Source: Chromohalobacter beijerinckii
Lineage (GTDB): Bacteria > Pseudomonadota > Gammaproteobacteria > Pseudomonadales > Halomonadaceae
Reading direction: 5' to 3'
Length of the DNA stretch: 64,000 nucleotides
Assembly: GCF_023061185.1 (NCBI RefSeq)
Contig: NZ_JAKGAK010000004.1
Coordinates: 124,001 to 188,000, forward strand
The notes under the pieces were generated by a model, which was given only the letters and a program-made list of their open reading frames with translations, did no database searches and was not told where the DNA came from. This document shows, in pieces, positions 1-64,000 of this stretch (positions are counted from its first letter, which is position 1; the number at the start of each line of letters is the position of its first letter). Made by a program: the position numbers and the translations under genes.

Positions 1-1900
1 CTAACGGTGCGTCGCGGTGCGGCGTGATGGCATCGACGAAGACCTTATCGATCTTGATTTCGTCGACGCGAAAATCCTGTAGATAGCGCAGCGACGAATA
101 GCCTGTTCCGAAATCGTCGAGGGCAAGACGCACGCCGAGTTCACGCAGCGCGTTGAGTCTGGCGGCGATACCCGGTGTGACGAGAAGCGATTCGACGACT
201 TCCAGGATCAGCCGCCGAGGCGCGAAGTCATGACGCTCGAGCAATTGCGCCAAGTGCGTCATGAAGGCGTCGTCATGGAGCTGTTGTACCGATACATTGA
301 CCGAGAGCGATAGCTCACTGCTATGTAACGCGCCGCCGAGCAAGGCGCAGGCCTGGTCAAGCACCCACTGACCCATGGGACGGATCAAGCCACTGTACTC
401 GGCTTCGGCAATGAAACTGCCGGGTGTCAGCAATCCTTCGCGTGGATGTTGCCAGCGCAAAAGTACTTCGGCGCCCGCGAGGCGTCCTGCGGGGTCGAAC
501 TGTCCTTGTAGATACAGACGAAACTGATGTTCGTCCAGCGCTGTGCGCAATTCGCGCTCCAGACGGTTGAGGCGTTGTTCCCAATCGCTTAGTTGGCTGG
601 TGTAGAACGCCAAGTGGGGCGGTGGCGTCTCGCGCGCGTGCTGCACCGCGAGTTCGGCGCGTTGTAACAGCGATTCGATGTCCTGGGCGTCGAGCGGGTA
701 GCGTGCCACACCGGCATTGAAACGCAGCTGGCTTGGCGTGCCGAAGATACGCCAGCTGTTCTCGCCCATTGAGAGAAGTCGCTCCAGGCAGTAGTGGCGC
801 AGCGATTCATCCGTTTGCCCGGGAATCGCGATCAATAGGCGATTGGCCGGGAGGCGGCCGATGTGAATGCTGCCTTGCAGTTCGGTCAGGCGTTCCTTTA
901 GCTTCTCGGCCACCTGGCGAATCGCTTCATCACCAGCCTGTTGGCCGAGTGTCTCGTTGATATGACCGAGACCGCCCAGCCGCAACACCAATAGGTGAAA
1001 CGCCTCGCCGCGTTGCGTCAACGCCTGCAGGCGCTCGAGGAGACCTCTCAGTGTCGCCAGTCCCGAGACCTCGTCATGGTGGAGCTGACGGTACAGGTCA
1101 TGCTCTACTTCGCGGCGGCGCAAGGATTCCGAAAACTGGGACAGCAATCCTGAGAATCCCATCAGGGTCGTGATTTCATCGCCATGCCACTCACGCGGTT
1201 GCATCGATTCACAGCAGATCGCTCCTCGTAGTTCACCGCCGACGAATATCCCCACATCCAGCATGGAGTGGATACCATTAGTGCGTAGATAGTCCTCCAG
1301 GCCACTCAAGCGCTCGTCGTGTTGTGCATCATGAGTGACCAGGCAAGGGTTTTGTATCAGTGAAGCGAGATAGCTATCCAAGCCCTGATGCGAGAGCCTG
1401 AGGCCGTTGAGCGCGGGGTCGAGGGCCATGCGGCAGGTCAAAACGCGACCATCGCTGTCGAGGAACCAGAGGCCAATGCGCGACGATCCTAGTACCTCGG
1501 CGGTAGTGTCGAGCAAGGCGCGCAAAAAGGTATCTTCATCGAGGTCGCGTTGTAGCAGTTCACGCATGCGACGCCAGGCTTCCTGCTGTTCGGCCTGGCG
1601 CTGTTGCGCCCGCATCAGCGCTTCCCATTGCGCGATGTTGTGACGTGTTTGCTGTGCCATGCGGTGTCGCAACAGCGCGCCCATCAGCATCACCATGATC
1701 GTGATCGCCATCAACCAGGACAGATGTCGCTCGAAGAGCAGCGACGCGAGGATAGCGATCCCACTACCTACCGCAAACACACGGAAAAGCACGCTGTTGC
1801 GGCGTTGCTCTTTACGCAAGCGGTTTAATTGGCCGGCGGTATCGGGCGTCATGCGGGGCACCGGCGATTGTCGAAGCAAAGGTGAGTCGTCATGCGACAT
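1..1900 (-). CDS. Membrane GAF-GGDEF-EAL cyclic-di-GMP protein, 3' end cut by window edge
   Basis: The gene is read leftward and runs off position 1, so the C-terminus is missing. Near the N-terminus are two hydrophobic stretches (VFAVGSGIAILASLLF and a second about 20 residues later), then a GAF-like region, a GGDEF-type domain and an EAL domain. The GGDEF signature is degenerate: the aligned position reads IGRLPANRLLIAIPG, so cyclase activity is unlikely. The EAL domain keeps a plausible catalytic set: EVL in place of EAL, NVS, EVVES, and DDFGTGYSSL followed by K in EIKIDK, so phosphodiesterase activity is plausible. The start is uncertain. An in-frame ATG at 1900 lacks a well-spaced ribosome site, and ATG at 1852 is the alternative. 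The GAF assignment rests on position and general pattern only. Confidence 0.85.
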   Translation of the reverse strand, partial: MSHDDSPLLRQSPVPRMTPDTAGQLNRLRKEQRRNSVLFRVFAVGSGIAILASLLFERHLSWLMAITIMVMLMGALLRHRMAQQTRHNIAQWEALMRAQQRQAEQQEAWRRMRELLQRDLDEDTFLRALLDTTAEVLGSSRIGLWFLDSDGRVLTCRMALDPALNGLRLSHQGLDSYLASLIQNPCLVTHDAQHDERLSGLEDYLRTNGIHSMLDVGIFVGGELRGAICCESMQPREWHGDEITTLMGFSGLLSQFSESLRRREVEHDLYRQLHHDEVSGLATLRGLLERLQALTQRGEAFHLLVLRLGGLGHINETLGQQAGDEAIRQVAEKLKERLTELQGSIHIGRLPANRLLIAIPGQTDESLRHYCLERLLSMGENSWRIFGTPSQLRFNAGVARYPLDAQDIESLLQRAELAVQHARETPPPHLAFYTSQLSDWEQRLNRLERELRTALDEHQFRLYLQGQFDPAGRLAGAEVLLRWQHPREGLLTPGSFIAEAEYSGLIRPMGQWVLDQACALLGGALHSSELSLSVNVSVQQLHDDAFMTHLAQLLERHDFAPRRLILEVVESLLVTPGIAARLNALRELGVRLALDDFGTGYSSLRYLQDFRVDEIKIDKVFVDAITPHRDAPL

Positions 1901-2116
1901 CCTACGCCATGTCGAAAGAGCCTTGGCGTGCCGGTGTTCAGCCGCCGTATGGGCCCGGGCGAATCGTTGTTATGTGACGCGCGAGGCGCATGCATGGCCA
2001 CGTACGCGCGGGCTGCGAACTGCGTGCGAATGGTTTCTGACCAATATCTTGGCAGTGAACCAGGGCGGGGGGAAGAGAGTCCGGGGCATGCCACGCAAGG
2101 CTTGCCCCGGCGTCGG

Positions 2117-3838
2117 TTAAGATGTCAGGCGTTGACGTAGAAAATCGAGCATCGTGTCGGTGGGCACCATAGTGATCTCACTATCGCGGCGTCCTTTGTA
2201 CTCCAGCTCGCCGTTATCCAGCCCGCGTTCGCCGATCACGATGCGGTGCGGAATGCCGGTGAGTTCCTGGTCGGCGAATTTGACGCCAGGGCGTAGGTCG
2301 CGATCATCGATCAGTACGTCGACGCCGGCGTCGCTGAGTTGCTGATAAAGGGTTTCGGCATACTCGCGAACGCGCTCGGATTTATGCGCGTTCATGGGCA
2401 CGAGCGTGACTTCGAACGGCGCGATGGCATTAGGCCAGATGATACCCCCAGCATCGTGGCTTTGCTCGATGGCGGCGGCGACCACGCGGGTCACGCCGAT
2501 GCCGTAGCAGCCCATCAGCAGCGGAACTGCCTGGCCATTGTCGTCGAGCACGGTGGCGTTCATCGCGGTGGAATACTTTGTCCCTAGCTGGAAGACGTGA
2601 CCGACTTCGATGCCGCGTGCGATGGCGAGTGTGCCCTTGCCATCCGGTGAGGGATCCCCCTCGACCACGTTGCGCAGATCGGCCACCTTGGGCAGAGCGA
2701 CGTCGCGTTCCCAGTTGATGCCGAAATAGTGTTGGCCGTCGATATTCGCACCAGCGCCGAAATCGCTCATCAGTGCCACGCTGCGATCGATGACCAACGG
2801 CATCTCCAGATTGACCGGTCCCAGCGAGCCGGGGCCGGCGCCTACCGCTTGGCGAATTTCCGCTTCACTGGCCATGGTCAGGGGCGCAGCAACCTCGGGC
2901 AGGTTCTCGGCCTTGACCTCATTGAGTTCGTGATCGCCACGCACCAGCAAGGCGATCAGACCACCTTCAGCGGCATGCACCATCAAAGTCTTGATGGTCT
3001 TCTCGATGGGCAAGCCATGCTGCTCCACCAAGGTGGCGATAGTGCGCGCATTGGGCGTATCGACCAGACGCAGTTCTTCCTGGGGTGTGGCGCGTTCGGG
3101 GGTTTCCCCTAGCGGGGCGGGGAGTGCCTCGGCTTTCTCCATGTTGGCCGCATAGTCTGACGATGTGGAAAAGACCACCGCGTCCTCACCGGAATCGGCC
3201 AGCACCTGGAACTCGTGAGAGCCGGTACCGCCGATGTCACCGTTGTCGGCCTCGACGGCGCGGAAATCAAGTCCCAGGCGCGTGAAGATGCGCATATAGG
3301 CGTCATACATCGCATCGTAGGAGCGCTGCAGGCCGGCTTGGTCGATATCGAAGGAGTAGGCATCCTTCATGATGAACTCGCGGGCGCGCATGACCCCGAA
3401 ACGTGGGCGCGTCTCGTCACGGAACTTGGTCTGGATCTGGTAGAAGTTGGTGGGTACCTGCTTGTAGGAGCGTATTTCGTTGCGCACCAAGTCGGTGATC
3501 ACTTCCTCGTGCGTCGGACCGTAGCAGAAATCACGCTCATGACGATCACGAATACGCAGCAGCAGGTTGCCGTATTGGTCCCAGCGTCCAGATTCCTGCC
3601 ATAACTCCGCCGGCTGGATCGCTGGCATCAGGACTTCCTGAGCGCCAGCGCGGTTCATTTCCTCGCGCACGATGTTTTCGACCTTACGAAGCGTGCGTAG
3701 ACCCAAGGGGAGCCAGGTATAGAGACCCGAGCTCAGACGGCGAATCATACCCGCACGCAGCATCAACTGATGGCTGACGATGTCGGCGTCGGCGGGGGTT
3801 TCCTTGAGGGTGGAGATCAGCAATTGACTGGCGCGCAT
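2117..3838 (-). CDS. proS: Prolyl-tRNA synthetase
   Basis: Charges tRNA-Pro with proline in the cytoplasm. This is the bacterial class II form: motif 1/2 regions at the N-terminus ([37 protein letters not shown]), an inserted YbaK-like editing domain around residues 220-400, then motif 3 and an anticodon-binding C-terminus. About 573 residues is normal for this form. I chose ATG at 3838 because the protein then begins [18 protein letters not shown], as enterobacterial ProRS does; an in-frame TTG at 3844 lies 5 bases after AAGGA and could also be used. A plausible promoter is TTGCCG (3930-3935) with a 17-base spacer to TACAAT (3907-3912), minus strand. Confidence 0.97.
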
Positions 3839-3906
3839 GGACAAGCGGTTCCTTGGATTCGAGGCCTAACATCGCGTCGCTCAAAAGCGGCGCGGCAAAT
3901 GGAGCT

Positions 3907-3935
3907 ATTGTACGGTCAAGGCGTGAACGCGGCAA
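3907..3935 (-). promoter_or_regulatory. Putative sigma-70 promoter of proS
   Basis: On the minus strand TTGCCG (3930-3935) is separated by exactly 17 bases from TACAAT (3907-3912), about 70 bases upstream of the proS start. Seen by eye only. Confidence 0.5.
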
Positions 3936-4097
3936 AAGCGATGCGAATGGAAGCGCTGAAACGGACCTCGAGCTCGGTGAGGGCGGGCTCTCGTTGCGGC
4001 GAAGTTTGCGATATGCTTACACGCGTAACGCCCGGAGGATGGGCATCGTGGTCTTTGCCTTAAATAATGTATGTGAAAAGGGTAAGAGGATAAAGTG

Positions 4098-4553
4098 ATG
4101 AGTGCCATACACGATCGGACAGTCACCCAGGCTCGCCGCTGGATAGCGGCACTGACCATCGTGGCCACCACCACGACGTTGGCAGGGTGCGGGACCGTGT
4201 TCTATCCCGAGCGCAAAGGGCAGCCCAGTGGGCGTGTCGACCCTGCAGTGGCGGTAGCCGATGGCGTGGGCTTGCTATTTTATATCATCCCCGGCGTCAT
4301 CGCCTACGCCATCGATTTTTCCAATGGCACGATCTACCTGCCGAGCCGCGATACTGCGCAGGTGGATACGCTGCATTTCGAAGACGAGTTGGATACGCAA
4401 ACGCTCGAGTCGGTGCTGGCCGAACGTACGGGTGGGGCGGTACGGCTAGACGATGAGCTCGTGCGCGTCGAACGAGTCTCTTCTCGAGATGAGGCGCTGG
4501 CGCTGGTGCGCATGTCCGGCACTTACGACAAAGAACGTCTTGCCTCCATGTAA
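4098..4553 (+). CDS. Small predicted lipoprotein of unknown function
   Basis: The 151-residue product starts with a basic N-terminus and a hydrophobic segment ending in the lipobox LAGC (Cys near residue 31), so it should be lipid-anchored. After the cysteine comes a motif GTVFYPERKGQPSGRVDP, then a second hydrophobic segment (GLLFYIIPGVIAYAIDF) and the phrase NGTIYLP. This pattern recalls small YceK/YidQ-like lipoproteins, but I am not sure of the family. The start ATG at 4098 lies 7 bases after AAGAGGA; the GTG just before it at 4095 is less well spaced. It is a single gene diverging from proS. Confidence 0.75.
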   Translation: MSAIHDRTVTQARRWIAALTIVATTTTLAGCGTVFYPERKGQPSGRVDPAVAVADGVGLLFYIIPGVIAYAIDFSNGTIYLPSRDTAQVDTLHFEDELDTQTLESVLAERTGGAVRLDDELVRVERVSSRDEALALVRMSGTYDKERLASM

Positions 4554-4737
4554 GGGCTTTGCTGGCGGGTAAAGCAGTCTAGTGCGAGTTGCCTCACATG
4601 ACTTTGATGAGTGTCATGCTACGAGGCAATTCGTGATTGGCATGAGAAAAACCAGACATGTAAACGCGAATATCAAACTGTTCTCAAAAAGACTCTAACG
4701 CATACTGAAAACCCGATTCAGACGCAGGGAGTCTACG

Positions 4738-5553
4738 ATGACATCACAATATAAAGCTTCTCGATTTGCGGCACCGTCCGCGCACCCGCCGCAAGCCTAT
4801 CGTTTGAGCAGCATGTGCTTGCCCGCGCCCTTGTCAGTGGGCGAGCTTGAAACGTTCAGTACCATCAGCCGTCAGGTATCACCTTTGAGAAAGCGCCAAA
4901 CGCTATTCGCACAAGGGGAAGAGTTCAAGAGCCTGTATATCGTTCGCTGCGGAAGCTTGAAGCAAGTCTATCGCGATATCACCAATGAAGAGCACATTAC
5001 CCAGTTTTATTTGCCGGGCGAAGTGGTGGGGCTGGACGCTATCAGTAGTGGCTTTCATCCGGGGGTGACGCAGGCACTGGAAACGACATCCGTCTGCGAA
5101 ATATTGCCTGAAGCACTCGAAGCACTTGCCCAAAAAAGACCGAGTGAGCTGGGCATGAACGGTTGTTTTCTACGGGTGATGAGTCGTGCACTGCATCAGG
5201 AGCGCATGATGGTACGTCTATTTTTGAATAGAACGTCCGATGTTCGCTTAGCCAGCTTTCTGCTTGCCTTGTCGACGCGCTTTCGGCAGCAAGGTTACTC
5301 GCCGTTCAGCTTTCGTTTGTCCATGTCGCGTAGCGATATTGGCAATTATCTGGGGCTGGCGGTCGAGACGGTGAGCCGTCTATTGGGGCGTTTCCAAGAC
5401 TTGGAATTGCTCACTGCAAAGGGGCGGGAAATCAGGATCGATGACCTGGATGGACTCATGGCATTGGCGGATGGGCGTGGGCGTCAGTCCATTTGGCATG
5501 CCACGGTCTCTTCGCCGAGTCCCAGTCATCTCGCTGGCATGCCAGCGCACTGA
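4738..5553 (+). CDS. FNR/CRP-family regulator lacking two N-terminal cluster cysteines
   Basis: A 271-residue regulator with an N-terminal cyclic-nucleotide-type sensor domain (about 30-160) and a C-terminal winged helix. The recognition helix, GNYLGLAVETVSRLLGRFQ, is almost the same as in E. coli FNR, so it should bind FNR-type TTGAT-N4-ATCAA sites. E. coli FNR holds its [4Fe-4S] cluster with Cys20, Cys23, Cys29 and Cys122. Here only Cys27 (SSMCLPAPL) and Cys120 (TTSVCEIL) match Cys29 and Cys122; the two proximal N-terminal cysteines are absent. Cys71 is the only other nearby cysteine. It may therefore not sense oxygen through a standard cluster. It is a single gene. The ATG at 4738 follows AGGGAG at good spacing (CAGGGAGTCTACG). 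Confidence 0.9.
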   Translation: MTSQYKASRFAAPSAHPPQAYRLSSMCLPAPLSVGELETFSTISRQVSPLRKRQTLFAQGEEFKSLYIVRCGSLKQVYRDITNEEHITQFYLPGEVVGLDAISSGFHPGVTQALETTSVCEILPEALEALAQKRPSELGMNGCFLRVMSRALHQERMMVRLFLNRTSDVRLASFLLALSTRFRQQGYSPFSFRLSMSRSDIGNYLGLAVETVSRLLGRFQDLELLTAKGREIRIDDLDGLMALADGRGRQSIWHATVSSPSPSHLAGMPAH

Positions 5554-5639
5554 GAGCAAGTGCGTTGGACACTTTATCGAGTCTGTAGAACTATCGGTAA
5601 AAATGCTAGTAGTAGGGGGCGCCAAGCGCTTGATTCTAC

Positions 5640-5726
5640 TGGTGCCCGGAGCCGGACTTGAACCGGCACGGTGTTACCACCGAGAGATTTTAAGTCTCTT
5701 GCGTCTACCAATTTCGCCATCCGGGC
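5640..5726 (-). tRNA. tRNA-Leu (anticodon TAA)
   Basis: An 87-base class II tRNA with a long variable arm, encoded CCA end and anticodon loop ACTTAAAA giving TAA. It is the last of three tRNAs after pgsA, matching the E. coli uvrY-uvrC-pgsA-glyW-cysT-leuZ order. Confidence 0.97.
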
Positions 5727-5760
5727 TAACGGATACGGAAGGGGAACACCGCAGAAGAAA

Positions 5761-5834
5761 TGGAGGCTGGAGTCGGAATCGAACCGGCGTTGACGGAGTT
5801 GCAGTCCGCTGCATCACCACTCTGCCATCCAGCC
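5761..5834 (-). tRNA. tRNA-Cys (anticodon GCA)
   Basis: A 74-base tRNA with encoded CCA; the anticodon loop ACTGCAAC gives GCA. It is the middle gene of the Gly-Cys-Leu group. Confidence 0.97.
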
Positions 5835-5871
5835 TTGTTGCACTCGTTGAAAAACGGTCAACGTTCGAGTT

Positions 5872-5937
5872 TGGAGCGGGAAACGAGATTCGACGGGGCT
5901 GCCGTCAGCCGGGCTGGCGTTCCAGCTTGCGACCCTC
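5872..5937 (-). pseudogene. Broken partial copy of tRNA-Gly
   Basis: Read on the minus strand, the 3' end of the neighbouring tRNA-Gly is repeated here: the last 22 bases including CCA (5872-5893) are identical, and a 9-base piece GAGGGTCGC (5929-5937) matches the part just before the T arm. Between them lie 35 unrelated GC-rich bases that can form a hairpin (CTGG-AACG-CCAG) in place of half of the T arm. The 5' half is absent. It cannot fold as a tRNA. Confidence 0.8.
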
Positions 5938-5964
5938 ATTGACCATTCCAATACTCTTAAGTTC

Positions 5965-6039
5965 TGGAGCGGGAAACGAGATTCGAACTCGCGACCCTCG
6001 CCTTGGCAAGGCGATGCTCTACCACTGAGCTATTCCCGC
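5965..6039 (-). tRNA. tRNA-Gly (anticodon GCC)
   Basis: A 75-base tRNA with encoded CCA and anticodon loop CTTGCCAA giving GCC. First of the tRNA group downstream of pgsA. Confidence 0.97.
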
Positions 6040-6116
6040 CGAACTCGAGGACGTATTATAGAGATAAGCCTGTGAATGTCAAACGTTTATGTGCTTCTCT
6101 GACGTGGAAATAATGC

Positions 6117-6665
6117 TCACATGGAGCGCGTCAATTCCGGCCATGCTGCGCGCAGGTACTGGAACATCGACCACAGTGTCAGAGTGGCGGCGACATAAAG
6201 TAGAACGACGCCGAGGTTGGCGATCATTGAACCTGGTGCGAAGCCGAGCAACAGCAACAGCGAAACCATCTGCAGCGTGGTTTTTAGCTTCCCTACCCAA
6301 GAGACAGAGACACTACCACGCTTGCCGATTTCCGCCATCCACTCGCGTAACGCCGAGATGACGATCTCCCGACCGATGATGACCAAGCCCGGTAGTGTCA
6401 GCCACACGGCGTCGAAACGTTCGATCAGCAGGGCAAGGGCGACGGCGACCATGAGCTTGTCCGCTACTGGGTCGAGAAAGGCACCGAAGGGGGTGCTCTG
6501 ATTCCAGCGACGCGCCAGGTAACCGTCGAGCCAGTCGGTCACAGCAGCGAGCCCGAACAACCCCGCGCACAGGAGCATGCTCCAGGAATAAGGGAGATAG
6601 AAGGCGATCACCAGTAAGGGAATGAACACGATTCGAGCAAGCGTCAATAAGTTGGGGATGTTCAT
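6117..6665 (-). CDS. pgsA: CDP-diacylglycerol-glycerol-3-phosphate 3-phosphatidyltransferase
   Basis: Makes phosphatidylglycerophosphate, the committed step to phosphatidylglycerol and cardiolipin, in the inner membrane. The 182-residue protein carries the CDP-alcohol phosphotransferase signature DG..AR...G...D..D within [11 protein letters not shown] and [10 protein letters not shown], plus several hydrophobic segments ([20 protein letters not shown] at the N-terminus, [14 protein letters not shown] and [13 protein letters not shown] near the C-terminus). Length is as in E. coli. It lies 64 bases after uvrC on the same strand, and tRNA-Gly follows about 80 bases downstream, so the block is probably one transcription unit. 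Confidence 0.97.
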
Positions 6666-6729
6666 CGAGCGATGTAAGTCCTGACTGGTGAATGAGATCG
6701 TCGTGCCATTGTATCTTTCCGCTCATGGC

Positions 6730-8544
6730 TCATCCATGCAAGGCCTGATGAATGGTGGTGGCCATTTGGGCGCTGATGCCGGGCACGCGGGCCAGTTCAT
6801 CGCGGCTGGCCTGGCGGACACCCTGGAGCCCGCCGAAGAAGCGTAACAACTCTCGACGGCGTTTGGGACCGATGCCGGGAATGTCCTGTAGGGTCGAGGT
6901 GCGGCGTTGCTTGTCGCGCTGCTGTCGATGCCCGGTAATCGCAAAACGGTGCGCCTCATCGCGGATATGCTGGATCAAGTGCAGCCCGGGGGAGGCGCTA
7001 TCGAGCGATAAGGCATTGTCGACGGTTTCCAGGAACAATGTCTCGAGGCCGGGTTTGCGTGTCGTTCCCTTGGCGACGCCGAGCAGGTGCGTGTTCATGA
7101 TGCCGACATCTTCTAGCACCTCGCGCGCCATGTTGAGCTGCCCCTTGCCACCATCGACGATAAGCACGTCGGGCAGCTTGCTTTCGTCCTGCACCAGGCG
7201 CTTGTAGCGGCGTGTCAGTGCTTGGCGCATGGCCGCGTAATCGTCGCCCGCCGCGACGCCTTCGATATTGAAGCGCCGATAATCGGATTTGACCGGCCCG
7301 TCCTGATCGAAAACCACACATGAGGCGACCGTCGCTTCGCCGTGGCTATGGCTGATATCGAAACACTCCAGACGTGTCGGGGTCTCCTGCATATCGAGCG
7401 CCTCGCGCAAGGCATCGAAGCGTTTGGCCAACTGCGAGCGATTGGCCAACTGGCTTGTGAGGTGCTGTTCGGCGTTGGTGCTGGCCAGGCGGAGCCATTG
7501 GGCACGATGACCGCGTACCTGATGCGCCACACGGATGCGTTTGCCGGCGCGTTCGGAGAGTGCGGACTGGATGACATCGGCATCCACGAGCGGTAGGGCC
7601 GTGATGACCTCGCTGGGGATGTCGCGATCATGGCCTAGGTAATAATGGCTGATGAACGCGCCGAGTAGTTCTTCCGCCGTCAGGTCCAGGCCGTTTTGCG
7701 GCATGTGGTGGCGCGCCCCGAGCATGCGTCCGCCACGTACGCTTAGGGTGCTGATGCAGACGCCGCCCGGGCGCTCGGCGAGAGCAAAGATGTCGGCATC
7801 GCCATCGCCAGTATCGACAATCTGACGCTCCTGCAGGCGTCGCAGTTGCTGAATTTGATCGCGAAGGCGTCCCGCTTCCTCGAAGTCCAGCGCCTGGCTG
7901 GCGGCTTCCATGTCCTGGGTGAGTTGCGCGGTCACCTGCTCGCTGCGCCCGTCCAGAGCCATGATGGCGTGGTCGATGTCGCGCTGGTATTCCTCGCGGC
8001 CGATATAGTCGACACAGGGTGCGCTGCAGCGCTGTATCTGATACTGAAGACAAGGCCTTGTGCGATGGGCGAAGACGCTGTCCTCACAATTTCGGATACG
8101 AAAGATCTTCTGCACCAACGCTAGACTCTCGCGGACGGCGGTCGTGCTGGGGAAAGGGCCTAGATAGCGACCGTCGCCGCGTTTCCCGCGCGCGCGTTTG
8201 AACTCGAGTGCGGGGTAAGGATGGCGATCCGAGACAAAAATGAACGGATAGGACTTATCGTCGCGCAGGAGGATGTTATACGGCGGTCGCTGCTCCTTGA
8301 TGAGCGTCTGCTCGAGCAGGAGCGCCTCGGTTTCGGTGCGCGTGATGGTGACCTGGATATCTGCGATACGGCCGACCAGGGCTTGCGTCTTGGTGTTGAG
8401 CGCACCACGAAAATAGCTGGCAAGACGTGCCTTGAGCCGCTTGGCTTTGCCTACATACAAGATTTCGCCGTCGGTATCCAGCATGCGGTACACGCCGGGC
8501 GATTCGGAAACCGTCTTGAGGAAATGCTTGGCGTCGAAGCTCAT
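6730..8544 (-). CDS. uvrC: Excinuclease ABC subunit C
   Basis: Makes both incisions in nucleotide excision repair with UvrA and UvrB. The 604-residue protein shows the N-terminal GIY-YIG nuclease (GVYRMLDTDGEILYVGKAK, about residues 15-95), a UVR domain that contacts UvrB (FEEAGRLRDQIQQL, about 205-240), the RNase H-like 5' nuclease (FDISHSHGEATVAS, LIVDGGKGQLN), and two helix-hairpin-helix repeats at the C-terminus (IPGIGPKRRRELL and VPGISAQMATTI). It lies about 100 bases downstream of gacA, as in most gammaproteobacteria. Confidence 0.98.
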   Translation of the reverse strand: MSFDAKHFLKTVSESPGVYRMLDTDGEILYVGKAKRLKARLASYFRGALNTKTQALVGRIADIQVTITRTETEALLLEQTLIKEQRPPYNILLRDDKSYPFIFVSDRHPYPALEFKRARGKRGDGRYLGPFPSTTAVRESLALVQKIFRIRNCEDSVFAHRTRPCLQYQIQRCSAPCVDYIGREEYQRDIDHAIMALDGRSEQVTAQLTQDMEAASQALDFEEAGRLRDQIQQLRRLQERQIVDTGDGDADIFALAERPGGVCISTLSVRGGRMLGARHHMPQNGLDLTAEELLGAFISHYYLGHDRDIPSEVITALPLVDADVIQSALSERAGKRIRVAHQVRGHRAQWLRLASTNAEQHLTSQLANRSQLAKRFDALREALDMQETPTRLECFDISHSHGEATVASCVVFDQDGPVKSDYRRFNIEGVAAGDDYAAMRQALTRRYKRLVQDESKLPDVLIVDGGKGQLNMAREVLEDVGIMNTHLLGVAKGTTRKPGLETLFLETVDNALSLDSASPGLHLIQHIRDEAHRFAITGHRQQRDKQRRTSTLQDIPGIGPKRRRELLRFFGGLQGVRQASRDELARVPGISAQMATTIHQALHG

Positions 8545-8640
8545 GAGCGCGGGACAATCGTTGAGTCGGTCATGCCCGTTAGTATATCAAAGGGAAAGGG
8601 GCGCCGGAGACCCGAGTCGAGGCGCCGGCGACACCCGGTA

Positions 8641-9285
8641 TCAAGAGGCTTCGTAGCCGTCTATCAAGCCGTAACGCAGCCCCAGGTGGGTGAGCTCGAC
8701 ATCAGATTGCACATTCAGTTTTTCGAAAATGCGGTAGCGATACGTGTTGACGGTCTTGGGACTCAGGAAGAGTCGGTCGGAGATATCGCTGACCTTCTGG
8801 CAGTTGACGATCATCATCGCCACTTGTAGCTCGCGATGCGAGAGTTGGTCGAAAGGGTTGTCCTGCGAGCCTATCTTGGACAGCACGACCTTCTGGGCGA
8901 TATCCGGGCTGATGTAGCGTTGTCCCCCGAAGATGGCACGGATCGCGCGGACCATTTCATCGAGCTCTGTGCCCTTGCTGATGAACCCGGCGGCGCCAGC
9001 ATCCATGAGGCGCTGGGCAAACGCTTCTTCGAGGAATGCTGTCACGATCACAACCTTGATATCCGACATGCCACGCATGATCTTGCGCGTGGCTTCGAGT
9101 CCACCGATACCGGGCATGCGTATATCCATCAATACGATATCGGGGCGCATTTCACGTGCCATGTTGACGGCTTCTTCGCCATCGACGGCCTCGGCGATAA
9201 CGTGCAAGCCGTCTTCGGAATCCAGCATTCGGGCAATGCTAGTACGAACTAGATGGTGATCATCAGCGACAAGAACCTTGATCAA
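8641..9285 (-). CDS. gacA: GacA/UvrY response regulator
   Basis: A NarL/FixJ-type regulator that, in its family, is phosphorylated by GacS/BarA and controls the Csr/Rsm small RNAs. The receiver domain has ADDHH, the phospho-acceptor Asp in VLMDIRMPG and Lys in SKGTE; the C-terminal LuxR-type HTH contains LSHRELQVAMMI and LSPKTVNTYRYRIFEKL. I chose TTG at 9285, giving (M)IKVLVADDH; it lies 5 bases after GCAGGAG. The frame extends upstream to another TTG at 9303, which has no ribosome site. A TTG start may keep expression low. No GacS homologue is visible in this window. Confidence 0.96.
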   Translation of the reverse strand: MIKVLVADDHHLVRTSIARMLDSEDGLHVIAEAVDGEEAVNMAREMRPDIVLMDIRMPGIGGLEATRKIMRGMSDIKVVIVTAFLEEAFAQRLMDAGAAGFISKGTELDEMVRAIRAIFGGQRYISPDIAQKVVLSKIGSQDNPFDQLSHRELQVAMMIVNCQKVSDISDRLFLSPKTVNTYRYRIFEKLNVQSDVELTHLGLRYGLIDGYEAS

Positions 9286-9613
9286 GGGAACTCCTGCAAT
9301 CAATCGCCGGTTAACGAAATAAGGGGTATGTTGGCCCTTATGTGGCGGCCATTATGTAATGCTTCAGCTCCATGCGCTATGTGGTGGTAGCGATGCGCTC
9401 AATCAACTTAACAGTAATATTGGCTTTATGCTGCCGTGGGTTTTGCAGTTTCGCGCGCTGCGTGGCGCTAGTGCTGAGTGGCCTTTGGCGCATGACAGGT
9501 ACGCATTGACATGAATGGATAGCAGTCGTAGTATACGCAGCGTTCCAGGGGCACTATCACGGATATATCCTTTGGCAAGTAGATAAACGCATCGCACGAT
9601 GCGATATCGACAT
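9286..9613. promoter_or_regulatory. gacA to tRNA-Ala intergenic region with tRNA promoter
   Basis: About 330 bases without a gene. The clear signal is a plus-strand promoter: TTGACA (9506-9511), 17 bases, TAGTAT (9529-9534), placing the start of transcription near 9541, about 70 bases before tRNA-Ala. The left part should contain the gacA promoter on the minus strand, but I could not single one out. No ORF or further RNA is evident. Confidence 0.6.
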
Positions 9614-9689
9614 GGGGCCTTAGCTCAGTTGGGAGAGCGCAACACTGGCAGTGTTGAGGTCAGCGGTTCGAACCCGCTAGGCTCCACCA
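9614..9689 (+). tRNA. tRNA-Ala (anticodon GGC)
   Basis: A 76-base tRNA with encoded CCA and anticodon loop ACTGGCAG giving GGC. It is followed within 15 bases by a strong terminator, so it is a single-gene unit. Confidence 0.97.
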
Positions 9690-9703
9690 GATCCGCCTAA
9701 TAT

Positions 9704-9738
9704 CAAGCCGCCGACGCATCGCGTCGGCGGCTTTTTTC
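9704..9738 (+). terminator. Rho-independent terminator of tRNA-Ala
   Basis: A 13-bp stem AAGCCGCCGACGC / GCGTCGGCGGCTT with a 3-base loop, followed by a run of T. Confidence 0.93.
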
Positions 9739-9787
9739 GTATCTTGCCTAGCGTCTAACGTTAAACGGTCGACGGCAATGTTTTCCC

Positions 9788-9961
9788 TCAAGGGCTGGCA
9801 GGGCCGCTGGCGCCGCATTCCAGACATCGGTATTGCATACCGTCCTCGGCATGGCGCTCTTCGAAGGCTTGCAGGCGCTCGTCGTCATTGATCGTCTCGC
9901 TGACGCTGCACGCCGGGCACTCGATGGTACGTTCATTGTTGCGTTGCTCGATGAGAAACAT
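9788..9961 (-). CDS. Small two-CxxC zinc-ribbon protein, unknown function
   Basis: A 57-residue acidic protein with CPAC near residue 15 and CLEC near residue 48, which would make one four-cysteine zinc site. The start ATG at 9961 lies 6 bases after AGGAG, a convincing signal. The same frame continues upstream to a further CRHC pair, but that part lacks a comparable start signal and I exclude it. I do not recognise the family. It sits alone between tRNA-Ala and argF, on the argF strand but beyond the argF terminator. Confidence 0.6.
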   Translation of the reverse strand: MFLIEQRNNERTIECPACSVSETINDDERLQAFEERHAEDGMQYRCLECGASGPASP

Positions 9962-10271
9962 GCTGTTCTCCTGCCGTAGTCTCGACTCGATGAAAGGCAT
10001 ATCTGCCGTACAGTGACGGCAAGGCACGAAGCCTGTGAGCGCGGAGCTCGTAAAGAGAAAAGTCGGCGTTTGGCGGGGTGGCGTCAACGTAGACATTGGC
10101 GACGCTCAGGTAGTAAAAAATCAACGCTCGCGGGGTATTGGAAGCGTACCTGCGAGTGGCTTCGTCGCAAAGCGGGGTGTCGGGTAGGGTCGTGCCGTGG
10201 TAGTGAAGTTACAGGAAGGGCAATTCGGCGCGCGTGGCGCGCAGGGCAAGACAGGGCGTCGCAGAAAGAAA

Positions 10272-10302
10272 GAAACGATGCCGCCCGGGCGGCATCGTTT
10301 CG
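10272..10302 (-). terminator. Rho-independent terminator of argF
   Basis: Near-perfect palindrome of AAACGATGCCGCC around CCCGGG, about 15 bases after the argF stop; on the minus strand it is followed by TTTCTTTCTTTC. Confidence 0.85.
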
Positions 10303-10317
10303 TGGTAGGTCGGTAAG

Positions 10318-11238
10318 TTAGTCGTCGACTTTGCCGAGCAGGAGGAATTCGATCAAAGCCTTCTGGGCGTGCAGGCGATTGCCGGCTTCTTGCCATACCA
10401 CGGCACGCGGATCGTCGAGCAGAGTCGTGCTGATTTCTTCGCCACGATGCGCGGGCAGGCAATGTAGAAACAGCGCACTATCGGCGGCGCGGTCGAGCAA
10501 TGCCTCGGTGACCTGAAAGCCGTCGAAATCCCGCTCGCGCTTGGCTTGTTCCTCTTCCTGGCCCATCGAGGCCCAGACGTCCGTGGTGATTAGCCCCGCG
10601 CCTTGCACCGCCTGCTGTGGGTCGTGCGATATCTCCACGCGATCGCCGGCGGCCGCCACGAGGTCGGCATTCGGCTCGTAGCCTGGCGGACAGCAGATGC
10701 GCAGCCGAAAATCGAACTGCCGTGCGGCATTGATCCACGAATGACACATGTTGTTGCCGTCACCGATCCAGACCGCGGTCTTGCCCTTCACCGACCCGCG
10801 GCATTCGGTCCAGGTCATGACATCGGCCAGAAGCTGGCAAGGGTGATAGTCATCGGTCAGTGCGTTGATGACCGGAACCTGGCTGGCGGCGGCGTATTCT
10901 TCGAGCCCGGCATGCGAGAAGGTGCGGATCATGACGATGTCCACCATCTCGGCGAGAACGCGAGCGGTGTCGCCGATCGGCTCGCCGCGTCCCAGCTGCG
11001 TGTCTCGAGGAGAAAGGAACAATGCATGGCCGCCGAAATGTGCCATGGCGGTTTCGAAGGAAACCCGCGTGCGCGTCGAGGACTTCTCGAAAAACATCGC
11101 CAGGGTGCGATTGGTGAAAGGCGTATAGGTCGGCCCTTGCGCTTTGAGGCGGTTCTTGATCGTGATCGCACGCTGAATGAGGTGATTAAGTTCCTCGGGT
11201 GACAAATCGAGCAAGGTCAAGAAGTGGCGTGTGGCCAT
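10318..11238 (-). CDS. argF: Ornithine carbamoyltransferase
   Basis: Converts ornithine and carbamoyl phosphate to citrulline in arginine synthesis; argG, the next pathway enzyme, lies 1.6 kb away. The carbamoyl-phosphate motif STRTR ([14 protein letters not shown]), the ornithine-side HCLPAHRG and a DVWASMGQE loop are all present. At 306 residues it has normal length. ATG at 11238 lies 7 bases after AAAGGAG; the open frame extends some 130 codons further upstream, but that part has no family similarity that I see. A minus-strand promoter TTGCGC (11420-11425), 17 bases, TAGGAT (11397-11402) fits, giving a leader of about 150 bases. Confidence 0.98.
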
Positions 11239-11558
11239 GGCGACGCTCCTTTCAAATGTGATCCACGGCATATCAGGGCGACGACGCCCACCGATGAAAG
11301 CGCGTGAGCGTCCCAGCCAAGACGCGCCCCGAGGCCCGGCTTTCTGCGACGCTCGGCCTTGCAAGGGCGACATGCGGGCCGTGCGGAAAGTCGACCATCC
11401 TAGCCAGGCTGCCGAGAAGGCGCAATTGTCGATATCAAGAGTGTCGGCGTTACGAGGGCTGTTTTCGGCGCTCGCCATCAGTAGAATGGAGGTACATTCA
11501 CCCGATGTATTGCGGTGGTGCCGGCCAATGGCAAGCCGCCCCGCGTGAGGAAACTGAG
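11239..11558. promoter_or_regulatory. Divergent argF / grxD promoter region
   Basis: About 320 bases without a gene. The best argF promoter candidate is TTGCGC-N17-TAGGAT on the minus strand (11397-11425). For grxD a -10-like TAGAAT occurs at 11482-11487 without a clear -35. I see no convincing ArgR box. Confidence 0.45.
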
Positions 11559-11897
11559 ATGAGCACGACTCTCGAGAACATCCAGCAGCAAATCGGCGAA
11601 AACACGATTCTGCTCTATATGAAAGGCACCCCTCAGCTGCCACAGTGCGGCTTTTCCGCCCAGGCGGTGCAGGCGGTCATGGCGTGCGGTGAGCGTTTCG
11701 CCTTCGTCAACATCCTCGACAATCCGGACATTCGTACTGAATTGCCCAAATACGCCAACTGGCCGACCTTTCCGCAGCTGTGGGTCAATGGCGAACTGGT
11801 TGGCGGCTGCGACATCATCGTGGAAATGTACGAAAGCGGTGAGTTGGAGAAACTAATCAAGGAAGCCACAGCCAACGCCGAAACCGAACAGGAGTGA
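11559..11897 (+). CDS. grxD: Monothiol glutaredoxin 4
   Basis: A cytoplasmic CGFS glutaredoxin that in its family carries and delivers [2Fe-2S] clusters, often with BolA. The 112-residue protein has the core [20 protein letters not shown] with the active-site CGFS, the [19 protein letters not shown] segment and a short acidic tail. ATG at 11559 follows GAGG at 8 bases; the open frame extends upstream without similarity. It ends in a terminator shared with rnt. Confidence 0.98.
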
Positions 11898-11943
11898 GGC
11901 GTTGAGCCGGACGTCCTTCCCTGGAAGGGCCTTGGCGCATCGA

Positions 11944-11975
11944 AAAGCCCTGCCGATGAACATCGGCAGGGCTTT
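11944..11975. terminator. Bidirectional terminator between grxD and rnt
   Basis: A 15-bp perfect stem AAAGCCCTGCCGATG / CATCGGCAGGGCTTT with a 2-base gap, between two convergent genes. Confidence 0.9.
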
Positions 11976-12008
11976 CGTATGGGTGACAAGCGAGTATGAC
12001 GTGTCGCG

Positions 12009-12674
12009 TCAGTCCTCGCCCATGCTTTGTTCCTTCTGGGCCAGCTCCCAGCCGCCGAGATCTTTGTAACGGTTGATCATGGCACAGAATAACTCGGCGG
12101 TGCGCTCGGTATCGTAACGGGCTGAGTGAGCCGAGTCGTTATCGAACTGTATGCCCGCCGCACGGCAGGCGCGTGCCAGTACGGTCTGGCCGTAGATCAA
12201 ACCACCCAGCGTGGCGGTATCGAAACACGAAAACGGATGAAAAGGGTTGCGCTTGATGCCGTTGCGTTCGATGGCGGCATTCAAGAAGCCCTGGTCGAAA
12301 GCGGCGTTATGGCCGACCAAGATGGCGCGAGTGCATTGGTTGGCCTTGATCGCCTTGCGCACTGGCTTGAAGATTTCGCCCAACGCGTCGTGCTCGCTCA
12401 ATGCCACTTGCTGGCGCAATGGGCTATCCAGGTCGATGCCGGTGAAGTCCAGTGCAGCCTGCTCGATGTTTGCCCCGTCGAAGGGTTTGACGTGGAAGGC
12501 GTGCGTGGTATCAGGCATCAGGTTGCCTTGCTCGTCCATGGTCAGGGTCACCGCGGCGATCTCGAGCAGAGCGTCACTCTGGGCGTTGAAACCCCCGGTT
12601 TCCAGATCGACGACAACAGGGAGAAAGCCTCGAAAACGTTGAGCCATCAAATCGCGTGCCTGGCCGTCGCTCAT
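12009..12674 (-). CDS. rnt: Ribonuclease T
   Basis: A DEDD-type 3' exoribonuclease that trims tRNA and other stable RNA ends. The catalytic pattern is visible: VDLETGGFN (Exo I), [10 protein letters not shown] (Exo II) and [14 protein letters not shown] (Exo III). The 221-residue product aligns throughout with the E. coli enzyme as I know it. ATG at 12674 lies 7 bases after GGAG; an upstream extension of the frame is rejected. It is transcribed divergently from argG. Confidence 0.98.
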
Positions 12675-12806
12675 GCTTTTGCTCCCATCCCGATGCGGTC
12701 TCGATAGCGTCGCCACACCCGGGGCGGGGCGACAAAGTGGCAGCGAGTGTAGCATTTTCGCCCCTCGACGTCCCGCCGCTCGGTATTCGTCAGCCTCGCT
12801 CGGCGC

Positions 12807-12812
12807 TATAAT
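12807..12812 (+). promoter_or_regulatory. Putative -10 element of argG
   Basis: A perfect TATAAT lies 73 bases before the argG start in the rnt-argG gap. No strong -35 is visible 16-18 bases upstream. Confidence 0.4.
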
Positions 12813-12884
12813 CGGGTGACGTTTTCTCGCTGTGTTCACGCAGCCGAACCATTCGATCAATATCCATCTTTTCAGGAGTCCCGC

Positions 12885-14105
12885 ATGTCCGATGTGAACA
12901 AGGTCGTCCTCGCCTATTCCGGCGGCCTGGATACGTCCGTCATCGTCAAGTGGTTGCAGGAAACCTACGATTGCGAGGTGGTGACGTTTACCGCCGACAT
13001 CGGTCAGGGCGAAGAGGTCGAGCCGGCGCGAACCAAGGCACAGGCCTTGGGCGTCAAGGAAATCTATATCGAGGACCTGCGTGAAGAGTTCGTGCGCGAC
13101 TATGTCTATCCGATGTTCCGCGCCAACACGATCTACGAAGGCGAATATCTACTGGGGACCTCCATCGCGCGGCCGTTGATCGCCAAGCGGCTGATCGAGA
13201 TCGCCAACGAGACCGGCGCCGATGCCATTTCTCACGGCGCTACCGGCAAGGGCAACGATCAGGTACGCTTCGAACTCGGCGCCTATGCGTTGAAGCCCGG
13301 CGTCCAAGTGATTGCCCCGTGGCGTGAGTGGGACCTCAACTCCCGTGAGAAGTTGATGGATTATTGCGAGAAGCACGACATTCCGGTCGACTTCTCCAAG
13401 AGCAAGAAGAAATCGCCGTACTCCATGGACGCCAATCTGCTGCATATTTCTTACGAAGGCGGCATTCTCGAGGATCCCTGGGCGGAAGCCGAAGAGGACA
13501 TGTGGCGCTGGAGCGTGTCGCCGGAGGCAGCGCCGGAGACGCCTACGTATATCGAATTGACCTTCGAGAAAGGCGATGTCGTGGCTATCGACGGCGAGCC
13601 GCTCAAGCCTCATGAGGTGCTTTCCAAGCTCAACAAGCTCGGTGGCGACAACGGCATCGGGCGTCTGGATATCGTCGAGAACCGCTATGTGGGCATGAAA
13701 TCTCGTGGCTGCTACGAAACCCCGGGCGGCACCATCATGCTGCGCGCCCACCGCGCCATCGAGTCACTGACGCTCGACCGCGAAGCCGCGCACCTCAAGG
13801 ATGAGATGATGCCCAAGTACGCCGAAGTCATCTACAACGGCTACTGGTGGAGCCCGGAGCGCAAGATGCTGCAGGCTGCCATCGACGAGACTCAGGGCAA
13901 CGTCAACGGCGTGGTACGCATGAAGCTCTACAAGGGCAGTGCCACCGTGGTCGGGCGCAAGTCCGAGGAATCGCTGTTCGATGCTTCCATCGCGACCTTC
14001 GAGGACGATGCAGGCGCCTACGATCAGAAAGACGCTGAAGGCTTCATCAAACTCAACGCCTTGCGTTTGCGTATCGCGGCGGCAAAAGGCCGCAATGCGA
14101 ATTGA
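12885..14105 (+). CDS. argG: Argininosuccinate synthase
   Basis: Joins citrulline and aspartate using ATP in arginine synthesis. The 406-residue protein opens with the ATP-binding P-loop [15 protein letters not shown], followed by the family blocks [15 protein letters not shown] and [21 protein letters not shown]. This is the shorter, type-1 form also found in Pseudomonas. ATG at 12885 follows AGGAG at good spacing. Confidence 0.98.
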
Positions 14106-14177
14106 TCCGTATCCACTCGCGTTGAACGTCTCCCGGCCGGGCGGCGTTCAACGCATAGCCAGCGCGCAGGAGGCTTC

Positions 14178-14468
14178 ATGCTGAAACGACTCATCGAGGG
14201 CTTGTTTCGCAGCGGCGATGTCAATGACGAGGAAATACCCGCGACAGACTACGAAGGTTATTTGATTACGCCGGACCCGCAGGATGCCGGTGGTCAGTAC
14301 CGGGTCAGCGGCTGGATTCGCAAGCCCATCGCAGGCGGTGAAACACTCGAACATCGCTTCGAGCGCTCGGATATCGTGTCTAGCCGTGAGGATTGTATCG
14401 AGTTGACGTTGCGCAAGGCGCAGCGCTTTATTGATGATACTGGCGACGAAATGTTCGAGGATCGCTGA
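14178..14468 (+). CDS. HlyU-family small protein
   Basis: A 96-residue acidic protein with the family pattern YEGYLITPDPQ, GGQYRVSGWI, EHRFERSD and a C-terminal FIDDTGDEMFE. Named after the Vibrio HlyU activator family in Pfam; the function in other genera is not established, and I would not assume DNA binding. ATG at 14178 follows AGGAGG. It is 70 bases after argG on the same strand and may be co-transcribed. Confidence 0.85.
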   Translation: MLKRLIEGLFRSGDVNDEEIPATDYEGYLITPDPQDAGGQYRVSGWIRKPIAGGETLEHRFERSDIVSSREDCIELTLRKAQRFIDDTGDEMFEDR

Positions 14469-14644
14469 GCGTTTCTATCGATCACTATTATCGTGCACGC
14501 GATTACCAACGCCACTATCTTTGGAGCTACGGCTTCTGGAGGAGTGGCGTTTTTTATTTCCACGACGCCTAGGGCAATCATTCGAGCGGGGACCCTCGCC
14601 GCTTAGAGCGGGCCCAACCTTTTATCATCCCGATGGAGCCGCGC

Positions 14645-15319
14645 ATGATTACCGTGCATCACCTCGACAACTCCCGCTCGCTACGCATCGTCTGGTTACT
14701 TGAAGCCCTGCAGCAAGCTTATGAGCTCGTGACCCATCATCGCTATCCGCAGACATTGCTGGCGCCGGAGAGTCTCAAGCGTCTTCATCCACTCGGCAAG
14801 GCGCCGCTGATCGTCGACGAGGGGCTGACCGTGGCCGAGTCTGGGGCGATCATCGACTACTTGATCGAACGTTACGACGAGGGCCATTTGGCACCGCCGG
14901 TGGGGACGCCTGAGCATCGCGACTACCGTTATTGGCTGCATTACGCCGAAGGCTCCGCAATGCCACCGTTGGTGATGCATCTGGTTTTTTCGCGTTTGGG
15001 TAAGCCGCCGGTGCCGGCGTTGTTGCGTCCTGTGGCGGGCAAATTAGGACAGGGTGTACAAGCCAAGTTTCTGAACCCTGAGATCGAGCGGCATCTGGCT
15101 TTCTGGGAGTCCACGCTCGCCGAGCATGCATGGTTTGCCGGCTCAGACTTCACGGCGGCAGATATTCAGATGAGTTTCCCCGTGTTGGCTATCGAATCAC
15201 GACGTGGCATCAAGGATTTCCCCGCCATTGTCGATTGGTTGGCGCGGGTGCGTGAGCGGCCGGACTATCAGCGTGCCGTGGCGCAGACCGGCGAATTGAA
15301 TCTGAGTGCGTCACGCTAA
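14645..15319 (+). CDS. Glutathione S-transferase family protein
   Basis: A 224-residue cytosolic GST-like protein. The N-terminal thioredoxin fold (residues 1-80) has NSRSLRIVWLLEAL, the cis-Pro segment GKAPLIVDEG and the glutathione-contact motif VAESGAIIDYL; an all-helical domain with WFAGSDFTAADIQMSFPV follows. Substrate unknown. ATG at 14645 lies 6 bases after GGAG; an ATG at 14633 has no such signal. A dispersed repeat element starts right after its stop. Confidence 0.92.
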   Translation: MITVHHLDNSRSLRIVWLLEALQQAYELVTHHRYPQTLLAPESLKRLHPLGKAPLIVDEGLTVAESGAIIDYLIERYDEGHLAPPVGTPEHRDYRYWLHYAEGSAMPPLVMHLVFSRLGKPPVPALLRPVAGKLGQGVQAKFLNPEIERHLAFWESTLAEHAWFAGSDFTAADIQMSFPVLAIESRRGIKDFPAIVDWLARVRERPDYQRAVAQTGELNLSASR

Positions 15320-15462
15320 AGCTCTGTTTGAAAAATCGACGAGCGATGGCCAGACAAGGCAAAAATCGGCGAAAAAAGCGGAGTTTACGCGGGTAAATGA
15401 GCATTTTGAGTTGATTTTTAACGCCGTATGGGCGAGCGCAGGCATTTTTCAGATAAAGCGTA
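15320..15462 (+). repeat. Dispersed intergenic repeat, copy 1 (short, diverged)
   Basis: About 140 bases sharing long blocks with 30780-30950 in the opposite orientation: TCGACGAGCGATGG, CAGACAAGGCAAAAATCGGC, and TTTTTAACGCCGTATGGGCG with GAGCGCAGGCA. The ends are weakly inverted (CTGTTTGAAAAA / TTTTTCAGATAAAG). The middle is shorter than in copy 2. It lies between two plus-strand genes. Confidence 0.85.
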
Positions 15463-15474
15463 GAGGAGGCGGTC

Positions 15475-15912
15475 ATGATGAATCATCGGTGGGCAAAAGG
15501 GCTGGCACTGGGAATGATGGCGTTGCCGGTCATCGCCAGCGCTCAGGAAGAACCGCGCGATGACGGAGGTGACAATGTTTCCGGCGTGATGGCCTGCGAT
15601 GTCCTTCAGGATGAGATCGAAGCCAAGATTCGTGCTAATGGTGTCGAGGACTTTGCGCTCGATATTATCGCCAGCGAACGCGTCGACGAGGAGGGGGTCC
15701 GTGAGGACGACGCTCTCGCCGGAGGGGAAGTCGTGGGAAGCTGTGCCGGCGGCACGCGTAAGGTGATCTATCGACGCGGCGCTCAAGGGAGCGGGGCCAT
15801 GTCGTCCTCGGATGCCTCGCTGCCACCGTCTGACGCGAGTACTGAGCCAGGTAGAGACACTACCGATGAAACGCTGAGTGAAGACTCCGAAAGCGAGGAT
15901 ACCGGGCACTAG
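15475..15912 (+). CDS. Exported DUF1161-like protein
   Basis: A 145-residue protein with a cleavable signal peptide (hydrophobic LALGMMALPVIASAQ, cut after ASA), then a compact domain with CDVLQDEIEAKIRANGV and VVGSCAGGTRKVIYRR, which is the DUF1161 pattern with two conserved cysteines. The C-terminal 45 residues are a Ser/Asp/Glu-rich low-complexity tail. Likely periplasmic; function unknown. The first of two ATG codons at 15475 lies 6 bases after GGAGG. Confidence 0.85.
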   Translation: MMNHRWAKGLALGMMALPVIASAQEEPRDDGGDNVSGVMACDVLQDEIEAKIRANGVEDFALDIIASERVDEEGVREDDALAGGEVVGSCAGGTRKVIYRRGAQGSGAMSSSDASLPPSDASTEPGRDTTDETLSEDSESEDTGH

Positions 15913-15997
15913 CGGATTCTACTCCCGCCTTTTGGCGGTCCGCTTCCGTCAGCCTCCGGGCTTGGCTACCATGGCGCCTTTTATCCAGGAGGCGCGC

Positions 15998-17047
15998 GTG
16001 AAGGCCTTATTGCTTTCCGCCTACGCAGCCGTGAGTCACCGGCACTGGGCGGATGGGCTGCAGCAGCAGTTCCCCGAGATCGACTGGCGGCGATTGGAAC
16101 TGCCACCACGGCATTTTCCCTGGCGTATCCGCGGCAACCCTCTGACCTGGCTGGGCCAGGAGATCGACTGTCTCCATGAGGACTACGATCTGGTCGTCGC
16201 GACCTCGATGGTCGATCTGGCGACCTTGGTGGGCCTTTGCCCCTCGCTGGCGCGTGCGCGCAAGGTCGTGTACTTCCATGAAAACCAGTTTGCCTATCCG
16301 CTTCCCAAGGGCCAACGCATCCGCGCCGAGCCGCTAATGGTCAATCTCTACGCGGCCCTGGCGGCGGATGTCGTCGTCTTCAACAGTGCCTACAACCGCG
16401 ACAGCCTATTGCGCGGGGCGCGCGAATTCCTCAAACGCATGCCTGAGCGCCTGCCGCTCGACTCCGTGTTGTCACGCGTCGCCGATAAGGCTGTGGTGCT
16501 CCCCGTGCCCTTGTCCGAGGAGATGCCCAAGCCCGCGCGCTCGGGGCAGCGAATTCTGTGGAATCATCGCTGGGAATATGACAAGAACCCCGAGGCGTTC
16601 TTTACTGCACTGGAAACGTTGGCCACGCGAGGCATCGACTTCGAGGTAGCGGTAATGGGCCAGCAGTTCCGCGATCAGCCGCCGGTCTTCGAGGCGGCGC
16701 GTGCGTGGCTGGGTGAGCGCGTCGTGTGCTGGGGCGAGCAGCCCGGTGATGTCTACCGAGACATGCTCGACAGCGCCGATATCGTGGTATCTACGACCGA
16801 TCATGAATTCCAGGGGCTGGCGGTCATGGAGGCAGTGACCCATGGCTGCGTACCGCTGGTGCCGGACCGCCTGTGCTTTCCCGAGTATTATGCGTCGGCG
16901 TATCGCTACGCGGGCGATCAAACGACGCTCGAGGCCACGCTGGCGCAATGGCTGACCCAGCCGGCGTCACGCCCGGCGCTGCCCGACGCGCGAGCCTGGC
17001 AATGGCCGGCGTGGCGCGAGGCGTATCGCGAGGTGCTCATGGGGTGA
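15998..17047 (+). CDS. tRNA-queuosine mannosyltransferase-like glycosyltransferase
   Basis: A 349-residue GT-B glycosyltransferase. Its N-terminal half matches the DUF3524/QTMAN_N pattern: SAYAAVSHRHWADGL, RLELPPRHFPWRIRG, then VVYFHENQFAYP and FNSAYNRDSLL. The C-terminal half is a group-1 donor domain (NHRWEYDKNPEAF, HEFQGLAVMEAVTHGCVPLVP, LCFPEYY). The family founder, vertebrate GTDC1/QTMAN, adds mannose to queuosine in tRNA-Asp. Applying this to the bacterial protein is inference. GTG at 15998 lies 5 bases after AGGAGG; the frame upstream is open but out of family. It converges with nth. Confidence 0.85.
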   Translation: MKALLLSAYAAVSHRHWADGLQQQFPEIDWRRLELPPRHFPWRIRGNPLTWLGQEIDCLHEDYDLVVATSMVDLATLVGLCPSLARARKVVYFHENQFAYPLPKGQRIRAEPLMVNLYAALAADVVVFNSAYNRDSLLRGAREFLKRMPERLPLDSVLSRVADKAVVLPVPLSEEMPKPARSGQRILWNHRWEYDKNPEAFFTALETLATRGIDFEVAVMGQQFRDQPPVFEAARAWLGERVVCWGEQPGDVYRDMLDSADIVVSTTDHEFQGLAVMEAVTHGCVPLVPDRLCFPEYYASAYRYAGDQTTLEATLAQWLTQPASRPALPDARAWQWPAWREAYREVLMG

Positions 17048-17080
17048 TGATGCACGCATCTTGCTGCGATCACGCTGCGT

Positions 17081-17719
17081 TCATTCGATTTCGGTCTTGT
17101 CCTTGTACTCGCAGAGATCCTCGATCACGCAGCTTCCGCAGCGTGGCTTGCGCGCCACGCAGGTGTAGCGCCCGTGCAGAATTAGCCAATGATGGGCATC
17201 GTGCAGAAAGTCCTTGGGCACGTGGCGCATCAGTTTCTGCTCGACCTCGAGCACGTTCTTGCCCGGTGCGATGCGCGTGCGATTGGCGACCCGGAAGATA
17301 TGCGTGTCCACCGCCATGGTCGGCTGGCCGAACGCAGTATTGAGAATCACGTTGGCGGTCTTTCGCCCGACACCGGGTAGCGCTTCCAGTGCCTCGCGGG
17401 TGTCCGGTACCTCGCCGCCGTGCCGTTCGAGCAACAGGTGGCAGGTTTTCATCAGGTTGTCGGCCTTGCTGTTGTACAGGCCGATGGTCTTGATCTTGTC
17501 CTTGAGCCCATCGATGCCCAGGTCGAGGATGCCCTGCGGGGTATTGGCGACGGGGAACAAGCGCGCGGTGGCCTTGTTGACGCCGACATCCGTGGCCTGG
17601 GCGGACAACAGCACCGCCGTCAGTAGCTCGAAAGGCGTCTGCCAGTGAAGTTCCGTGGTCGGCGTGGGGTTGTGATCGCGCAGGCGCGAAAAGATCTCGT
17701 AGCGTTTTTGAGCGTTCAT
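17081..17719 (-). CDS. nth: Endonuclease III
   Basis: A DNA glycosylase/AP lyase that removes oxidised pyrimidines. The 212-residue protein has the helix-hairpin-helix LPGVGRKTANVIL with the catalytic Lys, the catalytic Asp in AVDTHIFRVANR, and the C-terminal [4Fe-4S] motif C-x6-C-x2-C-x5-C in CVARKPRCGSCVIEDLC. The start is ATG at 17719, 8 bases after the rnfB-like gene stop, so the two are probably co-transcribed. Confidence 0.98.
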   Translation of the reverse strand: MNAQKRYEIFSRLRDHNPTPTTELHWQTPFELLTAVLLSAQATDVGVNKATARLFPVANTPQGILDLGIDGLKDKIKTIGLYNSKADNLMKTCHLLLERHGGEVPDTREALEALPGVGRKTANVILNTAFGQPTMAVDTHIFRVANRTRIAPGKNVLEVEQKLMRHVPKDFLHDAHHWLILHGRYTCVARKPRCGSCVIEDLCEYKDKTEIE

Positions 17720-17726
17720 GGGGGAA

Positions 17727-18731
17727 TCACGTCGATGAGGGAGAATCGAACGCGGCACGGGCTGCGTCGAGCATGCGCTGGGCTTCGTCGACCTGGCCAT
17801 GCGCGGCCTCGAGGCTGGCGGCATCGCCATGGCGCTGGGCATGCGTGACTTGTTGGCGAGCCTTGCGCAATGACTGCTCGGCGGCTTTGACGGCCATGCG
17901 CCGATGGTGCGTAGTAGAGGAGTCGGCGCGCGGTGCCTGGGCGTTGCCGAGTTGCCGGTCGACGTCCGCCAGGCGCGAGGTCAGCGTATCGGCGCGTTCA
18001 TCGAGCGCTCGGCGTGCCTCGGGATCTAGCCCGTCGCGCTGACGTTGACGTTCCACACGCTTGAGTCCGGCGACCAACGTGGCACGCGTCGCCTTGAGTG
18101 ACGTGGTATCCACGCTGGCTGCAGCGTCCTGTTGCGTCGGCTGAGCAGGGGCTGTCTCGCGTTTAGTGCTTGCCGTCACGGCTGCTTGACGACGTTCGCG
18201 CTTGCGTCGCTTTTCCTCAGCTTGCCGGGCGAGACGCTGCTGGCGTGCCTCGTAGCGTTGTCGACCCAGTTCGGCACGTTTGGACAAGTAGGCGTCTTGC
18301 TGGGCTTGTGTCTCGGCGGCGACCCATTCGGGATGCGGCAGGATATCGATGCAGTCGACCGGGCAGGGTGCCACGCAGAGTTCACAGCCGGTGCATTCGG
18401 ATTCGATCACCGTATGCATCTGCTTGGCTGCGCCGAGGATAGCGTCCACCGGGCACGCTTGGATGCACTTGGTGCAGCCGATGCACTCTGCCTCGCGAAT
18501 ATACGCTACCTTGGGAGACTCCGCGGGCTGCGCGAGGGGCTGGCGCGCCTGGCCTGTCAACTCGGCCAGCCGCGCCATAGTCGCCTCGCCACCGGGCGGG
18601 CATTTATTGATCGCCTCGCCGGCGGCAATGCCTTCGGCATAGGGGCGACAGCCGGGATGCCCGCACTTGCCGCATTGCGTCTGCGGCAGTTCGGCATCGA
18701 GGGTCTCGATGAGCGCGCGATTAGCGGACAC
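17727..18731 (-). CDS. RnfB-like ferredoxin without membrane anchor
   Basis: A 334-residue protein. Residues 10-50 hold the RnfB-type Fe-S motif (Cys20, Cys23, Cys28, Cys44, in [16 protein letters not shown]), and residues 78-135 hold two [4Fe-4S] ferredoxin motifs ([14 protein letters not shown] and [14 protein letters not shown]). Residues 140-334 are a long, charged, Ala/Arg/Gln-rich helical tail likely to form coiled coil. RnfB/RsxB normally begins with a hydrophobic membrane segment; here the protein starts directly with [16 protein letters not shown]. No rnfA, C, D, G or E is nearby. It lies between metG and nth, close to where Pseudomonas carries its rnf cluster as I recall, so it may be a retained remnant with a new partner. 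Confidence 0.88.
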
Positions 18732-18740
18732 CTTACCTCC

Positions 18741-20786
18741 TCAGGTCACGCGCTGGCCGGGTTCCGCACCGCTATCCGGCGACAGCAGATAGATGCCGCC
18801 CTCCTGGTCGCCAGCGGCCAGCACCATGCCTTCCGAAACGCCGAAACGCATCTTGCGCGGCGCCAGGTTGGCGACCATCACGGTCAGGCGCCCCTCCAGG
18901 GCTTCGGGCGCGTAGACGGCACGGATGCCCGAGAACACGGTGCGTGTCTCACCGCCCAAGTCGAGCGTCAACTTGAGCAGTTTCTTGGCGCCCTCGACGT
19001 ACTCGGCCTTGGCAATACGCACGATGCGCATATCGAGCTTGGCGAAATCGTCGAAGCTGATCTCATCGGCGATTGGATCGTCGGCGAGGGGGCCCTTGGC
19101 CTGTTCCTTGAGCTTCTGCTCTTCGGCAAGCACTTCCTTGGACGCCTCGGTCATCTGCGCGATCTTGTCGGTATCGACGCGGGTCATCAGCGGCTTGAAC
19201 TTGGCGATGGCATGGTCTTCGAGCACATGATGGCGGCTTCCCCAGTCGAGAGAATCGACCTGTAGAAAGACGCGTGCCTGCTCGGCCATGGTCGGCACCA
19301 CGGGCTGCAAGTAGACCATCAGCACGTGGAACAGGTTGATCCCCACCGAGCAGATATCGAGCACTTCTTGCTCGCGGCCTTCTTCCTTGGCCAGTACCCA
19401 GGGCGCCTTGTCGGCGATATAGGCATTGGCCTCGTCGGCGAGCTCCATGATCTTGCGCATGGCGCGGCCGAATTCGCGTGCCTCGTAATCGGCGGCGATG
19501 GCCTCGCCAGCGTCCACGAAATGCGCCACCAGCTCGGGCTCGACGCAGCGCGCGGCGAGTTGCCCGTCGCCCAGCTTCTTGACGAAGCCTGCGCAGCGGC
19601 TGGCGATATTGACCACCTTGCCGACCAAGTCCGAGTTCACGCGCGAGGCGAAGTCTTCGAGATTGAGATCGAGATCGTCGACCCCGGCGGTGAGCTTGGC
19701 AGCGAAGTAGTAGCGCAGATATTCGGGGTTGAGATACTCGGCGTAGGTCTGCGCCTTGATGAAGGTGCCACGGGACTTGGACATCTTGGCGCCGTTGACG
19801 GTGACGAAGCCGTGGCAATTGACGCCGGTCGGCGTGCGCAGCCCCGCGCCCTCTAGCATCGCCGGCCAGAACAGGGCGTGGAAGTAGACGATGTCCTTGC
19901 CGATGAAGTGATAGACCTCTGCTTCCGAGTCGCGGCGCCAGTAGCTGTCGAAGTCGATGCCCTCACGCTCGCAGAGGTTCTGGAAGCTGGCCAGGTAACC
20001 GATCGGCGCGTCCAGCCAGACATAGAAATACTTGCCCGGCGCATCGGGGATCTCGAAGCCGAAGTAGGGCGCGTCGCGGGAGATGTCCCACTCGTTGAAG
20101 CCTGACTCGAACCACTCCAGCAGCTTGTTGCGAATCTGCGGCTGCACATGACCGCCATTGATCCAGCCCTGCATGAAATCGGCAAAGTCAGGAAGCTTGA
20201 AGAAATAGTGTGTGGACGTGCGAACTTCCGGCGTGGCGCCGCTGATCGCCGAGACCGGATCGATCAGTTCGGCCGGCGTGTAGGTCGCACCGCACGCTTC
20301 GCAGTTATCGCCGTATTGATCGTCGCTATGGCACTTGGGGCAGGTGCCCTTGATGAAACGGTCGGCGAGGAACAACCCTTTGATCGGGTCGTACATCTGC
20401 TCGATGTCGCGCGTGGAGATATGCCCGGCGTCGCGTAGCGCTTTATAGATGCGCTCGCTGTGCTGGCGGTTCTCTTCCGAGTGCGTCGAATGATAGTTGT
20501 CGAACGCCACTCCGAAGCGGGCGAAATCGGCCTGATGCTCGGCGCTAACGTTGCTGATCAGTTGCTCCGAGGTGATGCCTTCCTGCTCCGCGCGCAACAT
20601 GATGGCGGTGCCATGGGCATCGTCGGCACAGACATAATGGCACTCGTGGCCGCGGCTTTTCTGGAAGCGCACCCAGATATCGGTCTGGATATACTCGAGC
20701 AAATGGCCCAGATGTATCGAGCCGTTGGCATAGGGCAGGGCACTGGTAACCAGGATCTTGCGCTTGGCGTTGGCGGTAGTCGGCAT
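18741..20786 (-). CDS. metG: Methionyl-tRNA synthetase
   Basis: Charges initiator and elongator tRNA-Met. The 681-residue class I enzyme has the HIGH-type motif [12 protein letters not shown], a zinc knuckle ([17 protein letters not shown]), KMSKS in [10 protein letters not shown], and a C-terminal tRNA-binding OB-fold domain ([12 protein letters not shown] to the end) that dimerises in E. coli. ATG at 20786 gives [20 protein letters not shown]; the frame upstream is open for 130 codons without family similarity. It ends 10 bases before the rnfB-like gene, as if in one operon with it and nth. Confidence 0.98.
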
Positions 20787-20941
20787 GGCGGCTCTAGTGA
20801 CGAAAGTCGGAAACGAAAGAAGGCGTCGCGAACGACATCGACGAAAAGGCGATTGTAGCCCGCTTGGCGCTTGGCTGCATCCGTGATGCGGAAGACAACA
20901 TCCACGCGGCCGGTGCTTGTAACACCTCGGTAAGGGTACGC

Positions 20942-21334
20942 TCAGGGCGTGCTTGGCCAGCCGCCGGTGCGGATGGCTGGACACCCCGTGACATCGAGAT
21001 TGTAGAGATAAAGCCATGCGGGGCCGAAGGCGGTGCGATGAATGATACGGTCGTAGGTGCCGTTGTGCGGCGCGCGCACGCGATAATCCTCGAGTTGGTC
21101 GAGATCGCGTAGCCCTTGCGCATCGACCCGGTAGAGTTCCACTTCGATGCCGTGGGAGGGCTCCGCCTTGGCGCCGGGGCAATGCCCCAGGTCGTAGAGG
21201 GTGACATCACTGAGCGTATCCGCACCAATGAACTCGGCGCCTGCGAGCCAATGGTGATTGCGTAGGCCATGCTTGAGCGTGCCGTACACGGCGACCAACG
21301 GTGTGCGGCGAATGGCGAGAGCGGGTGAATGCAT
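20942..21334 (-). CDS. Gamma-glutamylcyclotransferase-like (AIG2/YtfP) protein
   Basis: A 130-residue cytoplasmic protein with the family opening [17 protein letters not shown] and the later acidic active-site-like [11 protein letters not shown]. Family members act on gamma-glutamyl amines or peptides; the substrate here is unknown. ATG at 21334 follows AGGGGG closely. It is 31 bases after thiI on the same strand. Confidence 0.85.
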
Positions 21335-21364
21335 GGGCCCCCTGCGTTGACGACGAATGACGGG

Positions 21365-22855
21365 TCAGTGATCGGCGTGGCTATTACCGCGATAGACGAC
21401 GAAGTTCGTCAGCCCCTGGTCGGCGAGCCGAAGCGCCTGCATTTTGCTCATGATGCCCTGATCGCAATATAGCGCGTAGCGCCGATGCGCCGGCAGGTGC
21501 GCGGCGCGTTCGCCAAGCTCGAAGAACGGAATCGCCAGTGGCTCGCCTCGCGGCAGCTCCAACGGGGCGGCATCGCGTTCATCGGGGTGGCGAATGTCGA
21601 TGACCGTGACGTCATCGGCCTCGTGCAGAGCCTCGGCGCCCTCGATCACGGGTACATCGAGCGTGCGCGGCGCGGGCGTGTCGAGTAGGCGGTCCACCCG
21701 CGTTTGGCGGGTGGCCTCGAGTGCGGCTTCGAGCACACCCATATCGAAGTCGGCCTCGGCGGCGTCGATCTGGTCGGGTCTGGGGCGTGTATTGGGGCGT
21801 TGTGAGATCGTGCCGCAGTATTCCGGCAAGCGCTCGGCATGGGCGGCGGTACCGATGCGGCGTGCATCCTCGATGATGGTTTGCTTGTCGTCGGCGATGA
21901 GCGGACGTAGAACGGGCCGCTCGCTGACTGCATCGATCAGCCCCAGGTTGACCAGGCTCTGACTGGATACCTGCGCCAGCGCATCGCCGGTGACGAGAGC
22001 CGAGAGGCGCGCGCGTGTCGCGACGCGATTGGCGACCCGCAGCATCATGCGCTTGAGTACGACGCCCGCCAGACCGGCGGGCACACGGCGCTGGATTTCA
22101 TCGAGCACGCCGTCGAAAGGCACACTGATGAAGTGGGCATGATGCGATGCACTGTAGCCCTGCCACACCTGATGCACGACCTCGCGTACGGCCTGCTCGT
22201 GTTCCGGTCCGCCGAGATTGAAGAACAGGTAATGCGTCTTGAGCCCGCGCCGGATCAAGCGCCAGGCCGCCACCGGCGAATCGTAGCCGCCCGAGATGAG
22301 TGCCAGTGCCTGGCCCTGGGTGCCGAGCGGATAACCGCCCAGGCCGGGCAAACGGCGGGTCACTAGACGCAGGTGCTGGTCTTGCAGCTCGAGCGTGACG
22401 TTTACCTCGGGGTGGGAGAGATCCACCTTGGCGTCCGGACTGGCATTGAGCAGCGCGCCGCCCAGGTAACGCTCGAGGTCTGCCGACGTGAAGTCGTGCT
22501 GACCGCGACGCTTGACGCTGACGCGAAACCGGCGGCCGGCCAGCGGTGCCCGCCATAGCGCCACCAGGCGTTCGGCGGTATCGGCGAAGGAGACGAAAGT
22601 ATGCACATTGATCACCAGCACCTCGTGGATGCCGGGCACGCGCGATAGCGTTGCTTCCAGGCGTTCGCGGGTAGCGTCGTCGATAGCGTGGCGGACCCGC
22701 ACCTCCAACGCATCCCAGCAGTCGGCGATCCGCACATCGGGGACCAGCGGCGTCAGAATGTTACGCAGGTTGGTGCGCAGACAACGAACCATCTGCTTGC
22801 GTACGGGGCGGGACTTGATGGTGATCTCGGGGAAAAGCTTGACGCGATACCGCAT
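21365..22855 (-). CDS. thiI: tRNA 4-thiouridine / thiazole sulfurtransferase with rhodanese domain
   Basis: Adds sulphur to U8 of tRNA and supplies it for thiamine thiazole formation. The 496-residue protein has a ferredoxin-like and THUMP N-terminus (about 1-165), the PP-loop SGGYDSPVAAW in the adenylating domain (about 170-370), the conserved EYCGTISQRPNT with its cysteine, and a C-terminal rhodanese domain with Cys in LYCDQGIMSKMQA. ATG at 22855 gives MRYRVKLFPEITIKSRPV, the normal ThiI start. Confidence 0.97.
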   Translation of the reverse strand: MRYRVKLFPEITIKSRPVRKQMVRCLRTNLRNILTPLVPDVRIADCWDALEVRVRHAIDDATRERLEATLSRVPGIHEVLVINVHTFVSFADTAERLVALWRAPLAGRRFRVSVKRRGQHDFTSADLERYLGGALLNASPDAKVDLSHPEVNVTLELQDQHLRLVTRRLPGLGGYPLGTQGQALALISGGYDSPVAAWRLIRRGLKTHYLFFNLGGPEHEQAVREVVHQVWQGYSASHHAHFISVPFDGVLDEIQRRVPAGLAGVVLKRMMLRVANRVATRARLSALVTGDALAQVSSQSLVNLGLIDAVSERPVLRPLIADDKQTIIEDARRIGTAAHAERLPEYCGTISQRPNTRPRPDQIDAAEADFDMGVLEAALEATRQTRVDRLLDTPAPRTLDVPVIEGAEALHEADDVTVIDIRHPDERDAAPLELPRGEPLAIPFFELGERAAHLPAHRRYALYCDQGIMSKMQALRLADQGLTNFVVYRGNSHADH

Positions 22856-22969
22856 ATGTCTCGTGTCGAGTGCTAGTGAAGGCGAGCATGGTAGCAATCC
22901 GGCCCCTGCCTCGCCAGTCACTCCGCTGGGGCTGCTACGCTGAATCCGTATATCGCGAGGAGACCTCTC

Positions 22970-23701
22970 ATGCAATACGAACTGTATTACTGGCCGGGCA
23001 TTCCCGGGCGCGGTGAATATGTACGCTTGGCGCTCGAGGCGGCGGGGGCCGACTACGTCGATGTGGCACGTGAATGCCAGGAGGGCGTGAGTGCGATCGG
23101 CGATCTGCTCGAAGGCCAGACCGCACCGTTCGAGGCATATCCCCCCTTCGCGCCGCCGATTCTCAAAGCCCAGGAGCGGCTCGTGTCGCACGTCGCCAAT
23201 ATCCTGCGTTTCCTGGGGCCGCGACTCGACCTGGTGCCGGACGACGACGCCAGCCGTGATTGGGCGCACGGCCTGCAATTGACGATGACCGACTTCATCG
23301 CCGAGATTCATGACGTACATCATCCCATCGGCAGTTCGCTGTATTACGAAGAACAGCAAGACGAGGCGCGCCGACGTTCCCATGTATTCCGCCAGGAGCG
23401 ACTGGGCAAGTTCCTCGGTTATTTCGAAGACGTTTTGGCGCGCAATCCGGCTGGCAAGACGTATCTCGTCGGCGATGCCTTGAGTTATGTCGATCTCTCG
23501 CTTTTTCAAACCGTCAGTGGCCTGCACTACGCCATGCCCCGTGCGATGGCGGCACAGGCGCCATCGATTCCCGGCGTTATGGCCTTGAGCGAGCGTGTGT
23601 CGGCATTGCCTCGTATCGCCACTTATCTGGGGTCCGCTCGACGCCAAGCGTTCAATGAAGACGGCATTTTTCGCCATTATCTTGAGCTGGATGCCGATTA
23701 A
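22970..23701 (+). CDS. Glutathione S-transferase-like protein
   Basis: A 243-residue GST. The first 80 residues resemble sigma-class enzymes (YYWPGIPGRGEYVRLALEAA, with a Tyr near the N-terminus), and the helical C-terminal domain contains TYLVGDALSYVDLSLFQ. Substrate unknown. ATG at 22970 follows GAGGAG at good spacing. It diverges from thiI. Confidence 0.9.
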   Translation: MQYELYYWPGIPGRGEYVRLALEAAGADYVDVARECQEGVSAIGDLLEGQTAPFEAYPPFAPPILKAQERLVSHVANILRFLGPRLDLVPDDDASRDWAHGLQLTMTDFIAEIHDVHHPIGSSLYYEEQQDEARRRSHVFRQERLGKFLGYFEDVLARNPAGKTYLVGDALSYVDLSLFQTVSGLHYAMPRAMAAQAPSIPGVMALSERVSALPRIATYLGSARRQAFNEDGIFRHYLELDAD

Positions 23702-23841
23702 GCGCTCGATGTTATCGTCTGGTGGCGCTATGTTGAGAAATGTGTGCGGGGGCCGCGCCCGAGCGCCAATGAATTTGATACCATCTTGGCGTTCGTGATC
23801 CGCGCCGTGGTGGGCGCTTCTTGATGGGCAGGGATAAGCGC

Positions 23842-24552
23842 ATGTTTCTCGACGACTTTCACACCGTGACCAATGATCGGCTATGTATTACGGCCGAGCA
23901 GGCAAGCCGTTTCGCCAAGTGTATCGCTGGCGATTACAATCCCATTCATGATGCGGATGCACGGCGCTTCTGCGTGCCGGGCGATCTGCTATTCGCCTTG
24001 GTGATGGCACGTTTTGGCCTGTCGCAACGCATGACCTTCCACTTCAAGGGCATGGTCGGCGACAGCGTGCCGTTGTGCTTTGCTCAGCACGGCGACACCG
24101 TTCAGGTAACCGACGCTCACGGTAAAGTGTATCTTGAGGTCGAGCGCGGCGGGGATATCACCCACGACGCCGGCGTCATCGAGGCCTTCACACGCCGTTA
24201 CGTGGCGTTTTCAGGGCGCAATTTCCCGCATTATCTCAAACCGCTGATGGAAGAGCAGGGTGTCATGTTCAACCCCCAGCGGCCGTTGGTAATCTACGAC
24301 AGCATGGGTTTCTCGTTGTCACGGCTGGATGTCGCCGAGGCCGGCGTGGCCTTCGCTGGCGCGACGCTGGATGTCAGCGGCAAGCGGGGCGACGCCTTAC
24401 TGCAATTCAAGATGACCGACGGCGAGACGGCCATTGGCCATGGCTCCAAGAAGTTGGTGGTCAGCGGGTTGCGTGAGTACGATCCGCCGGTGATGGACGC
24501 TTTTGTCGAGAAGTTCATGAACCTCAAGACGCATTACGCCACGGCCGAGTGA
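23842..24552 (+). CDS. DUF3581-like protein with hot-dog character
   Basis: A 236-residue cytoplasmic protein. The segment AKCIAGDYNPIHDADARRFCVPGDLLFALV resembles the substrate helix of MaoC-type hydratases/dehydratases, with Asp, Asn and His in GDYNPIHD, so a double hot-dog fold acting on an acyl thioester is possible. I believe it belongs to DUF3581. ATG at 23842 gives MFLDDFHTV; in-frame TTG (23821) and ATG (23824) upstream are weaker choices. Confidence 0.75.
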   Translation: MFLDDFHTVTNDRLCITAEQASRFAKCIAGDYNPIHDADARRFCVPGDLLFALVMARFGLSQRMTFHFKGMVGDSVPLCFAQHGDTVQVTDAHGKVYLEVERGGDITHDAGVIEAFTRRYVAFSGRNFPHYLKPLMEEQGVMFNPQRPLVIYDSMGFSLSRLDVAEAGVAFAGATLDVSGKRGDALLQFKMTDGETAIGHGSKKLVVSGLREYDPPVMDAFVEKFMNLKTHYATAE

Positions 24553-24622
24553 GTGTCCAGATGCAACCCTTGTACGCAGAAGGTGTCACAGACCAAGTCA
24601 TCTTTTGTCATAGGAGCATCCC

Positions 24623-25075
24623 TTGAGTATCCAAGGCATTCAGCAATTCTTTCAACGCATGTTGGAGTCTCCGCAATCGGAGCGTCGGCAGGTGACGCTG
24701 GAGCTAGCGGTAGCCGCCCTGTTGTGCGAGATCATGCGTGCCGATTACGAACATGATCCACGTGAAAGGGCGATGCTGCGGGAGCTTTTGACCACGCGCC
24801 TTACGGTTGCCTCGGACGATGTCGATGAACTGATGTCGTTAGCCGAAACCGAAGTCGAACAGGCCGTTGATCACTATGAATTCGTCAGCCTGATTCGTGA
24901 GCAGTATGGCTACGAGGACCGCGTGGCGCTGGTGGCTCAGATGTGGCAGCTGGCCTTTGCAGATGGCGAACTCGATGCCTTGGAAGAGCACCGCGTTCGG
25001 CGTCTCGCCGACCTCCTTTATGTCAGTCACAGCGATTTCATCCGCACCAAGCTCGAGGTCATGCCCGAGAGTTGA
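24623..25075 (+). CDS. TerB-like helical protein
   Basis: A 150-residue acidic all-helical protein with the TerB/DjlA N-terminal pattern: ALLCEIMRADYEHDPRERAML and LWQLAFADGELDALEEHRVR-type repeats (here MWQLAFADGELDALEEHRVR), each with an acidic D-x-x-E motif. In related proteins these can bind metal. Function unknown. The start is TTG at 24623, 6 bases after AGGAG; no ATG gives a better fit. Confidence 0.88.
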   Translation: MSIQGIQQFFQRMLESPQSERRQVTLELAVAALLCEIMRADYEHDPRERAMLRELLTTRLTVASDDVDELMSLAETEVEQAVDHYEFVSLIREQYGYEDRVALVAQMWQLAFADGELDALEEHRVRRLADLLYVSHSDFIRTKLEVMPES

Positions 25076-25251
25076 GACGCTAAGGTCCGTCTGTGTGTGT
25101 CGAATACTCGAAGCGCCTGGCGAGAAGCGTCTGACGAAAAGTTGACTGAAACGCTTGGGTAAGTGCCATCGCGGGACGTTATACTAGGCGTATCGAGCTG
25201 TCAGCTTGGCTGGCGCACCGCAGATGAGCATTCGTGGAAAGGAGAGTTGCT

Positions 25252-26055
25252 GTGATCGAAGGCGTGAAGCATATCGTCGCCGTGGCGTCAGGCAAGGGGG
25301 GCGTGGGCAAGTCCACCGTGACCGTCAATCTGGCCTTGGCGATGGCCGCCGAAGGGTACCGAGTGGGCCTGCTCGATGCCGATATCTACGGTCCCAGCCA
25401 GGCGCAAATGCTGGGGATCGCCCCGGGGGTACGGCCGCAGCCAGCGGGTGAAAATGCCTTCAAGCCGCTGGAGGCTCATGGTCTCCAGGCGATGTCCATG
25501 GCGTTCATGGTGGATGTCGATGAACCCATGGTCTGGCGCGGCCCGATGGTTGCCGGTGCTTTCCAGCAGTTGCTCAATCAAACCGCCTGGAAAGATCTCG
25601 ATTACCTGTTCGTCGATATGCCACCGGGCACTGGCGATGTGCAGCTGACTCTGGCGCAGAAAGTGCCGGTAAGCGGTGCGGTGATAGTGACCACGCCTCA
25701 GGACATCGCGTTACTCGATGCCAAGAAGGGTATCGAGATGTTCCGCAAGGTCAACGTGCCGGTGCTGGGCGTCGTCGAGAACATGAGCCAGCATGTCTGC
25801 TCGCAGTGTGGCCACCAGGAGCCGATCTTCGGTAGCGGGGGCGGCGAGCGCATTGCGGAGCAGTACCAGACCCGGCTATTGGGTCAATTGCCCCTCGACG
25901 GCACGATTCGCGAGCAGGTCGACGGCGGCAAGCCCAGTGTGATCGCTGACCCTGAAGGAAACGTCGCGCAGACGTTCCGCCAGGTGGCGCGCTCCGTGGC
26001 CGAGGGGATCGACGCGCAGTCCGACGAGTCACCGACCATCAGCTTTGGCGAGTGA
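25252..26055 (+). CDS. apbC: Mrp/ApbC-type iron-sulphur carrier ATPase
   Basis: A 267-residue P-loop ATPase that in its family carries Fe-S clusters to apoproteins. It has the deviant Walker A GKGGVGKSTV, the LLDADIYGPSQ switch, DMPPGTGDVQLTL and the cluster-binding CSQCG motif. It lacks the N-terminal DUF59 domain of longer Mrp proteins; this short form is common. GTG at 25252 lies 5 bases after AAAGGAGAG. A strong terminator follows 31 bases after the stop. Confidence 0.96.
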   Translation: MIEGVKHIVAVASGKGGVGKSTVTVNLALAMAAEGYRVGLLDADIYGPSQAQMLGIAPGVRPQPAGENAFKPLEAHGLQAMSMAFMVDVDEPMVWRGPMVAGAFQQLLNQTAWKDLDYLFVDMPPGTGDVQLTLAQKVPVSGAVIVTTPQDIALLDAKKGIEMFRKVNVPVLGVVENMSQHVCSQCGHQEPIFGSGGGERIAEQYQTRLLGQLPLDGTIREQVDGGKPSVIADPEGNVAQTFRQVARSVAEGIDAQSDESPTISFGE

Positions 26056-26086
26056 CGTTCGTCACCTAACGTTTGCGTGACGCGAT

Positions 26087-26115
26087 GGGGCCGTTATCAT
26101 AACGGCCCCCTTTGT
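26087..26115 (+). terminator. Terminator of apbC
   Basis: Perfect 10-bp stem GGGGCCGTTA / TAACGGCCCC with a 3-base loop, followed by CCTTTGTTTTC. Confidence 0.85.
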
Positions 26116-26203
26116 TTTCAAAGACCGAGTTTTCAAAGACCGAGTTTTCACGGACTGAGTGTTCACGGATCGAGTGTTCACAGACCAAGCGTTCGCGGAG
26201 ACG
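26114..26203 (+). repeat. Six 15-bp tandem repeats upstream of dcd
   Basis: Units start at 26114, 26129, 26144, 26159, 26174 and 26189. The first two are identical (GTTTTCAAAGACCGA); the rest drift gradually (GTTTTCACGGACTGA, GTGTTCACGGATCGA, GTGTTCACAGACCAA, GCGTTCGCGGAGACG). The tract begins at the tail of the apbC terminator and ends 41 bases before dcd. In frame with dcd it would read as a pentapeptide repeat ([15 protein letters not shown]), but a good dcd start lies beyond it, so I regard it as untranslated leader. Confidence 0.9.
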
Positions 26204-26244
26204 CCCCGATTTCATCGCGACAGCGCACTGAGCAGGAAACTTCA

Positions 26245-26811
26245 ATGAGCATCAAATCCGATAAATGGATTCGGCGCATGGCCGAGGGCCAGGGCATGAT
26301 CGAGCCGTTCGAGGCGGACCAGGTTCGTTACGTGAATGAGCAGCGGGTGATTTCTTATGGAACCTCCAGCTACGGCTATGACGTGCGCTGCGCCGATGAA
26401 TTCAAGGTGTTCACCAACATTCATTCGGCGGTGGTCGATCCCAAGGGGTTCGATGAGAAAAGCTTCGTCGACGTCAAGGGCGATGTCTGCGTGATCCCGC
26501 CCAACTCCTTCGCTTTGGCGCGTACCGTGGAATATTTCCGAATTCCGCGCAGCGTGTTGACTATCTGCCTAGGCAAGTCGACTTATGCGCGTTGCGGCAT
26601 CATCGTCAATGTCACGCCGCTGGAACCGGAGTGGGAGGGGCATGTGACGCTGGAATTCTCCAACACCACCAACCTGCCCGCGCGCATCTATGCCAATGAA
26701 GGCGTGGCGCAGATGCTGTTCCTGGAGTCCGACGAGGTCTGTGACGTTTCCTACAAGGATCGTGGCGGCAAGTACATGGGGCAGCGTGGCGTGACGCTAC
26801 CGCGGACGTAA
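26245..26811 (+). CDS. dcd: dCTP deaminase
   Basis: Deaminates dCTP to dUTP, the first step to dTMP. The 188-residue protein aligns across its length with the E. coli family: [39 protein letters not shown], and the active-site block [24 protein letters not shown] with its catalytic Glu. ATG at 26245 lies 7 bases after AGGA; the upstream in-frame part is the 15-bp repeat tract. Confidence 0.97.
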
Positions 26812-26860
26812 GCAGCGAGCTACGGGCAACGGGCCACGAGCAGCGAGCCAAAATGCTGCC

Positions 26861-26991
26861 GAAGCCCGAAGCCCGAAGCCCGAAGCCCGAAGCCCGAAGC
26901 CCGAAGCCCGAAGCCCGAAGCCCGAAGCCCGAAGCCCGAAGCCCGAAGCCCGAAGCCCGAAGCCCGAAGCCCGAAGCCCGAAGCCCGAAGC
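26861..26991. repeat. Heptanucleotide tandem array, 18 perfect units, G-quadruplex-prone
   Basis: GAAGCCC repeats 18 times without error, plus a partial unit, ending 7 bases before the purN stop codon. On the minus strand, which is the purN mRNA sense, it reads GGGCTTC, so it contains 18 GGG tracts spaced by exactly 4 bases (CTTC). This satisfies the usual G3-N1-7 quadruplex rule many times over. Between dcd and the array is a short degenerate stretch with GCAGCGAGC present twice. Confidence 0.97.
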
Positions 26992-26997
26992 TGGGTT

Positions 26998-27735
26998 CTA
27001 CCCTTCCTCGTCCAGCTCTTCCGCGGCGTCTTCATGCGACATCCGCAGACCGGTGGGTGGTAGCGGCATGCCGTCGAACTGAGCGCCTTTCGCACCCAGA
27101 CTCAAGCGGCCTTCCAGAAACCAGCGCACGGCGATGGGGTAAATCAGATGCTCGCGGGCGTGAACTTTTTCGATCATCTGCTCGGCGGTGGCGTCGGGGT
27201 CGACCCTGAGCGCGGCCTGCAAGGCCACCGGTCCGCCATCGAGTTCCTCGGTGACGAAGTGCACGCTGGCACCATGCTCCGATACGCCATCGGCCAGGGC
27301 GCGGGTATGCGTATCCAGTCCTGGATAGTCCGGCAACAGCGAAGGGTGAATATTGAGCATGCGGCCGGCATAGCGATGCACGAATGTCGGGGTGAGAATG
27401 CGCATGAACCCCGCGAGGACGATCAGATCCGGCGTGTGGCGGTCGATGACCTTGATCAAGGCGCGGTCGTAAGCTTCGCGATCGTCGTACTCGCGATGCG
27501 GTAGCACGACGGAGTCGACTCCGGCTTCCTTGGCGCGAATCAGGCCGTAGGCATCGCCTTGATTGGAGATCACGGCAACGACCTCGCCACCCAGCTCGTC
27601 GTGTTGCTGCGCATCGAGTAGCGCCTGCAGGTTGCTGCCGTTGCCGGAGATTAACACCACGACGCGACGCTTCTCGGCCGGTTCCGCTTCGAAGTCGTTG
27701 CCGTCGGGAGTGTCGGCTTGAGTCGTAGCATTCAT
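26998..27735 (-). CDS. purN: Phosphoribosylglycinamide formyltransferase
   Basis: Third step of purine synthesis, using 10-formyl-THF. The 245-residue protein has a short acidic N-terminal extension, then [18 protein letters not shown], the formyl-transfer block [13 protein letters not shown] followed by Asn/His/Asp residues in [14 protein letters not shown], and [12 protein letters not shown]. Its start overlaps the purM stop by 4 bases (ATGA). Its stop lies next to the GGG-rich heptamer array. Confidence 0.97.
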
Positions 27736-28811
27736 GAGCGGACGTTCTCCAGACGAACTTGTTCTTCCTCACCCTGGCGCGCGACGATGTCGCCAAGACG
27801 GTGTACCGTTTCGCCGGCGGCTTCCAGCGTGGTCTGGGCGTGTTCGGCCTGCGCCGCAGATACGACCACGACCATGCCGATGCCGCAATTGAGCACGCGA
27901 TGCATCTCGTGCTCGTCGACGTTGCCTTCACGTTGCAGCCAATCGAAGACGGCGGGGCGCGCCCAGCTTTCGGCATCAATGCGCGCGGTGAGCGTATCGG
28001 GCAGCACGCGGGGTACATTTTCGAGCAGGCCGCCGCCGGTGATGTGCGAGAGGGCGTGGACATCCACGTCGCTGTCCTTGATCAACGACAGCAGCGGTTT
28101 GACGTAAATGCGTGTTGGCGCCAGCAAGGCGTCACGCAAGGCCTCTCCGTCGATTTCGGTATCAAGGTCGGCCTGGCTCACGTCGAGGATTTTGCGGATC
28201 AGCGAGTAGCCGTTGGAATGCGGGCCGGAGGAAGCCAGCCCGAGCAGCACATCGCCCTCGGCGACGCGGCTGCCATCGAGGATTTCGGATTTCTCGACCA
28301 CGCCGACGCAGAAGCCGGCCAGATCGTAGTCGCTGCCCGCGTACATGCCGGGCATTTCGGCGGTCTCACCGCCGATCAGCGCGCATCCCGATTGGGTACA
28401 GCCTTCGCCGATACCGGTGACGACATCGGCGGCAATCTCGACATCCAGCTTGCCAGTGGCATAGTAGTCGAGGAAGAACAACGGCTCGGCGCCGGCGACG
28501 ACCAGATCGTTGACGCACATGGCGACCAGGTCGATGCCGATGGTGTCATGCCGGCCTAGATCCATGGCCAGGCGTAGCTTGGTGCCGACGCCGTCGGTGC
28601 CGGACACCAATACCGGCTCGCGGTAACCGCTGGGCAATTGGCACAACGCGCCGAAGCCGCCCAGGCCGCCCATTACTTCGGGCCGGGAAGTACGTTTGGC
28701 GACTCCCTTGATGCGTTCGACGAGCGCGTTGCCGGCGTCGATGTCCACGCCGGCATCCTTGTAACTGAGAGATGCGTGGGGAGAGGTGGGCGTGTCCGAA
28801 CTGCGAGTCAT
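27732..28811 (-). CDS. purM: Phosphoribosylformylglycinamidine cyclo-ligase (AIR synthetase)
   Basis: Fifth step of purine synthesis. A 359-residue PurM-fold ATPase with [47 protein letters not shown] and [18 protein letters not shown] at 28811 lies 6 bases after AGGA; an ATG two codons earlier is too close to that signal. It forms an operon with purN and diverges from the permease gene. Confidence 0.97.
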
Positions 28812-28993
28812 GGGCATTCCTGTCAACAGTGTGCTGATCGCGAGACGATCGAGCGAAGCCGATGGCGCCGCCTGGCGCCCGAGGCCAGGGCGGTATAAGG
28901 GAAGCCCACATTGTAGCATTGCCCCACGGGAGGCGCATCGCCCGCGCAGACGTGTAGAATCGAAACCAAAAGAGCCGGGAGATACGTATCGTA

Positions 28994-30085
28994 ATGACGC
29001 GCATACAAGTGTGGAGCCTTCTGGGCGCGGCGGGACTGATCTGGTTGCTCGTCTTACTAGAGCCCATTTTGATGCCTTTTTTCGTCGGCATGATATTGGC
29101 TTATCTAGGTGACCCGGTGACCGATTGGCTGGAGGCGCGCGGTTTGTCGCGCAGGCTCTCGGTGAGCGTGGTATTCCTGGTGCTGGCGCTGTCCATGGTC
29201 TTGGCGTGCCTGATCATGATTCCTTTGTTGGGACGCCAGCTGGCGCAGTTGGTCGAATCCTTCCCGGCCATCTTTAACTGGGTACAGTCGGTGGTGTTAC
29301 CGGAAGTTCAGGCCGTGACGGGGGTGGATCTTAGCGCTGATTTCGATCAGTTGCGCAGCGCCTTGATGGAGAACTGGCGCGAGACCGGCACGGTGGCGGC
29401 TGCGGTTCTGGCCCAGGCGTCCAAGTCAGGCATGGCGTTCGCCGTGTGGATGGGCAATCTGGCGCTGATTCCCGTGACGACCTTTTACTTTCTGCTCGAC
29501 TGGGATCGGCTCAAGGCACGTCTGCGCGATTTGCTCCCGCGTCATGTCGAGCCAACGATCACACGCTTGAGCCATGAATGCGACGAAGTGTTGTCGGCTT
29601 TCCTGCGCGGGCAGTTGCTGGTGATGCTCAGCCTGGCGGTGATCTACGCGACGGGGCTGAGTCTGCTGGGCCTGCGGTTTGGCCTTTTGATCGGCCTGGT
29701 GGCGGGGCTGGCCAGTATCGTGCCCTACCTGGGCGTGATCGTCGGCATCAGCGTGGCGGCGTTGGTGGCGTTCTTCCAGTTCGGTGAATGGCTGCCGCTG
29801 CTCGGCGTGGCCGTAGTCTTCGGCATCGGCCAGCTCGTCGAAAGCACCGTGCTGCAACCGGTATTGCTCGGTGACAAGATCGGCTTGCATCCCATCGCGG
29901 TTATCTTTGCCGTGCTCTCGGGTGGGCAGCTGTTCGGTTTCACCGGCATTCTGCTGGCGTTGCCGGTCGCTGCTATCGTCATGGTAGTATTGCGTTATCT
30001 TCATGAGCGCTATAAAAACAGTCGCTTATACGATACTTCCCGCCACGCTGGCGCCTCGCACGAAGGCGATGAGGAAAGGTCATGA
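28994..30085 (+). CDS. AI-2E (PerM) family membrane protein
   Basis: A 363-residue inner-membrane protein with about seven hydrophobic segments: two near the N-terminus, one around residue 60-80, a long soluble loop (about 85-145), and a cluster from residue 150 with [12 protein letters not shown] and the family-typical [20 protein letters not shown]. Members are proposed exporters or sodium antiporters; the substrate is unknown. It overlaps hda by 4 bases. Next to purM and hda this is a conserved gammaproteobacterial arrangement. Confidence 0.92.
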
Positions 30086-30780
30086 CCGGGTCCGCGCAGT
30101 TGCCACTGGGAGTGGGGCTGAGTGACGATGCAACGTTCGCCAATTTCCATGCGTCGAGCAATGCGCCATTGCTCGAACGCTTGCGCGGCCAACTCGATGC
30201 GGACGGTGAACCGTTTCTGTTTCTGTGGGGCGCCCCGGGCAGCGGTCGCAGCCACCTGCTGCAAGCCGCCTGTCACGAAGCCGGCGACCGGGGAGGGCGT
30301 GCCTTGTATCTCCCCTTGCGCGATCTGGGCCACTTTCCGCCACATATGCTCGAAGATCTCGAACGCCTGGACCTGGTGGCGATCGACGATCTATCCGCGG
30401 TGCTGGGTCGCAAGCGCTGGGAAGAGGGGTTGTTTCATTTCTTCAATCGCATGCGCGATGCCAACAAGCGCTTGGTGATCGCCGCGGAGGCCGCGCCGCG
30501 CCAGTTGCCGACCGTTCTACCCGATCTCGCCTCACGCTTGAGCTGGGGCGTGACCTTTCATGTTCAGTCGCTGGACGATAGCGGACGCTTCGAGGCCTTG
30601 CAGTTGCGCGCACGGGTGCGCGGCATGCAGCTTCCCGATGAAGTCGCGCGCTACATTCTGCATCGTGGGCCGCGCCAGTTGCCGGCGTTGTTCGATGCTC
30701 TGGCGCGACTCGACCGCGCCTCTCTCTCCGCTCAGCGCAAGTTGACCATTCCCTTCGTCAAGCAGGCACTGGGCTGGTAG
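30082..30780 (+). CDS. hda: DnaA regulatory inactivator Hda
   Basis: A 232-residue DnaA-like AAA+ protein that, with the DNA-loaded sliding clamp, triggers DnaA-ATP hydrolysis. The N-terminus QLPLGVGL looks like the clamp-binding motif; Walker A is GAPGSGRSHLL, Walker B LVAIDDLSAV, followed by sensor residues in PDLASRLSWG. Its ATG overlaps the permease stop (ATGA). The last base of its stop codon is the first base of the second dispersed repeat. Confidence 0.94.
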   Translation: MTGSAQLPLGVGLSDDATFANFHASSNAPLLERLRGQLDADGEPFLFLWGAPGSGRSHLLQAACHEAGDRGGRALYLPLRDLGHFPPHMLEDLERLDLVAIDDLSAVLGRKRWEEGLFHFFNRMRDANKRLVIAAEAAPRQLPTVLPDLASRLSWGVTFHVQSLDDSGRFEALQLRARVRGMQLPDEVARYILHRGPRQLPALFDALARLDRASLSAQRKLTIPFVKQALGW

Positions 30781-30950
30781 GTTCTATACGAAAACTGCCT
30801 GCGCTCGCCCATACGGCGTTAAAAATCGGCTCGTGCGCGAGTCCGATCAAAATACCCATTTACAACACGTAAACTGGTGCGCCAGCCCGGTCCGTTTTCG
30901 CCGATTTTTGCCTTGTCTGTCCATCGCTCGTCGACTTTTCATACAGAACC
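30780..30950 (-). repeat. Dispersed intergenic repeat, copy 2 (with terminal inverted repeats)
   Basis: 171 bases bounded by imperfect 15-bp inverted ends, GGTTCTATACGAAAA and GGTTCTGTATGAAAA (two mismatches). It shares long blocks with 15320-15462 in reverse orientation. It fills almost the whole space between convergent hda and the YjbQ-like gene. The middle contains a TTTAC/GTAAA inverted pair. Confidence 0.88.
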
Positions 30951-30962
30951 TCACGCGACGGC

Positions 30963-31388
30963 TCATGCGTCGTCGCCGTTGAGGGTGGCGAGAATGCGGC
31001 GCGGTCCGCCGTGTTGGCGATGCTCTCCTAGCCATATGCCTTGCCAGGTGCCGGTGGCGAGTCGTCCCGATTCGACGGCGAGTGTCAATTGCGTACCGAA
31101 TAGGCTGGCCAGGACGTGTGCCGGCATGTCGTCCGGCCCTTCCAGCGTGTGGCGCATGCCGTCGATGCCTTGAGGCGCGAGTCGTTCGGCATAAAGGGCC
31201 ATGTCGTGTCGCACATCGGGATCGGCGTTTTCGTTGAGGGTGAGCGATGCGGACGTATGCAGTAGTTGTAGATGCAAGAGTCCGAGACGCACGGAGGCGA
31301 GCTCTGGAAGCTGGTCGGTGATCTCGGCGGTGACGAGATGAAAGCCCTGATGGCGTGGGCTCAGGGTGAGCGTGGTGCGATGCCACAT
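30963..31388 (-). CDS. YjbQ/UPF0047 family protein
   Basis: A 141-residue protein with the complete family pattern: [38 protein letters not shown], and [12 protein letters not shown] with conserved His residues. Members can have weak thiamine-phosphate synthase activity; the real role is unclear. It diverges from fumC. Confidence 0.92.
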
Positions 31389-31569
31389 GATGGATTCTCC
31401 CGAGAGGTGGTGACGATGCCTTGAAAGGCGTCATCGGCAGCACAATTTCACATTGATAGTCGCCGGGCTCGTGTGCGCCAGAGGAGCGACCGTCATGATC
31501 ATCGATAGCGACGGTTATCGCCATGATGGGGCCGCGTGCACGGCGGTCTCAACCGATCAGGAGGGTGTG

Positions 31570-32949
<1,380 letters not shown>

Positions 32950-32977
32950 CGTGACAAACGGCAAAGGTGACCTTTCT

Positions 32978-33004
32978 TGGGCGCCCTTACGGGCGCCCAT
33001 TTTA
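32978..33004. terminator. Bidirectional terminator after fumC
   Basis: Stem GGGCGCCC / GGGCGCCC (9 bp with the flanking T-A pair), loop TTAC, then ATTTTAT; lies between convergent genes. Confidence 0.85.
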
Positions 33005-33048
33005 TATGGATCACCGCACTTTGCTGTCTCGATGGGGCACAGACGGGC

Positions 33049-34149
33049 TCAATCGTCGTCCTTGATGGGCTCCTCGCCACGCCGGTCTTGAGCTTCTTCG
33101 ATGGTTTCCTCGGCGTCTTGCCGTTCTTCGCGATCCGCGTCCGGGCTGTCGTTTTCATCGGCGCGTGCCGGTCGATAACGAAAGGTCGCGAGAATGGGGA
33201 AGTGGTCGGAACCGAATGCCGAGAGGCGGCGTAGTGCGACCAAGGTGAAGTGCTCGCTGACGAAGACGTGATCCAGTGGCCAGCGTAGCCAACGATGTTC
33301 GGCGTGGAAGGTGCTGTACAACCCGCGTCCGCGGCGCGGGTCCAGCATGCCGCTGATGCGACAGAACAGGCGTGTCGTCTTCGACCATGCCACGTCGTTG
33401 AGGTCGCCGGCGACCAGCGTGGGTTGATCCGAGTCTCGCACCGTCTGGCCGACGAGCAACAGCTCGGCATCGCGCCATAGCGATTCATCGCTTTCGCCGG
33501 GCGCGGGTGGCCGTGGGTGTACGGCATGGAAACGCACACGCTCGCCACCCGGCAGCTCGAACCAGCCGTGTATCGACGGGATGTCGTCCTGGATCAGCCA
33601 TTCGACATGCGGCTCATGCAGCGTGAGACGCGAATACAGGTGCATGCCGTAGAGGTTGTCGAGGGGAATCTTGACGGTATGCGGGTGGCTCTCGGTCAGC
33701 GCTTCGTCGAGGCGCTCTTCCCACCAGGCGTCTGATTCCAGGGTCAGCACGATGTCGGGGTCGGCCTCGTGAATCTGGCGCATCAGCGACGCAGCCTGGC
33801 GATTGGGCGTGAGAACGTTGGCGACCAGTAATGAGAATTGACGTGAGGCGTCCTCGCCTTCGGCATCTACTACATGATGTGCCGCCAGTGGTGTCCAGGG
33901 GAAAATACGCACGCCTTGCACGCCGAGTACGATCAAGCACGCGACTGCCCCAATCCAGCCCAGTGGCGACCAGGGCAGCACACACAGCAAGGCAATGAAC
34001 ATTACCACGGCGAATGCCGCCAGTTGCATGCGGGGAAAGTCGAAACCACGCACCCACCAGTAGCGTAAATCTAGCCACGGGATGGCGGTGGCGATAAACG
34101 CTACTAGCGCGAGTAGGGCAAACACTATCTCGGCGATATACTCAATCAT
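33049..34149 (-). CDS. Membrane-anchored endonuclease/exonuclease/phosphatase family protein
   Basis: About 366 residues. Three N-terminal membrane segments (IVFALLALVAFIATAIPWL, LAAFAVVMFIALLCVLPW, WIGAVACLIVLGVQGV) are followed by an EEP-fold domain, about residues 95-330, with VANVLTPN, DIVLTLESDAWW (catalytic Glu), VAGDLNDVAWS and the C-terminal PLDHVFVSEHF ... GSDHFPILATF. The last 35 residues are highly acidic. Substrate unknown. ATG at 34149 is 5 bases after AGAGG; ATG at 34152 is adjacent and also possible. Confidence 0.88.
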   Translation of the reverse strand: MIEYIAEIVFALLALVAFIATAIPWLDLRYWWVRGFDFPRMQLAAFAVVMFIALLCVLPWSPLGWIGAVACLIVLGVQGVRIFPWTPLAAHHVVDAEGEDASRQFSLLVANVLTPNRQAASLMRQIHEADPDIVLTLESDAWWEERLDEALTESHPHTVKIPLDNLYGMHLYSRLTLHEPHVEWLIQDDIPSIHGWFELPGGERVRFHAVHPRPPAPGESDESLWRDAELLLVGQTVRDSDQPTLVAGDLNDVAWSKTTRLFCRISGMLDPRRGRGLYSTFHAEHRWLRWPLDHVFVSEHFTLVALRRLSAFGSDHFPILATFRYRPARADENDSPDADREERQDAEETIEEAQDRRGEEPIKDDD

Positions 34150-34240
34150 CATGGCCTCTTTTCGGCGGCGCCGGCCCTGGCTCCATGCCGGGGCGTTACC
34201 GTCCATGGTAAGCGTGGAGATTGAGAGTAGCAGGCTAAAC

Positions 34241-34270
34241 GGTGGTGGCGCCAAGCAACGGCGTCACCAC
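34241..34270 (-). terminator. Possible terminator hairpin of glpD
   Basis: On the minus strand GTGGTGACGCC and GGCGCCACCAC can pair around a 8-base loop directly after the glpD stop; only a short T run follows. Confidence 0.4.
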
Positions 34271-34279
34271 ATAGCCTCG

Positions 34280-35785
34280 TCAGGCCGCATGTCCTTGGCA
34301 ATGACGATTGAGATAGGCGGTCAGGCGCTGATGCTGCTCTGGCGTGAAACGCAGGCCCAGCTTGGTGCGTCGCCACAGGATATCGTCCGGCGAACGAGCC
34401 CATTCCTCACGCATCAAGTAGTCGATTTCGGCTTGTGTGAGGCCGGCGCCGTACGCCTCGCCAAGCTGATCTTCGCGGCTGACGCCGTGCAGGAAGCGTA
34501 GGCATAGCGTGCCATAACTCGAGGCCAGGCGCCGCGCCCGTGCTTCACCCAAAAACGGATAATCGCGAACGAGCTGCATGGTAAATGCTTCGCGCGAGCC
34601 GATATCTCCACCGGGAAGCGATGCTTCGGCGGTCCAGGGCGACCCTATCTCGGTGAAGTAGGGCTTCAGTTGCTCGAGAGCGGCCTCGGCCAGTTTGCGG
34701 TACGTGGTTATCTTGCCCCCGAAGACTGACAGCAGCGGTGCACCGCGTGCGTCGAGGTCGAGCGTATAGTCGCGGGTCATCGCCGAGGGATCGGCGGATT
34801 CGTCATCGCACAACGGTCGCACACCAGAGAAGGTAGTGACGATGTCTTCGTGAGAGAGCGTCTGGGTGAAATGCTGATTGACGACGTCGAGCAGATAGTC
34901 GATTTCCTGACGGCTAGCGTTGACTTGCGCCGGGTCACCTTGGTAGCGCACGTCGGTCGTGCCGATCAGGCTATAGTCCTGCTGATAGGGCAGCACGAAG
35001 ACAATGCGGCGATCCTGATTCTGCAGTATATAAGCGCGCTCGTCGGTATTGAGGCGCGGCACAACGATATGACTGCCTTGGATCATGCGAACGCCGTAGC
35101 GTGAATCGCGCTGCGCGTTTTCGCGCACCACCTGCTCCACCCAGGGTCCGGCGGCATTGACCAGGGCGCGCGCGTGTCGTACATGGCGCCTGCCAGTGGT
35201 GACATCTTCCAGTGTGATGTGCCAGATGCCGTCTTCCTCTCGGGCGCCGACGCAGCGGCTTCCCACCTGGATATCGGCGCCGTGTTCGCGCGCTTGCATG
35301 GCGTTGAGCACGACTAGCCGGGCGTCATCTACCCAGCAGTCGGAATATTCAAAACCGCGCTTGATATCTGGTTTGAGGGGGCTTTGGGCATCAAATCGCA
35401 ACCCCTTTGAAGCGGGAAGGCTGGCACGTTGGCTGAGGTGATCGTAGAGAAACAGGCCCGTGCGGATCATCCAGGCCGGACGTAAATGCGGCTGGTGCGG
35501 GAGAATGAAGCGCAGCGGCCAGACAATATGCGGCGCCTTGCGTAACAACACTTCACGCTCGTGCAGCGCTTCGCGTACCAGGCGAAATTCTCGATGCTCA
35601 AGGTAGCGCAGGCCACCATGGATCAATTTACTGCTCGCCGAGGAGGTCGCGCTGGCGAGATCATGTTGCTCGCTTAGGGCGACGCGCAAGCCTCGGCCTG
35701 CAGCATCATTGGCGATACCGGTGCCGTTGATGCCACCACCGATGACGAAAAGGTCGAGTATGTCCTGTCGGGGGGAGGCGTTCAT
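34280..35785 (-). CDS. glpD: Aerobic glycerol-3-phosphate dehydrogenase
   Basis: An FAD enzyme at the inner membrane that oxidises glycerol-3-phosphate to dihydroxyacetone phosphate and passes electrons to quinone. The 501-residue protein has the FAD-binding DLFVIGGGINGTGIANDAAGRG, SSKLIHGGLRYLEHREFRLV, ALVNAAGPWV and SVFGGKITTYRKLAE. ATG at 35785 lies 6 bases after GGAG. It lies next to glpR, with operator-like sequences just upstream. Confidence 0.98.
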   Translation of the reverse strand: MNASPRQDILDLFVIGGGINGTGIANDAAGRGLRVALSEQHDLASATSSASSKLIHGGLRYLEHREFRLVREALHEREVLLRKAPHIVWPLRFILPHQPHLRPAWMIRTGLFLYDHLSQRASLPASKGLRFDAQSPLKPDIKRGFEYSDCWVDDARLVVLNAMQAREHGADIQVGSRCVGAREEDGIWHITLEDVTTGRRHVRHARALVNAAGPWVEQVVRENAQRDSRYGVRMIQGSHIVVPRLNTDERAYILQNQDRRIVFVLPYQQDYSLIGTTDVRYQGDPAQVNASRQEIDYLLDVVNQHFTQTLSHEDIVTTFSGVRPLCDDESADPSAMTRDYTLDLDARGAPLLSVFGGKITTYRKLAEAALEQLKPYFTEIGSPWTAEASLPGGDIGSREAFTMQLVRDYPFLGEARARRLASSYGTLCLRFLHGVSREDQLGEAYGAGLTQAEIDYLMREEWARSPDDILWRRTKLGLRFTPEQHQRLTAYLNRHCQGHAA

Positions 35786-35819
35786 GGCAAGCTCCGCAAG
35801 GTTGGTTTCGCAGGTCGAT

Positions 35820-35858
35820 TGTTCGAATATGAAAATAGTGTAGTCGAAAACGAACATC
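35820..35858 (-). promoter_or_regulatory. Putative GlpR operator(s) upstream of glpD
   Basis: TAGTCGAAAACGAACATC (35841-35858) resembles the GlpR operator core TGTTCG-N4-CGAACA with a 4-base centre; a second half-site TGTTCG lies at 35820-35825. Located 35-75 bases before the glpD start. Confidence 0.5.
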
Positions 35859-35914
35859 AAGTCGACGAAACGAACACGGCGCCACCGAGTGACGCCGTAA
35901 GCGGGACAAGCCGA

Positions 35915-36679
35915 TCAGGCGTCGGCGATATGTAGTGTTACATCATATTCGCGTAGCAGACGCAGGATGCCGTCGGGTGGTTGGCGGTCCGTGAACAAAG
36001 CGTCGATCTGCGAGATGTTGCCCTGGCGCACCACGGCATTGCGGTGGAACTTGGAGTGATCGGCGGTCAGGAAGACCTGGCGTGAGTTACGGATGATGGC
36101 CTGGGCGACACGGACTTCCTGATAGTCGAATTCGAGCAACGAGCCGTCATCGTCGATGCCACTGATACCGATGATGCCGTAGTCGACCTTGAACTGGTTG
36201 ATGAAGTCGATCGTGGCTTCGCCGATGATGCCGCCGTCGCGCGAGCGTACCTGACCGCCAGCGATGATGACGTTGAAGTCCTCTTTGTGCTGAAGGATCG
36301 CCGCCACGTTGAGGTTGTTGGTAATGACCTCTAGACCCTGATGATCACGTAGTGCCTCGGCGACCATTTCATTGCTGGTACCAATGTTGATGAATAAGGA
36401 GGCGGAGTCGGGAATCTGTGCGGCGACGCATTCAGCGATGTGCTGTTTGGCATCGGCATTGAGTGTCTTACGCGTATGGTAGGCGGTGTTGACGGTGCTC
36501 GATTCGAGGCCGGCGCCACCATGCACGCGCTTGATCGCGCCTTCGTCGGCCAATTGGTTGAGGTCGCGGCGAATCGTCTGTGGCGTGACGGAAAAATGCT
36601 GTGTGAGCTGCTCGATAGAGGCGTATCCCTGATGCTTGACCAGGGTGACGATGGCGTCGTGGCGATCTTGTTGTGTCAT
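35915..36679 (-). CDS. glpR: DeoR-family glycerol-3-phosphate repressor
   Basis: A 254-residue repressor with an N-terminal winged helix (VTPQTIRRDLNQLADEGAIKRVHGG) and a C-terminal sugar-phosphate sensor domain (FINIGTSNEMVAEAL, NNLNVAAIL). In its family, glycerol-3-phosphate releases it from DNA. ATG at 36679 gives MTQQDRHDAIVTLVKHQGY. It lies 130 bases upstream of glpD on the same strand. Operator-like sequences precede glpD, glpR and glpS in this window. Confidence 0.95.
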   Translation of the reverse strand: MTQQDRHDAIVTLVKHQGYASIEQLTQHFSVTPQTIRRDLNQLADEGAIKRVHGGAGLESSTVNTAYHTRKTLNADAKQHIAECVAAQIPDSASLFINIGTSNEMVAEALRDHQGLEVITNNLNVAAILQHKEDFNVIIAGGQVRSRDGGIIGEATIDFINQFKVDYGIIGISGIDDDGSLLEFDYQEVRVAQAIIRNSRQVFLTADHSKFHRNAVVRQGNISQIDALFTDRQPPDGILRLLREYDVTLHIADA

Positions 36680-36852
36680 TGAAGGTTCCGTTACCTGGCG
36701 AGTAAAACGGCCGATGAATGAGCCATGTCGTGTGGGTAGACGCGAACGTTGCACAGGCGGAGCAGTGCAGGCTGGAAGTCTATGTTAAACCATGCACTAG
36801 TGCGGAAAAAGCCATTATGGATTGTTGTAAAACGAAAGTAGACATAAGCTTT

Positions 36853-36868
36853 GTCCGCTAAAGCGAAC
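36853..36868. promoter_or_regulatory. Operator-like inverted repeat upstream of glpR
   Basis: GTCCGC-TAAA-GCGAAC is an inverted repeat with one mismatch and a 4-base centre, like the GlpR core seen before glpD. It lies 174 bases upstream of glpR and might serve autoregulation. Confidence 0.35.
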
Positions 36869-36943
36869 TTTTATAAGCAGCCATGGAAATGTGCCATTGC
36901 TTGCGTCAAGCGTTTGAAGCTTGGCGAATTTTTGGGTTGGGGC

Positions 36944-36971
36944 TTGCAATTTTCTACGGTCTGCGTAAAAT
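36944..36971 (+). promoter_or_regulatory. Stable-RNA promoter of the tRNA-Val pair
   Basis: TTGCAA (36944-36949), 16 bases, TAAAAT (36966-36971), followed by the GC-rich discriminator GCGCATCCG typical of stringently controlled tRNA promoters. It starts transcription about 95 bases before the first tRNA-Val. Confidence 0.7.
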
Positions 36972-37010
36972 GCGCATCCGTTGCCAAGGCGAGAGTTGGC
37001 AACGGCAGTA

Positions 37011-37061
37011 ATGGCAGTGCTAAAACTATGGCAGTGCTAAAACTATGGCAGTGCTAAAACT
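37011..37061 (+). repeat. Three perfect 17-bp tandem repeats before tRNA-Val
   Basis: ATGGCAGTGCTAAAACT occurs at 37011, 37028 and 37045 without a mismatch. The array ends 11 bases before the first tRNA-Val and lies inside its transcribed leader if the promoter at 36944-36971 is right. Each unit contains TAAAACT, which also resembles a -10 element. Confidence 0.95.
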
Positions 37062-37072
37062 AGTGAAAAATA

Positions 37073-37148
37073 GGACCGTAGCTCAGTTGGTTAGAGCGCC
37101 ACGTTGACATCGTGGAGGTCAGCGGTTCAAATCCGCTCGGTCCTACCA
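37073..37148 (+). tRNA. tRNA-Val (anticodon GAC), first copy
   Basis: A 76-base tRNA with encoded CCA; the anticodon loop TTGACAT gives GAC. Identical to the second copy 117 bases downstream. Confidence 0.97.
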
Positions 37149-37265
37149 AGTACTTAATGCCAGCAGTATTTAATATCGGTACCGTTTGGCATAATCAGCA
37201 TTTGACATGCTAAGTACTTAGCCTCGAAACGCTGCCAACAAGCAATTTGCAGACCCCGATTTGCA

Positions 37266-37341
37266 GGACCGTAGCTCAGTTGGTTAGAGCGCCACGTTGA
37301 CATCGTGGAGGTCAGCGGTTCAAATCCGCTCGGTCCTACCA
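37266..37341 (+). tRNA. tRNA-Val (anticodon GAC), second copy
   Basis: A 76-base exact copy of the gene at 37073, with encoded CCA, probably transcribed together with it and followed by a terminator. Confidence 0.97.
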
Positions 37342-37349
37342 GAATATTG

Positions 37350-37384
37350 AACGCCCCCGCTGTTTTTGCAGCGGGGGCGTTTGC
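37350..37384 (+). terminator. Terminator after tRNA-Val pair
   Basis: 13-bp stem AACGCCCCCGCTG / CAGCGGGGGCGTT with a 6-base loop and a short T run. Confidence 0.88.
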
Positions 37385-37407
37385 GTTCGGGCCTCGTGTC
37401 GCCGAAT

Positions 37408-37881
37408 TTATCCAGTCACGCTGGGTGTGGAGAGGTCGCTGGCGGCGATGAAAATCTCAACCAAGCGCTCGATTCCGCGTTGGTCGTCTTCGCTGAAGCG
37501 TTCGGGGCGCGGGCTATCGAGATCCAGCACACCCCAGAGCTCGCCGTCATGCACGATGGGCACCACCAGTTCCGAGCGCGACGCGGCATCGCAGGCAATG
37601 TGACCGGGAAAGGCATGGACATCCGCGACACGTTGCGTGCGCCGTGTCGTGGCGGTGGCGCCACACACGCCTTTGTCGAAAGGGATGGGGTTGCACGCGG
37701 GCAGCCCTTGAAACGGCCCGAGGATGAGCGTGCCGGGCTGACGTTGAAGATAGAAGCCGGCCCAGTTCAGAGCGGCGACCTCGTGCTTCAGAAAGGCACA
37801 GGTCTGCGCCGCGTTGGTCAGCCAGTCGCGAGTGTCCAGCAGGGTTTCCAGCTGACGGGCAAGCAGGTCGTAGTCGCTCAT
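37408..37881 (-). CDS. msrC: Free methionine-(R)-sulfoxide reductase (GAF type)
   Basis: A 157-residue GAF-fold enzyme that reduces free methionine-R-sulfoxide. The three conserved cysteines are visible in LPACNPIPFDKGVCGATA and HIACDAASRSELVVPIV. ATG at 37881 lies 5 bases after GGAG. It follows metQ, a methionine-uptake gene, on the same strand, but a terminator separates them. Confidence 0.92.
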   Translation of the reverse strand: MSDYDLLARQLETLLDTRDWLTNAAQTCAFLKHEVAALNWAGFYLQRQPGTLILGPFQGLPACNPIPFDKGVCGATATTRRTQRVADVHAFPGHIACDAASRSELVVPIVHDGELWGVLDLDSPRPERFSEDDQRGIERLVEIFIAASDLSTPSVTG

Positions 37882-37912
37882 GATGTCTCCGGGCGATTGA
37901 GGATTATAACGA

Positions 37913-37943
37913 AACGGGCCGACCCTCGTGGGGCCGGCCCGTT
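37913..37943 (-). terminator. Terminator of metQ
   Basis: On the minus strand ACGGGCCGGCCC and GGGTCGGCCCGT form a 12-bp stem (one wobble) with a 5-base loop, followed by TTCGTT. Confidence 0.75.
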
Positions 37944-37962
37944 GAACCAAGTGGCGGAGGGA

Positions 37963-38790
37963 TTACTCCCAACCGGGAACCGCTGCGCCCTTGAACAGTT
38001 CGTCGGCCTTGTCGATGACGGCCTGCGATTGATACGCCTTGACCAAATTCTGGATCGCTTCGTCGTCCTGCTTGTCTTCACGCGTCACGATCAAGTTGAC
38101 GTAGGGCGATTCCGGCCCCTCTTTGATCAACGCGTCGTCCAGGCTGAGGCCTGCAGGCTGGGCGAAGGTATTGTTGATGAAGGCCATGTCTACATCGGGC
38201 AGCACGCGTGGCAGTTGGGCGGCTTCGATTTCACGGAATTCGTAGTCATGCGGGTTGTCGCTGATATCAACCGGCGTTGCTTCGAGGTTTTCCGGATCGT
38301 CGAGCTCGAGCAACCCTTCGTTGTGCATCAAGATGAGCGAGCGTCCTTCGTTGGAAGGGTCGTTGGGCAGTGCGATGGTTGCCCCATCGGGGACGTTGGA
38401 GATGTCGTCGTAGCGCTCGGAATACGCACCGATCGGGTAGACGAAGGTTTTGCCAGCGATGACGAAGTCGTAACCGCGATCCTCGACCATGCTGTTCAAG
38501 TACGGCTCATGCTGGAAGGCATTGGCATCCAGGCTGCCGTCGGCGAGGGCGGCATTGGGCGAGACGTAGTCGGTGAACTCGACGATTTCGATCTCGAGAT
38601 TGTATTCGTCCTTGGCAATCTGCTTGGCGACTTGCATGACGTCCGTTTCCGGGCCAGCCACGGTGCCTACCTTGATCGACTGCGTCTCGGCATCGTCGCT
38701 GCCGCAGCCGGCAATCAGGCCGGCGCCGAGCAGTGCCGCGGCACCGAAGAGACGAACGGGGTGTAGGGCCTGGGCCAGAGTGTCGTTCAT
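37963..38790 (-). CDS. metQ: Methionine ABC transporter substrate-binding lipoprotein
   Basis: A 275-residue NlpA/MetQ-family lipoprotein. The signal peptide ends in the lipobox LIAGC (Cys near residue 29), so it is membrane-anchored in the periplasm. Family blocks: KVGTVAGPETDVMQVAK, VEFTDYVSPNAALADGSLDANAFQH and INNTFAQPAGL. The mature protein is strongly acidic, as expected for a halophile's exported protein. Order metN-metI-metQ, with 125 bases before metQ that may carry an extra promoter. Confidence 0.97.
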   Translation of the reverse strand: MNDTLAQALHPVRLFGAAALLGAGLIAGCGSDDAETQSIKVGTVAGPETDVMQVAKQIAKDEYNLEIEIVEFTDYVSPNAALADGSLDANAFQHEPYLNSMVEDRGYDFVIAGKTFVYPIGAYSERYDDISNVPDGATIALPNDPSNEGRSLILMHNEGLLELDDPENLEATPVDISDNPHDYEFREIEAAQLPRVLPDVDMAFINNTFAQPAGLSLDDALIKEGPESPYVNLIVTREDKQDDEAIQNLVKAYQSQAVIDKADELFKGAAVPGWE

Positions 38791-38840
38791 TATGTGAGCT
38801 CCTTGAATGAGGCGTTACCGCCGAATACACGATGGTTCCC

Positions 38841-38886
38841 GAAAAGCATTTATGCTTTTTTGAGTATAAAAGTGCCGCCTATTATA
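38841..38886 (-). promoter_or_regulatory. Possible internal promoter and palindrome before metQ
   Basis: On the minus strand a TATAAT lies at 38881-38886, followed by the palindrome AAAAGCAT-AA-ATGCTTTT (about 38842-38859), about 50 bases before metQ. No good -35 is seen. The palindrome could be an operator or a weak hairpin that sets metQ expression apart from metNI. Confidence 0.4.
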
Positions 38887-38915
38887 GCTTTGCGTTTACC
38901 CCTCTGGCCATGCAC

Positions 38916-39569
38916 TCATTTGTGATCGGCCTTGCGCACGAGGCGATCGCCAAGGCTTTGAAAGCCCTGCACCATGACCACCAGTATCGCCACCGTGATG
39001 AGCATGATCAGCGGTTCGAAACGGTTGTAGCCGTAACGAATGCCCAGGTCACCCAGACCGCCACCGCCGACGGCACCGGCCATGGCCGAGTAGCTGACTA
39101 GCGTGACCACGGTGATCGTCAGGCCGTTGATGATGCCGCCCTTGGCTTCCGGCAGGAGCACCTTGGTGATGATCTGCAGCGGGGTGGCGCCCATCGCCTG
39201 AGCGGCTTCGATGAGTCCCGGAGGAATCTCGTTGAGGGCGCCTTCGACCAGGCGTGCGACGAAGGGAATCGCGGCGATGATGAGCGGCACTATGGCGGCG
39301 TTGGTGCCGATGGAGCTGCCAACGATGAGGCGCGTGAAAGGGATGATCGCTACCATCAGAATGATGAAGGGAATCGAGCGGCCGATATTGGTGACGACGC
39401 CCAGTACGCGCTGGGCGACTGGCTGCGCGAGGATCTGCCCCGGGCGCGTGACGTAAAGCAGAACCCCGAGGGGAATGCCGATCACGGCCGAGACCGCGCC
39501 CGCCAGGGCGACCATATAGAGTGTATCGAGCGTGGCCTCGAGGATCAGTTCAAGCATTGCGCTGGACAT
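38916..39569 (-). CDS. metI: Methionine ABC transporter permease
   Basis: A 217-residue inner-membrane permease with five predicted segments (for example LYMVALAGAVSAVIGIPLGV and TITVVTLVSYSAMAGAVGGG) and the EAA loop EAAQAMGATPLQIITKVLLPEA that contacts MetN. Its start region overlaps the end of metN by 20 bases, so translation is probably coupled. An in-frame ATG at 39557 is an alternative start. Confidence 0.97.
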   Translation of the reverse strand: MSSAMLELILEATLDTLYMVALAGAVSAVIGIPLGVLLYVTRPGQILAQPVAQRVLGVVTNIGRSIPFIILMVAIIPFTRLIVGSSIGTNAAIVPLIIAAIPFVARLVEGALNEIPPGLIEAAQAMGATPLQIITKVLLPEAKGGIINGLTITVVTLVSYSAMAGAVGGGGLGDLGIRYGYNRFEPLIMLITVAILVVMVQGFQSLGDRLVRKADHK

Positions 39570-40593
39570 GGCCGAGTACCTCTACATTGATGTCGTGGGA
39601 TTCGAGTTGCTTGAGTGCTTGTGACGTCGTCTCGGGCGTGCCGACGAGCTCGGCGATCATTAGGCCCAGCGTGCGGCCCTGAATCGACTCCACCTTGGCT
39701 TGCAGGATGCTGACATCGACGCCGCTATCGCGTGCCAGGCGCGAGATGAGAGGCGTGGCGACATTGGCACCAGAAAACGCCAGGCGTACCACGGGGTGTG
39801 TATGCTCGCCAGGTGTTTCCTCGAGACGCTCGACCAGCGCCTGAGGTGGCTCGAGCTCAAGAAAGGCGTTGAGAAACTCGCGTCCCAGTCGTGTAGCCGG
39901 CGCAGTGAAGAAGTCGCCGACGTCGGCTTCTTCCACCAGCTCGCCATCCGAGATCAGGCCGACACGGTGGCAGATGCTTTTGACCACTTCCATCTCATGC
40001 GTAATGAGCAAAATGGTCAGCCCTAGCTTACGGTTAATGTCCTGCAGCAGTTCGAGGATCGAGGCCGTCGTCTGTGGATCGAGGGCGGACGTCGCCTCGT
40101 CGCAGAGCAGTACCTTGGGGCGGCTGGCGAGTGCGCGCGCGATGGCCACACGTTGTTTCTGCCCGCCCGAGAGTTGCGCCGGGTATTGCGTGGCCTTGTC
40201 GGTCAGGCCCGTGAGGTCGAGAAGCGGCTCGACGCGCTCGCGAATCTCGCCTTTCGATACGCCCATCAACTCCAGTGGCAGGGCCACGTTGTCGAAAACC
40301 GTGCGCGAGGCGAGCAGGTTGAAATGCTGGAAAATCATGCCGAGCTGGTGGCGCGACTGCCGCAGGGCTTCGCTATCCTGCTGGGTCAAGTCCTGGCCGT
40401 CGACGATGACATGGCCCTCGGTCGGGCGCTCGAGGAGGTTGACGCAGCGAATCAGCGTCGACTTACCTGCGCCGGAGAGGCCGATCACGCCATGGATGGC
40501 GCCCTTCGGGACTTCCAGATCGATATTTTTGAGGGCATGGACCGCCGTGGGGCCGGCCCCATAGGTTTTGGAGACACCTTCGAGTTTGATCAT
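39550..40593 (-). CDS. metN: Methionine ABC transporter ATPase
   Basis: A 347-residue ATPase with Walker A GLSGAGKSTLI, signature LSGGQKQRVAIARAL, Walker B VLLCDEATSALDP and the H-loop His in LITHEMEVV. The C-terminal 90 residues form the NIL regulatory domain (VVRLAFSGANVATPLISRL), which binds methionine and inhibits transport in E. coli. Upstream, a -10 TATAAT lies at 40706-40711 on the minus strand, beyond a separate terminator-ended transcript candidate. Confidence 0.97.
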   Translation of the reverse strand: MIKLEGVSKTYGAGPTAVHALKNIDLEVPKGAIHGVIGLSGAGKSTLIRCVNLLERPTEGHVIVDGQDLTQQDSEALRQSRHQLGMIFQHFNLLASRTVFDNVALPLELMGVSKGEIRERVEPLLDLTGLTDKATQYPAQLSGGQKQRVAIARALASRPKVLLCDEATSALDPQTTASILELLQDINRKLGLTILLITHEMEVVKSICHRVGLISDGELVEEADVGDFFTAPATRLGREFLNAFLELEPPQALVERLEETPGEHTHPVVRLAFSGANVATPLISRLARDSGVDVSILQAKVESIQGRTLGLMIAELVGTPETTSQALKQLESHDINVEVLGHVQRNA

Positions 40594-40757
40594 CGTCTTC
40601 GTTTGGGTCGATGCGTTGGGACGTCATGGCCAGTGACACGCCGGCGACCGTTGGTGATCGAAGCTTGTCATGCCTGGAGTGGCGTCGCATATGGCAAAAT
40701 CCAGCATTATAACGGTGCTGGGCTGCCTGTGTGGCGGGATTTGTAGGCTGTGGCCAT

Positions 40758-40784
40758 AAAAAAAGGCCACCCAGGCGGGTGGCC
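40758..40784 (-). terminator. Terminator of the candidate RNA
   Basis: On the minus strand GGCCACCC-loop GCCT-GGGTGGCC followed by seven T: an 8-bp perfect GC-rich stem. Confidence 0.9.
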
Positions 40785-40873
40785 ATCAACGCTGGACACA
40801 CCCTTTTAGCGGTATTTCCCCGGGACATGCCCGGGCGCGCCCGCAATCTGGGTACAAATCGGCGCTCAAGAAG
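40758..40873 (-). ncRNA. Candidate small RNA or leader RNA between ribE and metN
   Basis: A near-consensus minus-strand promoter and a strong terminator lie about 115 bases apart with no ORF of note between. The predicted RNA has nested pairing potential: GUACCC with GGGUGU outside, GCGG with CCGC inside, and a CCCGGG hairpin in the centre, then the terminator stem. It matches no RNA family I recognise (not 6S, 4.5S, tmRNA or a known SAM switch). metN starts 165 bases further on, with its own TATAAT between, so this may be a free small RNA or a metNIQ attenuator. Confidence 0.5.
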
Positions 40874-40879
40874 TCGCGA

Positions 40880-40908
40880 ATTTTAGTGAGCGCTTCGATA
40901 CCTGTCAA
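40880..40908 (-). promoter_or_regulatory. Strong sigma-70 promoter for the candidate RNA
   Basis: On the minus strand TTGACA (40903-40908), exactly 17 bases, TAAAAT (40880-40885). Predicted start near 40873. Confidence 0.75.
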
Positions 40909-41060
40909 TGTCTCTAGGCCAAGTACTGGCATTCGAGGGAATGATTCAGAAAGATCGCCTATTTTTGGAGCTTTTAAAGGTATAGGCGCCTGACGATGGG
41001 GGCCGGTGTGGCATGGTAGAATTGTGTGTCGAGCGTGACAGGATTGGTCAAGGAGTCGAG

Positions 41061-41675
41061 ATGTTTACCGGTATCGTGCAAGGCGTGGGGACAGTGGTGG
41101 CCGTGGAAGAGGAAACGCAGTTCCGGCGCCATGTCGTGGCGTTTCCCGAAGGCATGGCGGAAGGGCTCGAAACCGGCGCCTCGGTGTCGCACAACGGATG
41201 CTGTCTGTCGGTGACTCGCATCGAGGGTGATCGAGTGTCCTTCGACCTGATGCGTGAAACATTGCGCCTCACCAACCTGGGGGTGCTGAGCGTTGGCGAT
41301 CACGTCAACCTCGAGCGTGCCGCGCGTATCGGTGACGAAATCGGCGGCCATGCGATGTCCGGTCACGTCATCTGTCAAGCGGCCCTGGAAGAACTCGAGG
41401 AGGCGCCGAACAATCGTCGCCTATGGTTTGCGTTGCCCGACGAACATGTGCGGTTCTTGTTCGAAAAAGGCTATATTGGCGTCGATGGCATCAGCTTGAC
41501 GATCGGCGCGCTCGAAGGTGGGCGTTTCTGTGTCGACCTGATACCCGAGACATTGATGCGCACAACGTTGGGTGAGCGCATGCTGGGGGACCGGGTCAAT
41601 ATCGAGATCGACCCGCAGACACAGGCCATCGTCGAGACGGTCGAGCGGGTCATGGCGGCGCGAGGCACGGTATAA
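41061..41675 (+). CDS. ribE: Riboflavin synthase
   Basis: Converts two 6,7-dimethyl-8-ribityllumazine molecules to riboflavin. The 204-residue protein starts MFTGIVQGVGTV and shows the two internally repeated lumazine-binding halves (SVSHNGCCLSVTRI and YIGVDGISLTIGAL, with GGHAMSGHV between). E. coli calls this gene ribC. ATG at 41061 follows AAGGAG. It stands apart from other rib genes; no FMN riboswitch is recognisable upstream. Confidence 0.97.
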   Translation: MFTGIVQGVGTVVAVEEETQFRRHVVAFPEGMAEGLETGASVSHNGCCLSVTRIEGDRVSFDLMRETLRLTNLGVLSVGDHVNLERAARIGDEIGGHAMSGHVICQAALEELEEAPNNRRLWFALPDEHVRFLFEKGYIGVDGISLTIGALEGGRFCVDLIPETLMRTTLGERMLGDRVNIEIDPQTQAIVETVERVMAARGTV

Positions 41676-41798
41676 AATTGCACAGGGATCGAGGTTCTGG
41701 CGTGCACCCTCGATTCCTGGCGTTGCATTGGGTACCATTTGCGGCTTTGTCCGCTGCCCGTCGCGGCTAAACCGCGTGCATTGCTGATGGAGCCTCAG

Positions 41799-42344
41799 AT
41801 GAGCATTTATGGCGATTATATAAAGTCGGTCATTCGCACCGTCCCCGATTGGCCCCAGCCGGGCGTCAATTTCCGTGATATTACCCCAGTGCTGCAGAAC
41901 AGTGCCGCATTCCGCAAGCTCATCGATAGCTTCGTGCACCGTTATCAGGAGCTCAATCTGGACGCGATTGCCGCGATCGATGCGCGCGGTTTCATCATCG
42001 GGGCGCCGGTCGCCTATGAGCTCGGTTGTAGTTTCGTGCCGGTGCGCAAGAAGGGGAAGTTACCGTTCAAGACCATCAGCGAAACCTATACGCTGGAATA
42101 TGGTGAGTCGACCGTCGAATTGCATTCCGACGCTTTTCGCGAAGGCGACCGTATCCTGGTGATGGATGATCTGATCGCCACCGGTGGCACCATGCTGGCC
42201 GCGGCCTCGCTGATCCAGCGCAGCGGCGGACACGTGGTCGAGACCGCCGCGATCATCGACCTTCCCGAGCTCGGCGGCGCGCAGAAGATTCGTGATGCCG
42301 GCCATGGCGTGTTCGCTGTTTGCACCTTTACCGAGCACGAATGA
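41799..42344 (+). CDS. apt: Adenine phosphoribosyltransferase
   Basis: Salvages adenine to AMP. The 181-residue protein has [42 protein letters not shown] and the PRPP motif [20 protein letters not shown] at 41799 lies 6 bases after GGAG; ATG at 41787 is a weaker alternative. It begins a run of four plus-strand salvage and repair genes. Confidence 0.97.
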
Positions 42345-42408
42345 CGAGCGTGGGCGCGTGGATGTTGCGCGCCCTGTAGTCTTTTATATTCCTCCGTGTG
42401 GGCTTTCC

Positions 42409-42897
42409 ATGAGTACCGATCGCTATCACCAGCAGTTCACCGTTTCCTGGGACCAGTTGCATCGCGATGTGCGTGTCCTGTGTCACCAACTTATCGAGCG
42501 AGACTTTAAAGGCATCGTCGCGATTACCCGTGGCGGTTTGATTCCCGCCGCTTTGATTGCGCGTGAACTCAACGTGCGTCTGATCGATACCGTGTGCATC
42601 AAGAGTTACGAGCACAAGGAGCAGGGTGGCTTGAACGTCATGAAAGGCGTCGATCATGATGGCGATGGCTGGTTGCTGGTCGACGACTTGGTCGATACTG
42701 GCAAGACCGCGCTGGCGGTGCGCGAGATGCTGCCCAAGGCGCATTTCGTGACCATCTATGCCAAGCCGGAGGGGCGTCCGTTGGTCGATCAGTGCTTGAC
42801 CGAAGTCGCGCAGGATTGCTGGATTCAATTCCCCTGGGACATGGGTATTGCCTATGTCGAGCCGCTGGTCGACCAGGTACGTTCGCGCGATTCATGA
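42409..42897 (+). CDS. gpt: Xanthine-guanine phosphoribosyltransferase
   Basis: Salvages xanthine and guanine. The 162-residue protein matches the E. coli Gpt pattern: [33 protein letters not shown], the PRPP motif [18 protein letters not shown] and [16 protein letters not shown] family relative, hypoxanthine phosphoribosyltransferase, is less likely given the length and the C-terminus. Confidence 0.93.
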
Positions 42898-42934
42898 GCC
42901 CCGTCGCCAAACGCAAGCGTAAGGAAGGTGCGTG

Positions 42935-43627
42935 ATGTCTCAAGTCTTGCCGGATAGCTGGCAGCATCATCTGGGTCCGGAGTTCGAGGCGCCCTACATG
43001 CAGGCGCTTCGCGCGTTTCTGGCGCGTGAAAAAGCCGCGCGTAAGGTGATCTATCCGCATTCGGATCATTGGTTTCGTGCCTTCGAGTTGACGCCGCTGG
43101 ATCAAGTCCGCGTCGTGGTCCTGGGGCAGGACCCATATCACGGGCCACATCAGGCACATGGGCTGTGCTTCTCGGTGCGCCCCGGCATTCCCGCGCCGCC
43201 TTCGTTGCAGAACATCTACAAGGAGCTGGCGCAGGACGTGGGCACGACGCCGGTCTCGCACGGTTTCCTCGAGTCGTGGGCGCGTCAGGGTGTGTTGCTG
43301 CTCAATAGTGTGTTGACCGTCGAGCAAGGCAACGCGGGTGCGCACCGGGGACAGGGCTGGGAGGCCTTCACCGACCGTGCAATTCAGGTGGTCAACGAAC
43401 AATGCGATGGGGTAGTGTTCTTGTTGTGGGGCAGTTACGCTCAGAAGAAGGCATCATTCGTCGATCGTCAAAAACATCTGGTGTTGCATGCCCCGCATCC
43501 CTCGCCTTTGTCGGCGCATCGTGGCTTCTTCGGTCAGCGTCACTTTTCTCAAGCCAATGCCTTTCTGGCCGCACGGGGCCGAGAGGGCATCGACTGGCAA
43601 TTGCCGGCACAGCCCGAGTTCACCTAG
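42935..43627 (+). CDS. ung: Uracil-DNA glycosylase
   Basis: Removes uracil from DNA. The 230-residue family-1 enzyme has the catalytic water-activating motif [21 protein letters not shown], the uracil-contact [17 protein letters not shown] and the minor-groove loop [13 protein letters not shown] with the catalytic His. ATG at 42935 lies 7 bases after AAGGAAG; the overlapping GTG at 42932 is a second choice. Confidence 0.97.
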
Positions 43628-43762
43628 TCCCCTTAACCCACGCCCCCTGGCACGCTAGAATACGTGCAAATCCGAACCGCTTTCCGGCCGAACCCGTGAT
43701 GTACCCGCATGGCCGACCTGGAGTGTGGTTCGGCTCGTCATCGCCGAAAGGATACCCCCGAC

Positions 43763-44392
43763 ATGAGCGTTCATGCCATCCAACATCCTCTGGTCAAGCA
43801 TAAGCTGGGCCTTATGCGCGAATCCGGTATCAGTACCAAGAGCTTCCGTGAGCTGGCCAGCGAAGTCGCCAAGTTATTGACCTATGAAGCGACTCAGGAT
43901 CTCGAGACTCAGAAGACCGAGATTCCGGGGTGGAGCGGTGGCTTGCTCGAGGTCGAATTGCTCAAGGGCAAAAAAGTCACCGTGGTTCCCATTCTGCGCG
44001 CCGGCCTGGGCATGCTCGATGGCGTTACCGATCTCATTCCTAGCGCGCGCGTCAGTGTGGTGGGGCTTTATCGCAACGAAGAAACGCTGGAACCGGTGCC
44101 GTATTTCGAGAAGTTCGTCGGCGATCTCGACGAGCGCCTGGCGATCGTGATCGATCCCATGTTGGCCACCGGCGGCTCCATGGTGGCGACGCTGGATATG
44201 CTCAAGGCGCGTGGCTGCCCGCTGGTGAAAGTCATTGTCCTGGTCGCGGCGCCGGAAGGTATCGCCCGGGTGCAGGAGGCATATCCTGAGGTGGAGATCT
44301 ATACCGCCTCCGTCGACGAGCGTCTTGACGAGAATGGGTACATCGTCCCCGGCCTTGGCGATGCCGGTGATAAAATATTCGGCACGCGCTGA
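43763..44392 (+). CDS. upp: Uracil phosphoribosyltransferase
   Basis: Salvages uracil to UMP. The 209-residue protein has [28 protein letters not shown], the PRPP motif [17 protein letters not shown] and C-terminal [27 protein letters not shown] at 43763 is about 10 bases after AAAGGA. In many bacteria upp is next to the uracil permease; here a nucleobase permease lies 7 kb downstream, with the glycerol transporter operon between. Confidence 0.98.
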
Positions 44393-44473
44393 CACTCTTC
44401 AGCAAGCCCTCATCGGATTTTGTGATGTGGGCTCAGATTATTCTCATCCTTGGATTTCATTGCCAAGAACCTG

Positions 44474-44496
44474 GGTCGCTTCATGCGACCTTTTTT
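44474..44496 (+). terminator. Terminator of upp
   Basis: 6-bp stem GGTCGC / GCGACC with a 5-base loop and six T. Confidence 0.75.
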
Positions 44497-44514
44497 ATGT
44501 TCGAAATCGAATAG
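44496..44514. promoter_or_regulatory. Putative GlpR operator upstream of glpS
   Basis: TATGTTCGAAATCGAATAG is close to the GlpR operator consensus ATGTTCG-N4-CGAACAT. A weaker match, TTTTCGATAAATAACATT, lies at 44653-44670. The whole 44393-44753 gap (about 360 bases) is AT-rich compared with the rest of the window and holds no gene. Confidence 0.5.
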
Positions 44515-44753
44515 TCCGATCGTCTTCTTTTGGAAAGCGTCGAGTACTGTTTTTTTTGCGCAGAGTAGACAAAAGTTCTATTCGCTCTTTTTTGTTTCTA
44601 TAAACAATAGTTTATGAGCTTATTCTGGTCATATTGAGCGGCATGGAAGCCGTTTTCGATAAATAACATTTGTGTCTGAATTCGAATCTCGACTAACGTG
44701 ATTTTACACGCTTACTCAGCGTGATCTCATAACGAATAACAGCCGAGATCCGT

Positions 44754-45842
44754 ATGTCATTGAACCTAGAAAACATCGATCGGGTGGTCGGCGGCGAGAC
44801 GCATATCGCTGATATGAACCTGACCCTTGAACCCGGATCGTTCAATGTCCTGTTGGGCCGGACGCTCTCTGGCAAGACCACTCTGATGCGGCTGATGGCG
44901 GGGCTCGACACGCCGACCCGAGGGCGAGTCTTAATGAATGGTCAGGATGTGACCGGTCGCTCCGTAAGGCATCGCAATGTATCGATGGTTTATCAGCAGT
45001 TCATCAACTACCCCAGCCTTACCGTCTACGATAATATCGCCTCGCCGCTGAAACTGGCGAAGGCAGGGCGCGCCGAGATCGATCGTCGGGTTCGGAGCAT
45101 CGCCGAGATGCTGCATATCGAGCACTTGCTTGATCGTCAGCCATTGGAGCTGTCCGGTGGCCAACAGCAGCGTACTGCCATGGGGCGTGCCTTGGTGAAG
45201 GATGCCGATGTGGTGTTGTTTGATGAACCACTGGTCAATCTGGACTACAAGCTTCGTGAGGAATTTCGCGAAGAACTGCGAACTGTCTTCAGTGAGCGTA
45301 ACTGCATTGCCGTTTATGCTACCACTGAGCCTGCCGAAGCACTGGCACTGGGTGGCAATACAGCGGTACTACACCAAGGGCGCTTACTTCAGTATGGTCC
45401 AACTGCAGACATCTACCACCGTCCTAGCGATATTAGAGCGGCTGAGATGTTCTCGGAGCCACCCATCAATATCGTCAAGGGCATCCTCACCGATTCTGAA
45501 ATCAGCTTCGATGATACATTGCACTTCCCCGTTGGAAATGATTTTAGCACTTTAGTCTCAGGCGAATACCGGTTTGGCATTCGTGCTTCGCATATATCAC
45601 TGACCCGGCGAGCCAAAAGTGATATCGAAGTCCATATGACCGTTGACTTGGCCGAGATCAGTGGTTCTGAAACCTTTCTGCATGTGCATAACGAACATTT
45701 CTACATGACGGCACATCTTGAGGGGGTACACGAATTTCGTGTGGATGCGCCGGTCACGCTCTACTTTTCGGCGCACAAGATTTATGCATTCGATCATGAA
45801 GGTGCGGTAGTCCATATACCGACTCACCTGAGAGGTATTTGA
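44754..45842 (+). CDS. glpS: Glycerol ABC transporter ATPase 1
   Basis: One of two ATPases of a glycerol importer of the type described as GlpSTPQUV in Rhizobium leguminosarum. The 362-residue protein has an intact Walker A (GRTLSGKTTLMRL), signature LSGGQQQRTAMGRAL, Walker B VVLFDEPLVNLD and a C-terminal TOBE-like region. The usual H-loop His region reads YATTEPAEALAL, without His at that place. Codon use includes more AT-ending codons than neighbouring genes. First gene of a six-gene operon. Confidence 0.93.
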   Translation: MSLNLENIDRVVGGETHIADMNLTLEPGSFNVLLGRTLSGKTTLMRLMAGLDTPTRGRVLMNGQDVTGRSVRHRNVSMVYQQFINYPSLTVYDNIASPLKLAKAGRAEIDRRVRSIAEMLHIEHLLDRQPLELSGGQQQRTAMGRALVKDADVVLFDEPLVNLDYKLREEFREELRTVFSERNCIAVYATTEPAEALALGGNTAVLHQGRLLQYGPTADIYHRPSDIRAAEMFSEPPINIVKGILTDSEISFDDTLHFPVGNDFSTLVSGEYRFGIRASHISLTRRAKSDIEVHMTVDLAEISGSETFLHVHNEHFYMTAHLEGVHEFRVDAPVTLYFSAHKIYAFDHEGAVVHIPTHLRGI

Positions 45843-45843
45843 G

Positions 45844-46944
45844 ATGGCCGAGATCACCCTGAAATCCCTGGCGCATACCTATTCGGCGAACCCCCAGTCA
45901 CCTCAAGACTATGCCATTCGTGAGATGAATCATGTCTGGCAGCAGGGCGGTGCTTATGCTCTGTTGGGGCCTTCGGGCTGCGGTAAATCGACGTTGCTCA
46001 ATATCATTTCCGGTTTGCTAGAGCCATCGAGTGGCGAAGTACTTTTTAATGGTGAAGTAGTCAATGCGTTGACACCCGAAGCACGCAATATAGCTCAGGT
46101 TTTCCAGTTCCCTGTCATCTACGACACGATGACAGTTTACGACAACCTGGCCTTTCCGCTGCGCAATGTAAAGACTCCTGAGACAAGGGTCCATGAGCGT
46201 GTCATGGAAGTGGCTGAGGTTTTGGAACTGACCTCCCAGCTAAAGCGCAAGGCCAAGAACTTGACGGCGGATGAGAAGCAGAAAGTGTCCATGGGTCGCG
46301 GCCTGGTGCGTGATGATGTTTCGGCCATTTTGTTTGATGAGCCTTTGACGGTTATTGATCCGCAGCTTAAGTGGACATTGCGACGTAAGCTCAAGGAGAT
46401 TCACCAGCGTTTCCAGATCACCATGGTCTACGTGACTCATGACCAGCTCGAAGCCTCTACCTTCGCTGACAAGATCGCCGTGATGTACGAGGGCCAGGTG
46501 GTGCAGTTCGGTACTCCTAGAGAGCTTTTCGAGACACCGAATCACACCTTCGTCGGCTACTTTATCGGTAGTCCGGGCATGAACTTTCTGGACGTCTCCG
46601 CTCGCGATGGCGTGGTCTGGGCAGGCGATACCGCGCTCACGGTGGGGCAAGGGGTTCGAGATGCCATCGAGAAAGCGACGTCTTCCAGCATCAAGCTGGG
46701 AATCCGGCCTGAATTCATTGAGGTGCATACCGATCCGGTGGAAGACGGGATGCCGGCTCAAGTGGATCACGCTCAGGATCTAGGAACCTATTCGATTGTT
46801 TATTTGACCCTTGGTGGCATCTCGCTCAAGGCGCGTATCGAAGAAGACCAGATGACCCCGACCGGTAAGGCTTGGCTGCGCTTCCCCGATGAGCGCCTCG
46901 GGCTTTACGTCGATGAATATCGCGTGGAGATCGACCATGAATAA
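45844..46944 (+). CDS. glpT: Glycerol ABC transporter ATPase 2
   Basis: The second ATPase, 366 residues, one base after glpS. Walker A (GPSGCGKSTLLN), Walker B (AILFDEPLTVID) and the H-loop (VYVTHDQLEAS) are intact, but the signature reads LTADEKQKVSMGRGLV in place of LSGGQ. With GlpS lacking the H-loop His and GlpT lacking a standard signature, the dimer should have one normal and one degenerate ATP site. The symbol follows the Rhizobium operon and must not be confused with the E. coli GlpT antiporter. Confidence 0.93.
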   Translation: MAEITLKSLAHTYSANPQSPQDYAIREMNHVWQQGGAYALLGPSGCGKSTLLNIISGLLEPSSGEVLFNGEVVNALTPEARNIAQVFQFPVIYDTMTVYDNLAFPLRNVKTPETRVHERVMEVAEVLELTSQLKRKAKNLTADEKQKVSMGRGLVRDDVSAILFDEPLTVIDPQLKWTLRRKLKEIHQRFQITMVYVTHDQLEASTFADKIAVMYEGQVVQFGTPRELFETPNHTFVGYFIGSPGMNFLDVSARDGVVWAGDTALTVGQGVRDAIEKATSSSIKLGIRPEFIEVHTDPVEDGMPAQVDHAQDLGTYSIVYLTLGGISLKARIEEDQMTPTGKAWLRFPDERLGLYVDEYRVEIDHE

Positions 46945-47815
46945 AGTCCATAACAACCGGGCGTGGTGGTTGATTCTGCCCATGCTGCTGTTGGTGGCCT
47001 TTTCGGCCGTCATACCGCTAATGACCGTAGTGAACTACTCGGTCCAGGACGTCTTCGATGCCAATACACGGTTCTTTACAGGTACCGAATGGTTCAAGGA
47101 GATGCTCAACGATCCTGCTTTGCAGGCGGCTGTGCTGCGTCAGTTTGCCTTCTCGCTGACTATCCTGGCCATCGAGGTACCGTTGGGTATTGGCGTCGCA
47201 CTGATCATGCCCAAGAAGGGCTGGCAGGCATCGGCCGCGCTGATTCTGGTGACCATGCCATTACTGATTCCTTGGAACGTAGTGGGCAGTATTTGGCAAA
47301 TATTTACTCGCGGCGACATCGGCCTGATGGGCTGGAGCCTGCGCGAGCTCGGCTATGGTTACAACATCACCTCGAACCCGGTGGACGCCTGGGTGACCAT
47401 TATCCTAATGGATGTCTGGCACTGGACATCGCTCATCGCCTTGCTCTGCTACAGCGGCCTGCGCTCGATCCCGGATGCGTATTACCAGGCAGCGCGTATC
47501 GATCGCGCCTCGAAGTGGGCTGTGTTCCGTTATATCCAGTTGCCCAAGCTCACCAACGTACTGGTGATTGGGGTGCTGCTGCGCTTCATGCACTCGTTCA
47601 TGATTTATGCCGAACCTTTCGTGCTGACCGGCGGGGGGCCCGGTAGTTCCACGACCTTTCTCAGTCAGTCGCTGACGACCATGGCCATTGGGCAGCAGGA
47701 TCTAGGACCATCGGCGGCGTTTTCACTTATCTATTTTCTGATCATTCTACTGGTCACTTGGGTGTTCTACACCGCGATCATGAACATGCAGAAAGACAAC
47801 AACAAGGGGGCATGA
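46937..47815 (+). CDS. glpP: Glycerol ABC transporter permease 1
   Basis: A 292-residue MalF-type permease with six hydrophobic segments (first LILPMLLLVAFSAVIPLM) and the EAA loop YYQAARIDRASKWAVFRYIQLP. It overlaps glpT by 8 bases and has GGAGA upstream. FVLTGGGPGSSTTFLSQ is typical for this sugar/polyol permease class. Confidence 0.93.
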   Translation: MNKVHNNRAWWLILPMLLLVAFSAVIPLMTVVNYSVQDVFDANTRFFTGTEWFKEMLNDPALQAAVLRQFAFSLTILAIEVPLGIGVALIMPKKGWQASAALILVTMPLLIPWNVVGSIWQIFTRGDIGLMGWSLRELGYGYNITSNPVDAWVTIILMDVWHWTSLIALLCYSGLRSIPDAYYQAARIDRASKWAVFRYIQLPKLTNVLVIGVLLRFMHSFMIYAEPFVLTGGGPGSSTTFLSQSLTTMAIGQQDLGPSAAFSLIYFLIILLVTWVFYTAIMNMQKDNNKGA

Positions 47816-47816
47816 G

Positions 47817-48713
47817 ATGAGTGCTTCGTCATTGCCGAAAACACCTGAAGAAGTGCGTCAGCGTGCTGCAGTTGCCGATAACCGGCGTCGACGCAAGGCC
47901 CGCTCGGCTCCCCGTCAATGGCGACGCCGGGGGCTAATGGCCGCCTACATCGTGTTCGTGCTGTTACCGGTCTATTGGCTACTCAATATGTCCTTTCAGT
48001 CCAACAGTGAGATCCTTGGCGGACTGACTCTGTGGCCGGAAGATTTTACCGTCGAGCACTATGCCAAGATCTTGACAAATTCCAGCTGGTACATGGGTTA
48101 CATCAATTCGATTACCTATGTGTTGATGAACATGTTGATCAGTATCGTGGTTGCTCTGCCGGCGGCCTATGCTTTTAGTCGTTATCAGTTCATTGGCGAC
48201 AAACATCTTTTTTTCTGGTTGTTGACTAATTTGATGGCGCCACCAGCAGTTTTTTTGCTGCCTTATTTCCAGCTGTATTACACCGTAGGACTTTTCGATA
48301 CTCACGTGGCGGTTGCTTTAGCACACTGTCTGTTCAATATTCCGCTGGCCGTGTGGATTCTGGAAGGTTTCATGAGCGGTGTCCCCAAGGAAATTGATGA
48401 GACCGCCTTCATTGATGGCTATAGCTTTCCGCGATTCTTCGTGAAGATATTCATTCCCATGATCAGCTCCGGTATTGGCGTGACCCTGTTCTTTCTTTTC
48501 ATGTTCTCTTGGGTGGAACTGCTACTGGCCAGCACTCTCACCTCTACGGGTGCCCAGCCCATCGCCTCGGTGATGACCCAGACCAAGGGCGCCTCAGGAA
48601 TCGACTGGGGGACACTGGCCGCCGCCGGCGCCCTAACCATTCTGCCGGGTATCGTGGTGGTCTATTTCGTTCGCAATCACATCGCCAAGGGCTTTGCTCT
48701 GGGCCGTACCTGA
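47817..48713 (+). CDS. glpQ: Glycerol ABC transporter permease 2
   Basis: A 298-residue MalG-type permease starting one base after the glpP stop. A basic N-terminal tail (residues 1-38) precedes six membrane segments; the EAA loop reads EIDETAFIDGYSFPRFFVKIFIP. The symbol follows the Rhizobium naming, not the E. coli phosphodiesterase GlpQ. Confidence 0.93.
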   Translation: MSASSLPKTPEEVRQRAAVADNRRRRKARSAPRQWRRRGLMAAYIVFVLLPVYWLLNMSFQSNSEILGGLTLWPEDFTVEHYAKILTNSSWYMGYINSITYVLMNMLISIVVALPAAYAFSRYQFIGDKHLFFWLLTNLMAPPAVFLLPYFQLYYTVGLFDTHVAVALAHCLFNIPLAVWILEGFMSGVPKEIDETAFIDGYSFPRFFVKIFIPMISSGIGVTLFFLFMFSWVELLLASTLTSTGAQPIASVMTQTKGASGIDWGTLAAAGALTILPGIVVVYFVRNHIAKGFALGRT

Positions 48714-48725
48714 GGAGTATGCGAC

Positions 48726-48998
48726 ATGGCATGGATGGTCTGGACGACACCTACGATGGTCTTCTTCGTGGTCATTGCCGCCATGCTGGCGGCGATGACC
48801 ACCTGGGAAATCATCTCACCGACGGTCGAGCGTAAGGGCTTCTTGCCGATCTCGACCACGCGCGGCGATCGGTTCTTCATAGGACTGCTCAGCGCGGCCT
48901 ATATCCATCTGGTGGTAGTGGGCTTCACCCCATTGAGTATCTGGCTGGCCTTGGGGGTATCAGTGCTCTGGCTACTGGTATTGATGCGCTGGGGCTGA
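48726..48998 (+). CDS. glpU: Small membrane protein of the glycerol transporter
   Basis: A 90-residue protein with three hydrophobic segments (MVFFVVIAAMLAAMTTW, FIGLLSAAYIHLVVVGF, SIWLALGVSVLWLLVLM). It matches the DUF2160-type protein found between the permease and binding-protein genes of this operon type. Its exact role is unknown. Confidence 0.85.
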   Translation: MAWMVWTTPTMVFFVVIAAMLAAMTTWEIISPTVERKGFLPISTTRGDRFFIGLLSAAYIHLVVVGFTPLSIWLALGVSVLWLLVLMRWG

Positions 48999-49055
48999 CA
49001 GAAAGGGATGGAGCTAAATGTCCAGGAACGGATGACAACAACCAAAGAGGTCAAT

Positions 49056-50798
49056 ATGAAAACGACAACAATGCGGCTCTCTCTACTCGCGGCAGGTGTC
49101 ATGCTGGCATGTGGTAGCGTGCACGCCGATGAGCAAGATACCCGAGCTATCGCCGAGCGATTGGTGGATGAACACTTCCAAGAATCGACACTGACGCGTG
49201 AGCAACAGATTGAAGAATTGATGTGGTTTGCCAAGGCGGCCAAGCCCTTTCAGGGAATGGAGATCAACACCGTTGCCGAAGGTTTGACGACGCATGTCTA
49301 TGAGCGTGACGTGCTGGCTGAAGCATTCAGCGAGCTGACCGGCATCGAGTTGACGCATAACATCATCGGCGAGGGCGATGTCGTCAATAATATGCAGACC
49401 CAGATGCAGTCGGGTCGCAATATCTACGATGGCTACGTTAATGACACGGATTCCATCGGGACGCATATCCGCTACGGTACGACCGTCAATATTTCCGAGG
49501 CCATGAAGAACGAGTGGGCGGACTATACTTTGCCGACACTAGACCTCGACGATTTCATGGGCTTGCAGTATGGCACTGGCCCGGATGGTAGCGTTTACCA
49601 GTTACCTACCCAACAGTTCGCCAACCTCTACTGGTTCCGCTATGACTGGTTCCAGCGCGAGGATCTGCAGAACCAGTTCCGCGATCTCTATGGCTATGAC
49701 CTGGGCGTGCCGACCAACTGGACCGCCTACGAGGACATCGCCGAGTTCTTCACCGAGCATGTCGGTGAGATTGATGGCACCAAGGTCTATGGCCACATGG
49801 ATTACGGTCGTCGTGATCCCTCGCTGGGATGGCGGTTCCACGACTCCTGGCTCTCCATGGCGGGGATGGGAAGCCCCGGTGTGCCATTTGGGAACCCGGT
49901 TGACGACTGGGGTATTCGTGTCAACGAGCAGAGCCAACCTGTCGGAGCGAGTGTTTCCCGGGGTGGGGCGACCAACTCGCCGGCTTCGGTCTTCGCTGTG
50001 ACCAAGATGGTGGATTGGCTCGATAAGTATGCCCCTCCTGAAGCCAGCGGCATGACGTTCGGTGAGGCTGGGCCGGTGCCGGCTCAAGGCAACGTCGCCC
50101 AACAAATATTCTGGTACACCGCGTTCACGGCTGACATGACGGCGCCTGATCTGCCGGTCACCGATGATGAAGGCAATCCCAAGTGGCGCATGGCACCGTC
50201 ACCGACTGGTCCATATTGGGAAGAGGGCATGAAAGTCGGCTATCAGGATGTGGGGGGTTGGACTTTCTTCGACTCCACCCCTGAAGACCGGCGTACGGCT
50301 GCCTGGCTTTTTGCTCAGTTCACCGTTTCCAAAACCGTCTCGCTCGAGAAGTTGTTGGCGGGTCTGACGCCGATTCGTGAGTCTGATGTCTTCTCCGATA
50401 AAATGACCGAAATGGCGCCTAAGCTGGGCGGCTTGGTGGAGTTTTATCGCAGCCCCAACGCTGCCAATTGGACACCATCGAGCACCAACGTACCGGACTA
50501 TCCACGCATGGCACCGTTGTGGTGGCAGAACTTGGCACCGGCTGTCAGCGGCGATATTGCACCCAAAGAGGCGCTCGACAACTTGGCCAGAGACCTCGAC
50601 AGCATCATGAGTCGCCTGGCTCGGGCGAAGGTCTTCGAGACGTATTCCCCCAACCTCAACGAGGAACGTGACCCTCAGTACTGGCTCGACCAGCCGGGTT
50701 CGCCCAAGGCGAAGCTGGATGATGAGATGCCGCAGGGTACCACCGTTCCCTATGACGAGATGATGGAGGCATGGATGGCCACCGGTTCACAAGAATGA
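49056..50798 (+). CDS. glpV: Glycerol ABC transporter substrate-binding protein
   Basis: A 580-residue periplasmic binding protein, large for the class but as in the Rhizobium GlpV group. It has a cleavable signal peptide (LSLLAAGVMLACGSVHA), then a two-lobed extracellular binding fold (VYERDVLAEAFSELTGIELTH; HDSWLSMAGMGSPG). No lipobox. The mature protein is very acidic. ATG at 49056 lies 5 bases after AGAGG. The operon ends in a terminator. Confidence 0.93.
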   Translation: MKTTTMRLSLLAAGVMLACGSVHADEQDTRAIAERLVDEHFQESTLTREQQIEELMWFAKAAKPFQGMEINTVAEGLTTHVYERDVLAEAFSELTGIELTHNIIGEGDVVNNMQTQMQSGRNIYDGYVNDTDSIGTHIRYGTTVNISEAMKNEWADYTLPTLDLDDFMGLQYGTGPDGSVYQLPTQQFANLYWFRYDWFQREDLQNQFRDLYGYDLGVPTNWTAYEDIAEFFTEHVGEIDGTKVYGHMDYGRRDPSLGWRFHDSWLSMAGMGSPGVPFGNPVDDWGIRVNEQSQPVGASVSRGGATNSPASVFAVTKMVDWLDKYAPPEASGMTFGEAGPVPAQGNVAQQIFWYTAFTADMTAPDLPVTDDEGNPKWRMAPSPTGPYWEEGMKVGYQDVGGWTFFDSTPEDRRTAAWLFAQFTVSKTVSLEKLLAGLTPIRESDVFSDKMTEMAPKLGGLVEFYRSPNAANWTPSSTNVPDYPRMAPLWWQNLAPAVSGDIAPKEALDNLARDLDSIMSRLARAKVFETYSPNLNEERDPQYWLDQPGSPKAKLDDEMPQGTTVPYDEMMEAWMATGSQE

Positions 50799-50890
50799 TT
50801 GGCGAACAGACCATCTGACTCGCCTGGCGTTGTCCCGGGTACGCCCGTGGCAGCTCAAGATTGTGTAACCGGTTGCCTGAACGGGACCTG

Positions 50891-50924
50891 GGCCCTGCTC
50901 GATGCATATCGAGCGGGGCCTTTT
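50891..50924 (+). terminator. Terminator of the glpSTPQUV operon
   Basis: Stem GGCCCTGCTCGAT / ATCGAGCGGGGCC with one wobble and loop GCAT, then TTTTGC. The remaining 50925-51089 gap holds a -10-like TAGAAT (about 51032-51037) before the permease gene and nothing else. Confidence 0.82.
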
Positions 50925-51089
50925 GCTTTGAAAACAAGGACCAGCCATGCAGACCAAAAAAGAACGAGCTCGGTAAGCTCCCCATCAGAGCTTTGAGGCC
51001 GTGGCGGCTGCGATTTAACGCTCGGGATTGCTAGAATACCGCGCGTTTTCTTTCTTCCTTCCCTCCGCCAATGCTAGGAGTAGTTTTTC

Positions 51090-52331
51090 ATGACCGACGA
51101 TACGGTGGCTTCAGGCACGCCGGCCGATACCCCGGTGCGCACCCTGTTAGTAGGCGCACAGATGCTATTCGTAGCGTTCGGAGCCCTGGTACTGGTGCCG
51201 CTTTTGACGGGGCTGGACCCAAGCGTGGCGTTGTTCACGGCGGGCATTGGCACCTTGATTTTCCAGTTCGTCACGCAACGCAGCATCCCGGTGTTCCTGG
51301 CATCCTCGTTTGCTTTCATCGCGCCCATTCAAGGTTCGGTAGCCAGCTATGGCATTCCCGCCACGCTGGGCGGATTGTTCGTTGCGGGGCTCGTCTATGT
51401 GGTGATCTCACAGATCGTGCGCTTGAAAGGCACCGCCTGGTTGCATCGCTTGCTGCCCTCTGTGGTGGTAGGGCCGGTGATCATGGTCATCGGTCTGGCA
51501 TTGGCACCCGTCGCGGTGGACATGGCGACGGGGGAGAACAGCGACATGGGGTACGCTCAGGCCATCACGTTGTCGATGGTGAGTCTATTGGTGACGCTGA
51601 TATTGGCGGTCTTCGGGCGAGGCTTGATTCGTCTGATCCCGATCATGGGCGGGATCGTCGTGGGCTATGCGCTGGGGTTGGCGATGGGCGTGGTCGATCT
51701 GACGCCGGTTCAGGAAGCCGCCTGGCTGGCGTGGCCCGATTTCGTGACACCGACGTTCAGCATGGCGGCGATCCTGTTCATGATTCCGGTGGCCATTGCG
51801 CCGGTAATCGAACATATCGGTGACATGGTAGCGATCGGCTCGGTGACAGGGCGCAACTATCTCGAAAAACCGGGGTTGAAGCGCACCTTGCTGGGAGACG
51901 GCTTGGCGACCTCCGTGGCGGCGCTTTTCGGCGGGCCACCCAACACGACGTATTCGGAAGTCACCGGAGCGGTAACGCTGACCCGTAATTTCAATCCGGC
52001 GATCATGATCGTCGCGGCCTGTACCGCCATCGTGCTGGCGTTCGTCTCCAAGCTCGGTATGTTACTGCAAACCATTCCCACGCCGGTGATGGGCGGCATC
52101 ATGACGCTGTTGTTCGGTTCTATCGCAGTAGTAGGAATGAACTCTCTGGTGCGTGGTGGCCAGTCCTTGACCGCGCCGCGCAACCTCGTAGTGGTGTCGT
52201 TGATTCTGGTTTTCGGGATCGGCGGCATGCAGCTTGGCAGTGGCGAATATGCCTTGCAGGGCGTGAGTCTGGCCGCCTTGGTTGGCATCGTCCTCAACTG
52301 GATCTTGCCGCAGGCCGCCGAACATGAATGA
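51090..52331 (+). CDS. NCS2-family uracil/xanthine permease
   Basis: A 413-residue inner-membrane nucleobase:proton symporter with about 14 hydrophobic segments. The substrate-site signature IEHIGDM (compare AEHIGH in UraA) and GGPPNTTYSEVTGAVTLT are present. By this similarity uracil is the best guess, but xanthine or other bases are possible. It converges with the cupin-HTH gene 3 bases away. Confidence 0.92.
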   Translation: MTDDTVASGTPADTPVRTLLVGAQMLFVAFGALVLVPLLTGLDPSVALFTAGIGTLIFQFVTQRSIPVFLASSFAFIAPIQGSVASYGIPATLGGLFVAGLVYVVISQIVRLKGTAWLHRLLPSVVVGPVIMVIGLALAPVAVDMATGENSDMGYAQAITLSMVSLLVTLILAVFGRGLIRLIPIMGGIVVGYALGLAMGVVDLTPVQEAAWLAWPDFVTPTFSMAAILFMIPVAIAPVIEHIGDMVAIGSVTGRNYLEKPGLKRTLLGDGLATSVAALFGGPPNTTYSEVTGAVTLTRNFNPAIMIVAACTAIVLAFVSKLGMLLQTIPTPVMGGIMTLLFGSIAVVGMNSLVRGGQSLTAPRNLVVVSLILVFGIGGMQLGSGEYALQGVSLAALVGIVLNWILPQAAEHE

Positions 52332-52334
52332 CAC

Positions 52335-52922
52335 CTAACGGCGATGATGTGTGCTCGCACCGCCTTCTGAGAAGCCCGGCGGGGTGTTGGCGCTGACGAT
52401 GACGCAGTCCGCGTCGCCGGGATTGCGAAAGCGGTGCGGCAGGCGCGAGTCGAAATAGTAAGCGTCACCCGCATGAAGGCATTGCGTGTCGCCGTTGACG
52501 GTGAGCTCGATGGTACCGGTAATGACGACGCCACCTTCTTCGCCTTCGTGTTCGAGCATGTCTTCGCCGGTATCGGCGCCCGACGGATAATGCTCGTGGA
52601 TGATCGACATGCCACGGCTGGGGTGGCGTGCGGCGACCAGGCGCCAAGAGAGGTTGCCGTCGCCGATTTCTGTCAATTCTTCGGCCCGGTAGAAGACCTT
52701 TTCCTGAGGGCTGGTTTCCTCGCCGGCGAAGAATTCGCTGATCGAAACCGGCATGGCATCGAGGATCTTCTTCAGCGAGCTCACCGAAGGGCTCACGCTA
52801 TTCTGCTCAATGAGTGAAATCGTGCTGTTGGTCACGCCGGCACGTTTTGCCAGCTCGCGTTGCGATAAGTCGCGCAACATGCGCAATTGCTTGAGACGTG
52901 CGCCGACGTCGAATCCGCTCAT
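52335..52922 (-). CDS. XRE-family regulator with cupin domain (PuuR-like)
   Basis: A 195-residue protein: N-terminal HTH (residues 8-62, LSQRELAKRAGVTNSTISLIEQN) and a C-terminal cupin (about 100-185, EHEGEEGGVVITGTIELTVNGD, YYFDSRLPHRFRNPG). The layout and length match PuuR, the putrescine-utilisation repressor, but no puu genes are here, so the ligand is unknown. It is 58 bases after the sensor kinase gene on the same strand. Confidence 0.9.
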   Translation of the reverse strand: MSGFDVGARLKQLRMLRDLSQRELAKRAGVTNSTISLIEQNSVSPSVSSLKKILDAMPVSISEFFAGEETSPQEKVFYRAEELTEIGDGNLSWRLVAARHPSRGMSIIHEHYPSGADTGEDMLEHEGEEGGVVITGTIELTVNGDTQCLHAGDAYYFDSRLPHRFRNPGDADCVIVSANTPPGFSEGGASTHHRR

Positions 52923-52980
52923 GGATGATCCCTTGTGATGAGACGTTACCGAGCCATGATAGCGCCTCGGCGCGGCGATC

Positions 52981-55077
52981 TTAACCGCCGCGTGAGGAAG
53001 GTGAGGACATGTCGCTGAGCGATGCGATCAGTTTGCGCGTGGTGGCTTCCTCGGCGCCGCTTGGGAACGCCTGGCAGGGGAGCCAGACGTGGAAGATCGT
53101 GCCGCGACCGCGTGCCGAGGCGACCCACATCTCGCCGCCGCTGCGGCGTACGATGCCCGCGCTGATAGCCAGCCCAAGCCCGGAGCCCGCTTCGCGCGTG
53201 GTGAAGAACGGATCGAAAATTCGGCCGCGTAGCTCGGGCGGAATGCCTGGCCCTCGGTCGGCGACGCGTATTTCGACGCCGTCGAGGCATCCGTGCTCGG
53301 GGATCTCGCGCACGGTGTCGCGTGTCGCCAGATGAATGTTCATCGGCGAGGTGCTGGCTTGAGTGGCATTGAGCAGCACGTTGATCAGCACCTGTTGCAA
53401 TTGACCGCGATGGCACTCGGCGCGCCTAGTGGCGTGCAGTGAACTGATCAGGCGGTGGCCGTGCTTGTCGAGAGCGTGTCGGATCAAGAGCTCGGTACCG
53501 GCGGCGATGGCGTTGATGTCTTCGGCGACGAAGGCAGGCTCATGCCCACCGGCACGCGAATATTGCAGCAGGTTATCGATCAGCGCACGAATACGCTCGA
53601 CCTGGGCGATGATAGTGTCGACTTCGTCGCGCACGGGGGCGACATCGGGGCCAAGGCTATCGGCCAGTAACTCCACGTGGCCGAGGATCACCGCGGCAGG
53701 GTTGTTGATTTCATGCGCGATACCCGCGGTCATCTCGCCTAGGGCGGCAAGCTTTTCCTGGGTCATCAGGCTGGCGCGCGCCTGCTTGAGCAAGGTGACG
53801 TGCTCCTCGAGTGCGCGCGTTTTCTCGGTCAGCGATTGGGTCCGTGTCTCGACGCGTCGCTCGAGGGTCTGAGCAGCACGTTGCAAGGCGTTCTGATGGG
53901 CGTCCAAGCGGTCGAGCATGGCATCGAATTCATGCGCCAGTTCTGCCAGTTCGTCCTGGCTATCCAGATGGCCGATGCGTAGGTGCTGCCCCTCACGGAT
54001 GCCGTGTATCACGCGATGCATCCGGCGCACCGGGGTAGCGAGGGCGTCGACGCCGCGAATGACCATCAAGCCCGAGATCAGGATGATGACGAGTAAAACG
54101 GCACCGACCTGCAGCAGTGTGTCTCGGTAGAGGGCTTCATAGGGCGCCAGGGGAAAGCCGGCATAGATCATGCCGATACGCTGACCGGTTAGTGACTCGA
54201 GTGGAGCATAGGCGGCGACGTACCAACCACTGACCACGAAGGCGTTGTCTATGAAACGCTCGCCGCGTTCTAGAACCTGGCGGCTGACGGGCTCGGAGAC
54301 GCGCGTGCCGAGGGCGCGTTCGCCGTTGGCCAGGCGCACGTTGGTAGCGATGCGCACGTCATCGAGAAACAAGGTGACGCTGCCGGTGCTGCCTTCGGGA
54401 AGCGTACCCGGGCCATAGACCAGGTCTCGGATCTCATCCACGGGCTCGGCATCGCCATTGAGCAAGCGCCCGCCATCGAGGAGAAGACGCAGGTTTCCTT
54501 GTCCGTCATGAATGGGATACAGCGTGCGCAATACCATGCCGCGCGTCTCGCGCTGACGATCGCTGGGAGCCGCTTGCGGTGTGTCGCGCAGCGCAAGGCG
54601 TGCTCGTCGGGCGAGCCCCGAGGACAGTGTTTCAAGACGCGGTGCCGTGAGAACGTCCAGTCCTGACATGCCTTGCGCATTGTCTGATGTTTGCAAGCGG
54701 CGTTGCAGTTCGGGGCTATCCTCTAGTGCCGCGAGCGGTACCACGCGCAACCAGTCCAGTTGCATCGCGTTTTGCGTTTCGTCGAGCAGTGCCTCGAGTG
54801 ACTGAGATCCTTCGCCCTGCAGTGCCGAGGCGAGCGCGTGGCTGCGCGCCAATTCCTCGAGGCGCGCTTGCTGTTGCTGGCTCACACCGTCTAGAACGCG
54901 CGAGGCAACGGCTAGGTCGGCACGCACTTTCATATACAACTGGCGGTCGTTGTACGTTGAGGTCCAATACGCCGTGAGTCCCGCCAGGGCGAGTATCAGC
55001 AAGGCCAGCGGGGCGAAGGCGAGCCACAACAGTCGGCGTCGAATCGAGGCGCGCAACCAGCGGCGTAAGCCTTTCAT
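52981..55077 (-). CDS. Sensor histidine kinase of a sigma-54-type two-component system
   Basis: 698 residues: membrane segment 1 (about 16-37), a large periplasmic sensor region with double-CACHE-like character (about 40-318), membrane segment 2 (about 320-341), HAMP (342-395), coiled coil (395-440), HisKA with the phospho-acceptor His455 in AGIAHEINNP, and HATPase with N box (INVLLNATQA), DRGPGIPPE and GSGLGLAIS. Its start overlaps the response-regulator stop by 4 bases (ATGA). The layout is DctB-like, but no dicarboxylate transport gene is nearby; the divergent neighbour is a tungstate-type transporter. Confidence 0.93.
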   Translation of the reverse strand: MKGLRRWLRASIRRRLLWLAFAPLALLILALAGLTAYWTSTYNDRQLYMKVRADLAVASRVLDGVSQQQQARLEELARSHALASALQGEGSQSLEALLDETQNAMQLDWLRVVPLAALEDSPELQRRLQTSDNAQGMSGLDVLTAPRLETLSSGLARRARLALRDTPQAAPSDRQRETRGMVLRTLYPIHDGQGNLRLLLDGGRLLNGDAEPVDEIRDLVYGPGTLPEGSTGSVTLFLDDVRIATNVRLANGERALGTRVSEPVSRQVLERGERFIDNAFVVSGWYVAAYAPLESLTGQRIGMIYAGFPLAPYEALYRDTLLQVGAVLLVIILISGLMVIRGVDALATPVRRMHRVIHGIREGQHLRIGHLDSQDELAELAHEFDAMLDRLDAHQNALQRAAQTLERRVETRTQSLTEKTRALEEHVTLLKQARASLMTQEKLAALGEMTAGIAHEINNPAAVILGHVELLADSLGPDVAPVRDEVDTIIAQVERIRALIDNLLQYSRAGGHEPAFVAEDINAIAAGTELLIRHALDKHGHRLISSLHATRRAECHRGQLQQVLINVLLNATQASTSPMNIHLATRDTVREIPEHGCLDGVEIRVADRGPGIPPELRGRIFDPFFTTREAGSGLGLAISAGIVRRSGGEMWVASARGRGTIFHVWLPCQAFPSGAEEATTRKLIASLSDMSSPSSRGG

Positions 55078-56444
55078 GCGTTCAAGTCTTGCCAGGCATT
55101 GAGTTTGCGGTCGAGGGTCTTGCGCGATACGCCCAACGCGCGGGCGGCACTGGATTTATTATGGCCATGGACTTCTAGCACATCCAATATATGCGCACGC
55201 TCGACGGCTTCCAGAGACCAGTCGCTGGGATAGCCACTCGTGCCAACGGCGTTGGGCGCGGTAGCCACCTCATCGAGCATGTCGCTCGGTAGTTGGCCGA
55301 GCAGAATGCAACGCTCGATGAAATTCTTGAGCTCGCGGATGTTGCCAGGCCAAGGATAATGCATCAGACGCTCAAGGTCGGCATGCTGCCATGGCGGGGC
55401 GGCGAGCCCCAGATCGCGAGATAGCTGACGAGAGAAATGGTGGGCCAGAGCAGGAATATCTTCCGGATGTTCGCGCAACGCGGGGAGCGTCAAGGTAAGA
55501 ACGTTGAGGCGAAAATAGAGATCCTCACGGAAACGTCCCTCGCTGACTTCGTGCTGCAGGTTGCGGTGGGTAGCGGCGAGGATACGCACGTCCACGGGTT
55601 GCTCTTGCTCGCTGCCCACCGGACGAATGCGCTTGCTTTCGAGTACGCGCAGCAGCTTGGCCTGCATTGCCAACGGCATCTCGGCGATTTCATCGAGGAA
55701 CAACGTGCCGCCATCGGCATAGGTGAACAGCCCTTCACGGGTCTTGACCGCGCCGGTGAAGGCGCCCTTGACGTGACCGAAAAGCTCCGATTCCAGAAGG
55801 TCGCCGGCGATGGCGCCGCAGTTGAGAGGCACGAAGGCGCCGAATCGCCCCGAGAGGCGGTGCAGGTCGCGGGCCACGAGTTCCTTGCCGGTGCCCGATT
55901 CGCCATGGATCAAGACGGCCGAGGGTGTCGGCGCGACGCGCTCGGTGATCGCTCTGACCTGAGCCATGGCGTGGCTATCTCCGATCATGCTCTCATCGGG
56001 GTGGTGCAGGCGCTGGGTCTCGCGCTGGAGCACGAAATTCTCGCGCGCTAGGCGACGTTGGGCTAGGCAACGGTCGACGGCGCTTTGCAACTGCTCGAGG
56101 CGAAACGGCTTGATGATGAAGTCGCTGGCCCCGGCGCGCAGTGCCTGGACCGCCATGTCGAGATCGGCGTAGGCGGTCATGAAGATGATATCGCTACGCC
56201 GTTCGGGACCGAGCGCCTCGTGCCATTCGATGCCCGAGCGGTCAGGGAGACGGATGTCGACCAACAGCAGATCGAAGTGTAGCCGCTGACGCAAGGCTTC
56301 CGCGGCGCTGAGCGAGTCGGCGACCTCAACCAGCGCGAAGCGCGGTGCCAAGGCCTTGGCAAGATAGTTGCGCATGCCGGGCTCGTCATCGACGATCAAC
56401 ACGGAGGCGGTCGGCAGTTCGGTGGATGCGGTCATGGGCGACAT
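55074..56444 (-). CDS. Sigma-54-dependent response regulator (NtrC/DctD type)
   Basis: 456 residues: receiver domain ([10 protein letters not shown], phospho-acceptor Asp63 in [11 protein letters not shown], Lys in IIKPF), AAA+ domain with Walker [12 protein letters not shown], the sigma-54 contact loop GAFTGA and Walker [14 protein letters not shown], and a Fis-type HTH at the C-terminus ([20 protein letters not shown]). Intact GAFTGA means it should activate sigma-54 promoters. ATG at 56435 is an alternative start. A -24/-12 promoter and a palindrome lie in the divergent gap to tupA. Confidence 0.95.
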
Positions 56445-56455
56445 TCCCTGCGTGG

Positions 56456-56472
56456 CGGGACATAGTGTCCCG
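56456..56472. promoter_or_regulatory. 17-bp palindrome, candidate upstream activator site
   Basis: CGGGACA-TAG-TGTCCCG is a perfect 7+7 inverted repeat, 12 bases upstream of the response-regulator start and about 108 bases upstream of the -24 element. A further half-site TGTCCCC lies at 56549-56555. The position suits an enhancer for a sigma-54 activator. Confidence 0.6.
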
Positions 56473-56578
56473 TCATTGGGTCAATTTGTTACATTCGTTA
56501 CGCACCTGGATTATTTTCATGGTAAAAGGCGCGATGTAATCCGGCAATTGTCCCCGTTTTTAGCAGCGTGGTCACGTC

Positions 56579-56594
56579 AGGCATACCAATTGCA
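56579..56594 (+). promoter_or_regulatory. Sigma-54 (-24/-12) promoter of tupA
   Basis: AGGCATACCAATTGCA: GG at 56580-56581 and GC at 56592-56593 have the exact 12-base phasing of TGGCACG-N4-TTGCA, with GGCA and TTGCA matched. Predicted start near 56605, 36 bases before tupA. Confidence 0.7.
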
Positions 56595-56640
56595 AGGAGA
56601 GTTGGGCATGTTCATGACTCGACAATAATGAGGGGTTCCC

Positions 56641-57489
56641 ATGTTGACACGCCGTCTCTCGCTGTTCGCTACCCTGGCGCTATCGTTGTTGCTGGTGTCC
56701 GGGGTCCAGGCCGCCGATACCGTTCGTTTGGCGACCACCACCAGCACCTACAATTCTGGGTTGCTGGATTACCTGTTGCCCAAGTTCGAAGAAGATCATC
56801 CCTATCAGATCCAGGTCATCCCCGTAGGCACCGGAAAAGCGCTGCGTCTGGGGCGTGACGGCGATGTCGACTTGGTGTTGACCCATGCGCCCGCTGCGGA
56901 GAAGGCCTTCGTCGATGCCGATTACGGTGTCGAACCGCATGGTGTGATGTACAACGATTTCGTGATCGTAGGGCCGTCCGACGACCCTGCCGGGATCGAT
57001 GGTGGCGATGATGCCACTAGCGCGTTTGCCGCTGTGGCGGATCAAGGCGCGACGTTTATTTCACGTGGCGATGACTCCGGCACCGACAAGAAAGAAAAGC
57101 ATCTCTGGGCTGAGGCCGGCGTAACACCTGACTTCGAAGGCTTTCGCGCTGCAGGGCAAGGCATGGGGGAAGTGCTGAAAATGGCCAGTGAATTACAAGG
57201 CTATACATTGACGGATCGCGGCACCTGGCTGGCAATGAAAGATAAGCTCGATCTCGAGATCATGGTCGAAGGCGATACGGCGTTGTTCAATCCGTATCAG
57301 GTCATCCTGGTCAATCCCGAACGCTATGACGGCCTCAATACCCAGGGCGCACGGGCCTTGGCCGAGTGGTTGATTTCCGACGAAGGACAAGACCTGATCG
57401 ACGCTTTCCGACTCAATGACAAGGCCTTGTTCCATGCCAGCGCCGGTGAGAAGGTCGATCCTACTAGCGCCGTCCATGAAAGTGACTGA
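56641..57489 (+). CDS. tupA: Tungstate-type ABC transporter substrate-binding protein
   Basis: A 282-residue periplasmic protein with a signal peptide (LSLFATLALSLLLVSGVQA). The oxyanion-binding signature RLATTTSTYNSGLLDYLLP and the later SRGDDSGTDKKEKHLW are those of TupA-type proteins, which prefer tungstate; molybdate cannot be excluded from sequence alone. ATG at 56641 lies 5 bases after GAGGGG. A six-codon ORF (MFMTRQ, from 56608) precedes it in the leader. Confidence 0.93.
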   Translation: MLTRRLSLFATLALSLLLVSGVQAADTVRLATTTSTYNSGLLDYLLPKFEEDHPYQIQVIPVGTGKALRLGRDGDVDLVLTHAPAAEKAFVDADYGVEPHGVMYNDFVIVGPSDDPAGIDGGDDATSAFAAVADQGATFISRGDDSGTDKKEKHLWAEAGVTPDFEGFRAAGQGMGEVLKMASELQGYTLTDRGTWLAMKDKLDLEIMVEGDTALFNPYQVILVNPERYDGLNTQGARALAEWLISDEGQDLIDAFRLNDKALFHASAGEKVDPTSAVHESD

Positions 57490-57504
57490 CGCTCGGAGGC
57501 GTCG

Positions 57505-58212
57505 ATGCACGAACTCATGAACACGGCGAGGGAGGCGCTACACTTGCTGGTCTCCCTCGACCCAGCCTTGTGGGAAATCATCGGCGTCTCGTTTCGTGTC
57601 TCGCTGACGGCGATACTCGTGGCCTTGCCGCCTTCGTTGTTAATTGCCTTGCTGCTGGCGCGCGTTGCCTTTCCTGGTCGCTGGTTCGCGATATCGTTGG
57701 TCAATACGTTCATGGCCGTGCCGACCGTGGTGGTGGGGTTGGTGTTGTTCATGCTACTATCGCGCAGTGGCCCACTGGGGGAGTTGCGTCTCCTGTTTAC
57801 CCAGCGTGCCATGATCCTCGGCCAGATATTGCTGGCGATGCCGGTATTGACAGCGATGTTGCACAGCACGCTGCAAAGCATCGATCAGCGTGCCTGGGAA
57901 ACGGCACGGCAACTAGGCGCTGGATGGTGGCAATCTCTGTGGGTGTTGATCCGCGAAGCGCGCTTCGGGGTCATTGCCGCCGTGCTGGCCGCATTTGGAC
58001 GCATCATTGCCGAGGTGGGCAGCGCGGTGATGATCGGGGGCAATATCGAGCATTTCACGCGCACTATCACTACGGCGATCGCTCTGGAAACGCTCAAGGG
58101 TGAATTCGCCCAGGGGCTTGCTCTGGGGCTCGTCCTGTTGCTGCTGGCGCTGGTGCTCAATGTACTGCTGGGCGTAATGCGCGGCCGCGGTCATCAAACC
58201 GTAAGTGTTTGA
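57505..58212 (+). CDS. tupB: Tungstate-type ABC transporter permease
   Basis: A 235-residue permease with five to six hydrophobic segments (VSLTAILVALPPSLLIALLL; FMAVPTVVVGLVLFMLL) and the EAA loop WETARQLGAGWWQSLWVLIREA. 15 bases after tupA. ATG at 57505 follows GGAGG. Confidence 0.93.
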   Translation: MHELMNTAREALHLLVSLDPALWEIIGVSFRVSLTAILVALPPSLLIALLLARVAFPGRWFAISLVNTFMAVPTVVVGLVLFMLLSRSGPLGELRLLFTQRAMILGQILLAMPVLTAMLHSTLQSIDQRAWETARQLGAGWWQSLWVLIREARFGVIAAVLAAFGRIIAEVGSAVMIGGNIEHFTRTITTAIALETLKGEFAQGLALGLVLLLLALVLNVLLGVMRGRGHQTVSV

Positions 58213-58241
58213 TCGCGCACCATCCATCGAGGGGAATGTTC

Positions 58242-58910
58242 ATGCTCGAGGTAAGCCATCTTGCCCATGGCTTCGACCGTCAGCCGGCGCTATGGGACAT
58301 ACCTTACCTATACTGGCAGGGGCGCTCGCTGGTGCACCTGCGCGGCGATAATGGTAGCGGCAAGACGACATTGCTGCGTCTTCTGGCGGGGTTGGAGGCG
58401 CCCCGCCAAGGCACCATACATTGGACGTTGGCGGGCGCGATGTCTGCCGTCACGCCACCTTGCCCAGGGCGCGTGCTCTATCTTCACCAACAGCCCTATC
58501 TCTTCGATACCAGTGTCGCAGGCAATCTGCGCTATGTTGCCCGATGGCACGGCTGGCGCGGAGAAATGGCCCGTGATCGTGTGGCGGCGATGCTGGAACA
58601 CTGTGGCCTAGCCGCACATGCAGAGCAACGGGCCCGCTCGCTGTCTGGCGGTGAGCGTATGCGATTGGCGTTGGCGCGGGCCTGGCTATTGTCGCCACGC
58701 GTGTTGCTGCTCGACGAGCCCACTGCCAGCCTTGATCGTCAGGCTATTGCTGATGTCAGTGCATTGATCTCGTCGCTGCATGAGGTGGGCTGCGCCATCG
58801 TACTCAGTGCACATCAACCCAGTGTATTGACCGAGCGCTGCGACGAGTACTGGAGCCTCGAACAACGATGCCTACAGGTAAGTGCCTTCAAGCAGGGTGT
58901 GGCGGTGTGA
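58242..58910 (+). CDS. tupC: Tungstate-type ABC transporter ATPase
   Basis: A 222-residue short ATPase with Walker A RGDNGSGKTTLLRL, signature SLSGGERMRLALARAW, Walker B VLLLDEPTASLD and H-loop VLSAHQPS. It lacks the C-terminal TOBE domain of ModC, as is usual for TupC. I chose ATG at 58242, 7 bases after GAGGGG; ATG at 58236 is also possible. Confidence 0.92.
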   Translation: MLEVSHLAHGFDRQPALWDIPYLYWQGRSLVHLRGDNGSGKTTLLRLLAGLEAPRQGTIHWTLAGAMSAVTPPCPGRVLYLHQQPYLFDTSVAGNLRYVARWHGWRGEMARDRVAAMLEHCGLAAHAEQRARSLSGGERMRLALARAWLLSPRVLLLDEPTASLDRQAIADVSALISSLHEVGCAIVLSAHQPSVLTERCDEYWSLEQRCLQVSAFKQGVAV

Positions 58911-59006
58911 CGTCGTCATTGCCGTACGCACCTGGTAAGTGGCTCGGCGTGTGCACCGAAGCTGCGTATGATGGTGGAATGAGTAGCCAGCGCGGGAGTG
59001 GTAGGC

Positions 59007-59606
59007 ATGCACGAGGATGAAGTGACCGCCGTGATATTGGCGGGAGGCGAAGGGCGTCGCATGGGTGGCCGCGATAAAGGCTGGGAGTCGTTTGCGGACG
59101 AACCCTTGATCGCGCACGTGGTGAACCGTCTGGCGCCTCAGGTCGGTCGCATCGCGATCAATGCCAATCGTAGCCTCGAGCGTTATCGGGCGCTGGGGTA
59201 CCCGCTCATCAGCGACCGCGAGACAGGCTATCACGGGCCGCTCATGGGTATGTGGAGTGCGTTATGTGCCATAGACACGCCCTGGGCATTATTCGTGCCT
59301 TGCGATTCTCCGGCTCTGCCGACGGATCTAGCGCTGCGCATGCAGCAAGGGCTCGGCGAGCAGCGTATCGCGGTTGCACACGATGGCCAGCGGGCGCATC
59401 CCGTGGTGGCCTTGATCGACGCCACGCTGCGCGACGATCTCGGGGCTGCTTTGCGCGATGGCGAGCGCAAGATAGATCGCTGGTATGCGCGCCACCCTTG
59501 GTGTCATGTCGATTTTTCCGATCAGCCCGAGGCGTTCGCCAACCTCAACTCTCCCGATGATCGTGACGTTATGGAGCGGCGCTGGCGCTCTGGTGGGTCG
59601 TTTTGA
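59007..59606 (+). CDS. mobA: Molybdenum cofactor guanylyltransferase
   Basis: Adds GMP to Mo-molybdopterin to form the MGD cofactor used by DMSO-reductase-family enzymes. The 199-residue protein has the nucleotide-binding VILAGGEGRRMGGRDKGWE, PLMGMWSAL and FVPCDSPALPTDL. ATG at 59007 is preceded by GGGAG at 8 bases. It is 96 bases after tupC on the same strand. Confidence 0.95.
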   Translation: MHEDEVTAVILAGGEGRRMGGRDKGWESFADEPLIAHVVNRLAPQVGRIAINANRSLERYRALGYPLISDRETGYHGPLMGMWSALCAIDTPWALFVPCDSPALPTDLALRMQQGLGEQRIAVAHDGQRAHPVVALIDATLRDDLGAALRDGERKIDRWYARHPWCHVDFSDQPEAFANLNSPDDRDVMERRWRSGGSF

Positions 59607-59751
59607 CCCGGGAGCTGCCTTCCTGTGTGATTATCGGAGAGCCAAGGCAATTCATCATCGCACTAAGGGTGGTTGCTCGGCATGTTTGTTGCCTCCTGTT
59701 ATCTATGGATGGTTCTCCCTCGACGAATTGGCATGAGGACGACAAAACGCG

Positions 59752-60318
59752 ATGACGTTATCGCTTGATACGCTAGACACGCCGCTGCTGGGTATCGCTG
59801 CTTGGAGTGGGACCGGCAAGACGACGCTGCTTGAGGCACTTTTGCCCAGATTAGCCGATGCAGAAATGCAGGTGGCCGTGATCAAGCATGCCCATCACGC
59901 CTTCGACATCGACCGCCCTGGCAAGGATAGCTACCGCCTGCGTCACGCTGGCGCGATGCCAATGCTGGTGGCGTCGGGCAAGCGTTTTGCCATGATGATG
60001 GAAACGCCCGAACGTGAGGAAGCCGATCTAGCGGCGCTGATCCCCCATGTTCTGCCCTTGGCGCCGGATTTGATCCTGGTCGAAGGCTTCAAAGCCTGGC
60101 CTTTACCCAAGCTGGAGCTGCATCGCGAGGCCTTGCAGAAGCCGCTGATGGCGGCCGATGACCCCTGGGTGCGGGCAGTGGCGACGCCCGATAATATTGC
60201 GCTGCCGGGAGGTGTCGAGCGCTTGTCGATGGACGATCATGACGCCTTGGTCGACTGGTTGCAGGCCTGGCCGCAACGTTGGCCCGAGATGCGTCGCGGT
60301 CCCCGGGAGACGTCATGA
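59752..60318 (+). CDS. mobB: Molybdopterin-guanine dinucleotide biosynthesis adaptor
   Basis: A 188-residue GTP-binding partner of MobA. P-loop GIAAWSGTGKTTLLEALLP, then KHAHHAFDIDRPGKDSYRLRHAGA and LILVEGFKAWPLPKLELHR. Its stop overlaps the moeA start (ATGA). A 145-base gap before it holds no ORF that I can support. Confidence 0.94.
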   Translation: MTLSLDTLDTPLLGIAAWSGTGKTTLLEALLPRLADAEMQVAVIKHAHHAFDIDRPGKDSYRLRHAGAMPMLVASGKRFAMMMETPEREEADLAALIPHVLPLAPDLILVEGFKAWPLPKLELHREALQKPLMAADDPWVRAVATPDNIALPGGVERLSMDDHDALVDWLQAWPQRWPEMRRGPRETS

Positions 60319-61586
60319 CCTTATCGTGTTTTGAACTGGGCGAGCGCATGCTCAGCGTCGATGAGACGCTCGAGGCCCTGGCGGCGATGACGCCGCCACC
60401 GGTCACCACGCGTCGGGTTAGCTTGGCGTCGGCCTGTGGCGGAGTGTTGGCGGTGGATGTCATGTCGCCAATCGACGTGCCGCAGAATACCAACGCCGCG
60501 ATGGACGGCATCGCGCTGGCGTGGCCCGATGACGTGCCGGGAGGCGACATGCGCGTGGACGTGGTCGGTGATGTCTTGGCGGGTACGCGGTTGACAACAT
60601 CGCTGGCGTTAGGCGGGGCGGTGAGGATTACCACCGGAGCGCCGCTGCCGGCCGGCGCAGATACCGTCGTCATGAGCGAGCAGCTCGTCGATAGTGGCAT
60701 CCCCGATCGCATCCGTGTCGAACACTCCGAGCGGGTACGGCGTGGGCAGAACGTGCGCCAGGCCGGCGAAGATATTGCTCGCGGCGAGCATGCACTGAGT
60801 GCAGGGACACGGTTACGGCCGCAGCACTTGGGGTTACTGGCCTCACTGGGATACGCGGAGGTCGAGATATTCCGTTCGCTACGCGTGGCAGTGTTCTCTA
60901 CCGGCGATGAAGTCACGGCGCCGGGCGAGTCGCTGCCGCCCGCCGGCATTTACGATACCAACCGTTTTTCGTTACAAGGTCTGCTGAGCCGCCTGGGCTG
61001 CGAGGTCATCGATCTGGGCATCCTGCAGGATAATCTTGACAGCATGCGTGTCTCCCTCGCGGCGGCGGCCCACGAGGCGGATATGGTGGTAACCAGCGGG
61101 GGCGTGTCGGTCGGCCAAGCCGATTGGGTCAAGCCCGCGCTTACGGCTATCGGCGAGCTGGGGTTATGGCGGATCGCCATGCGTCCGGGAAGACCCTTGG
61201 CGTTCGGTCGTATCCATCAAACGGGGGGCGTGACGGTGCCTTTCTTCGGGCTGCCCGGCAACCCCGTGGCGGTCATGGTGACGTTCTTGCAGTTCGTTCA
61301 ACCTATGTTACGGCGCATGCAGGGAGAGCATGACTGGCAACCGTCCCGTCTCACGGCGCTGGCCGGCGAGCCATTGAAAAGCCGTGAGGGACGTGTCGAT
61401 TACCATCGTGGTATTTATACAAGTGATGACGCCGGTCAACTGTGGGTGCGTACCACAGGCCGCCAGGGATCGGGCATTCTGAGCTCGATGGTGGCGGCCA
61501 ATTGCCTTATCGAAATCGGTGACGGATGTGCCGCCGTTGAGGCGGGTACGCCGGTGACGATACAACCGTTCGGTGACCTGACATGA
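60315..61586 (+). CDS. moeA: Molybdopterin molybdenumtransferase
   Basis: Inserts molybdate (or tungstate) into adenylated molybdopterin. The 423-residue protein has [60 protein letters not shown] and [18 protein letters not shown] at 60315 follows GGGAGA. The stop overlaps the next gene by 4 bases. Confidence 0.96.
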
Positions 61587-62362
61587 GTTTGACCCATCTC
61601 AATGCACGTGGCGAAGCCCACATGGTGGATGTTGGCGACAAAGCCGAAACGCAGCGCGAGGCCGTGGCAAGCGGACGCATCGTCATGCGCCCAGAAACGC
61701 TGGCATTGCTGGCCGAGGGCGGCTTGCCCAAAGGCGATGTGCTGGCCACGGCGCGTATCGCCGGCATTCAGGCCGCCAAGCGCACGCATGAGCTGATTCC
61801 CTTGTGTCATGCGTTGCTGCTGTCCAAGGTGAGCGTCGATTTTCGCCTCGACGATGCGGCTTCTTGTGTGCATGTGGAATCACGCTGCCGTCTGGCGGGC
61901 CGCACCGGTGTGGAAATGGAGGCGCTGACCGCGGTCTCGGTTGCGTGTCTGACCCTCTACGATATGTGCAAGGCGGTCGACAGGGACATGATGGTCGAAG
62001 GCGTGCGCTTGGAGCACAAGACGGGCGGCAAGTCCGGTGATTGGCACCGCGCTTCCGAGGATGAATCCGCGACGCGCGAAGCGTTCGAAACCCCATCCGT
62101 CGAAATCGCCGCAATACGCGTCAAGCTCCTCGCCGAATTGCGCGAGCGACTGGATATTGAAGAGGTGGAAGTGCCGGTTGCATCGCTGAAAAGACCCGAT
62201 GTCGCCAGTCTCAAGGCCGCTCTTGAGAAACAGGATTCCCGCTTCGCGGCCTTGTCCGCTGCGCGCATTCTGTGTGCCGTTAACCATGCCATGGCACATG
62301 ATGGAACGTCGCTCGCCGATGGGGATGAAGTGGCGTTTTTTCCACCGGTCACCGGTGGGTGA
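61583..62362 (+). CDS. MoaC-MoaD fusion: cPMP synthase joined to molybdopterin synthase small subunit
   Basis: A 259-residue single frame. Residues 1-156 are a complete MoaC, which with MoaA makes cyclic pyranopterin monophosphate: [35 protein letters not shown], and [16 protein letters not shown] with the catalytic Lys. After a linker (about 157-172), residues 173-259 match Moa[51 protein letters not shown]. The C-terminal Gly-Gly needed for thiocarboxylation is kept. No separate moaD is seen here. No start signal exists inside the linker, so it should be made as one polypeptide. Confidence 0.93.
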
Positions 62363-62372
62363 GGAGGCAGTC

Positions 62373-62831
62373 ATGATCGATGTGCGTGTGCAGTCGCCGG
62401 TCTTCGATGTGGGGGAGGAGCAGCGCCAATTGCTGGCGGGGCGTCATGATATCGGTGCCGTGGTGACCTTCACTGGCCTGGTGCGCGATTTCAATGAGCG
62501 CCCGGACGTGCAGGCCCTGTCGCTGGAGCATTATCCTGGCATGACCGAGGCGGCGCTGCGTGACATTGCTGAGCAGGCGACGTCGCGCTGGCCGCTCGAT
62601 GGGATACGCATTGTGCATCGTGTCGGCCGCTTGTTGCCAAGTGACCCCATCGTCATGGTCATGGTTGCGAGTGCCCATCGCCGTGCGGCATTCGATGCGT
62701 GCGATTTTCTGATGGACTACCTCAAGACATGTGCGCCATTCTGGAAGAAAGAACACACTGCAAGCGGGACGTATTGGGTCTCGGCGCGTGACAGTGACGC
62801 GCGGGACGCGGACCGTTGGGAGGAAGCATGA
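62373..62831 (+). CDS. moaE: Molybdopterin synthase large subunit
   Basis: Transfers sulphur from thiocarboxylated MoaD to cPMP. The 152-residue protein has [44 protein letters not shown] and the active-site lysines in [15 protein letters not shown] at 62373 follows GGAGG. Its stop overlaps moaA by 4 bases. Confidence 0.96.
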
Positions 62832-63817
62832 CCGAGCTGATCGACAATTTTCAGCGCCAGATTCGCTATGTGCGTATCTCGGTGACGGATCGCTGTGACT
62901 TTCGCTGCGTCTATTGCATGAGCGAGGACATGACGTTTCTGCCGCGTGCACAGATATTGACGCTTGAAGAGATCGAGCAGGTGGCGCGTGCGTTCGTCGA
63001 ACTGGGCGTGGAAAAGATTCGCTTGACCGGCGGTGAGCCGCTGGTACGACGTGGCATCGACGATCTGGTGTCGCGTGTCGGCGCGCTTCCGGGCCTCAAG
63101 GACTTCGCCATGACCACTAACGGCGCGGGGTTGGTCAAGCATGCCAAGGCATTGCGGGAAGGCGGTATGCAGCGCCTCAATATCAGCATTGATTCACTCG
63201 ACCCCGAGCGTTTCCGCAGCTTGACGCGCACCGGCAATCTCGAACATGTCATTGCCGGTATTCGTGCCGCGCGCGATGCCGGATTCGAGCGTATCAAGCT
63301 CAATGCCGTCGTGCTCAAGGGGCGTAACGACGATGAAGTTCTTGATCTGGTCGACTTCGCGCGTCGAGAAGGCGTGGATATCAGCTTTATCGAGGAAATG
63401 CCGCTGGGCGACGTCTCCGATCATTCGCGCGAAGAAACCTTTTATTCCAGCGATGATGTGCACGCGGCCATCGCATCGCGTTATCCGCTGTTGCCGACCA
63501 CCGAGAATACCTTGGGGCCGTCGCGTTATTTCCGTATGCCGGATAGTGATTCGCGTATCGGTTTCATTTCACCGCACAGCCATAATTTCTGCGACACCTG
63601 CAACCGGGTAAGGGTCACGGTGGAAGGGCGTTTGTTACTGTGTCTCGGCAACGAGCATTCGGTCGATCTACGCGAGGTTTTGCGGCGTTATCCCGGTGAT
63701 ATGGAGCGCCTCAAGCAGCGCATCGTCGAGGCCATGCCATTGAAACCCGAGCGCCATCATTTCCGCACGGACGGTGATGTCGATATCGTGCGCTTCATGA
63801 ATATGACGGGCGGATAA
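62828..63817 (+). CDS. moaA: GTP 3',8-cyclase (radical SAM)
   Basis: First step of molybdenum cofactor synthesis. The 329-residue protein has the radical-SAM motif CDFRCVYC, the SAM-contact [22 protein letters not shown], the second cluster site [18 protein letters not shown] and the C-terminal Gly-Gly. Last gene of the visible mob-moe-moa run; moaB or mog is not in the window. Confidence 0.97.
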
Positions 63818-63908
63818 TTTTTTGTACGTACCCTTTATGCGCGGTAGTGTGATGCGTCTCCTGACCATAAAGCTATAAGGTTCGACTTGTATTGAGAACA
63901 TTATTTTC

Positions 63909-63936
63909 TTGCTAAACCAAGTTCGAGTCATATACT
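63909..63936 (+). promoter_or_regulatory. Putative sigma-70 promoter for the gene at the right edge
   Basis: TTGCTA (63909-63914), 16 bases, TATACT (63931-63936). It lies about 60 bases before the start codon at 63994. Confidence 0.45.
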
Positions 63937-63993
63937 TTTCAGAAACGCCAAGGCGTTATGCTGCAGGTTGGTTATTTTAAATGGAGGAGGCAA

Positions 63994-64000
63994 ATGTCCA
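63994..64000 (+). CDS. Start of an unidentified gene, cut by window edge
   Basis: An ATG at 63994 lies 4 bases after a strong GGAGGAGG ribosome site; only two codons (Met, Ser) are visible, so the product cannot be named. Confidence 0.4.

Follow-up and report, generated by a model that had tools for sequence, protein, structure and literature searches.

The window, a stretch of 64,000 nucleotides from Chromohalobacter beijerinckii (contig NZ_JAKGAK010000004.1, positions 124,001–188,000), contains genes for a sensor histidine kinase and an NtrC-type response regulator that are divergent from tupABC-like transporter genes, and the positions and strands of these genes in the initial annotation were borne out (Table 1). 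The plus-strand genes run on from tupABC into molybdenum cofactor (Moco) genes. A genuine modB was found elsewhere in the genome, which also carries a sigma-54 gene.

Table 1 Genes and predicted regulatory elements of the locus (positions in the window).
Feature	Position	Strand	Evidence
Membrane sensor histidine kinase (698 aa)	52981..55077	-	Pfam sCache_3_3 1.7e-27, HAMP, HisKA, HATPase_c; AHEINNP at residue 454
Cache sensor region, residues 30-330	54088..54990	-	AF2 model pLDDT 95.7; putative formate residues R242, T245, T258
NtrC-type response regulator (456 aa)	55074..56444	-	Pfam Response_reg, Sigma54_activat 4.7e-68, HTH_8
Probable UAS 1 (regulator binding site) GGGACATAGTGTCCC	56457..56471	.	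Sequence match
Probable UAS 2 GGGTCAATTTGTTAC	56478..56492	.	10/12 motif match
Predicted -24/-12 (sigma-54) promoter of tupA AGGCATACCAATTGCA	56579..56594	+	Conserved 30/30 loci
tupA-like periplasmic oxyanion-binding protein	56641..57489	+	NCBIfam TupA 4e-66, below cut-off; PDB relatives 3muq, 3lr1, 5my5
tupB-like permease	57505..58212	+	Below NCBIfam TupB cut-off
tupC-like ATPase, start codon uncertain	58209..58910	+	Pfam ABC_tran; operon position
mobA, molybdenum cofactor guanylyltransferase	58998..59606	+	TIGR02665 above cut-off
Probable UAS 3 GGGTCGTTTTGACCC, overlaps mobA end	59595..59609	.	11/12 motif match
Second predicted -24/-12 promoter CGGCATGTTTGTTGCC, upstream of mobB	59678..59693	+	Motif-promoter pair before mobB in 17/30 loci
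mobB	59752..60318	+	TIGR00176 above cut-off
moeA, start uncertain; listed frame overlaps mobB end	60279..61586	+	NF007960 above cut-off
moaC-moaD fusion	61583..62362	+	Pfam MoaC + ThiS
moaE; true start probably downstream of listed start	62199..62831	+	Pfam MoaE 2.1e-37, ORF residues 68-177
moaA	62816..63817	+	Pfam Radical_SAM + Mob_synth_C

Pfam analysis of the regulator revealed a receiver (Response_reg, residues 15–123), a sigma-54 AAA+ domain and a Fis-type HTH, with a Walker A motif at residue 181 and, as previously read from the sequence, an intact GAFTGA loop at residue 227. The large sensor region attributed to the kinase was recovered as a Cache-type sensor, followed by HAMP, HisKA and HATPase domains; the regulator domains and the adjoining HisKA/HATPase kinase identify an NtrC-type two-component system. 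The best NCBIfam models were AtoC for the regulator (375 against a cut-off of 714) and AtoS for the kinase (186 against 646). The description of the transporter as tungstate-type could be kept in part: the relatives of TupA among solved proteins were 3muq (3.8e-98, uncharacterised), 3lr1 (3.2e-64, named tungstate-binding) and 5my5 (1.2e-61), but neither TupA (223 bits against an NCBIfam equivalog cut-off of 400) nor TupB (181 against 320) reached its cut-off, so that the description holds by relationship only, hence the wording “TupA-like”.

The -24/-12 element proposed before tupA was recovered at exactly the same position, and in each of the 30 loci, which span five genera and have intergenic regions 180 to 677 bp long, the best score upstream of tupA was 19.5 of 21 or higher; among 9000 dinucleotide shuffles of these regions, 105 scored as high (promoter and motif scores are our own weightings). 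A candidate regulator motif, GGG[A/T]CA-N3-TG[A/T]CCC, was located upstream of tupA, upstream of mobB and inside a formate dehydrogenase (FDH) cluster elsewhere in the genome. Within the genome, GGGWCANNNTGWCCC is matched exactly by UAS 1 alone, and UAS 2 begins 101 bp ahead of the start of the tupA promoter. A motif of at least 11/12 was present in 22 of the 30 tupA upstream regions, compared with 0.09 expected; at tup, five of six g6 loci and one g2 locus scored below 10/12. Since the tup regions first counted were also those from which the motif had been derived by eye, the counts at mobB, at FDH genes and in other classes are more independent. Pairs of motif and promoter preceded tupA, mobB and FDH genes in 20, 17 and 25 of 30 loci, respectively, and 84 of 100 such pairs lay before these genes, the other 16 being elsewhere in the 991 kb of fetched stretches of family loci; two permuted motifs used as a control gave 11 and 10 pairs in all. 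The spacing between motif and promoter was 84–85 bp at 24 of 30 FDH loci, and 83–84 bp (11 loci) or 93–94 bp (6 loci; L045 from the window row) at mobB. FDH promoters were weak (17/21) in the window's own genus, and five FDH loci (L170–L174) exhibited no motif-promoter pair at threshold. A predicted conserved -24/-12 promoter with upstream palindromes is clear at tupA, and occurs at mobB and FDH in most loci. An exact-motif search of 21 genomes also returned scattered matches besides those in FDH clusters.

Comparison of the neighbourhood across Halomonadaceae, whose genomes share ancestry, revealed the pair beside tup in 30 of the 33 genomes encoding the kinase; this synteny, with the conserved promoter and motif, supports the earlier proposal that the divergent pair may control tupABC through sigma-54. 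Three g20 genomes contain a related pair (37–38% identity) beside an OFA-type transporter, without tup or DUF3305. The latter served as the marker for FDH clusters in whole-genome counts; it agreed with TupA in 120 of 121 family genomes, and was present in 39 of 91 genomes without the pair beside tup, so the marker can occur without the pair. The first 35 genomes (30 with, 5 without) had suggested that FDH clusters are confined to genomes with the pair, an idea dropped when the full family search added 39 DUF3305 genomes without the pair. One genome, G038, retains tup-mob-moe, with the NCS2 genes staying beside tup and Moco genes there too, and gave no kinase match and no DUF3305; its tup locus, the only place where a regulator was sought, contained no regulator and no motif, and the best promoter score there was 15.5. 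A full FDH cluster was found in 30 fetched loci, some cut by the end of the stretch or contig and one (L156) without FdhABC. In the target cluster (L158, G000:C4), the FDH3 beta and gamma subunits scored 338 and 187 bits against cut-offs of 240 and 116, respectively, and the best model for the alpha subunit was Fdh-alpha at 474 bits, under the cut-off of 666.

A phmmer search of the PDB with the kinase sensor returned only 8py0 (3e-6) and 8py1 (0.0073) at E ≤ 1. Both are chemoreceptor domains titled “in complex with formate”, and a Foldseek search with the AF2 model of the sensor placed them first and fourth by E-value, at low identity (25% and 18%, respectively). The TM-scores of 8py0 (TMq 0.33, TMt 0.62) were exceeded by those of LuxQ (3c38, third; TMq 0.48, TMt 0.64), which covers more of the model, and by the TMq of vpHK1S-Z8 (3lid; up to 0.51), so formate is not singled out by the fold alone. 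The DctB domain 3by9 ranked only 20th, after the formate domains, which disfavours a dicarboxylate signal. In PMC12501870, the formate residues of PacF are R142, T145 and T158; R242, T245 and T258 of the kinase have the same spacing (R-x2-T-x12-T) and are putative formate-binding residues of its Cache domain. R, T and T occupied these positions in all 32 aligned family kinases, one of the 33 (L059, with an internal stop) having been left out.

The wide scan, which reached into other bacterial classes, covered the best 80 of at least 583 relatives, among which 73 loci have the sensor. R-T-T was kept at 70 of these and departed from at three, with only the two T counting as independent since the peptide search pattern included the R; the fold alignment left out two of 71 sensor sequences (L208, L234). 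An FDH subunit match was found at 45 of the 73 loci, tup at 13 and Moco genes at 12, and an MFS gene related to the oxalate/formate antiporter (OFA) family at 25; FDH, tup or Moco genes accompanied 55, any of the four neighbours 65, and none of those sought eight. FDH, of three kinds, was thus the commonest neighbour among these best-matching loci, with some calls possibly representing other molybdoenzymes because they were made by best tblastn panel match. The same neighbours occurred at none of seven unrelated kinases from the scan, a small and mostly cyanobacterial control. A motif scan at spacings of 60–139 bp revealed 88 motif-promoter pairs in 71 of these loci (L178 and L179, of the family-set lineage, were left out), compared with 13 and 32 for permuted motifs, and 44 of the 88 lay upstream of a panel gene.

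We put at roughly 70% the probability that the pair is a formate-responsive NtrC-type two-component system that induces FDH, metal import and pterin cofactor assembly via sigma-54. Formate, and not tungstate, is the likeliest signal because of the formate-bound matches of the sensor, the FDH neighbours, the absences in G038 and the motif at FDH genes. Periplasmic formate would bind the Cache domain through R242, T245 and T258, the phosphorylated regulator would bind the palindromes and, judging from the conserved sequence, it would activate sigma-54 RNA polymerase at the -24/-12 promoters before tupABC-mobA, before mobB-moeA-moaCD-moaE-moaA and inside the FDH3-type cluster. Formate, as the substrate, would induce the enzyme together with the import of its metal, be it W or Mo, and the assembly of its pterin cofactor; since such a switch would also govern the import of tungstate, metal uptake would follow the substrate of the enzyme and not the metal. 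The genes, motifs, spacing, conservation and co-occurrence are established here, all by computation. The initial annotation had left room for a dicarboxylate or another unrelated signal, but named neither formate, nor the mobB promoter, nor the FDH target.

The ligand may be another small carboxylate (lactate, oxalate, acetate or pyruvate), with FDH one of several targets, which we regard as unlikely. The best-matching model of the OFA relatives, neighbours at 25 of the 73 loci from the best 80 of at least 583 relatives, was the L-lactate transporter, which makes such a ligand possible, and by fold the sensor model is covered more fully by Cache sensors that have other ligands; however, the sole two PDB sequence matches at E ≤ 1 are both formate complexes, the formate residues given in PMC12501870 agree, and FDH genes are the commonest neighbours. 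Less probable again is that the kinase senses tungstate, molybdate or tungstate-loaded TupA, as previously suggested, and that the pair steadies oxyanion supply. The divergent position beside tup in 30 of 33 kinase-encoding genomes would fit, as would the induction by tungstate of the two-component BaeR regulon of Salmonella (PMC3160322), but tup is missing from the stretch examined at 60 of the same 73 best-matching loci (some stretches ending at contig ends) and an FDH match is present at 45, G038 carries tup with neither the pair nor the FDH marker, the sequence matches of the sensor are formate-bound domains, and Moco and FDH genes carry the motif as well. That the pair controls something else, with tup nearby through inherited synteny and a -24/-12 element arisen by chance, is very improbable: G038 does keep tup, Moco and NCS2 genes together without the pair, but promoter and motif are both absent where the pair is absent, and where it is present the promoter is kept despite variable intergenic length and the motif far exceeds expectation.

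Returning to the formate-responsive reading, we consider it probable, with slightly less confidence, that sigma-54-coupled membrane sensors of formate make up a family not described before, found in at least one desulfobacterium as well as in Alpha-, Beta- and Gammaproteobacteria. Such sensors would act as the switch for formate oxidation, whichever of the three FDH kinds performs it, and in this gammaproteobacterial family would in addition govern the import of tungstate and the assembly of the cofactor. No description of the pair was found among the matches listed from the open-access literature, which, being limited to open-licence papers, is weak evidence of absence. If true, formate-induced FDH expression in many proteobacteria would gain a membrane receptor and a regulon, and metal import would be seen to come under the signal of the substrate. 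The prediction supplies a ligand open to testing, names three residues, and gives a DNA motif together with a list of targets in relatives that include Bradyrhizobium, Thiothrix and Modicisalibacter, and the system may provide a formate biosensor part for formate-based biotechnology.

Among known systems, FhlA of E. coli, the formate-activated sigma-54 regulator of formate hydrogenlyase, senses cytoplasmic formate within a single protein, through its N-terminal part and without a receiver or kinase. The proposed formate signal, the AAA+ GAFTGA activator and the sigma-54 promoters of formate-oxidising enzymes are common to both, whereas the present system pairs a membrane kinase with a regulator that has a receiver, and its regulon probably extends to metal uptake and Moco synthesis. 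ModE and TunR, one-component regulators that sense oxyanions intracellularly, likewise control tup/mod-type transporters, but control here appears to be by the substrate of the enzyme. NtrB/NtrC, AtoS/AtoC and ZraS/ZraR share the regulator and kinase architecture but have another sensor and other targets, and the AtoS/AtoC scores lie far under the model cut-offs. The moeA1-mobB-tupBCA cluster of Methylorubrum extorquens, which serves a tungsten FDH, resembles this locus in joining tup, moeA and mobB as one FDH-supplying unit, and the searched text of that paper does not mention “two-component”, “sensor” or “kinase” (PMC13197769). The formate chemoreceptors PacF, Atu0526 and McpF and the structures 8py0 and 8py1 share the Cache fold and the R-x2-T-x12-T formate residues (PMC12501870), but they are chemotaxis receptors, whereas here the domain would drive a histidine kinase and transcription.

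The regulator and kinase genes, both on the minus strand with a 4 bp overlap, lie divergent from tupABC, and the genes after tupABC on the plus strand to 63817 are mobA, mobB, moeA, a moaC-moaD fusion, moaE and moaA. Profile comparison revealed that the TupA and TupB proteins are relatives of curated tungstate models, with scores under the cut-offs; among the solved relatives of TupA, one carries the name tungstate-binding. The genome encodes sigma-54 and, elsewhere, a true modB. An ABC transporter set at 44754–50798 (two ATPases, two permeases and a large SBP_bac_1 binding protein) precedes genes for an NCS2 permease and a PuuR-like regulator, and is not linked to the formate switch proposed below.

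Features of the tup locus and the formate dehydrogenase (FDH) cluster of the same genome (window positions unless a contig is named)
Feature	Position	Strand	Description
Kinase	52981-55077	minus	Cache sensor, HAMP, HisKA, HATPase
Regulator	55074-56444	minus	receiver, sigma-54 AAA+ domain with GAFTGA, Fis-type helix-turn-helix
tupABC	56641-58910	plus	196 bp intergenic gap to the divergent pair
Second motif (predicted site)	59595-59609		between mobA and mobB, 83 bp ahead of second -24/-12
Second -24/-12 element	59678-59693		between mobA and mobB
FDH cluster	G000:C4 (locus L158)		motifs at 7621 and 7652, weaker -24/-12 at 7737

A search of 121 Halomonadaceae genomes detected the sensor in 33 and TupA in 70, and in 30 of the 33 sensor genomes (genera g1, g2, g4, g6 and g19) the pair is transcribed divergently from tup, and the Moco genes come after tup. 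The kinase of the remaining three (g20) is 37–38% identical, and in the two g20 loci with genes listed, L075 and L077, it adjoins an OFA-type MFS gene. Upstream of tupA, the top -24/-12 score was at least 19.5 of 21 in 30/30 loci, a value attained by 105 of 9000 shuffles, and the intergenic length between the pair and tupA ranged from 180 to 677 bp across these loci. The palindrome GGG[A/T]CA-N3-TG[A/T]CCC, the predicted regulator-binding site, scored at least 11 of 12 in 22 of the 30 tupA regions (expected, 0.09). Its single exact match in the C. beijerinckii genome is at 56457; a looser pattern with one mismatch allowed occurred at 142 places versus 122 for the reversed pattern, and the loose motif by itself is therefore unspecific. 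The protein search of the genomes also revealed one in-frame TGA within the kinase sensor match at two loci, L059 (G083) and L067 (G078), reflecting a broken gene, a wrong start or a sequencing error.

Of the four combinations revealed across the 64 kb window by blind scanning for the motif and a promoter at 78–127 bp spacing, two lie at tupA and one at mobB, and the fourth is a stray; the 19 kb FDH stretch of the same genome has only two, both at the FDH site. The FDH cluster encodes DUF3305, DUF3306, a 4Fe-4S protein, a TorD-like protein and FDH alpha, beta and gamma, and the predicted sites at L158 are between the DUF3306 and 4Fe-4S genes; one relative has an exact palindrome match inside its FDH cluster. 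Across 60 stretches (991 kb), 84 of 100 motif–promoter combinations were upstream of tupA, mobB or FDH genes and 16 were elsewhere, versus totals of 11 and 10 for two permuted palindromes in the same 991 kb. Since 16 strays occur per 991 kb, the one in the window (407–506, minus strand; AGGACAGTTCGACCC, CGGCAGTTTCATTGCC) is probably due to chance. Combinations were present at tupA in 20/30 loci, at mobB in 17/30 and at FDH genes in 25/30; the spacing was 84–85 bp at FDH in 24/30 loci, and at mobB 83–84 bp in 11 loci and 93–94 bp in six, a difference of about one helical turn. In g2 (L154:8708, L154:13688 and L156:8210), the motif precedes DUF3305 and fdhA, not the 4Fe-4S gene, which suggests a shift of the point from which the cluster is regulated. 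A second moeA-like gene adjoins the FDH cluster at L158:16105–17307, possibly indicating a division between tungsten and molybdenum.

TupA and the FDH marker DUF3305 were concordant in 120/121 family genomes (69 with both, 51 with neither and one with TupA only); therefore, tup is probably the metal supply of the FDH. G100, from the same genus as the window, lacks the kinase, TupA and DUF3305 alike. G038 preserves the order of the NCS2, PuuR-like, tupABC and Moco genes, with no kinase match genome-wide, no regulator at the tup locus and no DUF3305; its tup locus has no motif, and -24/-12 scores within 420 bp were at most 15.5. Thirty-nine family genomes lack the pair yet carry DUF3305 together with a more distant TupA; the pair is one solution among others. 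The TupA of this second tup type is 41–47% identical, and the order is tupB-tupC-tupA in the four loci seen (L081–L084). The Fisher p value, 2.6e-9, is uncorrected and comes from family counts that share ancestry.

Comparison of the sensor with PDB sequences yielded matches at E ≤ 1 only to 8py0 (3e-6) and 8py1 (0.0073), both titled as formate complexes. A Foldseek search with the confident sensor model (pLDDT 95.7) placed 8py0 first, LuxQ third and 8py1 fourth by E-value, whereas TM-scores over the model were higher for LuxQ and vpHK1S-Z8 than for 8py0, so that fold similarity by itself does not identify the ligand. According to one study, R142, T145 and T158 of the chemoreceptor PacF influence formate binding, and R115 of Atu0526 binds formate (PMC12501870). 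Kinase residues R242, T245 and T258 have spacing identical to that of the PacF residues, are aligned to identical residues of 8py0, and are kept in 32/32 family kinases aligned (of 33; L059, with its internal stop, was left out).

Beyond the family, the best 80 of 583 relatives in a named-genome scan comprised 73 sensor loci and seven unrelated, mostly cyanobacterial, kinases. Among these best 80, R-T-T was complete in 70/73 and 0/7, respectively; because the scan pattern includes the R, only the two threonines are independent evidence here. An FDH subunit match was within the stretch in 45 of the 73 sensor loci, tup in 13, Moco genes in 12 and an OFA-related MFS gene in 25; FDH, tup or Moco accompanied 55, any of the four kinds 65 and none eight, and none of the four was detected beside the seven unrelated kinases. 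Three FDH kinds, assigned from one representative each, were represented: DUF3306 clusters, FDH-N-like with Form-deh_trans, and NAD-linked subunits with Complex1_51K. In Thiothrix lacustris (L183), a single locus reads moeA-mobB-mobA-tupCBA / regulator-kinase / fdhCBA-torD. In 71 of the 73 loci (L178 and L179, of the family lineage, were left out), 88 motif–promoter combinations at 60–139 bp were detected versus 13 and 32 with permuted motifs, and 44 of the 88 were upstream of a panel gene. Bradyrhizobium loci L206, L208 and L235 have promoters scoring 21 of 21 ahead of an MFS gene in the FDH locus. Two sensor loci are in records titled actinobacteria (L218, Enemella; L241, Nocardioides), through either transfer or contaminated assembly.

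The data are most simply explained by a formate switch governing importer, cofactor pathway and enzyme jointly: periplasmic formate would be the predicted signal to the kinase, the kinase would act through the regulator on sigma-54, and all three would be turned on at once. Consistent with this reading, a survey of predicted sigma-54 promoters lists formate dehydrogenases among matches in Alpha-, Beta- and Gammaproteobacteria and Bacilli (PMC12316311). In Methylorubrum, tup, moeA and mobB have been argued independently to be a tungsten unit serving FDH (PMC13197769), in the text of which the terms "two-component", "sensor" and "kinase" had no match. The parts of the proposed switch are of known kinds; no description of their combination or of the regulon was detected in the open-licence literature searched. 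The switch would operate similarly to FhlA, yet it is not an FhlA.
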